Of a stretch of DNA of 64,000 nt, positions 1 through 64,000 are shown piece after piece. The notes beneath the pieces were generated by a model that was not told the DNA's origin, ran no database searches, and was given only the letters and a program-made list of their open reading frames with translations. The translations under genes were made by a program, and so were the position numbers. Source of the stretch: Ascidia mentula (Eukaryota > Chordata > Ascidiacea > Phlebobranchia > Ascidiidae); NCBI GenBank assembly GCA_947561715.1, contig OX387198.1, positions 2,356,001 through 2,420,000 of the forward strand, given 5' to 3'. Position 1 is the stretch's first letter. Each line of letters begins with the position of its first letter.

Positions 1-135
1 CCCAGCGTATGTTGTAAGTTCGACGAAGGCGCGCAACTCCTTGTATCTGAAGACCAGACTTCCACGTTCGTCTCTAATATACACAACCAGATAGGTTTCT
101 TGACCGCGAGCAACGTAATAAGTGCGTACAGGCAT
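1..135 (-). other. Small open frame at window edge, copy 1 of 3
   Basis: A minus-strand frame starts with ATG at 135-133 and runs off the window. It encodes MPVRTYYVARGQETYLVVYI and continues open. The same frame occurs complete at 14811-14605 and 45288-45103. I recognise no family. It lies in duplicated DNA, so an open frame alone is weak evidence of a gene. Confidence 0.2.
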
Positions 136-1347
136 ATTAAAGCTTTGTTGTTACGCAGCGGTGTAAGAACCTGGAAAAATCAAAGTTTTACTTGTTGAAT
201 CTGGAAGGAATCACTCAAAGCTGGATATTGAGAGGTAAAAAGTTTCGTGCTCAGTGATTTTGAAAATTCCGTGACTTGCATAACTTATGGGAATAATTCT
301 GCATTATTCGACCTCCAGGAAAAGAATAAACAAACAATAGAAACAAGCCCTCGTAAACCACGTGACTTAAATAGCCAACCCCCTTACAATATTCTTGTAT
401 CCTAAACCGTTCGTAGAATTAGTGGCCAAAGCGAAACGTCTGACTGGCAATAATTTCCTTCAAATACCACAAACCTATTTCATTCTCTCATATTCGCGTC
501 ATTAATTTCGTCATCTTTAACACATGCACAGGGGGTGTTAAAATCATCCAACAACGAAGAACAAAGCGCTAGTTTGATTATGACGTCATTAAGGGTACTA
601 TTCAACTCAAACCATTCGCTTCGAAACGACTTCCTACAACATACAATAAAACTGAAACATCTTTTGCCTTCTTGTGCAGAACGTTATGTCAACGTACGCT
701 CAATCATTTTTACAATTAGCGATTCCTAAAGTTGCTTTGTTTCGTCTGCTCAAACAAAACACGTTCTTAAACTGCTATAGTTCTGTAGTAGCCTATCCTT
801 AACCGACACGCATAATATACTAAGCGACTCCGCCCTAATTCCCTTTTTCAGTTTGTATCGAATACGCGATGCGGCGAAATCCACCAGCAGCAAGTTTGCG
901 TCAAGCGTCGTAAGATACAGGACTGAAACGTTTTGGGGTTCTGGTTCAACATCAGGCCCCAATTACAACTCTATACTAGAATCTAACTATGAATTCAAAA
1001 CCTGTGCTGAAAGCAACCCCGTATCTAATTCCCTGCTACCATCCACATTCAAACAATCTACCAGTAGTGGCGCAGTTACAAATCACAAAGCATTTCAACA
1101 AGTGTTTCCCTATTGTTATTTTGTCAACTTGCGTTACAACCCGACGACCGCAACAATAAAATGTCTACTGTCTGATGCAGAACGTTACAACACCTCGCTT
1201 GTATATTAACAATAAATATCCTGGTGATAACAACTTAATTAAGTTATTTCATCTACACTCACAACACGCCGTTGGATAGTTTTGGTTCACATCGAAAGCA
1301 GGCAGGTATATATACACCGGCCACAGCACCGGAGGCTGCCTTCTTTA

Positions 1348-1550
1348 GTAGTTTTCGTCCAACACAAGATACAGAGCGCTAAGCGTCAAGTGCGCGACTT
1401 CGTGTCGCAAATATCAGATTCGCATGAACCTCACGACAAAGAGGCCAAACTTTCGTCTCCTAATTTTTTTGAATTTATTGATGTGATACCAGAGACTTTG
1501 AAGGACTTTGCTGCATTATGTATAAATATATGCAAAAAACAGGTGTTATG
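1348..1550 (+). other. Exon-like open frame shared by two duplicated copies
   Basis: The frame reads about SLVVFVQHKIQSAKRQVRDF and continues to INICKKQ, ending at AAACAG followed by GTGTTATG, which could be a splice donor. The copy at about 46494-46690 stays open, and the only length difference in this stretch is 6 nt, so the frame is kept. No domain is recognised. The duplicates are young, so this is only a candidate. Confidence 0.2.
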
Positions 1551-1917
1551 CTGGACATTAAGCACACACGACCCAGGCACGTTTCGAATGAGGTTAAATA
1601 ATGCCAGAGACACTAGCATACGCATGGCGTTTGACGCGTTGTTTCATGGTTAGTGTAATTCGGCGACCAAGTCTACCGACGTTGAGTAAACAAACTGATC
1701 ACGTTTGTTTACTCATCACGTTTGTAGATGGGTTTTACCCGCTCAGTGTAAATTGGCCACTCATGGAAGTTCAATTTGTCAAAAGTGAACGGAAAAACTT
1801 TCCAGGTCAAGTCCTTATTCAAGTATTTCCAAAATTTCATGTGTAGTAAAAAATAACATTGGACAGGTGTAGATTGCTGCAACTTCTTTACCAAGACTTT
1901 TACTTTTCTCCGTAAAT

Positions 1918-2153
1918 CAGTGATTCCCAACCTTTTTGTGGTTGCGTGCCACTTGGAGGTAAACAACTTCGACGACGCGTATCACCTAATTGAGAAAGTA
2001 ACCTAGGGGATGACGTAAGAAACATTAAGTGATCCCTTACGTTTTTTTTTAAATTCAAACTATATCCGCTAAATACGGAAAGGTTGTCGCGTACCACCTG
2101 GAATGCCGTCGCATACCACTAGTAGTGCGCGTACCACCGGTTGGGAAACACTG
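1918..2153. mobile_element. hAT-type MITE (family A), 236 bp
   Basis: The element begins CAGTGATTCCCAACC and ends GGTTGGGAAACACTG, which are imperfect terminal inverted repeats of hAT style. It is flanked by CCGTAAAT on the left (1910-1917) and CCATAAAT on the right (2154-2161), an 8-bp target duplication with one mismatch. It has no coding capacity. The same insertion is at 47222-47456 in the duplicate block, so it predates the duplication. Related copies lie at 4909-5069 and 50306-50952. Confidence 0.8.
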
Positions 2154-4908
2154 CCATAAATCAAACCATTCCAAACCATATTCCTTGAGCTAATGCATTG
2201 CCGACTGTTACATCTCCAGACTATCACTGCACCTCCTTGACTGCGACGCAACAATGGTCACTGTGCGTAATAATCCATTTGTAAAATCATTGTTGTGGTT
2301 GTTGCTAAGTTCTGTTCATTTTCGTTCGCAACGTGAGAGTATGAGGTGCTCATTGTGACTGAATGAAGTTGTTGTATTTACACCTTAATGCAAAAAGGCA
2401 TTTGATAAATTGTGAAAATAAAGAACTAATTCACAAAAGTAAACAACATTGTGGTTGTTGTGACCTTGATATACCGTGGTTACGAATTGTTGAATAGGGC
2501 GGGACGGTTTGTTTTGACGAAATATATCCGTTACTATAGCCTAGCCCTTGTAGGCCTGGCGTATAAGAGTCTACACTTACGTATATAACTTAATGTGACA
2601 TATATGGGTAATTGTTTTTTGAAGGCCACGAAAATAATGCTATCTGTAACGTTTGTGGGTACATAGATTTGGGCGATTCTGTTGTTTTGTGCCACGAATT
2701 TTTCGCAAGACTTGTACAATCCAGCAGCAAGAAGTAAACTCCAATGCCGCAAGTTTAATTGCCGAGTAACACTTAACGTTCGACGCGGCGTACCGTGTGG
2801 TGATAGCAGGAAGAAATACAAAAAGACACGACCTTTGCTTCAGCTTCTATTGTTGTAAGCGGGGCGTGACGAAGCAACGGGCGAAGAACGCTGTCTGACC
2901 TGACATCATTTATATGTGTTTGTATTTGACTGCACGCAGTGCTGATGCCATTTTTTTTCTTGACAACACAATACAATATTGTTACGTAAGTCACTGATAA
3001 AAAAAAGAATCACATTGATGGGCAAAATTTTGTTGACAGCGATATGTTGCCGGAATGAAAAGATGATGTTGACTCAAATCGTTTTTATTTTGCATGAAAC
3101 TTTAATGAAGTTACAAAAAGTTTCGGCATCAAAAATGTTGGTCTTTTGTACAAAATTAGAAAACTACCGGTAAGGAATGTATTCTCCACGTCGAGTGAAC
3201 AATTGCCACGCCATCACGTGTAAAACAGTTTCCCAAGAAAGGCCCTGCGAGCGACGTCATTCCCGTTGGTTGGTTTGTGTGGCGTCAGAAGTCAACCTTG
3301 TGTAGAAGAAAACATGTCGCCAGACGTTCGATTGCGAAATTCAAGGCACAACAACAAAACACTGGAAGGTAACAACAACAAAAAATGGCGAAAATATTCC
3401 GGACTTTTCCATTATGTACATTGATCTGTTCCTAATAGTATAATGTGACAAATATCTAATGGTGACCATGCCAACCAAGCAAAGACCTCCTCTTTTTCGT
3501 GACATTCTTGTGTTTACCGTTTAGCTGTTTTACCTTAGGTTTCCTATCGGCTTAACACAAACATTTGCCTGACGTCAACCAAAGCTCGTGAGGTTTTAGG
3601 ATGGAGACTTGGAGAGTTTCAGTTCCTTTGTGTAGTAAACATATAGAGTGTGTTCAATATATCATTTGATTTGATACAGTTTTGTTTGCTATTACCGTCC
3701 ATTTGTGCTTTTTATATTTTATAAAAATAGGCTACAGTATTTCAAATAACAAATTTTTTGTTTAGGCCAAGTTGTTTATAATGGAGCTTGCTAAGGTATT
3801 GATACCAATGGTTCGCCGTGAGCCATGCTTGTATGATTCTAAACACAAAGATTACAAAGATAAGGAATTCAAAGAAAATGTATGGCTACGAATTAGTCAA
3901 AAAACGCATCAACCAGGTTAATTCTTTTGTTACATTGGCTACTGCTTTTGTGTTCCCAACAATTATGCAAGATGTTAATTTTTTAAAAAATATTCAGTGG
4001 ATGACTGCAAGGAAAGGTGGAAAAGTCTGCGTGATCGATTTTAAAAGTAAAAAAAGCTATGGATAGAAATAAAAAAAGTGCTAAAGGTAAAACAAGAGTT
4101 TGGAAGTACTACACAGATCTACAGTTCTTACAGGGTCATTTACGACTACCAATGTAAGCTATTTAAAATTCTATTGTGTTTTGTGAGTGTATAAAATTAT
4201 GTCTGTTTACAGTATTGTTGATAACCCTGATTCAGACACAACTGGATTTCCTGAAAATGGTATGTTATATCATGTGTTCAGTGACCAGATTTCGATATTT
4301 TTGCTGTGCGACGCACACGATAATTTTTCTCTCCATGTTCAATCACAATTACAAATCAACACCCTGTGCATAATATCAAAGATAATTTAATTACTTTTGA
4401 AATGTTTTGTAGAATCTCATGGAAATGAAATGGAAGAGGCAGATATTTCGTGTACATCAACTACTACAAACTCCTCACCGCTTTGTAAGAAACGAAAACT
4501 GTCAACCTCAGAGTCGCAGGTAAAAAAATTTTGCTTTATTTCATGTATGTATGTTTTTATTAAACTATTTGCCCTTTCACTAGGAAAACTTTGATCACAA
4601 CAATACACATTCAAAGGAATCAAAAACTCAGTCACAATCTCATTATAACTTTTCAAACTTTGGCAATTTTGTGGCAGATACACTTCAATCTATGCCTCTT
4701 AATTCTGCCTATAAAGCAATGGCCACAATATTACAGTGTTTAGGTGCTCATTGTATGAATACTGATGAAGTTTCAGGTATGTAAGATTGTTTTTTTTTAA
4801 TATTGATAAAGAAGCACTTTGTATAAATTTCTCTGTATAAGAGTGTTTTGTAAATGTGTAACATAATACACTTTTTGGTACAATGTTATTAACAGCTTCA
4901 GTTAGTTT

Positions 4909-5069
4909 AGTGTTTCCCAACCGGTAGTACCACTAGTGATACGCAAAAGCATTCCAGGTCGTATGCGAGCGCCTTTCCGTAATTTGCAGATTTAGTTCCA
5001 ATTTAAAAAATCGCAAGTGATCTAAAAATGTTTGTTACTTCATCCCCTAGGTTATTTTGTAATTTTGAC
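4909..5069. mobile_element. Fragment of hAT-type MITE family A
   Basis: It begins TAGTGTTTCCCAACCGG and matches the gene 4 intron element at 50306-50952, but lacks the right end and the nested insertion. It stops at TTTGTAATTTTGAC, where it is joined directly to a fragment of a second MITE (5070-5479). In gene 4 both elements are still nearly full length, so a deletion fused them here. Confidence 0.7.
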
Positions 5070-5479
5070 AAAGCCAAACTTAAACGTTCAAGAAAAACAT
5101 TAAAACATTAAACGTTTTTCTTGAGAGTTAAATTCGGCCCAAAAAAACGAACTTTATACGTTCATGAAAATGTTATGAGATACCAACAATAGCATGTGAC
5201 ATGTATTAATAATTTCCAATACTTTGAAAGATGATAATATTTTGGGCGCAAATCTTTTCTTTTCCGTGTAATTGTGTATCACACAAATTTACAGTCTTAG
5301 CATGTACGCTCGCTAACAACATAACCTTAAAGAAATAGAAGCGATGGTGTTCAATGAAGTATTATTGTATTACCCATGCCCGGTACAGGATCGTTAATAT
5401 AACTTAAAAACTACCACAAAAACTCCTGAATATTTGGTTTCGGCCAGAACCGAACTTAGGACGATTCTGTACATCACTA
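5070..5479. mobile_element. 5'-truncated hAT-type MITE (family B)
   Basis: This matches the element at 50968-51403 in the equivalent intron of gene 4. The right terminus TGTACATCACTA is kept, and the left terminus was lost in the deletion that fused it to the preceding MITE. Confidence 0.65.
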
Positions 5480-6899
5480 GTGTAGAATGTCAGATTATGG
5501 GAATTTTTAATATTCTAATGCGTTTTTTTTGTTTAAGGAAACACAACATCCGCTGAGGTTAACACGGATGATGCAAAAGAAAAACATGCAGCCACCAGAC
5601 ACAATCAGCAACATTATGAAGGTACAAACAACATAAACACATATTTTCGTGACTAGTGTATGAAGATACTGATATATAAAGTTACAAAAATACTGTGCAA
5701 CCCACAATAGCTTCAACATCCACCTAAGACAACACAGAAATCATGTATTTTCTTTTAAATGGTAAGGTAGGACTGCTTGCAGCAAAGTCTTAAGTTTGGC
5801 GATTTAAAAAAAAATAAGCATGTTTAGTATAAAATAAGCTCTTTCTTATTTTTGTAAGACTTACTCACAAAACTAAACAAGTGTTTTTGATGATGGTAAA
5901 TAAATGTGGTCGTCTGGCAATTTGTTTATATTAATGTAACTTGCCTAGGATCTTAAGTTCACAGTTCACTGAGATCTAGATAATTGTCATTTCTTATTTA
6001 GACTTTAAAGCTACTTTTGCAAAGCTTGGTTGTAACATAGATATACATTAATTTATAGGGCTCAGAAAATAATTTGCTTTGCCAAAAAAATTCGGACGCT
6101 GTATAGGTTTTTTCATTATATTTTTTGATCTTGTAATGTTTAGATTATTTGAATAATGGTGAAAGCATTCAACGTCCTTGGAATGACCTAGAATAATAGT
6201 TATGCAAGCGTTTCTTTTCTTATCATAATCAATATAATAATTGTTGTTTAGTGTTAGTTTGCCTCTAAATATTTGTTTGTTGTATACTTTTGCCTCTAAA
6301 TATTTGCTTTTCAAATGTAGACACTGCTTTGAACACTGGTAAACCTGAAAGTTACCAGAATTTTGTCAGCAATGCTACAGAAAACTTCATGCCAGCAAAT
6401 CAATCTTCAGTTAATGCTAATGTTTTACCACCACAAACAGGTATTTCACATTGCTACATTTCTATATGTACAGAAAGGACATTTTGTATCATAAGCCAAA
6501 TTGAACAACGTTAAACCTTACAGTTGGTTAACATTGAAAATCATGCCAGCATAAACAAGACATGCAAACCGGCTCATTTCGATCTGTGCTTGTTTTTTTT
6601 TGGTTTTGTGTTCACACACACAGATAATATTCCAAAAAAGGAAATTAGCTGATAAGTTTGTCTGCAAATACAGCTATGTAATTTTTCTAAAGTGTTTTAT
6701 CCATCTCGATTTCAAATTTGAGTTGTTTTTTTATTGATGTTTAATGCAGGTTTTACTTCAGTGGGCGGAAATTTAAATCTCTTGACTGGAAACGATGCCT
6801 TTACTGCAAACAACTTAACACAGCAACCACAACTTATGCAATTTCTTCCATCAACAACAGGTATTTTAAAAAATCTTGGAAATTTGGCTAGGTGGTAGA

Positions 6900-7640
6900 A
6901 GAAGAAATGAACAATTAAGGCTCAATTTTTGCCTTTGTCGCCATTCTAAGTTTTCGACACAGGCGGCGGGAAACAATGTTGGGTTACCGATATTCAGTAA
7001 CATGAACAGACCAATGCCATTGTCTTTAAGACCATAAATTGAATTACTTCAATAACTCAATTATCAGTCATGCCAATCTTGCAGCATTCACATCGATCTT
7101 ACTAGTTTTTTTTTTTCAATGATTGGCATATAGATGCTGGTGGCAAAGTGGTTCAAAAAAATTGGTGCCAGTAGAAGTTATTTAATTGCAAACTGCAAAT
7201 AATTATTTGGGGAGAAATTTGTATTTTGAGTAACTATTAAACAACAGTATTTAACTGAATAGTTATATAGTGTTGAAAACTTAATGCGGTCATTGTTTGC
7301 TATGCTGGGATCCTCATCCAAATTAATTTTGTCTCTTTAGATGGCTAAATAAATGCAACCGCAAATAAATTTTTGAACAAAATCCATGTAAACACCAGCC
7401 AACACTTGCTTTAACGTTCAGTGAATAAGCGCGTTATGTTGAAAACTAACCATTTACCGAACACGTGGCATGGTTGCCAAACATGTTGCTTTGTTTCGAA
7501 ACAAAGACCGTTTTTTGTTCAATTGGACCTATTTATAGAGACATATCAGCCTACAACATGCAGGTTATTCTTTTGTTTTGTCGCTATTTCGACATGAATT
7601 TTAAACTTATGTAAGTACAAGAATCCTATAATGGAAATAA
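6900..7640. repeat. Intronic dispersed repeat, gene 1 copy
   Basis: The intron holds sequence shared with genes 2 (about 20610-21340) and 4 (about 52820-53540). Parts also resemble the intergenic block at 13600-14000, 42345-42830 and 62900-63340: a stretch around GTTCGACAC.GGCGG and, later, ACCATT..CCGAACA. It looks like an older dispersed repeat present in both introns and intergenic DNA. I could not define its ends. Confidence 0.4.
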
Positions 7641-8589
7641 GCCTGGTCGTTCTCACGCCCTGAACAGTAAAGAAAAAAATCTGCATTATTCAAAGCCTTA
7701 ACTTTCAAGTTCCTTATCGCCAATTTAAACCACATGCTAGATATGTATATTTTTGTGAGCCTCATCAGAGCACTTAATCTACAAGTTAATTTTTGGCAAA
7801 AGCTTAAATTATAGAAACTACTTCTATCCACATGTCATTGTATACATATTTGAAGAGTTATAAATTTCTTTTTTGTGTAGATTCTACTTTCTGTAATGGT
7901 GGAAGTTCTTATAATACTGTCACCAGTGTCCCACCCAGAAATGGTTCTTTGATTACCGCTAACCCAACACAACAACATCGGAATACTGTGCAACATCGGA
8001 ATACTGTGCAAACTTTACAAACAGGTATTAACTTGAAATTATTAAGCTTAAAAGCCAAAAGTCACACAGAAATGCAAGGAAGAAATTTTCTCCAAAATGG
8101 TAGGGAATTCATTGCAACTTTGTGACACGAAAAAAATGTTAATTCATTTGTGCAACACCTTTTTCTCATGTCTCTTTTTTCGTGTCATGCAATGAGGCCA
8201 TCAGTCCATCCTAGCAAATTTAATAATATCAAAAACTATGCGAAGAGTATTGACATAGAAAGATGTTTTTATTCCCTGTTCACGATCTTTTTTGTATTGA
8301 TATGATGTAACATTTATATTGTTTCCAAATACAGAATTCAGTGCAAACCATGTTGAAATTGCCAATAACCCAACAAGCTTTAGTGAATACAAAACAAGCA
8401 GTGATATTTCTACGAAGCAGTCGGATGCTGCAATGGTGTTGATGCAACTTTCCGGTAAGTTTTCTTGCAAAAAAACACTGATTATTAAATGTGACAAAAT
8501 TTAACGTTCTTTTGTTTCTTTGTTTTTTTTTTGCACATGAATCTTTATGTGACCCTACCTAGGCCTAAATCTTTCCATTTTTTTTGAAA

Positions 8590-8900
8590 ATCTGTAAAGT
8601 CTTGTACTGTATTTACTTGATTGTAAACTACAACTTGTAAAGTTTTTTAACCTACTGTTTCTGCGGCGTTCAATCGAGGGCAGCTTATATTGGAGGGTGG
8701 CTGTGGCTCTGAGTTTCAATGAAATTCATGTTTAACTTGCTCTGCCTTACCAGTATGTTTTATCAAACACAGTTATCAGCGTACCCGACAATTTCAATGG
8801 ACAGATTTGTTGACAATTATTGTTGTAGGGCACCTAAGGTTGCCTATGACATTTACATGTGGCTTAAATTCGAAGGCGGCTTATATTAACTTTTTAACAC
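8590..8900. repeat. Intronic repeat with GGCAGCTTATATT-type ends, gene 1 copy
   Basis: The segment begins near CTGTATTTACTTGATTGTAA and closes near GGCGGCTTATATTAAC. Inside it, GGCAGCTTATATT recurs in slightly changed form. Orthologous copies are at about 22385-22690 (gene 2) and 54575-54890 (gene 4), but not in gene 3. It is probably an old non-coding DNA transposon. Termini and target duplication were not resolved. Confidence 0.35.
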
Positions 8901-10533
8901 CGTCACAATCCAATAAATAAGGTTATACATTCTCAAGTTTATTTGGACTAGTTTTTTCACAAAATCACCTTGCTTAACACTAACATGACAAAAGTATGAA
9001 AATATATTTTTATAAAACCTATTCAAGGTATTGAAGAGCCTGCAACTACTCCCTATAGCCCAAGGTTCACTGAACTATTAAATAGTCAACAAGTATATAC
9101 TGGGAATATTATCCAGAGAGCAATACAACAAACAGGTAATTTCATTGTTTATTACAAGCCCATTGATTTACATAACACATATGCAAAGTTATATTTTTTA
9201 AAGTTACAAAACATCACCAAGGGTGTAGCTTAGATTTACTTTTGTTTAATCACTTTCAAGGCACTGAACAGCATCCAACCACCCCTTATGATGTAACCCA
9301 TAATCAGTTTTCAAGTGATGAACAGATAAATGCAGGGAAAGTTATGCAGGAACAGCAGCAAACAGGTAATAAAAACAATATGAAAAAGACTGTGTCTGTT
9401 GTTGGTAACCCCTAGGAACAGACTGCTATCACCCCCGTTTTGAAAACTACTAGTATTGAAACATGAATAAGTTGTTATGTAAGAGAAATGTAGGAATACC
9501 ATTCAACAGAAATGCAAGCAATGTAAAATGCTTCAAAGAAATCTGTTGATTATACAGTGGATACAACATTTTATAATTAAATACCACTGTATCGGGAAAG
9601 TTCGGGAAAAATGAACATTTAGGACTTTCAAATATCACATATATCGTGACAAAAACATACATAGGTTTTACAGAAGATTTGTTGTTTTATGACATTACAA
9701 ATAACGGCATTGACGTGTATATTCTGTAATTTTTAACTAAACCAAATCAAATAAATTGTAAAACATTAAAAGTACGAAATCCTAAATTTATTTTTCCAAT
9801 ATGTCCCCTTTTAAAAAAAAATACACGTTTACCACTCTTTAGCGCCACCAAAAAAATTCCCCCGACAAAAGTGACACACGTTCGGGGTTTGAATCTGACA
9901 CGCGAACATTTGATGAAAACATCGGATTTGAATCAAGAACTTGAAAACAAACAAATAATTAGTGGTCATGTGATCCCACTGATGGAAACGATGAGACTCA
10001 AAATACAAAATATTAAAAACGTGGAAGAAGATATTAAATGCGAGAATCAAGTGTGGTGTTTGCACAACATTGAATTGAGTCAAGATGCAATCGGAGATTA
10101 TTCGTCCGAGGAATCAACAACTAAACTTGGACTTAAAATGATGAGGAAACAGTTTGGTGAAAACTCAGCAAAGCATGAAGTGTTCGCATATTTGTTACAC
10201 AACCTTGGTCATGTTTGCATGGAAACAAATCGACTGAATGAAAGCGTGGATTTTTATCAAAAATCAATCCAAGCTTTCAGAATGGCAACAGACATAACTG
10301 AAAGGGAAAGGGAGGAGTGGATTGAAATAAGTGAAAACAATTTAAGTGTTGTTGAATCAAAACTTGCACAAAGAAAATAATTGTGACATCACAAACACAA
10401 AATGTATGCTTTTGTAAAATATGTTTGAATTATGCATTGTTTAGGTAATTTACATGAAAATGGAAGTTAGCTACCATGCACTTAATGAATTTTGTGATTA
10501 TTATTTTCATGTCGCCAGTGATTTGTAGCTGAT

Positions 10534-10539
10534 AATAAA
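10534..10539 (+). promoter_or_regulatory. Poly(A) signal AATAAA, gene 1
   Basis: AATAAA lies about 155 bp after the stop codon and is conserved in the same context (GCTGATAATAAAG) after genes 2, 3 and 4. Confidence 0.65.
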
Positions 10540-13303
10540 GAGTAAGTAAATTATGTTGACTTCAAGATTAAGCTTTGGTAAAGTGAATGCAAGGTTTTAG
10601 GTAAAAATGCAGAATATTATATTTCAGCTTATATATTTCACTTTAGCCAAAGAAAATTAGTGTCCTGGTAAGAGTTTGCTTTTATCTTCAATGAAAGTGC
10701 GTAACAGCAGAAAAAAAAACTATTCAAGTATGAAAAACTTACCAATATATTGGGTAATTCTGTTTGATAAATACGTCATTCGAATGTGCCATAGTTTTTA
10801 AGTAGCTTATTTCACATTACTAGCTTTTAGCACATGCATTTGGTGCACCCAATGATAGGTATTATAAAAAAAAAAAACTTTAAACAGTGCTAAAAACTGT
10901 GCAAAGTAATACAATGGCTAACCTCCTGCAAAGGACCAAATGTGGCACATTATGTCTTTGTATCTGGCCTGCTAGGAGTTTGTACAAATGAGACACTTTA
11001 CAAACAAGGTTTATACTGCAGTTTGATGTAATTTTTGTACATGTCACTTACCTAGGCCACATTTTAAAGCATTGTTGTAAATAGGTTATAGTTTACCTCT
11101 AATTGTCCGCTTTATAATGGTTACAAAAGCTGCATGTCAAATTTTTGATTATTTCCCGTCTGGTAATAGAAAAGTGTGCCCAACCCTTTCAGGACAGAAT
11201 AACCTTACCAACCATTCCACATGTGCAAGGTAAAAAACTTTTCTGTATGCTATGCAACCAATAGTTCAAATTACAACTGGTTACTATAGTTGATTCCGCT
11301 ACGAATGCATGTTGATTAAAAGAATGCATTTCCATCATGGGTACTGCATATATCAACCCAACTTTTTGGAATGGGAATCTGTTGAAGCTTTTTGTAATAA
11401 ATCTACTGATATCAATCAGAGGCCTTTTGCTTCTGACTAATTAATACAAATCTTGGTTGTGTTGGTTAAACAAATACCTGACAAAGGTTTGAGGACATGG
11501 TAATCTATATTCTAGTAAGTTCCAGTGTTTACGTTCTAACAAGCCAATTTTCTCATTTTGGGATTTTGACATCCAGCACCATATTTGCAGTTTGCACCAG
11601 AAGAAAGTCCTGAAACCTTTCAAAAAACTTAATACACATCTTGAGACTTTTTTGGTGAATATATTGTGGATTGAATCAGTACGATAAATCGGGCATACAT
11701 TTGAGATGACAGCAGTGCAGAGTTAGTGAGATTCGCTGGGGTGAGAGTAAGGAGAAATTTTCATGTTTCTATTTCTACTGCTGGTCCTTGCTACAATTCC
11801 TTAATTGAAGTAAATTAATTTCACAAAGGTATAATTTGCATAAACACACAACAATAAATGCCCGCAGCACAGTAAAACTTGATTTGCAGTGACAATTCTG
11901 GTGTGACAAGTTTTTTCCTTTTTGAAAAACAGTTGCACGTTCTTGTTTTACAACTGCAAACGTCACAAAACCACAATGGCCCATGACGTCACTGTTCACA
12001 TGTTACGGATGAGTAATTTTCTGCACTTGACTAAGTTTTGCATTCAAGTATTTTTTTGTATGTTCCGCGTCTCAGTGGTTGAAGATTTTTGGAAAACACG
12101 ACTTTCGCCCTGTTCAAATTCTTCTGTAACATTGCCAACAATGACAAAATATTCTCTGAATTGTCAATGTTTAATGCTCGCTGTTCGTAGTTTTCTATTT
12201 AACATTTGTATTTTAAAGGTAAACGAAAGCGCAAATCCTACGTCGTACCTGGGTAACCAACTATTGAAACGTCACGAAGTTAACTCCTGGCGTATACAAG
12301 TGTGTAGAATTATCGACTCGCGGCCAAAAATAATCGAAAAATCGACAGATAGGCCAACAGACCGCATAAGAGATACAAAAGAATGCAGTTTAATGAATAA
12401 ACCCAACTACATTATTTGATAAAAATTTAAACACTGTAACCGAAAAACAAAAAAAAACATTCAACTGCAACATGGAGAATTTTCCGAATGACAATAATTG
12501 ATACCAAGCCCTGGCGCGACAAATTAAAAAAAACGAACCAGGCATAGTCTTCGCTGTGGGTCACAAGTTCGCCAGTATCTGAGATATACATTACGATTGC
12601 AACCGTCTTATTTCAGTGTTATGTCCTCAGCGTTGAAACGTCATCATGGGTTAAGAAGCTCGCGAAAAAAAGTTAGGCAGCGGGCGGAACCCATTGTGTC
12701 ATCTTTGTTCATTCTGCGACGGGATTTTGGCCGAAAACATTACGGAAAAGGCTTTTGTTTATTATCTATGACACCCAGTCTTAGTGTTGATCGAAAGCAT
12801 CCTGTCGCAATCACCGTAGACGAAGTTATGCCTCTTTGTAACGAAAATTCAAACTAAATCTGCAAGAAGTTGTGTTAGCTTTTCAGAAACATGCCAGGCA
12901 CAGAATTATTGCAGTTTTTCGCTGCTACGTTTTTTTAACCCTGAGAAATATCAGCGAAGAACCGCGGTCTATAGCCTACTGAGCTATCAAACATACATTG
13001 CGTTTTGTTCTCCAGGGAAAATTTTGTGTCCATTTCGTACAATACCATTTTTCACCTTCTCCTCCACCGTTCTCCTCCACCGTCGAATAAAGCAACTTCA
13101 ATTAACCTTTGCAAGGATATGCATTGGAACCGCAGTTTCTATGAACGTAAAGTCTCTCTCCGTGGCGCGATTTGTTGCAGTTTCCTGTTTAAAAAACCCT
13201 CGTCTTCCAGCAAGAGGCATCAGTATACCGCTGTGTGTATACCTGCAAAATGCACATAAATAATTAAAACCCCAACCAATCCTGTCAATGCGTGATAAAT
13301 CAA

Positions 13304-13376
13304 GCTCTCGGTGAGGTTTGAACTCACGACCCTGGGCTAACCAGACCCAACGCTCTACCAACTGAGCTCTCAGTGG
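13304..13376 (-). repeat. tRNA-derived repeat (SINE-like head), copy 1
   Basis: On the minus strand this reads GCTCAGTTGGTAGAGC, a good D-arm/A box, then GTGAGTTCAAACCTCAC, a good T-arm/B box. The anticodon stem closes only with a 9-nt loop, and the two acceptor strands do not pair, so it is not a functional tRNA gene. Copies are at 42040-42114 and 62609-62680 within the same duplicated block. Confidence 0.6.
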
Positions 13377-14604
13377 TTTCACGGGGTATATTGTGGCCAA
13401 AGTACACTGATGTGCAAGCGCACAACTTGTCAGGCAACCTTCACATATACGTAGGGAAACCTGTGCAGTTGGGCAATCACGCCATTAAAATCTCGCTCCG
13501 ACTTTCCAGGAAAAGTGGCTGGAACATTAGCCTACTGCATTATATTATGCAATGATGGTTGAATATTAACATTAATTTGTTTAATTCTTATAACCCGGGC
13601 ATCGATTTTTGCCTTTTTCACCATTCTATAAGTGTTCAAAATTTGGCGCCACTGTTCGACACAGGCGGTGTAAAGAAGTGTTTAGTTACCGCGTTACCGG
13701 TATGCAGTACCACAAACATGCCAACTCTATTGTTATTAACCAAAGTCCATAAATTAAACTACTACTGTATATTCTACACAATAATTGTGAATTTATGGAG
13801 CCTAACATATCCGTTATACAAATCCTGCTTCTTCAACACCGATCTTCTCAGGTTTAATTTTTTGAAGGTTTAGCACCAATATGCTAAAACTGACCATTGT
13901 TTCCAAACATGGAGCATTGTTAACGAACACATGGTATTGTTACCGAACATTGCCCAGTTGAGAGATTTTTATTGCCATCAATGTTTCTTCCACCATCCGG
14001 TGAGACTTCCTCAGGGTTATGTTACAACGATAATGCATCAAACGTACAATAAAGTTTTAATGTCGAGATGTTGTTTTTCAGGATATGTTGGAAGACGGTG
14101 AACTACGACACTTGCATGTTGATATATACGGTGAATGGAGGATGCTGGTTTTCGAAATACCTTCGTGTGTTGCGTTGCTGACTATTATAGTTTGAACGGT
14201 ATTTACAACAAACATGTCCGAAAACGCTGATTTAAAATACGACGCATTCGGTGTAACAGCTCCGTTCCAGTGCAGCAGCGACATCATGCGGAAAACGATC
14301 CACTATGCACGGTGTGGTGATAAAAAACAAATGTAATGAATTTTAAGGACAACAGTTACATTAGGTTCGCGAAGAAAAGTTACGTCAATTCAATATCAGC
14401 GTCAAGTTGTAAGTGCCTCAAAAATGATTCAGGATTCAAACAAAGAAGGCACAACAGCTCACGTAAAAAAATTTACATCGAAGGGCATAGCTCTTTGGTT
14501 AACGTTACAGTTTTACAATAGTGATTACGAGTAAAAAGCTGGAAGAACTGTTGACAAAGTTTGCATATGAAGTTTGTTGGTTTAGTGGAGGAACTGTTGC
14601 CATG

Positions 14605-14811
14605 TTAGGCATCATCGTCAGTGTTCACATCAGATTCTGGGTGTATAAGGGGATTCCCAGCGTATGTTGTAAGTTCGACGAAGGCGCGCAACTCCTCGTA
14701 TCTGAAGATCAGACTTCCATGTTCGTCTCTGATGTCCACAACCAGATAGGTTTCTCGGCCGCGAGTGACGTAATAAATGTCTACAGGCATACTGTTCGAG
14801 CAGTTCAACAA
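14605..14811 (-). other. Small open frame, copy 2 of 3 (68 codons)
   Basis: The frame contains the MPV start shared with the copies at 135-1 and 45288-45103, plus seven extra residues upstream. It ends in an acidic HPESD..TDDDA tail, with the stop codon in the same place as the 45-kb copy. I count about thirteen replacement codons and three synonymous codon changes between these two copies, so there is no sign of purifying selection. No family is recognised. Confidence 0.25.
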
Positions 14812-15018
14812 ATAAAAGTCTGAAAAAAATCAAAGTTTTACTTGTTGTATCTGGAAGGAATCATAGCTGGCTTTAAGAGGTAAAAAGTTTCGTGTTAAGT
14901 GATTTTGAAACACCGTGACTTGCTTAACATTTAGAAATAATGCTGCATTGTTCGACCTCCAGACAATGAATAAAAGTTTAATCGAGCCCTCGTAAACCAC
15001 GTGACTTTATAGCCAACG
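14656..15018. repeat. Upstream block fragment, unit 2
   Basis: This matches 1-377 and 45154-45530, including the motif CTCGTAAACCACGTGACTT, then stops. It marks the junction where the duplicated unit begins again before gene 2. Only the first few hundred bases of the upstream block are kept here. Confidence 0.75.
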
Positions 15019-16382
15019 TCATCAAAACATACTTCTGTCGCCTTGAACTTAAATCCCACACCGGCCGTGGAACTCAAAACATGATTCATAAACAACGTCA
15101 AACCGTAACTTTTGACAACAAGCCATGCCCTATAACAAATGAAACACTCTCGAACATATGTGCTTTATAATCTGGGTTGTTGGAATGGTGACCAACGTGA
15201 TGCACTACGGCGGGATAATAAAGACTGGCCAGGATTTTTGGGCCAGATTCGGTTCCGAATTTATAAGCTCACATTTTCGTTGTAATCTAATATCCTTTAC
15301 ACTTCAGCTACAAATGGCGCTACTAACTAAAATACACTGTATCACCGAAGCAATATAGTATACTGATCAGGAATATCTCAAACAGCAAGTTGTTGTGGTA
15401 ACACGAATTTTCTGCATCTGTCCTGTACTTTCTGAAGTGACTCGTTTCAAATTGCTGGGGCAGCCTTCGATCTACCTAATATATGGCGAATCGAGGCTCC
15501 AAACGCTTACGTTTTGCGCTGTCGTCTAACGTTGCCGACTAGCGCTGCCTCTTGCGCCGCCGTCTTGCGCTGCCGACCAGCGCTGGCGAAATCCATTCCC
15601 AGTTCACAAGTAGCGTTGAGGGAAATTCCGATTGTTACGTCACACAGTGGTTTGTGTAGTGAAGGGCATCATCAAATGCTTTTTACTTAGAGAATTGTTT
15701 TTGTTTCATCCATTCACAATTGGTCCGAGCTTTAATTTTAGAGACAATGTGGGTGATTGATGTGAAGCAGAAACAAAAAGCCAGGGCGAGTTGGGCACCA
15801 AGCGCACTTTAACTGCACGAGAAACAAGGTCGGTGTGCCGTTTGTGGACATAGCGAAATGGGGATAGTCATCACGCAGCTATAGGATGTGGGCTTGATTT
15901 CGCAAGACCTAACGGAACGCGTCGTTTTTAACATGTAAAGAAAATTGGTTTCGGTTCATTCATAATGCGCTTATGTTCATTTGGTCGTTTGGCTTAGGCC
16001 TACACTAGCACTTCCGTTTCCATTGGTAGCAGTGTCAGTTCAGGTATTTGCGACCAAAGCAAAATAAGTTTTTGAGTTATAGAGCAAGGTTGTGGCGCTT
16101 TTTCTAAATACCAGGTTTGTCAGAGTTTGGAATCAGTGTTATATTTATATATACCCTATCTGCCCAGAAGCCCTAACCATCCCTACTTATACAGGTCATT
16201 GTATGGTAATGGAAATACAGCTTATGATATGTTTAGTAATTAGTAACTGAAATCTTGTGACATGTTGTAATTCTCATTGATTTATAAGGTGTGCTTTTAA
16301 AAGTAAACCTAATTTAAAGGGCACATAAGCATTGTTTCAATAGTGGATATCTGTTTTCAAGGTATATCAGGTCAATGTTATA
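15019..16382. other. Gene 2 upstream region, no gene seen
   Basis: This DNA is not shared with the other units. Around 15515-15592 is a GC-rich patch of imperfect direct repeats built on TTGCGCTGCCG. No promoter element stands out and I see no coding exon in it. Confidence 0.5.
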
Positions 16383-19300
16383 ATGGACTTTAATAAAGAA
16401 CTTATAAAACTAGTCAAAGATTCACCATGTTTATATGATTGCAAACAAAAAGAATACAGAAGCGTCAAAAATAAACAAGATAAATGGACAGAAATCAGCC
16501 AAAAGCTTGGTCAAAGAGGTAAACCTGAACAGGGTTATCCAGGATTGTTTGAACAAAGAGTTTTGAATGTATTTGGGGAGTTTACGTTTTTTGCTTTTTG
16601 AGTTAGAGAAATTACTCTTAGGAATTTCGGAATATGGGTAATTGCTGAAGAAATGTCATTCCAGCAGGTCAACATATGGGACTAACATATAAGTCTATGT
16701 TGCTTAGACTTACTTGTGAATCTCATACATGACCTACTTGGTGGACAGTTTTTGTGCATCTACCTTAAATAAATACACCACAAAAGTTAATGTGACATAA
16801 ATACTAAATTGATCATTCCTCCTGTAAAAAAAACAACAAATATAGGCCTACACCTTGTGTTTAGGAAGGTTGTATTTTCTGACATTGCCTGCACGAACGA
16901 CCAGGCTTTGAGTCATAATTAGTTACAAGCAAAGTTAGTTACGGGCGGATTACTTAAATTTGTGAAAGTACTTTTTCCATCATTGTGATTAGGGAGAGAA
17001 TTTTGCTCGTAACTATTCATAAGTCCTGTTTGCCATGTTTGGACAATTGACTGGTGATTGGTGCTATTGTAACGTTTTTTGTTTTTTTTTGCTAATTTGC
17101 TATGCATGGCTAATAAATTAACTCTGTAAAGAGACTTTGAATAGAAAGATGCCTGTGATATGAAGCGTCATAAATCAAATTGTTCCAGACGCGTTATTGA
17201 CTGAGCGAGTATATAACTGCTACTTCTGTTAGTCTGAGTGAGTTACAGTTAGTTAGATGAGGTCGGGTCATCAGAAAATACAATCTTTTTACACAAAAGG
17301 TGCAAGTTACATTTGCTGTTGTTTTTTTTCCGAACATAAGAACGAACATAATTCATCATGCTACAAAACCATTTCACAATGGTTGAGGTCAGACCCCTGG
17401 CTCTGGATATACCCAAATTCAAATAAAATACAAGTCACACCAGCTGCACTGAGGAGACCCTTTAGGTCAAAACAGTAGCCATCTGTCTGCAGCTTACACA
17501 CAAAATACAAGTCGTTTATAATTATTTAAAATTTTAGTGGATGTGTGTGAAAGAAGATGGAAAAGTTTGCGTGATCGATTTAAGAGAGAGAAAACGAAGT
17601 TGGACAGCTTTCAAAATGATGAAGAGACCACAAATGAATCTAATTGGGAGCATTATAAGGATCTCCACTTCTTGCACGATCATTTAAGACCTAAACTGTG
17701 AGTGAGAGGGTAGTGGTTGTAGTCGGTGTGGGATTCACATGCAGCTGTAAGAAAATATATAATTCTGAAGTTTGTAAACAAACCATGCTTATGCCGATGA
17801 AAATACAATAAACAACACCGGATCGGTGAACCAAGCCACCCTGGTAGGCTGTCGATCGATACCGTATCTGTAGTAGCTGAGTAAAACTTTTAAATCAATC
17901 TTTCAGACAAACCATGCTTATTGGTCTTTTATATGCAAGTGAAATGGTTTATCTTTGTGTTACTCTTGTAATTAATACAGCAAACTGGCATTTATAGTGA
18001 TTTACACAAAAATTATAGCTGATTGGTTTACCTTAGTATTGTATGTCAATCAGTGATTCAAAACTGTAATCTTGTTGTGCAGAATGGTTGTCAATTGTAC
18101 TGCACACAACACTTGGTCACAGAAAACAGGTAGTAATAACAGTAGTTAAAATTCATGATATTCTTTTTTGTTAAAAAATATGTTTTTATTCATGTTTCAT
18201 TTAAGTAGATACAAGTGATGTTTTGGAGGAAGAAAGTACTTCATCCTCTTTTGACCCTTTTGTGATTGGTAAAAAACGAACAGCTTCATACCAAGATTGT
18301 GGGGTATTATGATTTGAGTGTATTTAGTAATTATTTTGCAAATTTCATTTCTTCCAGGAAAATCAGCACAACAAAAAAAGCCGACAATCTGTGGAATCAA
18401 AAACCACTCAAACTCTACAAACGTTTTCTACTTTTTACAATTTGATCTCAGAAAAACTTGAATCTATGCCCACTATTTCTGCCTATATAGCAATAGGCGA
18501 AATGACAAAGTATTTAGAGCAATATTGTGCTAATCCTAATAAAGTTTCAGGTATGTAACATCAATAGTTATATAATTAGTTCTCTTTCTTTTTGTGAATA
18601 CATTCATTAATGTGAGGGTTCTTAAACTGGTGGGTGTGAAAGGTTGACATGTATTGGGTGGGGATATAAAAGATATTGGAATACCTGACTAGCAACCTGT
18701 CAGCCATTTATGTTTGGTTTTTCTATGAAAAGGAATTTGTGACAAATCTAAGCAACCCTCAAAAGCTCCTTTTAATGTCACTTTTATTGCAATGGTAACT
18801 GTAATGTGATAATGATCATTACATTGACTCAAGTAGTTCTGGCATTCTGACTAGTTGTTTGTTCATATAATATGAATCAAGGATTTAAGGGCATGTGTGT
18901 TAAATCCAATTGGATATATTAATAAATAAAGCTATTCTAATAATGTTGTTATTGCTGGACTGGATGAACAACAACATACAGGTAGCAAACTATATAGAGC
19001 ATTAGATCAAGGGAATTTGTAATGTTTCAATACGTTTTTTTTTATTTAAGGAAACACAACATCAGCTGAGGTTAACACGGATGGTGCAAAAGAAGAACAT
19101 GCAGCCACCAGACTCAATCAGCAACATTATGAAGGTACAAACAACATAAACACATATTTTCGTGACCAGTGTATGAAGATACTGATATATAAAGTTACAA
19201 AAATACTGTGCAACCCACAGTAGCTTCAACATCCAACTACGACAACACAGAAATCATGTATATATGCTTTTATATGGGTAGGTAGGATTGCTTGCGGCAA

Positions 19301-22300
19301 AGACTTCTGTTTGGCGATGTAAAAAATAAACATGTTTAGTGTGTACTAAACAAGTGTTTTTGATGATGGTAAATAAATGTGGTCGTCTGGCAATTTGTTT
19401 GTATTAATGTAACTTGCCTGGGATCTTTAGTTCACACTTCACTGAGATCTATAAATATATTTCTTATTTATACTTTTACAAAGCTTAGTTTTAACATTTA
19501 TATACAATGTATGTATATATGTATATTATACATTGATGATAGGGCCCAGAAAATAATTTGCTTTGCCAAAAAAATTCGGACACTATATGCTTTTCACATT
19601 ATATTTTTTTGATATTGTATTGTTTAGATTGCTTGGATAATGGTGAAAGCCTTCAACATCCTTTGAATGGGAATGGTCATGTTTTGCATTTCACTACAGC
19701 ACAGCAACGTCCTCAAACCATACCACAGAAGCAACAAACAGGTATTTCAAAAGGTGAAAATAGTATTGTGAAGTTGGCACACTGTTAAATCGTGTAAGTC
19801 TGTCCATTTAGCTGGAAACTGTGGGTAGTAGTTCAGTGTGGATGAGGCCTGTAGATCAAAAAAATGTCACTTCCTGCAACTCAATTATCATAAGTGGTTG
19901 CATTACTTTTTTGCATTACAATACGAGTTTCATTAAAATAATAGTTATGCAAGTGTATTTCTTATCATAATCAATATAATAATTATTGTGTAGTGTTAGT
20001 TTGTCTCTAAATATTTTCCTTTCAAATGTAGACACTGCTTTGAACACTGGTGAACCTGAAAGTTACCACAATCCTGTCAGCAATGCTACAGAAAACTTCA
20101 TGCCAGCAAATCAATCTTCAGTTAATGGTAGTGTTTTACCACCACAAACAGGTATTTCACATTGCTGCATTTCCATATGTACAGAAAGGACATTTTGTAT
20201 CATAAGCCAAATTGAACAACGTTAAACCTTACAGTTGGTTAACATTAAAATTCATGCCGGCATAAACAAGACATGCAAACCAGCTCATTTCGACCTGTGC
20301 TTGTTTGTTTTTTTATTTTTGTGTTCACAGACACAGATAATATTCCAAAAAAGGAAATTAGCTCATAAGTTTGTCTGCAAATACAGCTATGTAATTTTTC
20401 TGAAGTGTAAGATCCATCTTGATTTTAAATTTGAGTTGTTTTTTATTGATGTTTAATGCAGGTTTTACTTTAGTGGGCAGAAATTTAAATCTCTTGACTG
20501 GAAATGATGCCTTTACTGCAAACAACTTAACACAGCAACCACAACTTATGCAATTTCTTCCATCAACAACAGGTATTTCTTGGAATCTTGGAAATTTGGC
20601 TAGGTGGTAGAAGAAGAAATGAACAATTAAGGCTTAATTTTTGCCTTTTTCGCCATTCTAAGTTTTCGACATGCAAAGCCACTGTTCGACACGGGCGGCG
20701 TGAAACAATGTTGGGTTACCGATATTCAGTAACATGAACAGACCAATGCCATTGTCTTTAAAGACCATAAATTGAATTACTTTAATAACTTAATTATCGG
20801 TCATGCCAATCTTGCAGCATTCACTCATCAATCTTACTAGTTTTCTTTTTTCAATGATTGGCATATAGATGCTGGTGGCAAAGTGGTTCAAAAAAATTGG
20901 TGCCAGTAGAAGTCATTTAATTGCAAACTGCAAATAACTATTTGGGGAGAAGTTTGTATTTTGAGTCACTATTAAACAACAGCATTTACCTGAATAGTTA
21001 TGTAGTGTTGAAAACTTAATGCAATCATCGTTTGCTATGCCGGGATCCTCATCCAAATTGATTTTGTCTCTTTAGATGGCTAAATAAATGCAACCGCAAT
21101 AAATTTTAGACAAAATCCATGTAAACACCAGCCAACACTTGCTTTAACGTTCTGTTATGTTTAAAACTAACCATTTACCAAACACGTGCCATGGTTGCAG
21201 AACATGTTGCTTTGTTACGAAACAAGTACCGTTTTTTGTTCAATTGGACCTATTTAATGAGACATATCAGCCTACAACATGCAGGTTATTCTTTTGTTTT
21301 GTTGCTATTTCAACATGTATTCTAAACTTATTTAAGTACAAGAATTCTATAATGGAAATAAGCCTGGTCGTTCTCATAAGTTAGTTACCACATACGGCAT
21401 TTTTACTATTCAACACGCACGACAATTTTTCTCAAGATGTTTGACACGCAATAAAAATCCGATGCCCTGAACAATAAAGAAAATAATCTGCATTATTAAA
21501 AGCCTTAACTTTCAAGTTCCTTATCGCCAATTTAATCCACATGCTAGATATGTATATTTTTTTGTGAGCCTCATCAGAGCACTTAATCTACAAGTTAATT
21601 TTTGGTAAAAGCTTAAATTATAGAAACTACTTCCATCCACATGTCATTGTGTACATATTTGAAGAGTTATAAATTTCTTTTTTGTGTAGATTCTACTTTC
21701 TGTAATGGTGGAAGTTCCTATAATACTGTCACCAGTGTCCCACCCGGAAATGGTTCTTTGATTACCGCTAACCCAACACAACAACATCAGAATACTGTGC
21801 AAACTTTACAAACAGGTATTAACTTGAAATTAATAAGCTTAAAGCAAAAAGTCACACAGAAATGCAAGGAATAAATTTTCTCCAAAATGGTATAAAAGCA
21901 TGCAGTGAATTTATTGCAACTTTGTGACACGAAAAAAATGTTAATTCATTTGTGCAACACCTTTTTCTCATGTCTCTTTTTTCGTGTCATGCAATGAGGC
22001 CATCAGTCCATCGTAGCAAATTTGTTAATATCAAAAACTACACGAAGAGTATTAACATAGAAAGATGTTTTTAGTCCCTGTTCACCATCTTTTTTTATAT
22101 TGACGTGATGTAACATTTATTATGTTTCCAAATACAGATTTCAGTGCAAACCATGTTGAAATTCCCAATAACCCAACAAGCTTTGGTGAATACAAAACAA
22201 GCAGTGATATTTCTACGAGGCAGTCGGATGCTGCAATAGTGTTGATGCAACTTTCCGGTAAGTTTTCTTGCAAACAAACACTGATTAGTAAATGTGACAA

Positions 22301-24584
22301 AATTTAACGTTCTTTTGTTTCTTTGTTTTTTTTGCACATGAATCTTTATGTGACCCTACCTAGGCCTAATTCTTTTCATTTTTTTGAAAATCTGTAAAGT
22401 CTTGTACTGTATTTACTTGATTGTAAGCCACAGCTTGTAAAGTTTTTTAACCTACTGTTTCTGCGGTGATCAATCGAGGGCAGCTTATATTCGAGGGTGG
22501 CTGTGGCTCTGAGTTTCAATAAAATTCATGTTTAACTTGCTCTGCCTTACCAGTACGTTTTATCAAACACAGTTATCAGCGTACCTGACAATTTCAATGG
22601 ACAGATTTGTTGACAATTATTGTTATAGGGCACCTAAGGTTGCCTATGACATTAACATGTGGCATAAATTCGAAGGCGGCTTATATTAACTTTTGAACAC
22701 TGTCACAATTGAATAAATAAGGTTACACACTCTCAAGTTTATTTGCACTAGTTTTTTCACAAAATCACCAACTTGCTTAACACTAACATGACAAAAGTAT
22801 GAAAATATATTTTTGTAAAACCTATTCAAGGTATTGAAGAGCCTGCAACTACTCCTTATAGCCCAAGGTTCACTGAACTAATAAATAGTCAACAAGTATA
22901 TACTGGCAATATTATCCAGGGAGCAATACAACAAACAGGTAATTTCATTGTTTATTACAAGCCCATTGATTTACATAACACATATGCAAAGTTATATTTT
23001 TTAAAATTACAAAACATCACCAAGGGTGTAGCTTAGATTTATTTTTGTGTAATCACTTTCAAGGCACTGAACATCATCCAATCACCTCTTATGATGTAAC
23101 CCATGATCCTTTTTCAAGTGATGAACAGATAAATGCAGGAAAAGTTGTGCAGGGACGACAAAAGCAAACAGGTAATGAAAACAATTTGAAAAAACTGTAT
23201 CTGTTGTTGGTAACCCCTAGGAACAGACTGCTAGCACCCCCGTTTTGAAAACTACTAGTATTGAAGCATGAATAAGTTGTTATGTAAGAGGAATGTAGGA
23301 ATACCATTTAACAGAAATGCAACAATGTAAAATGCTTCAAAGGGAGCTGTTGAATATACAGTAGATACAACATTTTATAATTAAATACCACTGTATTTAA
23401 ATATATATGTGTAAACCAATGAGCAAGTACCAAAATCTTTCCAAAAACTTTCGGGAAAAATGAACATGTAGGACTTTCAAATATCACATATATCGTAGCA
23501 AAAACATACATGGTTTTACAGTACATTTGTTGTTTTATGACATCACAAATAACGGCATTGACGTGTATATTCTGTGATTTTTTACTAAATCTAATAAAAA
23601 TCCCTTTCTGATAAATTGTAAAACATTAAAAGTACGAAATCTTAAATTTATTTTTCCAATGTGTCCCCTTTTTTTTAAAAAAAATACACGTTTACCACTC
23701 TTTAGCGCCACCGAAAAAATTCCCCCGAAACACTGACACTTTGAATAGACCGCCAGGGTATGTGATGGTGGGAGGTTGGGTTTATTTATGTTTAAATTAA
23801 ATAAATTGTTTTTATTTCAGATGAAAACATCGATTCAAATTTTTTGATCCAAACTTACGTGAATTTGTTAAAAAAACAAAAATATTTTGAAGCAAATGAA
23901 ACAAGAAATCAACTTTCAAGGTCCCTTGAAGGTCGTGGGGAAACTGCGGAAGATTTGAGAACAACTGGACATGAAAAGAGATGGGAGGGAAAATATTTGG
24001 AATCGATTTCATTTTACGATGTTGCGTCTGAACTTTATGTCAAACGTGATGGAGATGAAGCGGCGGAAGGTGTGTGGAGTTGTGTTGCGGGTTTGAGTTG
24101 GACATGCGGAGATTTGATGAAAACATCGGATTCGAATCAAGAACTTGAAAACAAACAAATAATTAGTGATCATGTGATCCCACTGATGGAAACGATGAGA
24201 CTCAAAATACAAAATATTAAAAACGTGGAAGAAGATATCAGATGTCTAAGTGAAGCGTGGTGTTTGCACATGATTGAATGGAGTCAACTTTCAATCGGAG
24301 ATTATTCGTCGAGTGAATCAACAATTAAACTTGGACTTGAAATGATGAGGAAACAGTTTGGTGAAAACTCAGCAAAGCATGTAGTGTTCGGAGATTTGTT
24401 AAACAACCTTGGTCATGTTTGCATGGCAACAAATCGACTGAATGAAAGCGTGGATTTTTGTCGAAAAGCAATCCAAGCTTACAGAATGGCAACAGACATA
24501 ACTGAAGAGAGAAGGGAGAAGTGTATTGAAAAAAGTAAAAACAATTTAAGTGTTGTTCAATCAAAACTTGCACAAAGGACATAA
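16383..24584 (+). CDS. Gene 2: MADF-BESS-linker-TPR protein, 14 exons, intact
   Basis: Exons: 16383-16518, 17538-17697, 18083-18129, 18209-18303, 18358-18550, 19051-19134, 19628-19741, 20032-20151, 20462-20572, 21690-21815, 22138-22257, 22831-22938, 23064-23171 and 23821-24584. They sum to 762 codons with every junction in frame. Residues about 6-90 form a MADF domain (SPCLYDCKQKEYR, then CERRWKSLRDRF, then WEHYKDLHFL), known as a Myb-like DNA-binding fold. A KKR stretch sits near residue 135. Exon 5 has a BESS-like motif (LISEKLESMPTISAYIAIGE), a protein-interaction motif that often follows MADF. Residues about 211-507 are a Q/N/S/T-rich linker of phase-1 exons. Residues 508-761 are a TPR-like helical domain with GKYLESISFYDVASELY and LLNNLG..NRLNESVDF. 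A nuclear regulator binding a partner through the TPR is a fair inference; function is unknown. This copy retains the exon at 19628-19741 that is damaged in genes 1 and 4. The least certain junction is the donor at 18303/18304. Confidence 0.83.
20610..21340. repeat. Intronic dispersed repeat, gene 2 copy
   Basis: This corresponds to 6900-7640 of gene 1 and 52820-53540 of gene 4, with the CACTGTTCGACACGGGCGGCG core. It has no coding content. Confidence 0.4.
22385..22690. repeat. Intronic GGCAGCTTATATT repeat, gene 2 copy
   Basis: This is the same element as at 8590-8900 and 54575-54890, in the same intron, so it was inserted before the genes duplicated. Confidence 0.35.
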
Positions 24585-25672
24585 TTATGACATCACAAAC
24601 ACAAGATGTGTTTTTGTTAAATATGTTTGAATTTTGCATTGTTTACGTAATTTGTATCCAAATGGAAGTTAGCTACCATGCACTTAATGAATTTTGTGAT
24701 TATTATTTTCATGTTGTTAGTGATTTGTAGCTGATAATAAAGTAAATAAGTGATGTTGACTTTAAGATTAAGCTTTGGTAAAGTCAATGCAAGGTTTTGG
24801 GTAAAAATGCAGAATATTATATTTCAGCTTAAAAGAGAAACCAACTTTAGCCAAAGAAAATTAGTGTCCTGGTAAGAGTTTGCTTTAATCTTTAATGAAA
24901 GTGCGTAATACCATAAAAAAAAACTATTTAAGTATGAAAAACTTATCAGTATATTGGGTAATTCTGTTTGGTAAATACGTCATTCGCATGTGCCATAGTT
25001 TTTAACTAGCTTATTTCGCATAACTAGCTTTTAGCACATGCATTTGGTGCACCCAATAATAGGTATTATAAAAAAAACTTCAAACTGTGCAAAGTAATAC
25101 AATACAATGGCTAACCTCCTGCAAAGGACCAAATGTGGCACATTATGTCTTTGTATCTGGCCTGCTAGGAGTTTGTACAAATGAGACACTTTACAAACAA
25201 GGTTTATCCTGCAGTTTGATGCAATTTTTGTTCACGTCACTTACCTAGGCCACATTTTAAAGCATTGTTGTAAATAGGTTATAGTTTACCTCTAATTGTC
25301 CGCTTTTTAATGGTTACAAAAGCTGCAAGCCAAATTTTTGTTTATTTCTCATCTGGTAATAGAGAGTGCCTAACACTGCCAGGACAGATAAATGACAAAA
25401 TAAACCTTACCCACCATTCCACATGGACAAGACAAAAACTTTTCTATATGCTACACAACCAATAGTTCCAAATTACAACTGGTTACTATAGTCGATTCCG
25501 CTACGAATGCATGTTGATTAAAAGACTGCATTTCCATCATGGGTACTGCATATATCAACCCAACTTTTTGGAATGGGATATAATAAATCTACTGATATTA
25601 ATCAGAGACCTGTTGCTTCTGATCGATTACAAGAGATATTATATGTGTTGGTTAAACAAATACCTTTACATG
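24585..25672. repeat. Downstream block, partial copy after gene 2
   Basis: This matches the sequence after gene 1 up to about 25672 (TTGGTTAAACAAATACCT) and then ends. A separate short match follows: 25730-25840 resembles 43965-44070, including AAAATCTGCCATGCATTTGG. Confidence 0.75.
24736..24741 (+). promoter_or_regulatory. Poly(A) signal AATAAA, gene 2
   Basis: AATAAA lies about 150 bp after the gene 2 stop, in the context shared by all family members. Confidence 0.65.
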
Positions 25673-27355
25673 TTCTGTGCAAGTGTACACAGGATTTTCA
25701 GAGAATGTAAACGTGACGTAACTCTGCAGGTAAGTTTTGTTGACCCTTCGGACGCTCATGTTGGGTGGTGGATTTCAAAAGTTAACGATAAACTGTAGAT
25801 AAAATCTGCCATGCATTTGGGAACAACAGAGATTGAAGTTTGAGCTAACTTAACTAAAACATTTTGAAAAGCTCATTCATCTACACTACGAGAATAATAT
25901 TTATTAGAATGGTATGTACATTTGCTGCAGAATATCTCAAAAACGTTGACAATTCTATTTTTGTTGTAAAACTTGTTGTGACGCCATTCTCGATCGTCCC
26001 AAACTATACAAGTAACAATCAAAGCGTTTTTGAAATTTTCCACAATAAGCAAAATTATTACTTGTTTTAACTGATGGTTACATCGTACAAACAGTATCTG
26101 CAGACATGTTATAAAACTTGTTGCGTGACAACAAAAACAGTAAACAACAGTTAATAAATTAACAAACATTTGGTCAATAAAAAGAAGGTTAAAATGAACA
26201 CGAGAACAGTCTCAAATACAGCATGCATGTGAAAGCATTCACACAATTTGTTTGGTGGTGGTTCAAGAAAACAGAAAACTTATTTTGCGACTGAATTTAA
26301 TGAAAACAAAAATCATGGGATTATTTTGAAGCAAAAGTTTGAAAAACCGCAGGGAAATCCAATTTGGCCCAAAAAAATAATTTGGCAGGGTTCCTTAGGT
26401 CTTTAAAAAACTGCATTGATGCCAACTATGGCTGTTTTGTTGGAAGGCCTTGCTTATTTGCATACACCAAACTCAGTTAGGTTATGTACAGATTTAGGTC
26501 AGCCATGGAAAAGTTGAACTGTTTGTCTAAAATTGTAATCAAAGTGCATTTCTGCAAAGCCCGGATTTCACAAGTGATCCAAGATGTACAAGAATATAAC
26601 GAGTATAAATACACAAATTATTCATTTCACTTTTTTGTTGATTCTTTAGGAACCATTTCCTTTGATTGGACATAAGTTAAAAAAATACAATCTATTGCCA
26701 ACATAGTTCATTAATTTTAAAAACATTTTTTTCAGGTTTCTTATTTTTTACACTAAATCATACTTCATCAAGTTTTAATTAATAAACATGAAAATGAATA
26801 TGACAGATACACACCCAACATATTTCAACATTTCTGTACACATTTGTGCAAAAAAATCAATGCTGATAAAATGAAGGTGTTAATGTAAATGTCATCAATT
26901 AAACATTATTTATACATTGGGAAAAATTGCTGTTCAAAAATGGTATTTCAAAGTTAGTGACATATGACAGGAAAAATGTGATTCATGAATAAACCAGTAT
27001 CACAATATTTCCTGCTCCACTTAAGCACAAGCATTGGTTGATACAACTCCATGCATCGAGTTTGGACCAACCTCTACCTAATATTTAATTTTCTTTAAGT
27101 TAAGCTGCAAAAAGCCAGGACCATTGACTACACATACATATTGGAATATATGTCTACACAAAATCAAAGAGTATGTACAAATAAAATTGCACAGTTTCGT
27201 CAGATGAGAAAGGTCTCTATTATTGCAGAAATTGCAGAAAGATGTAATCCATGGATACTGGTGAAATTAACACTGTATGTCAGGGTGTTGAAGCCACATA
27301 CTGTTACCATTGTGTACAATTGTATATGAACTGAGCAAGTCAAAGGTGAAGAGTG
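25673..27355. other. Gap between gene 2 and the SNAP-25 locus
   Basis: This AT-rich stretch is probably the 3' UTR or flank of the minus-strand SNAP-25-like gene. I see no coding exon or clear repeat other than the short duplicated piece at 25730-25840. Confidence 0.4.
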
Positions 27356-28626
27356 TCAATTTTTCAGAATTTTGGTCGCGCGTTCGTTGGCTTGACTAAT
27401 TCTCATGTTGTTCGATTCAGCCTGCATTAAAAATGAAGATATTGTTGTACGACAGAAGTGCATTTTGTATGTGACTGCTGCAGACGATTCAATAAAAGAC
27501 ATACAATCAATGTGACAGTAGTATAGGGTTACAAATGCTTGCACAACACAGACACAAATGCCTTTTTAAACTGCCAGACCAAACACATAATACAAATCCT
27601 ACACACATTTATCAACACTTTATGCAAAACCAAACAACCATTTGCCCCTGAATACAATTATATCCTGTATAGAAAACCAAACAAACAATTATATCAAAGT
27701 GATCGTAATCAAAAAAAAAGAAAAAAGTATGCAGATTATTTGTATAAGAAGTGCCAGAAAAATAGGAACCTTAATATTTAAATCAGAAGGGAAAAACCAA
27801 ACACCTACCTTAGTGTTTATTCTGTCAATCTGTTGGTTCTGAGAGTTAATTTCGTTGCCCATGTCGATAGCCATGTGTTTGAGATTTCCAAGGACTCCGG
27901 CAACTTGGCCGAGGTTTTCTTCCATCTCATCTTCTCTTGCATCGTTGGTGACTCTGCATTCATCGCATACATATCATATTGATGAATGTTCATAACCAGC
28001 AAACCAGGTATAATTTTTTTTAAACATTTATACCTACAGGTTGGATCATTTTGTATACGGGTGAAAGTTTACACAAAAAGTTTATGGGAAAATGATTAGG
28101 GAATAGTTAGTAGCTAAGGATATTGTCATGTGTGTTTCAGACCCTATATTTTCACCTGATTGAATTTGAATTTTTATTAAGCCAATGTTTCCCGATTTCA
28201 GGACAGTTTGGTGAAAGTATTCATGAAAAATTTATACAGACACTTTTCAACGTGTGTAGTCGTTTTTCGCACCCAACATTTTTATTTAATTGCTTATTGA
28301 CCAATTTTAACGTTTTCAGAGTTTCCTCTAACTGTAGTAGATATGGCCTGACACTGTGACACATGTAAACAGATGAAACATCTTAAATCCCAATTGTTTC
28401 GAAAGTACAAAGTAAAATAAACTGAAATTCAATGCAGGAGTTTCAAAGGTGATTAAGGCCAGTTTTAAGGTCATAATTATATTTTTACCTCTGTATGTAA
28501 GCGCCCCCAACTTGTGCTTGTTCTCGTGGGTCTTGTACACGTTGAGGTTGGTTGCTAACCACCTTTCCATCTTCGTTCGATTGCCATGTTTTCTTGTATT
28601 CGTCACCTTTCTCAAAGTTCTTCGCC
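27356..28626 (-). CDS. SNAP25: SNAP-25-like t-SNARE, last three coding exons
   Basis: Minus-strand exons: about 28626-28489, 27953-27809 and 27421-27356 (stop TGA). They read [20 protein letters not shown], then [20 protein letters not shown] and [24 protein letters not shown], then [21 protein letters not shown]. This is the C-terminal SNARE helix of the SNAP-25/23 family, with the zero-layer glutamine context kept. The family supplies two Qbc helices to the fusion complex with syntaxin and synaptobrevin at the plasma membrane. Phases fit (AG|A, then AAG|GCT). The introns before VTNDARE and before AESN appear to be at the same places as in vertebrate SNAP25. The N-terminal SNARE helix and the palmitoylated cysteine cluster should lie at higher coordinates, but I could not find them up to gene 3. 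The copy is therefore either 5'-truncated or has a distant 5' part. Confidence 0.88.
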
Positions 28627-30528
28627 CTTACAAAAATGTATTACTTTTAGGCTTGTTGATGTACGACTGTGGCAAAATATTGGGAAGCCAAGACACATCA
28701 ATTACGATGGGTGGCATTTTTTGAGTTGCCTTCTTCTATGGTGGACATATAAAGAACCTTGGTTACATTTTAAGTAAGGGTCAACAGACTTGTCGATCTA
28801 TAAAAGGAGTAGGTGACCATTAAAAGATTGGAGAACACAGGCCCTACTTATACTTGTAAGGCTCAGTTAACTTCTATCAAGCAGACAACTTTTATTAGTG
28901 TTTAGTGGGCTGCAGACAGGGGCACTGTTTCGACCTAATAGTTCTCATCAGTGCAGCTATTTTCATTTGGACTGCTGCCGTACGTTTCAGCCATCTTAAT
29001 AAACGATTGTTTACCTGATTGGTGTTGGATATACGGAGTTTACAGCAGAACACGCATTAAACGCAACAGTATCAACAGCAAGAACACGCAAGCAGACTTA
29101 TCTTCACTCTTCAGCACTGCAGGCGGCCGAAATGATTTGGTACGCTGCAGCGTTTACCACCTTTTTTAATTTCTTTTCGACTTCTTCACTGAACGATTAA
29201 TTTTATTTACAAATATTCCAATGTGTTATGCAGCAAATAATGCCTAAAGTGCCCACACAGCGAAGTACATACTCGGCTAGTAGAAATCATTGACAGCCCT
29301 GCCGCACCGACACCGACTTGATGGAATTCTTACAGATTGATGTGTTCCGTTTTATGAAGATGGAAAGCATGTTTATGGCTGGACATACAAAGGTCGACCC
29401 ACCTATGCTGTGGCCTTTTGTTTGTCCATAGACTTTGATTTTCAATTAAAGGTTATTTGCGCTGTTGTATAGCAAAGTGAATGTGATTTCGGGTTATATA
29501 TGTCATGGTTATGGCCATTGTGTATTAAAGATTCACTGTGAAGTCAACTACCATTCGAACAGCAAATATTGCTGAAATGTCCCACGGTTCGTCACGACTG
29601 CTTAAAGACGATACAGCGTCCGGATTCCTGTTAACTCTCTCGTTTTCTGTCCTCCCGGGGTGGAATTCGCTCCAATTTGAATACGAGGTACGGCTGCTGT
29701 GTGTGAGGCAAAGGATGTCGTCTTTGGAAAGTTACTTTTACGAATAGTATCGCCCAAACGTTCGTAAGTGATGTTAATGGCATGTCGCAAGTATTCTTGA
29801 GTTGATTCGCAAATTTTAATCTGTATCAATCTGCGCGACCCCTTAGTTGTTGCACTGATAAAAACAAATTATCTTTGTGCATTATGTCAGAGAATTTCTC
29901 CGAATAAATATCATCTGGAACGTTAACAGCTTGTTAGGGGTGAGCGCGTCATTTTTCACGAAAGTTGGGAACCTCTGTATTGGAATAACCACGTGTTTAT
30001 CCTGGGTCTTGTGGAGATAACAAGAGAAGGGCAGTAAAATAGTATTTATCTGGCAGTAACATTAATCGTCATGTTCCAGTGTGGGAAGCTGAACCAAGAA
30101 TTGTTGGTTTCGATTTAAACAAAATCAATAATTCAACAGTTTTGACGATTGAAAGTGTTGGTCTCGCGTCTTGGGTTCAATGCATGCTGGCGACACTAAT
30201 TTCTCTGTAAAATCGACGTTAAGTCAAGTGCAAAGACACTTCTTTTATAGTTTGTTTGTTATTTGCGACACTTGGATCAACAAATCATGCTGCGCGTAAT
30301 TTGCAACCTCTGGTTACTTCAAGGTCATGTGAATGTCACGCTCTGAGACTTTCGCGTGTTGCGTGTTTTTTATGTAATTAATGTTTTTTTACCATTGTAT
30401 AATTGCAATGACAAAATCGTGTTTTTTTATTTATGTGCACAAATTATTTCCTTCAGTACAATAACCAGTATCCTCTACTTTAATGTTTTAGCAGCAGGAA
30501 AGTGTTTTTAAAATAAAACAACATCTCG
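28627..30528. other. Gap between SNAP-25 exons and the 7TM gene
   Basis: I searched both strands for the missing SNAP-25 exons (KCCG and MDQIN-type segments) and found none. No repeat or other gene is clear. An acceptor-like TTTTAG at about 30485-30490 could end a 5' UTR intron of the 7TM gene. Confidence 0.4.
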
Positions 30529-31503
30529 ATGTTGCCCAAGTGCTGTGACCCTTTTGCTGACGTCACAAACTGCTCTGTTACGTTTTATCAACATCACAAT
30601 GGCTCACTTGATGATTTGAGCTACATCAGGAACAGCCGCGTACCTGTGATATTATTTTCCGCTGTCTCGTTCTACCTCCCAGCGGTGATTGTTTACCGCG
30701 AGTGCTTCCGCAAGAGGCGCAAGAGCAAACGCCTCTATCACCGCGTCGTGCCTGTGTCAATGCTTGCGGTCGCGCTCTATTCGGTTCTGACATTGTGTGA
30801 TCTATTTCTGGGACGCATTGGCTATGCGGGTTGCAACGCCCTCCACTGGTCGGCGACCGTGTTTTACAGCGGCGGAAGTTGCCTCGTGTACACCATCTTG
30901 TGGTCGAGGCAACGCAAATTCTACTCCGATCCCTTATTAAAGCATTCTGTGGGGAAGGTGTCGCGGACGCTCAGTTCGGCGGTGATTTTCTTCATCTACG
31001 CGCTGCTGATCGGTTCAGCATTTGCTTTCGAATTCACATACTGCCTTGTAAGCACGGCGGAAGGTTGCGTCGTGATATGGGAAACAGACCAGGGAGTTTT
31101 CTCTGTCGTTCCAGTAATTTTCGTCTTCATGAGCGTCTGTTTCCTATCCCAGTTCACTCTTCTCGCGCTGATAGCTTACCCGTTGGTCAGCGGCTCCAGC
31201 ACTCTGTGGCTCATTCTAGCGGCGGTTTGCAGGCCAGCTCGAACCGATATCGAGTCAATGTTGCGTCGGTTGCTGTACTGCACCATTTTCTGCATAGCAA
31301 CAACCCAAATTATCGGTGTTTTCGTAATTCTCGATGCCACGGGGGTCGTCCATATTTACTGGTCGTTGGCACTCCAGCTTGACCTTCTGTTGAACAACTT
31401 CGCTATCACATTTTCGTTTGCCGATTGGAGAGAGAGACTCCTGCCCGGTGTTAATTTCCGCGGAGAAGGAACCCCGAATACTACGGAGTCGATTCCACTG
31501 TAA
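30529..31503 (+). CDS. Intronless seven-transmembrane protein, 324 aa
   Basis: A single uninterrupted frame of 324 codons. Hydrophobic segments fall at about residues 38-56, 73-94, 104-125, 147-167, 189-216, 248-268 and 276-297, with basic loops after TM1 (RKRRKSKR) and TM3 (RQRK), as expected for cytosolic loops. The short N-terminus has two N-glycosylation sequons (N14-C-S, N24-G-S). C102 and C172 or C180 could form the usual extracellular disulphide. I see no clear DRY or NPxxY; TM7 has LLLNNFAITFSFADW. The layout is that of a GPCR-like receptor, but I recognise no family. The frame is visibly richer in G+C than the AT-rich neighbours and has no introns, so an origin by retroposition or membership of a lineage-specific intronless receptor group are both possible. 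The ATG is the first in frame after an AT-rich leader. Confidence 0.8.
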   Translation: MLPKCCDPFADVTNCSVTFYQHHNGSLDDLSYIRNSRVPVILFSAVSFYLPAVIVYRECFRKRRKSKRLYHRVVPVSMLAVALYSVLTLCDLFLGRIGYAGCNALHWSATVFYSGGSCLVYTILWSRQRKFYSDPLLKHSVGKVSRTLSSAVIFFIYALLIGSAFAFEFTYCLVSTAEGCVVIWETDQGVFSVVPVIFVFMSVCFLSQFTLLALIAYPLVSGSSTLWLILAAVCRPARTDIESMLRRLLYCTIFCIATTQIIGVFVILDATGVVHIYWSLALQLDLLLNNFAITFSFADWRERLLPGVNFRGEGTPNTTESIPL

Positions 31504-33400
31504 ACCATATCTTGTTTTATTGAATGTTACGCACTTAAATATGGTTTCATGTTAAATATGCTAGAACGATGGACAAAACTGATAGCAGAAACGTTGAAAC
31601 CTCATTTGTTGTTTTTTTAGTTTTGTCAGTTCCATTCCTCTGGCATTTTAAATATTGTTTCCTGTTAAGTTTTTTTTAACTGTGTCTTGTTCCAAACTTT
31701 TCCATTTTTCCTTTCGTTTTCTATTCTATTTTTCAGATAAAGCATTGCTTTATCTTGATTTGTGAGAAAACATATTGCAAAAGTGAGTAAATTGCACCCT
31801 GCATGTTGTTAGTTTGATTCCCACACCAAAAACCAGCTAAACTGAAAATTATTGACAGGGCTTCTGCAGCAGCCGAAGTTGAAAGACGTGAAAATTAACA
31901 CCTCTATGCTGTTTTAATAATTTTTAAGTGTGCAATTATTGCTGGTAAAATAACCTAAAATAAAATTTCCTGTCCTGTACGATTGCACGTCAGAGATTAT
32001 GTGTGCCTTATTACAAACGAAAAAAAAAGGGCAGTTTGTACAGTTATTAGGTTGTAGCGTTTATGCAAAATACTCCTTCAACTGTTTTCTACTTAAGGTT
32101 TCTCCAAAAACGTACAGACAAAACTAAATTACGTTTTGTGTCAAGCACTGTTCACTAGTTGAGCGAGACACGACGGGTTCTTGTAGAACAATTCTCGGTA
32201 ATTTTTTTTAATTTGATAATTTTATTTTCCCGTCGTGATAGCAGTCTATTTACGCCGTAAACATATGCAATGAACTGACGAGAACCGAACACCTTTGAAG
32301 GCGGTTATCGAGAAGGTGGAAGTTCCGCGCTTACCAAGACCCAAGTATACCGAGGCAGCATATTTTGCAACCGATCAACAACTTTCACGTTGGCTGCGAT
32401 TTGGCTGGGACTAGTGATGTGTTGCGCCGGATCCGGGTACCCGGACCCGCGGCCGGATATTGACCAATTTTCAATACCCGGACCCGGCCGGATAATACAC
32501 TTAATTTAACCGGATAGTTGGGAAAGCATTTTTGTCCTAAAAGCGGACAAACATTTCGCAAATTACTCGTTTTTGGGACCCAGTCTGTGATACTCGCCGA
32601 CATAAGATTTTTCTGTTATTTGTTATTAAGGTTTTTCGTGACGTGTTATACCATATTAATAAATGCCCACGTTTATTTGTTCCACTCATGACAGGCTAAC
32701 CTTAACATAGCATTCTGTTTGCCAATCAAACATTTTTGCCATAATACACGAATCGGTGTTAACAAACTGCCGGATCCAAATTATCCGGCCGGATTTGATT
32801 AATAACTATCCGGATCCGGCCGGGCCGGATAATTTGGAACTGGGAACATCACTAGCTGGGACTTGATACTTTTGTAATGGTAGCATAGATTCCAAATAAA
32901 CCTGTACAACGCTTTCTTTGCCCCCACCCAACTTTCACGCGCAACGCAGGAACACTGTTCTAATGACTGAATTAAATTCAACATCATAATGCAATGGTGA
33001 AATGACGTAATAAACGTGGCTAATGTGACGTAATAACCTGTGTTGGTTTAGCGGAGAATAAGAAATCAAAAGGGAAACGCAATGTTGATATATAGTAAAT
33101 GATCGACACAAGAAAAACTTTCTTCTGTTGATATGCTGGATTAAACAGCATTTGTCAAAGCAGCATGTAGGTCTAGTGTCTAACATTGCACCAAATAAAA
33201 CACTATTAGGCGCAAGACAATTTGGAGTAAACCCGCTATAGATATTGATTTAGCGATGGAGAAACACATACCGCTGTTGAACAAATAGCAAAACAAAAAA
33301 GGTTGAAAAAATTGCTGTTTACTGAGTCATCCACGGTGGTGAGGACGTAGCCTAGTAGCAAGCGTTGAAGCGTCAAAGCGTCGAATGACGACCCGGCCAA
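31504..33400. other. Gap between the 7TM gene and the gene 3 promoter
   Basis: Apart from the hAT MITE at 32412-32854, I see no coding exon or RNA gene here. Confidence 0.4.
32412..32854. mobile_element. hAT-type MITE with perfect 8-bp target duplication, 443 bp
   Basis: The element begins TAGTGATGT and ends ACATCACTA, perfect 9-bp terminal inverted repeats. It is flanked on both sides by GCTGGGAC (32404-32411 and 32855-32862), a perfect 8-bp target duplication typical of hAT. Just inside the ends are dense CCGGATCC/CCGG palindromic stretches that could fold into a hairpin. It has no coding capacity. The exact target duplication suggests a fairly young insertion. Confidence 0.9.
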
Positions 33401-33411
33401 CGTCCTATGGC

Positions 33412-33419
33412 TATAAATA
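33412..33419 (+). promoter_or_regulatory. Candidate TATA box upstream of gene 3
   Basis: TATAAATA sits in GGCTATAAATAACCGC about 250 bp before the gene 3 start codon, which leaves room for a 5' UTR. I did not find the same element before genes 1, 2 or 4. Confidence 0.4.
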
Positions 33420-33670
33420 ACCGCTAGTTCCCTTTCGAAACCAGACAGCGATGGAACACAGAAGGTAGTTTACCTCTCTCAGTCGGCAGAAGCAAGGTTT
33501 GAGGACCGACTTTTGAAAGAGAAGTAATGTATTAGAAATTGATTTATTTAATTTTGTATCAGGCCTACTACTGGCTGTCTGGCTCTATATATTTTTTCCA
33601 CATTTTACTTAACTATTTTGCCAGTAGCCTACTATGTAAAGTTTTCAAAAATACTGATTAGTAGTTTAAT

Positions 33671-36600
33671 ATGGATTTTGGCGAGGTCCTTATACGAATG
33701 GTTCGCAAAGCAGGGTGTTTATACGATTCTGCAAACAAGGATTATAAAAACTCAGAAAAGAAAGAAAAAGTTTGGAAGCTAATCAGCAAAAAAACTGGCC
33801 AACCAGGTGAATCTTGGTTTATATCACTGATAATAACATGATATGTGATTGGAGGAATAATTATAACTAATTCGTATTTTCAGTGAATATATGCAAGGAC
33901 AGATGGAAAAGTTTACGTGATCGCTTTTTGAAGGTAAAAAAAGGTTTGGACAGCCTTGAAAAGAGCAGTAAAACTGGTGCAAGACAATGGGTGTATTATA
34001 AGGATCTTCAATTCTTGAAGCACCATTTAAGAAACAAACTGTAAGTAGAGCTGTAAATTTGTTTTTGTATTTTCATTTCAATACTTTGTTTGCAGAGTTG
34101 TGACCGATTTGGACGTCACGGATTTGGATATGACTGAGTTGTCAGAAACAGGTACCTGCAGCACATTGGTCATTTTTTTGCAGCAATTATATTGGTGAAA
34201 GGGAAATCTATGTGTCTTGTTGATTTGTAGAATCAGAAGCAAACGAAGCATTAGAGGAAGAGAGAATGTCGTCTGTCATGGACTTGCCACCTCCTTGCAA
34301 AAAGCGTAAGGCTGAACGCCAGGTAAATATGCACTCATAAGAATGTTATAAAAGAATATTATATAAACAGCAATTGCCTATCTTTGTTTTAGGAAAAAAC
34401 ACATAACACAACAACACCAACTCCCACACAAGCTGAATGTGAAGATGAGTTTTTAACTTTTGGAAACTTAGTGGCATGTAAGCTCAGACGTATGCCCAAG
34501 AAAAATGCAGACAAGATAATGCCCAAAATACTTGACTGTTTTGTGGAACATGCTGTGGACAAAGTGCCAGGTATGTGAAGTTCAGTTAACAAAACTTACA
34601 GCCTTCTCTATGTTTGTAAACCCAATATTGGCTTTTCTACATTTATAAATGTATATATATCCACTAACATTGTATATAACCCTATAGAAAATCAAGTAAA
34701 AGACAAAAACATACTGCAATATTCTTTGACTTCAGATTTAATTTTCTGTACCTGTCTGGCACACAATATTTTTCCACTCAAAATCTGAACATTTATTTTT
34801 CCAGTAATTTTCCTTACCTATGCATTTGACCAAAGTTGGTTGTTTTTGAAAATAAAGCATTAAATCAAGCAATACCAGTAACATATCTTCTCATGGCCAT
34901 ATACTCTTGCATTTGAGTGCCAACATAGATCCTACAACTAAACTTTACGGACACATTGTGTGGTGGCCACTTTGGGTAATTGGTTACCTGACATGCACAA
35001 CAGCAATTGTGATTAACATCAAGCAACATTTTTTTGTATTGTAAGTGTTTACAATGCATACAAAACATTTTTCCAGCCAATCCAATGAAAGTTAGTTATT
35101 GTTACACATCTTTCTTGCTTTGCAAATACAGATGATACCTCAGTGAATGGTTTCCACAACCCTGTGAACAATAATGGTGGAACTTGTTTCCCTGCACATC
35201 AAAGTGTCTTACCACCACAAACAGGTAATTTAATTAGATGAAAGTAAGTGTTATGGATTACTTTGAACGAAAAGTTTATGAAATGTTTGGCATTTTCAAT
35301 GGGTTAGTTATTGTAAACAGGTTGAAATGTTCGATACTGGCATGCATCTTGGATTAGTTGTAACTTGTAGCACAAATGTTTTTTGTTAATTTTAGTAAGT
35401 GCTGGAAATATCAACAACATTCTACAAAATCGAGGAATTCTTCCAAATCATGTCACACGGCAACCCCAGTACACTACACCAAGTTTTCCCACACAAACAG
35501 GTATTTTAACGATTGGTGTGTTTCTTTCCATTCTGTGCTTACAGACCTGCTTTATCAATCATCAAGTCTCTCACCGATCCATGTGTAAATTTACTGGAAG
35601 TCTTGCAACAAACTAAGTTTTACATTTCTTTAAATAAACAATGGGTGGAATGCAGCAGATAGGAAAGTTTAGGAGCAATTACTTTTCTTTTTTGCATTCT
35701 CTAGCCCCTTAAAACTTTAAACCCTTGGTGGTCCACGGACGCCGAGTATGGAACCACTAGTTTAAAATTTATCTACCAATTATAAACTTTTATTTTTTGT
35801 TTTAACTTCGGTACAACAAGAGTATTACAAAATAATCATTTCATTCAAATCAAATTTAGGATATACTTCAATTAATGGTGGAGGTCCTACTTATTTTGAA
35901 GTTCCTCTTTACCAAAACCATGCAGCACAACAAAACACAAATTCATCAGCTCCACCACAGCAAAGAGGTAGAACTGAAGAAATTTGCATCCTCTCCATAT
36001 ATTATCTACTTCTTGTACATAGATTTTAGTTTCATGAATGATGGAAGTTCCTATAATGCTGTCTCCAATTACCCACCAAGGAATGATCCCATAGTATTCA
36101 CCATTCCAACACAGCAATCTCTAAATACCGCACAAACGTCACAAACAGGTATAGATTCAACTAAGAATCAAAGTAATGTCACATGGAAATGCAAAAAAGG
36201 ACACATGGGCATGCATGTGTAGCAAATGTGTATTTCGCATTTTTTTTCTTCTAAGTCTTTTTTTTAAATATTGTGTCAAAGCAAAAACAAGATTTATAAC
36301 AAGAAAATATGCAGATATTAAGTCAATGTTATAAAACCAACAGAAGTTTTAAATTGCAGTCATCTATAAATCAAAATAGAATATAGGTGTTGCTGATAGA
36401 ATACAATGCCAACTAGATTCTGAAAAAAATAAGGAACCATTCTTATGCAGTGATATTATTGCAATTTGTCACACAAAAAACTTGGCGTCAATGTCATGTT
36501 GACTCTTGTAGTGTGGAGAGTATCGTAATATAAAGAAGTTTTAAATACCTGTTGGTTATGTTTTACTTTTATCATGACTTGATTTTTTTTTATCCTGAGT

Positions 36601-38697
36601 AATATTTATTATGTTTCCAAATATAGAATTCACTGCAAACCATGTTGAAATGTCTAACAACCCGACAATTTTTGGTGGATCTGAAACAACCAGTGATATT
36701 TCTACTATGCAATCAGATGCTGCAAAAGTATTGATGCAACTTTCAGGTAAGTTTTCTTGTAAACAAACACTTAAACTAATTTGTAAATTTGAGTTAAAAT
36801 TTAACCTTGTTTTGTAACAGTTTTTTTGCACATGATTCTCCATGTATATCTTTTCATATTTTTTAAGGTCCTGTATACATTTTCAAGTGTTTTTGGGAAT
36901 AGTATTACCACTAAGCCACATACATGCCAATTTTCTTTGTGCTAGCAAGACAAAAACACGAAAAACATATTTTTTTAAAACCTGTTCAAGGTTCTGAAGA
37001 ACGTTCAGCCTCTTCGAATAGCCCAAGGTTCACTGAACTATTAAATAGTCGACAAGTATATACTGGGAATATTATCCATGGAGCAAAGAAACAAACAGGT
37101 AATTTCATTGTTTATTACAAGCCCATTGATTTACATAATACTAATGCAAAAACAAATGCAATATTTTTTCGAATTACAAAACATCACCAAGTGTGTAGCT
37201 TAGATTTAGTTTTGTTTAATCACTTTCAAGGCACTGAACAGCATCAAACCTCTTATGATGTAACCCATAATCAGTTTTCAAGTGATGATCAGATAAATGC
37301 AGGAAAAGTTGTGCAGGAACAACAGCAAACAGGTACTGAAAACAATTTAAAAAAAACTGTATCTGTTGTTGGTAACCCCTAGGAACAGACTGCTAGCACC
37401 CCCGTTTTGAAAACTACTAGTATTGAAACATGAATAAGTTGTTATGCAAGAGGAATGTAGGAATACCATTTAACAGAAATGCAAGCAATGTAAAATGCTT
37501 CAAAGGGAGCTGTTGATTATACAGTAGATACAACATTTTATAATTAAATACCACTGTATCGGGAAAGTTCGTGAAAAATGAACATTTAGGACTTTCAAAT
37601 ATCATGTATATATCGTGACAAAAACATACATAGGTTTTACATTTGTTGTTTTATGACATCACAAATAACGGCATTGACGTGTATATTCTGTGATTTTTTA
37701 CTAAACCAAATCAAAATTCCTTGTCTGGTAAATCGTAAAACATAAAAGATACGAAATTTTAAATTTATTTTTCCAATATGTCCCCCTTTTAAAAAAATAC
37801 ACGTTTACCACTCTTTAGCGCCACTTAAAAAATTCCCCCGAAACAGTGACACTTTGAATAGACCGCCAGGGTATGTGATGGCGGGAGGTTGGATTTATTT
37901 TTGTTTAAATTAAATAAATTGTTTTTATTTCAGATAAAAACATCGATTCAACGTTTTTGATCCAAACTTACGTGAATTTGTTGGAAAAACATAAATATTC
38001 TGAAGCAAATGAAACAAGAAACCAACTTTCAAGGTTGTTTGAAGGTCGTGGGGAAACTGCGGAAGATTTGGAAACAACTGGATATGAAAAGAGAGAAGAG
38101 GGAAAATATTTGGAATCGATTTTATTTTTCGATGTTGCGTCTGAACTTTATGTCAAATGTGATGGAGATGAAGCGGTGAAAGGTGTGTGGAGTTGTGTTA
38201 AGGGTTTGTATGTGACATGCAGAGATTTGATGAAAACATGGGATTCGAATCAAAAACTTGAAAACAAACGAATAATTCGTGACCATGTGATCCCACTCAT
38301 GAAAACGATGAGACTCAAAATACAAAATATTCAAAACGTGGAAGAAGATATTAAATGTGAGAAGCAAGTGTGGTGTTTGCACTGGATTGAATTGAGTCAA
38401 CGTTCAATCGGAGATTATTCGTCGAGGGAATCAACAATTAAACTTGGACTTGAAATGATGAGGAAACAGTTTGGTGAAAACTCAGCAAAGCATGAAGTGT
38501 TCGGAGGTTTGTTACACAACCTTGGTGGTGTTTGCGAGAAAACAAATCGACTGAATGAAAGTGTGGATTTTTATCAAAAAGCAATCCAAGCTTTCAGAAT
38601 GGCAACAGACATGAGTGAAGAGAGAAGGGAGGAGTTGATTGAAAAAAGTGAAAACAATTTAAGTGAAGTTGAATCAAAACTTGCACAAAGGAAATAA
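33671..38697 (+). CDS. Gene 3: MADF-BESS-linker-TPR protein, 13 exons, intact
   Basis: Exons: 33671-33806, 33884-34040, 34096-34151, 34231-34322, 34393-34570, 35132-35224, 35396-35500, 35860-35967, 36023-36148, 36627-36746, 36991-37098, 37231-37332 and 37934-38697. They sum to 715 codons, all in frame. The MADF domain (residues about 6-90) has GCLYDSANKDYK, CKDRWKSLRDRF and WVYYKDLQFLKHHL. CKKRK at about residues 139-143 is a likely nuclear localisation signal. The BESS motif is the clearest in the family (FGNLVACKLRRMPKKNADKI, residues about 167-201). The linker (about 207-460) has seven phase-1 exons, several ending in QTG, and two (35396 and 35860) without close match in the other genes. 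The TPR-like domain is residues 461-714. The 5' half is diverged from genes 2 and 4, but from about 36990 on, introns included, it is nearly identical to gene 4. This points to recombination or gene conversion. Confidence 0.85.
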
Positions 38698-38848
38698 TTA
38701 TGACATCACAAACACAAAATGTGTTTTTGTTAAATATGTTTGAATTATGCATTGTTTATGTAATTTGTATGAAAATGGAAGGTAGCTACCATGCACTTAA
38801 TGAATTTTGTGATTATTATTTTCATGTCGCTGATGATTTGTAGCTGAT

Positions 38849-38854
38849 AATAAA
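38849..38854 (+). promoter_or_regulatory. Poly(A) signal AATAAA, gene 3
   Basis: AATAAA lies about 150 bp after the gene 3 stop, in conserved context. Confidence 0.65.
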
Positions 38855-40311
38855 GAGTAAGTAAATGATGTTGACTTCAAGTGTAAGCTTCAGTAAAGTG
38901 AATGCAAGGTATTATGTAAAAATGCAGAATATTATATTTCAGCTTATATATTTCACTTTAGCCAAAGAAAATTAGTGTCCTGGTAAGAGTTTGCTTTTAT
39001 CTTCAATGAAAGTGCGTAACACCATAAAAAAAAACTATTCAAGTATGAAAAACTTACCAATATATTGGGTAATTCTGTTTGATAAATACGTCATTCGAAT
39101 GTGCCATAGTTTTTAAGTAGCTTATTTCACATTACTAGCTTTTAGCACATGCATTTGGTGCACCCAATAATAGGTATTATAAAAAAAAAAACTTTAAACA
39201 GTGCTAAAAACTGTGCAAAGTAATACAATGGCTAACCTCCTGCAAAGGAACAATTTGGCACATTATGTCTTTGTATCTGGCCTGCTAGGAGTTTGTACAA
39301 ATGAGACACTTTACAAACAAGGTTTATACTGCAGTTTGATGTAATTTTTGTACACATCACTTACCTAGGCCACATTTTAAAGCATTGTTCTAATTGTCCA
39401 TTTAAAATGGTTAAAATATGTCAAATATTTGATGATTTTTGGACTGTCAATAGAAAAGTGTGCCCAACCCTACCAGGGCAGAATAACCTTACCCACCATT
39501 CCACATGTGCAAGGTAAAAAAATTTTCTGCATGCTATGCAACCAATAGTTCCAAATTACAACGGGTTACTATAGACGATTCCGCTACGAATGCATGTTGA
39601 TTAAAATACTGCATTTCCATCATGGGTACTGCATATATCAACCCAACTTTTTGGAATGGGAAACTGTTGAAGATTTTTGTAATAAATCTACTGATATCAA
39701 TCAGAGGTCTTTTGCTTCTGACTAATTAATACAAATCTTGGTTGTGTTGGTTAAACAAATACCTGACAAAGGTTTGAAGACATGGGCATCTATATTCTAG
39801 TAAGTTCCAGTGTTTACGTTCTAACAAGCCAATTTTCTCATTTTGGGATTTTGACATCCAGCACCATATTGGCAGTTTGCACCAGATGAAAGTCCTGAAA
39901 CCTTTCAAAAAACTTAATACACATCTTGAGACTTTTTTGGTGAATATATTGTGCATTGAATCAGTACGATAAATCGAGCATACATTTGAGATGACAGCAG
40001 TGCAGATTTGGTGAGATTCGCTGGGGTGAGAGTAAGGAGAAATTTCCATGTTTCTATTTCTACTGCTGGTCCTTGCTACAATTCCTTAATTGAAGTCAAT
40101 TTATTTTACAAAGGTATAATTTGCACAACAATAAATGGCCAAAACGCAGCACAGTAAAACTTGATTTGCAGTGACAATTCTGGTGTGACAAGTTTGTCTT
40201 TTTTGTAAAACAGTTGCACGTTCATATTTTACAACTGCAAACGTCACAAAACCACAATGGCTCATGACGTCACTGTTTACATGTTACGGATGAGTAATTT
40301 TCTGTGCAGGG

Positions 40312-40795
40312 ACCCGGGTTTGCAGAGAGAAAACACGCCGTGTATCTGACTCCTATGGCTTTTAAAAAAAACACCCGCACGGGCTACCTTTACGAACTTT
40401 TAATTAGCGCAAAAACAAACGACAACACATACCTTAGATAACTACGCGTAAGCACTCAATGCAGCCTTCTCCCCACGATTTTTCTTACAGAGCGCGTAAC
40501 TTGGGCCTTTTCGCTTAGTTCTCTATATTCCTTCTGTGGCTTACGGCCATCGATATATATACGGTTATTGAGATTACATAAAATAATGAATTCGACAGGA
40601 TTAATAAAAATGTCGATGTGAAATTAAAACCAAAACCGATTTGCACATATGTTAGAGATTAGCCGATATGTCGGACAGAAACGAAGCGATCAACCGAAAA
40701 TAACCTATGCGCACGTACGCGAACTAATCAAATTTAACACAAAATGACATTTAATAATAAAGTTTTGCTGCATCTGCCCTTGCTTGGGTTTTGCA
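40312..40795. repeat. Inserted segment shared with the kinase-locus junction
   Basis: Compared with 12025-12045 this copy carries about 480 extra bases after GAGTAATTTTCTG. Its right part, from CTCCCCACGATTTTTCTTAC (about 40470) onward, is also present at 61038-61380, where it directly abuts the 5' break of the kinase pseudogene. The origin is unknown and I see no coding content. Confidence 0.55.
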
Positions 40796-42039
40796 TTCCA
40801 AAGTAATTTTTTGTATGTTCCGCGTCTCAGTGGTTGAAGATTTTTGGAAAACACGACTTTCGCCCTGTTCAAATTCTTCTGTAACATTGCCAACAATGAC
40901 AAAATATTCTCTGAATTGTCAATGTTTAATGCTCACTGTTCGTAGTTTTCTATTTAACATTTGTATTTTGAAGGTTAACGAAAGCGCCACTCCTACGTCG
41001 TACCAGGGTAACCAACTATTGAAACGTCATGAAGTTAACTCCTGGCGTATGCAAGTGTGTAGAATTATCGACTCGCGGCCAAAAATAATCGAAAAATCGA
41101 CAGGTAGGCCAACAGACCGCATAAGAGAAACAAAAGAATACAGTTTAATGAATAAACCCAAATACATTATTTAATGAAAATTTAAACACTGCAACCGAAA
41201 AACAATAAAAAACCATTCAACTGCAACATGGAGAATTTTCCGAATGACAATAATTTATACCAAGCGCGACAAATTAAAAAAAAACGAACCAGGCATAGTC
41301 TTCGCTGTGGGTCACAAGTTTGCCAATATCTGAGATATACATTACGATTGCAACCGTCTTATTTCAGTGTTATGTCCTCAGCGTTGAAACGTCATCATGG
41401 GTTAAGAAGCTCGCGAAAAAAATTAGGCAGCCCGCGAAACCCATTGTGATGTCATCTTTGTTCGCTCTGCGATTTTGGCCGAAACATTACGGAAAAGGCT
41501 TTTGTTTATTATCTATGACACCCAGTCTCAGTGTTGATCGAAAGCATCCTGTCGCAATCACCTCGTAGACGAAGTTATGCCTCTTTGTAACGAAAATTCA
41601 AACTAAATCTACAAGAAGTTGTGTTAGCTTTTCAGAAACATGCCAGGCACAGAATTATTGCAGTTTTTCGCTGCTACGTTTTTTTAACCCTGAGAAAAAT
41701 CAGCGAAGAACCGCGGTCTATAGCCTACTGAGCTATCAAACATACATTGCGTTTTGTTCTCCAGTGAAAATTTTGTGTCCATTTCGTACAATACCATTTT
41801 TCACCTTCTCCTCCACCCTCGAAAAAAGCAACTTCAATTATCCTTTGCAAGGATATGCATTGGAACCGCAGTTTCTATGAACGTAAAGTCCCTCTCCGTG
41901 GCGCGATTTGTTGCAGTTTCCTGTTTAATAAACCCTCGTCTTCCAGCAAGAGGCATCAGTATACCGCTGTGTGCGAACCTGCAAAATGCACATAAATAAT
42001 TAAAACCCCAACCAATCCTGTCAGTGCGTGATAAATGAA

Positions 42040-42114
42040 GCTCTCGGTGAGGTTTAAACTCACGACCCTGGGCTATAACCAGGCCCAACGCGCTACAAAC
42101 TGAGCTCTCAGTGG
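42040..42114 (-). repeat. tRNA-derived repeat, copy 2
   Basis: Same element as 13304-13376, with further changes in the D arm (GCGCTACAAACTGAG on the + strand) and two extra bases in the anticodon region. It is not a functional tRNA. Confidence 0.55.
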
Positions 42115-43375
42115 TTTCACGGGGTATATTGTGGCCAAAGTACACTGATGTGCAAGCGCACAACTTGTCAGGCGACCTTCACATATACGTAGGGAAACCT
42201 GTGCAGTGGGGCAACCACGCCATTCAAATCTCGCTCTGACTTTCTAGGAAAATTTGCTGGAACATTAGCCTACTGCATTATGTTATGCAATGATGGTTGA
42301 ATATTAACATTAATTTGTTTAATTCTTATAACCCGGGCATCGATTTTTTCCTTTTTCACCATTCTAAGTGTTCACAATATGGCGCCACTGTTCGACACAG
42401 GCGGTGTAAAGGAGTGTTTAGTTACCGCGTTACCGGTATGCAGTACCACAAACTTGCCAACTCTATTGTTATTAACCAAAGTCCATAAATTAAACTACTA
42501 CTGTATATTCTTCTACACAATACTTTTGAATTTATGGAGCCTAACATATCCGTTATACAAATCCTGCTTCTTCAACACCGATCTTCTCAGGTTTAATTTG
42601 TTTAAGGTTCAGCACCAATACGCTTAAACTGACCATTGTTTCCAAACATGGAGCATTGTTAACGAAAACACGGTATTGTGACCGAACATTGCCCTGTTAC
42701 GAAACTAATGCCATTTTTCATTCAATCTGAAGAGATATAGCAGCAAGCTACTTTTTTATCTGTTTTTAATTTAACATGTATTCTAAACTTATGTAGGACT
42801 ATTATGAAGAAATATACTATGTTTGAGTACAAGAAACGTGTAATAAATAGTAGTATTATTATTTATAGTCTACTTTTATCAAACGTTCTTGTAGCGCAAA
42901 AGAACTTGCGATCACTTGTTGGCGTTTCCTTTCCAAGTTTCACCCTTTCGTTGTGTCACGTATCCATTTACGCCACGTTCTTTTTTACCTTTTGTTTTTT
43001 CACCTTCCACCTGCTTAGTTAAATGTTTTGTGTCAATTTATATTTTATTCACGAATTGTCTCGAACGCACCAGTCACCGCACGTTGATTTTATATCGCAG
43101 CGCTCGCTTCCTCTCACGTGACACGGTTGGGCCAATGACTGGCGAGATAAAAGATAAAACCGGACCAACACGAGACGCTAAGAGAAATCGAGATACGATT
43201 TTGCAGGTTGTGATTCGTCTGTGGTATTTTTAAAGTTTTTATGAACAAGATATTATCTAACCGGTCAGACTTGTGGTTAGCCGTGAATGCAGCGTCCTGA
43301 GAACCAAGGAAAGCGTTTATTTAAGAAGCTTAACATTTTGGTTGAAAAAAATGTCAGGCCTTTCGCATGCGTTAG

Positions 43376-43955
43376 TCACCAGACAAACTCTTCATCGCCT
43401 TGCAAGAAACGAAAACTGTCACCCTCAGTGTCTTAGATAACAAAATTTTACTTTATTTTGATGTATGTATGTTAATAATCAACTCAATTTGCCCTTTGCC
43501 AGAAAAGCGTTGTCCACAACAACAAACATGAAAAGGAATTAAAAGCTCCGTCACAATCTCATAATTTTTTAAACTTTGGTAATTTTGTGGCAGATACACT
43601 TAAATCTATGCCCGTTAGTTCTTCTTATAAAGCAATGGCCACAATATTACAGTGTTTAGGTGCTCGTTGTATGAATACTGATGAAGTTTCAGGTACGTAA
43701 CCACATAAACACTTTTTGCTACAATGTTATTAACAGCTTCAGTTATAGTTTATAGCAGTGTTTCCCAACCGGTGGCACTCGGCGGCATTACATTTGGTAT
43801 ATGAAATTATTGAAAGCATTCAACATCCTTTGAATGACAATGGTCATGTTTTGCATGTCACTACGGCACAGCAATTTGCACAAACCATATCACAGAAGCA
43901 AGAAACGGGTATTTTAAAAGTTGAAAATAGTATTGTGAAGTTGGGACACTGTTAA
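43376..43955 (+). pseudogene. Fragment of a MADF-BESS-TPR family gene (exons 4, 5 and 7)
   Basis: The segment about 43390-43437 matches exon 4 (CTTGCAAGAAACGAAAACTG), but its donor is changed to TTAGATAAC. The segment 43503-43692 matches exon 5, with the BESS-like part FGNFVADTLKSMP and its donor CAG|GTACGT kept. The segment about 43806-43911 matches the exon seen whole only in gene 2 (19628-19741). A hAT MITE fragment, CAGTGTTTCCCAACCGG, lies between the last two at about 43755-43791. There is no MADF or TPR exon nearby. It is the remnant of a further family copy. Confidence 0.7.
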
Positions 43956-45102
43956 GTCATGTAAGTTTTGTTGACCTCCGGACGCTCATGTTTGGAGGTG
44001 GATTTCAAAAGTTACCGATAAACTGTGGATAAAATCTGCCATGCATTTGGGAACAACAGTGTTTTGAGTCGATCCGATATCGAGCCTCCTACTGGGCTGT
44101 GATTGCCCAGTAAGGAACTACGCAGTGCGGCGACCCTGTGTTGCGAAAGCATGAAAAACTTCTTCGTCGTGACAGATAAGCCCAGATGTCAAGGCTGTAA
44201 AAGCACGGCATGAATCTTTGCACGTGTAAGCTTACACAGATTTGGCTTCGTAAGCATTTAGACAGGCGCGCGCACTCAGTCCGTTTTGGTTGGTCACTGC
44301 AACATGAACTATTTGAATTTAAATTTCACAGATACTGCTTGATCAACATGGTTCCTGGCGCAGCACTACCATTAAAAAAATGTACGAATTGAAACAGTAT
44401 GGGTCAACCAATTAATAAGAATTGTTCTTTTGGCACTTAAGTTACGAGAGATTTTCATTGTCATCAACGTTTCGTTCACCATCCGGTGAGACTTCCTCAG
44501 GGTTATGTCACAACAATAATGAATCAAACGTACAATAAAGTTTTAATGTCGAGATGTTGTTTTTCAGAATATGTTGGAAGACGGTGAACTATACGACACT
44601 TGCATGTTGATATATACGGTGAATGGAGGATGCTAGTTTTCAAAATACCTTTGTGTGCTGCATTGTTGACTATTATAGTTAAACAGTATTTACAACAAAC
44701 ATGTCCGAAAACGCTGGTTCGGCGTACCAGCTCCATTTCAATGCAGCAGCGACATCATGCGGAAAACGATCCACTATATGCACGGTATAGTAATGAGAGA
44801 CGAAATGTCAGGAATTTTAAGGACAACAGTTACAATGGGTTCGTAGATAAAGTTACTTCAAGCCACTTTTATAGTAAAAAAATCAATTCAACATCGACGC
44901 GAAGTTGAAGTGCTTCAAAAGTATAACCGGATTCGAATAAAAAAGGTACAAAGAGCTTACGTAAAATAAATTTACATCGAAGAGCATAGCTTTTTGGTTA
45001 ACGTTACAGTTTTACAATGGTGATTACGAGTAAAAAGCTGAAGAACTGTTGACAAAGTTTGTTTATGGATTTTGTTGGGTTAGTGGAGGAACTGTTGCCA
45101 TG

Positions 45103-45288
45103 TTAGCCATCATCGTCAGTGTCCATATCAGATTCTGGGTGTGCAATGGGATTCCCAGCGTATGTTGTAAGTTCGACGAAGGCGCGCAACTCCTTGTATC
45201 TGAAGACCAGACTTCCACGTTCGTCTCTAATATACACAACCAGATAGGTTTCTTCACCGCGAGCAACGTAATAAGTGCGTACAGGCAT
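45103..45288 (-). other. Small open frame, copy 3 of 3 (61 codons)
   Basis: MPVRTYYVARGEETYLVVYI and onward, ending in HPESDMDTDDDG. The stop codon is at the same place as in the 14.6-kb copy. Function unknown; see the other two copies. Confidence 0.25.
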
Positions 45289-48200
45289 ATTAAAGCTTTG
45301 TTGTTACGCAGCGGTTTAACTACCTGGAAAAATCAAAGTTTTACTTGTTGAATCTGGAAGGAATCACTCAAAGCTGGCTAGTGAGAGGTAAAAAGTTTCG
45401 TGCTCAGTGATTTTGAAAATTCCGTGACTTGGCATAACTTATGGGAATAATTCTGCATTATTCGACCTCCAGGAAAAGAATAAACAAACAATAGAAACAA
45501 GCCCTCGTAAACCACGTGACTTAAATAGCCAACCCCCTTACAATATTCTTGTATCCTAAACCGGTCGTAGAATGAGTGGCCAAAGCGAAACGTCTGACTG
45601 GCAATAATTTCATTCAAATACCACAAACCTATTTCATTCTCTCATATTCGCGTCATTAATTTCGTCATCTTTAACACATGCGCAGGATGTGTAAAAATCA
45701 TCCAACAACGAAGAGCAAAGCGCTAGTTTGATTATGACGTCATTAAGGGTACTATTCAACTCAAACCATTCGCTTCGAAACGACTACCTACAACAAACTG
45801 AAAAATCTTCTGCCTTATTGTGGAGAACTTTATGTCAACGTACGCTCAATCATTTTTACAATTAGCGATTCCTAAAGTTGTTTTGTTTCGTCTGCTCAAA
45901 CATAACACGTTCTTAAACTGCTATAGTTCTGTGGTAGCATATCCTTAACCGGCACGCATAATATACTAAGCGACTCAGCCCGGATTCCCTTTTTCAGGTT
46001 GTATCGAATACGCGATGCGGCGAAATCCGCCAGCAGCAAGTTTGCGTCAAGCGTCGAAAGATACATTACTGAAACGTTTTTGGGTTCTGGTTCAACATAC
46101 AGGTCCCAATCACAACACTAGAATCTAACCATGAATTAAAAACACATGTGCTGAAAGCAACCCCGTATCTAATTCGCTGCTGTCATCCACATTCAAACAA
46201 TCTACCAGTAGTGGCGCAGTTACAAATCACAAAGCATTTCAACAAGTGTTCCCCTGTTGTTGTTTCGTCAACTTGCAAAAGCGTTACAACCAGACGACCA
46301 CAACAATAAAACATCTACTGTCTAAAACAGAACGTGACAACACCTCGCTTGTATATTAGCAATAAATACCCTGGTCATAGCAACTCAATTAAGTTATTTC
46401 ATCTACACTCACAACACGCCGCTGGATGGTTTTGGTTCACATCGAAAGCAGGCAGGTATATATACACCGGCCACAGCAGCGCGGGTCTGCCTTCTTTGGT
46501 AGTTTTCGTCGAACAAAAGATACAGAGCGTTAAGCGTCAAGAGCGCGACTTCGTGTCGCAAATATCAGTTTCGCATGAACCTCACGACAAAGAGGCCAAA
46601 CTTTCATCTCCTATTTTTTTTGAATTTATTGATGAGGGTACTGGGAAGGAATTTGCGGCATTATGTATAAATATATGCACAAAACAGGTGTGATGCTGGA
46701 CATAAAGCACACAGGACCCGGGTACGTTTCGAACAAGGTTCAAAAATTTCAGCGACACGAGCAGAGTCGATACGAGCATATGCGAGGCTGTAATCCAAAC
46801 GCATGGCGTTTGACGCGTTGTTTCATGGTTAGTGTAATTCGGCGACCAACCAAGTCTACCGACGTTGAGTAAACACACTGATCACGTGACGTGCTGGGGT
46901 GGAGTCCATCACACGGGGTCGTCGGTTATGTGCTCTTCCGTTATTTTTTATTATTTTTAGATGTTTTGAGGTCTCGTGTTTGCAAGATTCTTTTCACTAA
47001 AGTTTGTAATGTTCGGCTTGTTTGTAGATGGGTTTTACTCGCTCAGTGTATTTGGCCACTCATAACTGGAAGTTCAATTTGTCAAAAGTGAATGGAAAAA
47101 CTTTCCAGGTCAAGTCCTTATTCAAGTGTTTCCAAAATTTCATGAGTAGTATAAAATAACTTTGGACAGGTGTAGATTGCTGCAACTTCTTTTTCCAAGA
47201 CGTTTGCTTTTCACCGTAAATCAGTGATTCCCAACCTTTTTGTGGTTGCGTGCCACATGGAGGTAAACAACTTCGACGACGCGTATCACCTAATTGAGAA
47301 AGTAACCTAGGGGATGACGTAACAAACATTAAGTGATCCCTTACGGTTTTTTTAAATTCAAACTATATCCGCTAAATACGAAAAGGTTGTCGCGTACCAC
47401 CTGGAATGCCGTCGCATACCACTAGTAGTGCGCGTACCACCGGTTGGGAAACACTGCCATAAATCAAACCATTCCAAACCATATTCCTTGAGCTATGCAT
47501 TGCCGACTGTTACATCTCCAGACTATCACTGCACCTCCTTGACTGCGACGCAACAATGGTCACTGTGCGTAATAATCCATTTGTAAAATCATTGTTGTGG
47601 TTGTTGCTAAGTTCTGTTCATTTTCGTTCGCAACGTTAGAGTATGAGGTGCTCATTGTGACTGAATGAAGTTGTTGTATTTACACCTTAATGCAAAAAGG
47701 CATTTGATAAATTGTGAAAATAAAGAACTAATTCACAAAAGTAAACAACATTGTGGTTGTTGTGACCTTGATATACCGTGGTTACGAATTGTTGAATAGG
47801 GCGGGACGGTTTGTTTTGACGAAATATATCCGTTACTATAGCCTAGCCCTTGTAGGCCTGGCGTATAAGAGTCTACACTTACGTATATAACTTAATGTGA
47901 CATATATGGGTAACTGTTTTTTAAAGGCCACGAAAATGATGTAATCTGTAACGTTTGTGGGTACATAGATTTGGGCGATTCTGTTGTTTTGTGCCACGAA
48001 TTTTTCGCAAGACTTGTACAATCCAGCAGCAAGAAGTAAACTCCAATGCCGCAAGTTTAATTGCCGAGTAACACTTGACGTTCGACGCGGCGTACCATGT
48101 GGTAATAGCAGGAAGAAATACAAAAAGACACGACCTGAGGTTCAGCTTCTTTTGGTGTAGGCGGGGCGTGACGAAGCAGCGGGCGAAGAACGCTGTCTGA

Positions 48201-49095
48201 CCTGACATCCTTTATAGGTGTTTGTATTTGACTGCACGCAGTGCTGATGCCATTTTCCTTTCTTTGCAACACAAAACAATATTGTTACGTAAGTCAATGA
48301 TAAAAAAGAATCACATTGATGGGCAAAATTTTGTTGACAGCAATATGTTGTCGGAATAAAAATATGTTGTTGACTCCAATCGTTTTTATTTTGCATGAAA
48401 CTTTAATAAGTACAGTCAGCAACAAAATGTTTCGGCATCAAAAATGTTGGTCTTTTGTACAAAATTAGAAAACTACCGGTAAGGAATGTATTCTCCACGT
48501 CCAGTGAACAATTGCCACGGGATCACGTGTAAAATAGTTTTCCAGGAAAGGCCCTGCGACGTCATTCCCGTTGGTTGGTTTGTGTGGCGTCAGAAGTCAA
48601 ACTTGTGAAGAAGAAAACATGGCGCCAGACGTTCGATTGCGAAATAAGGCAACAAATAAGGTACAACAATAAAACACTGGAAGGTTACAACAACAAAAAA
48701 TGGCGAAAATATTCCGGACTTTTCCATAATATACATTTAACTGTTCTCAATTAATATGTGACAAATATCTAATGGTGATCATGCCAACCAAGCAAAGACT
48801 TCCTCTTTTTCGTGACATTCTTGTGTTTACCGTTTAGCTGTTTTACCTAAGATTTTCTGTTAGCCTAACACAAACATTTGTCTGACGTCAACTAAAGCTC
48901 GTGAGGTTTTACGATGGAAAGTTTCAGTTCCTCTGTGCGATGAAACATGTAAAGTGTGTTCAATCTGCATAAATACCATTGAGGATTGATACAATTGCTA
49001 GCAGCGTGAATTTGTGGTTTGAGTGGATTGCTTAATTTATAGTTTACAGTATTTCAAATAACAAAATTTTTGTTTAGACCCCAAAGTTGTTTATG
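45154..49095. repeat. Segmental duplication: upstream block, copy 2
   Basis: This is nearly identical to 1-3780. It carries the same MITE (47222-47456) and the same exon-like frame (about 46494-46690), and leads into gene 4 as the first copy leads into gene 1. No convincing protein gene was seen. Confidence 0.85.
47222..47456. mobile_element. hAT-type MITE family A, duplicate of 1918-2153
   Basis: CAGTGATTCCCAACC to GGTTGGGAAACACTG, with the same CCGTAAAT/CCATAAAT flanks as the first copy. It was copied with the block rather than inserted independently. Confidence 0.8.
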
Positions 49096-52000
49096 ATGGA
49101 GCTTGCTAAGGTGTTAATACCAATGGTTCGCCGTGAGCCATGCTTGTATGATTCTAAACACAAAGATTACAAAGATAAGGAATTCAAAGAAAATGTATGG
49201 CTAGAAATTAGTCAAAAAACACATCAATCAGGTTAATTCTTTTGTTGCATTGGCTACTACATTTGTATTTCGTTTTAATTTGTTGTTTACAAAACATTAC
49301 GTAATATGTTAATTTTATAAAAAAATATTCAGTGGATGACTGCAAGGAAAGATGGAAAAGTCTGCGTGATCGATTTTCAAAAGTAAAAAAAACTATGGAT
49401 AGAAATAAAAAAAGTGCTAAAGGTAAAACAAGAGTTTGGAAGTACTACAAGGATCTACAGTTCTTACAGGGTCATTTACGATTACCGATGTAAGCTATTT
49501 AAAAATTCTATTGTGTTTTGTGAGTGTATAAAATTATGTCTGTTTACAGTATTGTTGACAACCTTGATTCAGACACAACTGAATTTCCTGAAAAAGGTAT
49601 GTTATATTATGTTTTAGGTTTACAGGTTTTGCAGCCTATAGCTGTATCAGCCACTTTTTCCTGAAAACTCCGAGCGAGATTTAAAAAATCAGTCACCAGA
49701 CTTCGATATTTTTGCTGTTCGACGCACACGATAATTTTTTTCCCCATGTTCAATCGCAATTACAAAGCAACACCCTGTGTATAATGTTGAAGATAATTTA
49801 ATTACTTTTGAAATGTTATGTAGAATCTCATGGAAATGAAATGGAAGAGGCAGATATTTCGTGTACATCAACAACTACAAACTCCTCATCGCTTTGCAAG
49901 AAACGAAAACTGTCAACCTCAGAGTCGCAGGTAACAAAATTTTGCTTTATTTCATGTATGTATGTTATTATTCAACTATTTGCCCTTTTACCAGGAAAAC
50001 TTTGATCACAACAATACACATTCAAAGGAATCAAAAACTTATAACTTTTCAAACTTTGGCAATTTTGTGGCAGATACACTTCAATCTATGCCCCTTAATT
50101 CTGCCTATAAAGCAATGGCCACAATATTACAGTGTTTAGGTGCTCATTGTATGAATACTGAGGAAGTTTCAGGTATGTAAGATTGTTTTTTTTTAATATT
50201 GATAAAAAAGCACTTTGTATTAAATATCTCTGTATAAGAGTGTTTTGTAAGTGTGTAACATAATACACTTTTTGGTACAATGTTATTAACAGCGTCAGTT
50301 AGTTTAGTGTTTCCCAACCGATAGTACCACTCATAGGCGCCTAGTCCGGGGGGGGCAGGGGGGGCGGCGGCCCCCCAGGTTTTTCAAAATGGTAACGAGT
50401 GGCTTTTGCGCGCGTCTGTCCGCACCATGTTAACTCGTCGCATTCGTAACGTTCGAAGATAAAAAGACCTAAAACAATGCGTTTCTTGCACGACGCACAA
50501 AAATCATGTTGACCTAGATTTGCTCGCGTAGCTGACATCGGTTGTTGCAACGCGAGTCTCGCAGTATGATATGCCAACTGGTACTTATTGGTTGTGTAGT
50601 AGACCGATCTCGTGCGTTCGTCGTTAACGCCGCCCTTTTGGCTAATACGCCTTATGCGTTGAAATTCAAACACAGTTTTTCGATACTTGATGACGTCATA
50701 GTAACAAATTATGACGTCATAATATAGCCGCCCCCCCTGGAAAAATGAAAACTAGGCGCCTATGGTACCCCTAGTGGTACGCAAAAGCATTCCAGGTCGT
50801 ATGTGAGCGCCTTTCCGTAATTTGTGGATATAGTTCAAATTTAAAAAATTGCAAGTGATCTAAAAATGTTTGTTACTTCATCCCCTAGGTTACTTTGTAA
50901 TTTTGCTTTACCTCCAAGTGGTACGCAACCACAAAAAGGTTGGAAACCACTGGTTTATAGTGTAGAGTAGTGATGTAATGAAGCTTCGGTTTGCCAAATT
51001 TATTCGGCCGAATCTGCGATTTTGATGAAGATTCAGTTTTGGCTGAATAATTTGTTCTGATTCGGACAAAACCAAACTTATATGCTCATGAAAACGTTAT
51101 GAGATACCAACAATAGCATGTGAACTGTATTAATAATTTCCAATACTTTGAAAGATGATAATATTTTGGGTGCAAATCTTATCTTTTCCGTGTAATTGTG
51201 TATCACACAAATTTACAGTCTTAGCATGTACGCTCTCTAACAACATAACCTTAAAGAAATAGAAGCGATGGTGTTCAATGAAGTATTATTGTATTACCCA
51301 TGCCCGGTACAGGATCGTTAATATAACTTAAAAACTACCACAAAAACTCCTGAATATTTGGTTTCGGCCAGAACCGAACTTAGGACGATTCTGTACATCA
51401 CTAGTGTAGAATGTCAGGTTATGGGAATTTTTAATATTCTAATGCGTTTTTTTTGTTTAAGGAAACACAACATCCGCTGAGGTTAACACGGATGGTGCAA
51501 AGGAAGAACATGCAGCCACCAGACACAATCAGCAACATTATGAAGGTACAAACAACATAAACACATATTTTCGTGACTAGTGTATGAAGATACTGATATA
51601 CAAAGTTACAAAAATACTGTGCAACCCACAATAGCTTCAACATCCACCTACGACAACACAGAAATCATGTATTTTCTTTTAAATGGTAAGGTAGGACTGC
51701 TTGCAGCAAAGTTTTAAGTTTGGCGATTTAAAAAAATAAGCATGTTTAGTATAAATAAGCCCTTTTGTATTTTTGTAAGACTTACTCACAAAACTAAACA
51801 AGTGTTTTTGATGATGGTAAATAAATGTGGTCGTCTGGCAATTTGTTTATATTAATGTAACTTGCCTAGGATCTTAAGTTCACAGTTCACTGAGATCTAG
51901 ATAATTGTCATTTCTTATTTAGACTTTAAAGCTACTTTTGCAAAGCTTGGTTGTAACATAGATATACATTAATTTATAGGGCTCAGAAAATAATTTGCTT

Positions 52001-55000
52001 TGCCAAAAAAATTCGGACGCTGTATAGGTTTTTTCATTATATTTTTTGATCTTGTAATGTTTAGATTATTTGAATAATGGTGAAAGCATTCAACGTCCTT
52101 GGAATGACCTAGAATAATAGTTATGCAAGCGTTTCTTTTCTTATCATAATCAATATAATAATTGTTGTTTAGTGTTAGTTTGCCTCTTATTTGTTTGTTG
52201 TATACTTTTGCCTCTAAATATTTGCTTTTCAAATGTAGACACTGCTTTGAACACTGGTAAACCTGAAAGTTACCAGAATTTTGTCAGCAATGCTACAGAA
52301 AACTTCATGCCAGCAAATCAATCTTCAGTTAATGCTAATGTTTTACCACCACAAACAGGTATTTCACATTGCTACATTTCTATATGTACAGAAAGGACAT
52401 TTTGTATCATAAGCCAAATTGAACAACGTTAAATCTTACAGTTGGTTAACATTGAAAATCATGCCAGCATAAACAAGACATGCAAACCGGCTCATTTCGA
52501 TCTGTGCTTGTTTTTTTTTGGTTTTGTGTTCACAGACACAGATAATATTCCAAAAAAGGAAATTAGCTGATAGGTTTGTCTGCAAATACAGCTATGTAAT
52601 TTTTCTAAAGTGTAAGATCCATCTCAATGTTAAATTTGAATTGTTTTTTTATTGATATTTAATGCAGGTTTTACTTCAGTGGGCGGAAATTTAAATCTCT
52701 TGGCTGGAAACGATGCCTTTACTGCAAACAACTTAACACAGCAACCACAACTTATGCAATTTCTTCCATCAACAACAGGTATTTCAAAAAAATCTTGGAA
52801 ATTTGGCTAGGTGGTAGAAGAATAAACAATTAAGGCTAAATTTTTGCCTTTTTCGCCATTCTAAGTTTTCGACACGGGCGGCGTGAAACAATGTTGAGTT
52901 ACTGGCATTCAGTAACATGAACAGACCAATGCCATTGTCTTTAAGACCATAAATTGAATTACTTTAATAACTCAATTATCGGTCATGCCAATCTTGCAGA
53001 ATTCACATCGATCTTACTAGTTTTCTTTTTTCAATGATTGGCATATAGATGCTGGTGGCAAAGTAATTTAAAAAAATTGGTGCCCGTAGAAGTCATTTAA
53101 TTGCAAACTGCAAATAATTATTTGGGGAGAAATTTGTATTTTGAGTCACTATTAAACATCAGTATTTAACTGAATGGTTATATAGTGTTGAAAACTTAAT
53201 GCAGTCATCGTTTGCTATGCTGGGATCCTCATCCAAATTAATTTTGTCTCTTTAGATGGCTAAATAAATGCAACCGCAAATAAATTTTTGAACAAAATCC
53301 ATGTAAACACCAGCCAACACTTGCTTTAACGTTCAGCGAATAAGCTTGTTATGTTTAGAACTAACCATTTACCAAACACGTAGCATGGTTGCCAAACATG
53401 TTGCTTTGTTACGAAACAAAGACCGTTTTTTGTTCAATTGGACGTATTTAAATAGACATATCAGCCTACAACATGCAAGTTATTCTTTTGTTTTGTCGCT
53501 ATTTCAACATGTATTCTAAACTGATGTAAGTACAAGAATCCTATAATGGAAATAAGCCTGGTCGTTCTCATACGTTAGTTACCAGATACGGCATTTTTAC
53601 TATTCAACACGCCCGACAATTTTTCTCAAGATGTTTGACACGCAATAAAAAAATGACGCCCTGAACAATAAAGAAAAAAATCTGCATTATTAAAAGCCTT
53701 AACTTTCAAGTTCCTTATTGCCAATTTAATCCACATGCTAGATATGTATATTTTTGCGAGCCTCATCAGAGCACTTAATCTACAAGTTAATTTTTGGCAT
53801 AAGCTTAAATTATAAAAACTACTTCTATCCGCATGTCATTGTATGCATATTTGAAGAGTTATAAATTTCTTTTTTGTGTAGATTCTACTTTCTGTAATGG
53901 TGGAAGTTCTTATAATACTGTCACCAGTGTCCCACCCGGAAATGGTTCTTTGATTACCGCTAACCCAACACAACAACATCAGAATACTGTGCAAACTTTA
54001 CAAACAGGTATTAACTTGAAATTAATAAGCTTAAAGCAAAAGTCACACAGAAATGCAAGGAATAAATTTTCTCCAAAATGGTATAAAAGTATGCAGTGAA
54101 TTTATTGCAACTTTGTGACACGAAAAAATCTTTATGTTAATTCATTTGTGCAACACCTTTTTCTCATGTCTCTTTTTAGTGTCATGCAATGAGGCCATCA
54201 GTCCATCCTAGCAAATTTGTAAAAATCAAAAACTAAGCGAAGAGAATTGACATAGAAAGAAGTTTTTATTCCCTGTTCACCATCTTTTTTCATATTGATA
54301 TGATGTAACATTTATTGTGTTTCCAAACACAGAATTCAGTGCAAACCATGTTGAAATTCCCAATAACCCAACAAGCTTTGGTGAATACAAAACAAGCAGT
54401 GATATTTCTACGAGGCAGTCGGATGCTGCAATAGTGTTGATGCAACTTTCCGGTAAGTTTTCTTGCAAACAAACACTGATTAGTAAATGTGACAAAATTT
54501 AACGTTCTTTTGTTTCTTTGTATTTTTTGCACATGAATCTTTATGTGACCCTACCTAGGCCTAAATCTTTTCATTTTTTTTTGTAAATCTGTAAAGTTTT
54601 GTACCGTATTCACTTGATTGTAAGCCACAGCTTGTAAAGTTTTTTAACTTATTGTTTCCGCGGTGTTCAATCGAGGGCAGCTTATATTCGAGGGTGGCTG
54701 TGGCTCTGAGTTTCAATAAAATTTAACTTTTACTTGCTCTGCCTTACCAGTACGTTTTATCAAACACAGTTATCAGCGTACCTGACAATTTCAATGGACA
54801 GATTTATTGACAATTATTGTTATAGGGCACCTAAGGTTGCCTATGACATTTGCATGTGGCTTTAATTCGAAGGCGGCTTATATTAACTTTTTAACACCGT
54901 CACAATCCAATCAATAAGCTTATACATTCTCAAGTTTATTTGGACTAGTTTTTTCACAAAATCACCAACTTGCTTAACACTAACATGACAAAAGTATGAA

Positions 55001-56737
55001 AATATATTTTTGTAAAACCTATTCAAGGTATTGAAGAGCCTGCAACTACTCCCTATAGCCCAAGGTTCACTGAACTATTAAATAGTCAACAAGTATATAC
55101 TGGGAATATTATCCAGAGAGCAATGCAACAAACAGGTAATTTTATTGTTTATTACAAGCCCATTGATTTACATAACACTATTGCAAAAACAAATGCAATA
55201 TTTTTTCGAATTACAAAACATCACCAAGTGTGTAGCTTAGATTTAGTTTTGTTTAATCACTTTCAAGGCACTGAACAGCATCAAACCTCTTATGATGTAA
55301 CCCATAATCAGTTTTCAAGTGATGAACAGATAAATGCAGGAAAAGTTGTGCAGGAACAACAGCAAACAGGTACTGAAAACAATTTTAAAAAAACTGTATC
55401 TGTTGTTGGTAACCCCTAGGAACAGACTGCTAGCACCCCCGTTTTGAAAACTACTAGTATTGAAACATGAATAAGTTGTTATGCAAGAGAAATGTAGGAA
55501 TACCATTTAACAGAAATGCAAGCAATGTAAAATGCTTCAAAGGGAGCTGTTGATTATACAGTAGATACAACATTTTATAATTAAATACTACTGTATCGGG
55601 AAAGTTCGTGAAAAATGAACATTTAGGACTTTCAAATATCATATATATATCGTGACAAAAACATACATAGGTTTTACATTTGTTGTTTTATGACATCACA
55701 AATAACGGCATTGACGTGTATATTCTGTGATTTTTTACTAAACCTAATCAAAATTCCTTGTCTGGTAAATCGTAAAACATAAAAGATACGAAATTTTAAA
55801 TTTATTTTTCCAATATGTCCCCTTTTTAAAAAAATACACGTTTACCACTCTTTAGCGCCACCAAAAAAAATTCCCCCCCGAAACACTGACACTTTGAATA
55901 GACCGCCAGGGTATTTAATGGCGGGAGGTTGCATTTATTTTTGTTTAAATTAAATAAATTGTTTTTATTTCAGATGGAAACATCGATTCAACTTTTTTGA
56001 TCCAAACTTACGTGAATTTGTTGGAAAAACATAAATATTTTGAAGCAAATGAAACAAGAAACCAACTTTCAAGGTCGCTTGAAGGTCGTGGGGAAACTGC
56101 GGAAGATTTGGAAACAACTGGACGTGAAAAGAGAAGAGAGGGAAAATATTTGGAATCGATTTTATTTTTCGATGTTGCGTCTGAACTTTATGTCAAATGT
56201 GATGGAGATGAAGCGGTGGAAGGTGTGAAGGATTGTGTTTGGGGTTTGAGATGGACATGCAGAGATTTGATGAAAACATGGGATTCGAATCAACAACTTG
56301 AAAACAAACGAATAATTCGTGATCATGTGATCCCACTCATGCAAGCGACGAGACTCAAAATACAAAATATTGAAAACGTGGAAGAAGATATTAAATGTAA
56401 GAAACAAGTGTGGTGTTTGCACTCGATTGAATGGAGTCGAGATTCAATCGGAGATTATTCGTCGAGGGAATCAACAATTAAACGTGGACTTGAAATGATG
56501 AGGAAACAGTTTGGTGAAAACTCAGCAAAGCATTTTGTGTTCGGAGCTTTGTTAAACAACCTTGGTGTTGTTTACGAGGAAACAAATCGACTGAATGAAA
56601 GTGTGGATTTTTATAAAAAAGCAATCCAAGCTTACAGAACGGCAACAGACATAAGTGAAGATATAAGGGAGACATGCATTGAAGAAAGTGAAAACAATTT
56701 AAGTGAAGTTGAATCAAAACTTGCACAAAGGAAATAA
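49096..56737 (+). CDS. Gene 4: MADF-BESS-linker-TPR protein, 13 exons, intact
   Basis: Exons: 49096-49231 (an in-frame ATG also lies just before, at 49093), 49333-49489, 49550-49596, 49824-49930, 49995-50172, 51462-51545, 52239-52358, 52668-52778, 53882-54007, 54333-54452, 55028-55135, 55268-55369 and 55974-56737. They sum to 720 codons, all in frame. MADF: EPCLYDSKHKDYK, CKERWKSLRDRF, WKYYKDLQFLQGHL. CKKRKL is a likely nuclear signal (about residue 140). BESS-like: FGNFVADTLQSMPLNSAYKA. The linker spans about 209-465 and the TPR-like domain 466-719. It is the close sister of gene 1 in its 5' half, but its MADF exon 2 is whole. An exon present in gene 2 (19628-19741) is reduced here to a damaged piece near 52065; because linker exons are phase 1 at both ends, skipping it keeps the frame. 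The intron at 50173-51461 is filled with MITEs. Confidence 0.85.
50306..50952. mobile_element. hAT-type MITE family A, split by a nested insertion
   Basis: The left end is TAGTGTTTCCCAACCG and the right end GGTTGGAAACCACTG, followed by GTTTATAG (50953-50960). The same GTTTATAG precedes this element's left end in the 43.7-kb gene fragment, consistent with an 8-bp target duplication. It is interrupted by the element at 50332-50764, which is absent from the gene 1 copy. Confidence 0.75.
50332..50764. mobile_element. Nested MITE with CATAGGCGCC ends, 433 bp
   Basis: The ends CATAGGCGCCTAGT and ACTAGGCGCCTATG are inverted repeats, followed inward by long G runs at one end and C runs at the other. 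The flanks GTACCACT (50324-50331) and GTACCCCT (50765-50772) form an 8-bp target duplication with one mismatch, so it is hAT-like. No gene is seen. It inserted into the older MITE after genes 1 and 4 separated. Confidence 0.85.
50968..51403. mobile_element. hAT-type MITE (family B), 436 bp
   Basis: It begins TAGTGATGTAATG and ends TGTACATCACTA. The flanks GTGTAGAG (50960-50967) and GTGTAGAA (51404-51411) are an 8-bp target duplication with one mismatch. Its termini resemble those of the 32412-32854 element but the inside differs. It sits directly against the target duplication of the preceding MITE. Confidence 0.8.
52820..53540. repeat. Intronic dispersed repeat, gene 4 copy
   Basis: Corresponds to 6900-7640 and 20610-21340. 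Non-coding. Confidence 0.4.
54575..54890. repeat. Intronic GGCAGCTTATATT repeat, gene 4 copy
   Basis: Corresponds to 8590-8900 and 22385-22690. Non-coding. Confidence 0.35.
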
Positions 56738-58012
56738 TTATGACATCACAAACACAAAATGTGTTTTTGTTAAATATGTTTGAATTATGCATTGTTTATG
56801 TAATTTGTATCAAAATGGAAGGTAGCTACCATGCACTTGAATGAATTTTGTGATTATTATTTTCATGTCGCTAGTGATGTGTAGCTGATAATAAAGAATA
56901 AGTAAATTATGTTGACTTCAAGACTAAGCTTTAGTAAAGTCAATGCAAGCTTTTGGGTAAAAACGCAGAATCTGTTCCATGTCAGCTTGAAGAGAAACCA
57001 AATTTAGCCAAAGAAAGTTAGTGTCCTGGTAAGACGTTGCTTTTATCTTTAATGAAAGTAGGTAACATCATAAAAAAAATTATTTAAGTATGGAAAAGGC
57101 TGCTGGGAGTTTGTATAAATTGGTGACATTTTAAAAACCAGGTTCATACTGCAGTTTGCGGCATATGTTGCAATAAGCCAAAGTTTATTGGTTTAATGTC
57201 ATGCACAGGCCTACACTAATAGGACTTCATTGGTAAAGTAGGACTTCATTGGTACAATAAATCAGAAATTCACAATGAAATGTTAGTCTCTTGATTTTTG
57301 ATGAATGTATTGTGCAGTGAATGAACAATGAATCAGTATGACAATCAAGCACACATTTGGGATTCACGAAGGTACAATTTGCATAAACATACAACAATAA
57401 ATACCCAAAACGCAGCACGGTAAAACTTCATTTGCAATGACAGTTCTGGTGTGATAAGTTGGACTTTTTTATTGCATCTTGTAGTGAAAACTAAGACAGA
57501 ATTTCCCCATTGATATTGCCTGCAACATCCTTTACAATCACATGCGTCCCATTTTTCCACCATGAAATGCAACGAACAACTTTTTTAAATGTTTGAAAAC
57601 CAACAAAACTTCTAATCATGGCAACATTGCAAAAGCACTCCAGGAATTCTTGCACGTGTAAACAGATTTGGTTTTCAAGCATTTAGACAGGGAAGATGTG
57701 CGCGTGCAATCAGTCTGTTTTGGTTGGTTACTGCATCATCATCTGTTTGGATTTAAATCACAGATACCGCTTGATCAACATTGTTCCTAGTACAGCATTA
57801 CAGTGATAAAATGTATGAATTGAAACAGTATGGGTCAACCAATAAGTAAACAGTATTTATTGCCGAAATAAAAAACTGCAACATCATAAACAGTTGCACT
57901 TTCTTGTTACAACTGCACACGTCACAAAAACCGCAAAGCTCCAAAGCTCCATTCAATGGTTCGTGACATCACTGTTTACATGTTACGGATGAGTAATTTT
58001 CTGCACTGAGAG
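56738..58012. repeat. Downstream block, partial copy after gene 4
   Basis: 56738-57160 and 57230-57480 match the sequence after gene 1. 57640-57870 matches 44170-44400. 57870-58012 matches 11925-12030, ending at GAGTAATTTTCTGCACT. From there the kinase pseudogene locus begins instead of the usual block. I see no gene in this stretch. Confidence 0.7.
56890..56895 (+). promoter_or_regulatory. Poly(A) signal AATAAA, gene 4
   Basis: AATAAA lies about 150 bp after the gene 4 stop, in conserved context. Confidence 0.65.
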
Positions 58013-58238
58013 GGATTTTTTTTTTTTGTTGAACAGAAACTGAAAAAATATTAAAGACAAAATTAAAGACCTGTTGATAGCATACAGTTCTGCCTGACAA
58101 ATGATCATAACAGTTACAAAACAACCGTAAAAAATACAGCAATAACAAAGTACACATCTGCATGCAAATGTAAACAGAACTAAAGTATAACAGAAACTGC
58201 ACAGAATCAGTTTGAACCAAGGCATCAAAATAATTTTA

Positions 58239-61038
58239 CTAACCTAAGGTTTCTGTAACACTCCGCAAACACTTTTTACTTCTTTCAATCAACTCCTTCT
58301 TTCCCTCTTCAGTTATGTCTGTTGCCATTCTGAAGGCTTGGATTGCTTTTTGAAAGAAATCCACACTTTCATTTAGTCGATTTGTTTCCATGCAAACAAC
58401 ACCAAGGTTGTTTAACAAATGTCAAAACACTTGATGCCTTGCTGAGTTTTCACCAAACTGTTTCCTCATCATTTCAAGTCCAAGTTTAAGTGTTGATTCC
58501 CTTGAAAACATATCTCCAATTAAACCTTGACTCTGTTCAAGGGAATGCAAACAGTCAACATCGCACAAGCAAGCAAATTCCTCATCAACGTTTTTCATGT
58601 GCTGTATTTTGAGTCTCATTGATTCCATGAGTGGGATGACATGACGACAAATTATATCCTTGTTTTTCATTTTTTGAACGAAATCAGATATTTCCATCAA
58701 GGTTTCAATGGACTCGGCCATACCCTGTACACAATCCTTGATACCTTGGACTCCTTCTTTGCCACTTGAATCATTTTCATAAAGTTGTGATGAAAGAGCG
58801 TAAAACAAAATTGCATCGAACACTCTTCCTTCATTTCTGTTTTCATCTGCAGCCATTTTTAATTCTTCTGCAGACGCCTCTAGACCTTCAATCGACCTTG
58901 AAATTTGGTCTTTTGCTCTCGTGGCATCTTGATATTTTTGTTCTTTTAGTGAATTTACATATGTTTGGATGAGTAAATTTGGATCGATAACTTCATCTAA
59001 AAAAAATTAAATTATGAAATGTAATGACCAATTGTGTGTAATAAATGCTTATTGGTTTAATAAAGAAAGTCAAAGCTAATATGCTACTCATATTAGTCCA
59101 AGATTTTTCCACATAAATGCTTATTGGTATCTGGTAATACAAAGACTTATCACTGAGTGGTTTTAAATCCAGAAACAAAGTTGCAATTTTCTCAAATAGC
59201 AGTCATTTCAGGCAAACTAGCCTGGTTTTATTTAAAAAAAAATCTAGGACTGAATATTTACATGAAAAATGCAGCAAATCCTCTTAAAATCAGTTCTCAC
59301 CTGTGGAGTGTGATTCTATGTGCGCAGTTGTTGAGGTTTCTGCAAGGAACAACAGTATGTTACAGAAAACAAAAAAAAAATTAACCAAGGTATTCAATAG
59401 TTATCCATTCATATACCCAGGAAAAAATGCAGAGTCATCAAACTACATCAACTAAGGTAATAAAATGCAATACCTGATGTTCCAGAAGTGGTGTAATACC
59501 CACTATCAGATGCCTTCGATATCCCATCACTGGACTGATCAGTTTTCTTAGAGCGTTGTTCTGCAAACAATAGCATTTTACCACATTCACTATTACTTCA
59601 CACATAAATGTATTTTATTATGTGATAAAACTATGTGAGTTATAATAACACATAGGTTTTAAACAAACTCAGCATGGGTTTCATCTTTTTTGCTATTGTA
59701 CAACTACAGGTTTTATACATGTCTGAAAACAGTACATTTGTATTTACCGTGACATTTTTGTTTCCACTGCTGACTAAGTGAAGTGTGAGGATTGAGGTTT
59801 GATGGGGGAGGATGAAATTCCTTCAACTTTCTTAAAGCTTCTTCCACTTGCTGTTCGATAACATCTGAACTTTGCTGGTCAAGGATATGCTGTAATCTCT
59901 CACAGATTTCGGTCATGCTTGGTCGGGCAGATGGATCTTGATCCCAACACAGCTTCATCATCTGTTCAAGCTCCTCCACAAATGTTCCGTCAGCGATGTC
60001 AAGAGATTCTTTCCATTCATCAATTTCCTGACACTCAGGTCTATGGCCTTTTTTGACAGCATCTGTTATTGCCTCTAACTGGCCATGTGGGTACGGCATG
60101 CTACGAGTAAGGACAATGTATATTCATATGGCAAATGAAAATACATCAAATTCTTTTGTGGGCTACATTGTAGGGTTTGCCAATTTCTCAGGGGAAGCGT
60201 AACACCAGGTGTAATGGGGTTTATCCTTCTTGCTTTTGGCTGTAGGATCCATGGTTGTATTGGAACCAGTTGTAGTTGCCAGTTCTGCACTACCAAAGTC
60301 ACATAGTTTGGCGATTAGCAAACATGTGATAAGGATGTTTTCTAGCTTGACATCTCCGTGAACCAAGCGTTTTAGAGGCAAATTATGGCAGCATTCAAGA
60401 GCTTTGGCAATGTTTAACAATAACCGAACTCGCAAGTGAAGTCCAAGTGGAATTTCTCTATTAAAAAGAAGAAGTTTGACATCTCCAAACTCGTAATACT
60501 CCATCACTATGCCAACAGCAAAATCCAAGTCCACCCAACCAAACACTTGTACAATGTTCTCATGCTGTGCTTTCCATAGGTGGGTCATTTCCTCAACCAC
60601 TCTGTAGAAGCAAAGTTATTGTAAATGAGTTATGCATGGTGATAAAATGTGTATAAAATCTAAAAAGCTAAGGTAACCTTTGTATTTTTTGACTTGCCAG
60701 CAATATCATTATGAATTTAAGTCATCATCAATATCAATTTAACCACATACATGGATCAAGTGAAGCATACACAGTTCTTTCAAGATTAAGCATCTACTTA
60801 ATATATATATATACTTTGCAAATTGCAAAGCATATTTTTTTTGCTGAGAGCTTGTAAAGTTTCAAGGGCATAAATGTCATTAATTGTTCTTACGTCTCTA
60901 TAGTAAGTTGCTTGTTAAAATGGCTTCCAGTAACTCTGTATAGTTTAACAGCAACATTTTTATTCCAGACTCTGTGATGTCCGAACCAAACTTCTCCGAA
61001 TCCACCTTTTCCAGCTTCATGTTTTCCAGGTTCGGGAT
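58239..61038 (-). pseudogene. RIPK/TKL-like kinase with the family TPR exon, broken
   Basis: Minus-strand exons: about 61038-60894, 60601-59748, 59560-59474, 59339-59301 and 58996-58239. The first has the glycine loop GKGGFGEVW and the lysine motif VAVKLYR. The second has catalytic HGDVKLEN (the usual HRD arginine is glycine), CDFGSAE, an SPE in place of APE, and the C-lobe CWDQDPSARPSMTEICERL. This is tyrosine-kinase-like, closest in style to RIPK. Two short phase-1 exons follow (EQRSKKTDQSS..., ETSTTAHIES...). The last exon (DEVIDPNLLIQTYVNSLKEQ...) is homologous throughout to the TPR exon of the MADF genes, with the same G|AT phase. The frame is interrupted by TAG at 60165-60163 and TGA at 60126-60124, both inside clear kinase sequence, and by TGA at 58424-58422 in the TPR exon. 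No start or N-terminal exon remains: at about 61038 the sequence breaks into the repeated block. The stop after the last exon would be at 58241-58239. Confidence 0.85.
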
Positions 61039-63775
61039 CTCCCCACGATTTTTCTTACAGAGCGCGTAACTTGGGCCTTTTCGCTTAGTTCTCTATATTC
61101 CTTCTGTGGCTTACGGCCATCGATATATATACGGTTATTGAGATTACATAAAAAAATGAATTCGACAGGATTAATAAAAATGTCGATGTGAAATTAAAAC
61201 CAAAACCGATTTGCATATATGTTAGAGATTAGCCGATATGTCGGACAGAAACGAAGCGATTAACCCAAAATAACATATGCGCACGTACGCGAACTAATCA
61301 AATTGCACAATTTAACACAAAATGACGTTTAATCATAAAGTATTGCTGCATCTGCACTTGCCTGGGTTTTGCATTCCAAAGTAATTTTTTGTATGTTCCG
61401 CGTCTCAGTGGTTGAAGATTTTTGAAAAACACGACTTTCGCCCTGTTCAAATTCTTCTGTAACATTGCCAACAATGACAAAATATTCTCTGAATTGTCAA
61501 TGTTTAATGCTCGCTGTTCGTAGTTTTCTATTTAACATTTGTATTTTAAAAGTAAACGAAAGCGCTTATCCTACGTCGTACTCGAGTAACCAACTATTGA
61601 AACGTAACGAAGTTAACTCCTGGCGTATAATTGTGTAGAATTATCGACTCGCGGCCAAAAATAATCGAAAAATCGACAGATAGGCCAACAGACCGCATAA
61701 GAGAAACAAAAGAATGCAGTTTAATGAATAAACCTAACTACATTATTTAATGAAAATTTAAACACTGTAACCGAAAAACAATAAAAAAACATTCAACTGC
61801 AGCATGGAGAATTTTCCGGATGACAATAATTGATACCAAGCCCTGGCGCGCCAAATTAAAAAAAAAACGAACCAGGCATAGTCTTCTCTGTGGGTCACAA
61901 GTTTGCCAATATCTGAGATATACATTACGATTGCAACCGTCTTATTTCAGTGTTATGTCCTCAGCGTTGGAGCGTCATCATGGGTTAAGAAGCTCGCGAA
62001 AAAAAAGTTAGGCAGCTTTTTTTAGACGGGATTTTTGATTTTGGCCGAAACATTACGGAAAAGGCTTTTGTTTATTATCTATGACACCCAGTCTTAGCGT
62101 TGATCGAAAGCATCCTGTCGCAATCACCGTAGACGAAGTTATGCCTCTTTGTAACGAAAATTCAAACTAAATCTGCAAGAAGTTGTGTTAGCTTTTCAGA
62201 AACATGTCAGGCACAGAATTATTGCAGTTTTTCGCTGCTACGTTTTTTTCAACCCTGAGAAAAATCAGCGAAGAACCGCGGTCTATATAGCCTACTGAGC
62301 TATCAAACATACATTGCGTTTTGTTCTCCAGTGAAATTTTTGTGTCCATTTCGTACAATACCATTTTTCACCTTCTCCTCCACCCTCGAAAAAAGCAACT
62401 TTAAACTATCCTTTGCAAGGATATGCATTGGAACCGCAGTTTCTATGAACGTAAAGTCCATCTCCGTGGCGCGATTTGTTGCAGTTTCCTGTTTAAAAAA
62501 CCCTCGTCTTCCAGCAAGAGGCATCAGTATACCGCTGTGTGTGAACCTGCAAAATGCACATAAATAATTAAAACCCCAACCAATCCGGTCAATGCGTGAT
62601 AAATGAAGCTCTCGGTGAGGTTTAAACTCACGACCCTGGGCTAACCAGGCCCAACGCTCTACCAACTGAGCTCTCAGTGGTTTCACGGGGTATATTGTGG
62701 CCAAAGTACACTGATGTGCAAGCGCACAACTTGTCAGGTAACCTTCACATATACGTAGGAAAACCTGTGCAGTGGGGCAATCACGCCATTCAAATCTCAC
62801 TCCGACTTTCCAGGAAAAGTTGCTGGAACATTAGCCTACTGCATTATATTATGCAATGATGGTTGAATATTAACATTAATTTGTTTGATTCTTATAATCC
62901 GGGCATCACTTTCTGCCTTTTTCACCATTCTAAGTGTTCAAAATATGGCGCCACTGTTCGATACAGGCGGTGTAAAGAAGTGTTTAGTTACCGCGTTAAC
63001 GGTATGCAGTACCACAAACATGTTATTAACCAAAGTCCACAAACTAAATTACTACTGTATATTCTTCTACACAATAATTGTGAATTTATGGAGCCTAACA
63101 TATCCGTCATACAAATCCTGCTTCGTCAACACTGATCTTCTCAGTTTGAATTTTTTTCAGGTTTAGCACCAATATGCTTAAACTGACCATTGTTTCCAAA
63201 CATGGAGCATTGTTTACGAACACACGGTATTGTGACCGAACATTTGCCACTAATACCGTTTTTCATTCAATCTGAAGAGAAATAGCAAGCTACTTTTTTG
63301 TCTGTTTTTGATTTAACATGTATTTTAAACTTATGTAGGACTATTATGAAGAAATATAGCATGTTTAAGTACAAAAAACGTGTAATAAATAGTAGTATTA
63401 TTATTTATCTACTTTTATCAAACGTTTTTGTAGCGCAAAAGAACTTGCGATCACTTGTTGGCGTTTCCTTTCCAAGTTTCACGCTTTCGTTGTGTCACGT
63501 ATTCTTTTACGCCACGTTCTTTTTCACCTTTTGTTTTTTCACCTTCCACCTGCTTAGTTAAATGTTTTGTGTCAATTTATATTTTTTTCACGAATTGTCT
63601 CGAACGCACCAGTCACCGCACGTTGATTTTATATCGCAGCGCTCCCTTCCTCTCACGTGACACCGTTGGGCCAATGACTGGCGAGATCAAAGATAAAACC
63701 GGACTAACACGAGACGCTAAGAGAAATCGAGAGACGTTTTTGCAGGTTGTGATTCGTCTGTGGTATTTTTAAAGG
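61038..63775. repeat. Downstream block, copy 3
   Basis: This starts abruptly at the kinase break with CTCCCCACGATTTTTCTTAC and follows 40470-43240 closely. No protein gene seen. The minus frame 62800-62303 runs through the tRNA-like repeat and is not called. Confidence 0.75.
62609..62680 (-). repeat. tRNA-derived repeat, copy 3
   Basis: Same element as at 13304-13376, with A and B boxes kept and the anticodon loop too long. It is not a functional tRNA. Confidence 0.55.
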
Positions 63776-63785
63776 TTTTATGAAC

Positions 63786-63856
63786 ACTTCAATCTGGCCG
63801 CAATATTACAGTGTTAAGGGGCTCATTGTATGAATACTGATGAATTCACTTTCAGG
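63786..63856 (+). pseudogene. BESS-exon fragment of another family copy at window edge
   Basis: CACTTCAATCT followed by GCAATATTACAGTGTTAAGG and GCTCATTGTATGAATACTGA matches the 3' half of exon 5 of genes 1 and 4, with an internal deletion and a donor CAG|GTATG. The following intron also matches, up to the window end, where GCAGTGT is probably the start of another family A MITE. More of the array presumably lies beyond 64000. Confidence 0.6.
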
Positions 63857-64000
63857 TATGTAAGATTGCTTTTTTAAATATTGATAAAGAAGCACTTTGT
63901 ATCAAATATCTTTGTGTAAAAGTGTTTTGTAAGGGTGTAACATAAACACTTTTTGCTACAATGTTATTAACAGCTTCAGTTATAGTTTATATAGCAGTGT

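What the first reader, a model, noticed from the sequence alone, without database searches (positions are those of the whole stretch)
23821..24584. TPR exon is hypervariable on its ligand-contact face
Seen: genes 3 and 4 (37934-38697 and 55974-56737) differ by 38 amino acids in this exon. I count only about three synonymous codon changes, and their flanking introns and 3' UTRs are nearly identical. Changed codons often carry two or three substitutions between unchanged neighbours. In the last TPR (LLxNLGxVxxxTNRLNESVDF) genes 1-4 vary at helix-A positions 2 (Y/D/G/A), 5 (H/N/H/N), 9 (H/H/G/V), 12 (M/M/E/E) and 13 (E/A/K/E). In the first TPR (EGKYLESI) genes 2-4 vary at 5, 9 and 13. Known: positions 2, 5, 9, 12 and 13 line the concave binding groove of TPR proteins. 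Inference: strong diversifying selection on ligand recognition, as in immune or allorecognition receptors.
Basis: partly seen in the sequence, partly recalled or inferred. Interest (0 to 1): 0.9.

Follow-up and report, generated by a model that had tools for sequence, protein, structure and literature searches.

The report
Sea squirt receptors with hypervariable grooves
A genome that looks like a sea squirt's carries a very large gene family whose predicted binding groove differs from copy to copy while the rest of each gene stays much the same, which looks like an inherited repertoire of recognition receptors working inside cells.

Summary
Genes 3 and 4 differ by exactly 38 amino acids with 3 synonymous codons. 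Across 23 near-complete copies of this exon in one 0.8-Mb array, 251 of 253 pairs have dN>dS; whole-exon pN/pS is 1.67 (95% CI 1.27-2.29). The exon is predicted as a confident TPR-like superhelix (pLDDT 95). In the four repeats whose register is fixed by consensus residues, 7 of 9 hypervariable sites fall on groove positions 2/5/6/9/12/13 (P 1.3e-5). A second set of 13 copies agrees; 8 copies on another chromosome do so more weakly. The 36 copies of the first two sets all have different grooves. The neighbouring heads are conserved: kinase pN/pS 0.39, MADF 0.23. The kinase's best solved match is RIPK1. Kinase and MADF heads are interspersed in the array and end in the same splice phase. Copies exchange sequence over short distances. 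Best reading: a germline repertoire of intracellular receptors under diversifying selection. Splicing, expression, ligand and immune role are inferred.

The parts
23821..24584 (+). Gene 2 hypervariable TPR exon (terminal exon, stop included)
   Evidence: Open frame, acceptor AG, split first codon; AF2 pLDDT 95.2, 11 helices
37934..38697 (+). Gene 3 hypervariable TPR exon
55974..56737 (+). Gene 4 hypervariable TPR exon
   Evidence: Pfam TPR_10 28.4 bits, above its 27.5 cutoff
9886..10380 (+). Gene 1 TPR exon, 5' part (about 88 aa) missing
49081..49231 (+). Gene 4 MADF exon 1 (5' end not settled; an ATG lies inside)
   Evidence: Pfam MADF; GT donor
49333..49489 (+). Gene 4 MADF exon 2
   Evidence: Pfam MADF; AG/GT borders
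49550..49596 (+). Gene 4 predicted exon 3
   Evidence: AG/GT borders, frame kept
49824..49930 (+). Gene 4 predicted exon 4
   Evidence: AG/GT borders, frame kept
49995..50172 (+). Gene 4 predicted exon 5, ends one base into a codon and fits the TPR exon
   Evidence: Joined frame of 467 aa without internal stop
16344..16598 (+). ORF with first half of MADF, upstream of gene 2 TPR exon (ORF limits, not exon limits)
   Evidence: Pfam MADF 3.8e-10
17522..17698 (+). ORF with second half of MADF, upstream of gene 2 TPR exon (ORF limits)
   Evidence: Pfam MADF 3.1e-10
33665..33838 (+). ORF with first half of MADF, upstream of gene 3 TPR exon (ORF limits)
   Evidence: Similarity to gene 4 MADF exon 1; MADF hit at C2:2389689
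33871..34041 (+). ORF with second half of MADF, upstream of gene 3 TPR exon (ORF limits)
   Evidence: MADF hit at C2:2389877
3766..3918 (+). ORF with first half of MADF, upstream of gene 1 TPR exon (ORF limits)

Best explanation
This exon is the ligand-sensing tail of a germline-encoded repertoire of intracellular receptors in an ascidian (sizes fit Ascidia mentula). Each gene joins a conserved head to a TPR superhelix: either a RIPK1-like kinase head or a MADF (Myb/SANT-like) DNA-binding head. The concave groove of the TPR tail works like a paratope. Mutations at groove codons are favoured by diversifying selection, and short-tract gene conversion among dozens of tandem copies reassorts them, so copies carry different grooves. 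Binding of a ligand, most likely a peptide or surface of a pathogen or of a variable self protein, would then switch on kinase signalling or transcription. Shown here: the copy array, dN>dS, groove enrichment, conserved heads, matching splice phase, and fast decay of association between variable sites. Inferred: splicing of heads to tails, expression, ligand binding, and an immune rather than another recognition role.
For: dN>dS in 251/253 pairs of 23 array exons and 75/78 pairs of 13 further exons; whole-exon pN/pS 1.67, codon-bootstrap CI 1.27-2.29; 11 of 11 disjoint neighbour pairs. Consensus-anchored groove (TPR 1, 2, 4, 5; positions 2/5/6/9/12/13): mean entropy 1.27 against 0.37 in group A and 1.26 against 0.36 in group B; 7 of 9 hypervariable sites, P 1.3e-5; shifts by 1, 2, 5 or 6 residues give 0.22-0.58 in A; pN/pS 2.84 against 1.17 (A) and 3.11 against 0.97 (B). 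With TPR 3 and the cap helix included, 13 of 16, but there I set the register after seeing the variable sites. Register-free: 15 of 16 hypervariable sites in A-type helices, P 1.8e-5. AF2 model pLDDT 95.2, pTM 0.91. Amino-acid difference at the 16 sites is 0.79 within A, 0.71 within B, 0.79 between, whereas non-groove sites rise from 0.14-0.15 to 0.25; 36 of 36 strings distinct; A pairs differ at 6-16 of 16 sites. Trp is 8.7% at the 16 sites against 0.2% at non-groove sites; no Pro at the 16 sites. Kinase exons: 0/66 pairs dN>dS, ratio 0.39; MADF ratio 0.23, 3/45 pairs. Best solved match of the kinase RIPK1; TAK1, RIPK2-4, MLKL and IRAK4 are among the 60 of 1534 shown. 26 of 27 plus-strand array tails follow a MADF or kinase hit. 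Gene 4 joined frame open over 467 aa; 10 of 10 array kinase loci printed end at the same phase. r2 between biallelic sites reaches the independence level (0.045) by 100-250 bp in flanks and by 10-30 bp in the exon. The groove positions are those that bind ligand in HOP TPR1/TPR2A (PMC1261162, passages).
Against: No transcript, ligand or immune assay. Head-to-tail splicing rests on order, orientation and phase; head hits lie about 4-15 kb before the tail, and four tails have two kinase hits before them. dN exceeds the upstream flank's divergence in only 163 of 253 A pairs (downstream 226), and in group B the flanks are more divergent than the exon (mean 0.44 and 0.30), so dN exceeds them in only 29 and 24 of 78 pairs. 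Non-groove sites of group A are not under strong purifying selection (pN/pS 1.30), and loops give 3.45 because their pS is very low, 0.022. Sites 96, 164 and 187 are hypervariable outside the groove set, and the first TPR's groove is nearly conserved. In the C69 group only 9 of 28 pairs have dN>dS, though groove exceeds non-groove (1.45 against 0.72, which used the full register). In 17 loci with 700 bp of upstream sequence r2 stays at 0.11 beyond 100 bp, so decay there is incomplete. One genome: no population or species comparison.
Confidence: 0.7

Rival explanations
1. Self/non-self recognition in reproduction (a self-sterility or gamete-recognition system) rather than pathogen sensing: the groove reads a variable self ligand.
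For: Ascidians have multi-allelic self-sterility systems (Ciona; PMC7018956, search listing and start of abstract only). Saturated, copy-specific grooves fit any recognition role.
Against: The heads are a RIPK1-like kinase and a DNA-binding domain, which fit signalling inside a cell rather than at gamete surfaces. The copy number (150 scored TPR exons, a lower bound) is far above a few gene pairs.
Confidence: 0.15
2. A targeted mutational process (programmed or hotspot hypermutation of groove codons) makes the variation, with selection playing a minor part.
For: First and second positions of the 23 most variable codons differ in 48-50% of A pairs, while sites 85, 156, 191 and 230 keep one third base in all 36 copies. 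Association between sites decays faster in the exon than in the flanks.
Against: All four bases occur at several variable positions, for example the first and the second position of site 191, unlike the one-base bias of known diversity-generating retroelements (recalled). Adjacent double differences exceed expectation less across codon borders (1.7-fold in A, 1.9 in B) than within codons (2.9 and 3.0 in A, 2.8 and 2.3 in B), as selection on codons predicts. 136 of 150 scored exons carry no stop flag.
Confidence: 0.1
3. Ordinary specialisation: a large TPR adaptor or co-chaperone family whose members bind many different endogenous partners.
For: The same TPR positions vary across TPR proteins in general (PMC1261162, passages).
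Against: Here the variation lies between copies with mean dS 0.065 and exceeds flanking DNA at groove codons. The 36 copies compared all differ, and two groups share the same saturated alphabet, unlike stable partner-specific grooves.
Confidence: 0.12
4. Relaxed constraint or a gene conversion artefact: decaying copies with inflated dN/dS.
For: Some copies are truncated or carry stops (14 of 150 rows flagged; gene 1; the minus-strand copy). Non-groove sites show ratios near 1.
Against: Relaxation gives dN/dS near 1, not above; it would not pick the groove face nor spare the heads. Gene conversion alone acts on silent and replacement sites alike.
Confidence: 0.03

Closest known systems
Fungal HNWD NLR receptors (het-d, het-e of Podospora)
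   Same: A sensor made of repeats, a few hypervariable codons under diversifying selection on the predicted interaction face, the rest homogenised by recombination, joined to a signalling part (PMC12222747 and PMC9815663, passages).
   Different: Here the sensor is a TPR groove, not a WD40 propeller; exchange is between many tandem genes, not between repeats of one gene; no NACHT domain was found in the pieces scanned; the heads are RIPK1-like kinase or MADF.
RIPK-family kinases
   Same: The kinase exon matches RIPK1 best among solved structures.
   Different: Predicted to be joined to a TPR tail and present in a large tandem expansion; no DEATH or RHIM region was seen in the exons scanned.
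MADF-domain transcription factors
   Same: A full MADF domain, 5.1e-23.
   Different: Predicted to be spliced to a hypervariable TPR tail; no title or abstract start listed described that.
TPR peptide-binding proteins (HOP type)
   Same: Same fold class, and the positions that bind ligand there are the variable ones here (PMC1261162, passages).
   Different: A set of near-identical copies that differ at those positions, instead of one domain with one partner.

Membership tests
TPR superfamily | Tandem antiparallel helix pairs with TPR consensus | tested here: met
   Gene 4 exon passes the TPR_10 cutoff (28.4 vs 27.5 bits); genes 1-3 fall below the Pfam cutoffs; AF2 model of 11 helices, pLDDT 95.2
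Diversified recognition-receptor family | Multigene family with a hypervariable ligand face and dN>dS there | tested here: met
   'ligand face' by TPR register only
Diversified recognition-receptor family | Binding of a non-self or variable ligand | not testable with these tools
   No ligand or binding data
Diversified recognition-receptor family | Variation between individuals | not testable with these tools
   Only one assembly was available
NLR (NACHT or NB-ARC) receptors | Central NACHT or NB-ARC NTPase | tested here: not met
   Pfam scans of the chosen ORFs and exons found TPR, MADF and kinase but no NACHT or NB-ARC; N-terminal exons not all covered
RIPK kinases | RIPK-like kinase domain | tested here: met
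   Pkinase 1.6e-35; RIPK1 4neu E 3.7e-22
RIPK kinases | DEATH, CARD or RHIM region | tested here: inconclusive
   Not seen in the exons scanned; the full kinase gene was not assembled
MADF transcription factors | MADF DNA-binding domain | tested here: met
   PF10545 5.1e-23 over profile positions 1-84 in the joined gene 4 frame

The most novel reading that the evidence does not exclude
The arrays are one recombining cassette pool: a paratope-like TPR exon, shared by exon shuffling between kinase-head and transcription-factor-head receptors, is reassorted among genes by short-tract gene conversion, giving a chordate an anticipatory inherited repertoire of intracellular receptors with two alternative outputs.
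Probability: 0.4. Interest if true: 0.93.

Novelty: new variant of a known kind. Interest (0 to 1): 0.82.

Why it matters
Tunicates are the sister group of vertebrates (PMC7344649, start of abstract). A large set of intracellular receptors with a randomised-looking binding groove on a TPR scaffold would be an animal counterpart of the fungal repeat-based receptors, joined straight to a RIPK-like kinase or to a DNA-binding head. It would show another way to build a recognition repertoire in the germline. If the species is right it can be tested now: the paper on the assembly lists RNA reads and an alternate haplotype.

Tried and rejected
Protein search against 5.8 billion sequences with the TPR exon: 669 candidates, none at E<=0.001. 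Solved structures by sequence gave only weak matches (best E 0.0029, a designed CTPR). PF01341 (GH6) was searched as a lead for a tunicate, not as proof: 2 hits, none in the 14 control genomes; I did not check that they belong to a cellulose synthase. A BESS motif after MADF was considered, but Pfam gave no hit at E<=0.01, and it is not claimed. Two pools by head type: between-minus-within distance is 0.0097 in the exon (permutation p 0.001) and not significant in flanks (p 0.31 and 0.77), so exchange between head types is not complete in the exon. Physical distance does not predict dN or dS. No site-wise codon model was run, because the copies recombine and no single tree fits; pairwise counts and flank comparison were used instead. 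My first groove test set the register of TPR 3 and of the cap helix after seeing which sites vary, which is circular; repeat it on the consensus-anchored repeats only, and those numbers are the ones to use. Rows dropped: of 27 plus-strand array tails, four broken or truncated ones (L010 second hit, L013, L025, L031) were left out of group A; L017, which ends 8 residues early at a stop, was kept (without it 230 of 231). The MADF estimate uses 10 of 16 loci with a MADF match, one type only, and includes about three codons of intron.

Full report
WHAT IS THERE. The finding lies in a terminal exon of 764 bases (23821-24584). Its first two bases complete a split codon; the rest is 253 codons plus stop. 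Three open copies lie in the window on the plus strand; a fourth (gene 1) lacks about 88 residues at its start, and a broken copy lies on the minus strand. The window is C2:2356001-2420000 of a 195.8-Mb assembly in 79 contigs. Contig C2 is 19,883,144 bases and C69 22,343,712. The Ascidia mentula assembly has a span of 197.0 Mb in 95 scaffolds, 9 chromosomes, chromosome 2 of 19.88 Mb and chromosome 5 of 22.35 Mb (PMC11109543, part 1 of 3 of the text). Chromosome 2 fits to the last printed digit; C69 and the total fit closely but not exactly. I take the genome to be that species, as an inference. Two GH6 hits, none in 14 control genomes, agree with a tunicate (that animals with GH6 are tunicates is recalled).

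THE FAMILY. A genome search with the exon's protein scored 150 of 293 candidates, all matching; 14 of the 150 rows carry an in-frame stop flag. A query from chromosome C69 lists further relatives there that the first search did not show. These counts are lower bounds. Twenty-seven plus-strand copies form one array at C2:2.27-3.05 Mb. No relative was found among 5.8 billion predicted proteins.

SELECTION. Genes 3 and 4 differ at 38 amino acids and 3 synonymous codons, exactly as reported; 12 of the 38 codons carry multiple changes. Among 23 array copies (group A), dN exceeds dS in 251 of 253 pairs (means 0.112 and 0.065); among 13 copies elsewhere on C2 (group B), in 75 of 78. Disjoint neighbour pairs give 11 of 11, and whole-exon pN/pS is 1.67 (1.27-2.29). 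Against flanks the picture is less uniform: dN exceeds upstream divergence in 163 of 253 A pairs and downstream in 226; in group B the flanks are much more divergent than the exon (29 and 24 of 78). The heads act as internal controls: 12 kinase exons, 0 of 66 pairs, ratio 0.39; 10 MADF domains, 3 of 45 pairs, ratio 0.23.

WHERE THE VARIATION SITS. AlphaFold2 on an alignment of five window sequences gave pLDDT 95.2 and eleven helices. I could not read coordinates and the structure search was off, so I used the TPR register. [quoted passage not shown] My first test over all six A-type helices found 13 of 16 hypervariable sites (group A entropy at least 1.8 bits) in the groove, but the register of TPR 3 and of the cap had been set after seeing the variable sites. 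Restricted to TPR 1, 2, 4 and 5, whose register is fixed by consensus residues, 7 of 9 hypervariable sites lie among 24 groove sites of 173 (P 1.3e-5); mean entropy is 1.27 against 0.37 in A and 1.26 against 0.36 in B; pN/pS is 2.84 against 1.17 in A and 3.11 against 0.97 in B. Shifting the register by 1, 2, 5 or 6 gives 0.22-0.58 in A, while 3 or 4 (same helix face) gives 0.81-1.02. Without any register, 15 of 16 lie in A-type helices (109 of 253 residues, P 1.8e-5). Exceptions are sites 96, 164 and 187, and the nearly conserved groove of the first TPR. Per-site entropies of A and B correlate (rho 0.55). Eight copies on chromosome C69, 40-43% identical to gene 2's exon, have groove pN/pS 1.45 against 0.72 outside, but only 9 of 28 pairs with dN>dS over the exon.

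SATURATION AND ALPHABET. At the 16 sites amino-acid difference is 0.79 within A, 0.71 within B and 0.79 between, so they look saturated, while non-groove sites rise from 0.14-0.15 within to 0.25 between; 63 of 79 codon types seen in B also occur in A; the 36 copies have 36 distinct strings. Tryptophan makes up 8.7% of residues there against 0.2% at non-groove sites, arginine 18% against 6%, and proline is absent. Four of the 16 sites keep one third base in all 36 copies while the first two bases vary. First and second positions of 30 groove codons have pi 0.38 against 0.093 in flanks (full register).

REASSORTMENT. Treating group A copies as a sample, r2 between biallelic exon sites is 0.25 under 10 bp and 0.06 at 10-30 bp, against 0.045 expected for independence; 1454 of 1596 site pairs show all four combinations. 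In the flanks r2 is 0.24 and 0.13 at 10-30 bp and 0.05-0.06 at 100-250 bp; in 17 loci with 700 bp of upstream sequence it stays at 0.11 beyond 100 bp. Short-tract gene conversion explains the flanks best; in the exon recurrent mutation may add to it. Physical distance does not predict divergence.

ARCHITECTURE. Listing TPR, MADF and kinase hits in order, 26 of 27 plus-strand tails follow a MADF or a kinase hit (from; the kinase list shows only the 150 scored of 319 candidates). For gene 4, five exons with AG/GT borders join to the TPR exon in an open frame of 467 residues with a full MADF domain, 5.1e-23; the start of its first exon is not settled. In the 10 kinase loci printed (of 12 fetched), the likely donor after the kinase leaves one base, the phase that the TPR exon needs. 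In four of six kinase-head loci fetched with their upstream DNA (L011, L020, L022, L028), similarity to gene 4 reaches up to about 5.2 kb before the tail and stops short of the MADF exons, which fits a shared tail and intron behind two different heads. The kinase is closest to RIPK1 among solved structures. Splicing itself is not shown.

JUDGEMENT. Diversifying selection on a TPR groove is well supported. A repertoire of intracellular recognition receptors is the best explanation; immunity is more likely than gamete recognition because of the heads, but unproven. It works like the fungal HNWD receptors, where a few codons on the interaction face are hypervariable and the rest is homogenised (PMC12222747, PMC9815663, passages), but nothing shows it to be an NLR: no NACHT was found in the pieces scanned. 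The passages seen of PMC8195603, a study of apoptosis and immunity domains, do not mention it (12 of 30 places shown). Seven paper searches aimed at the family listed no title or abstract start that describes it; the lists were capped and the library lacks most subscription journals, so this is weak evidence of novelty. The mended groove test and the mended account of intron similarity did not change the scores.

Noticed in passing
window 58242-61000, minus strand: A kinase-TPR gene in the opposite direction with in-frame stops in kinase and tail, probably a pseudogene; kinase hits 99% and 95% identical lie at C2:2256027 and C2:2728559 next to blocks of minus-strand TPR exons.
   Followed up: partly
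window 30517-31503, plus strand: A single-exon, hydrophobic ORF of 328 aa without Pfam match, with three full-length copies 96-97% identical near other array units and more distant relatives (22-40%) across the genome; possibly an orphan 7TM receptor family.
   Followed up: partly
C2:2.23-2.25 and 2.58-2.72 Mb, minus strand: TPR exons in groups of about three spaced 1.4-2.5 kb, as if some genes carry several TPR modules.
   Followed up: no
C1:1.95-2.74 Mb and C70:6.77-6.93 Mb: Further clusters of related kinase exons with no TPR exon listed there by the searches made (capped lists); their partner domains are unknown.
   Followed up: no
window 3979-4154: Gene 1's second MADF exon matches in two frames, which suggests a frameshift besides its truncated tail.
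   Followed up: no
C2:2.28-2.95 Mb, plus strand: Four array tails have two kinase hits before them, so either kinase genes without this tail or two-kinase genes exist in the array.
   Followed up: no
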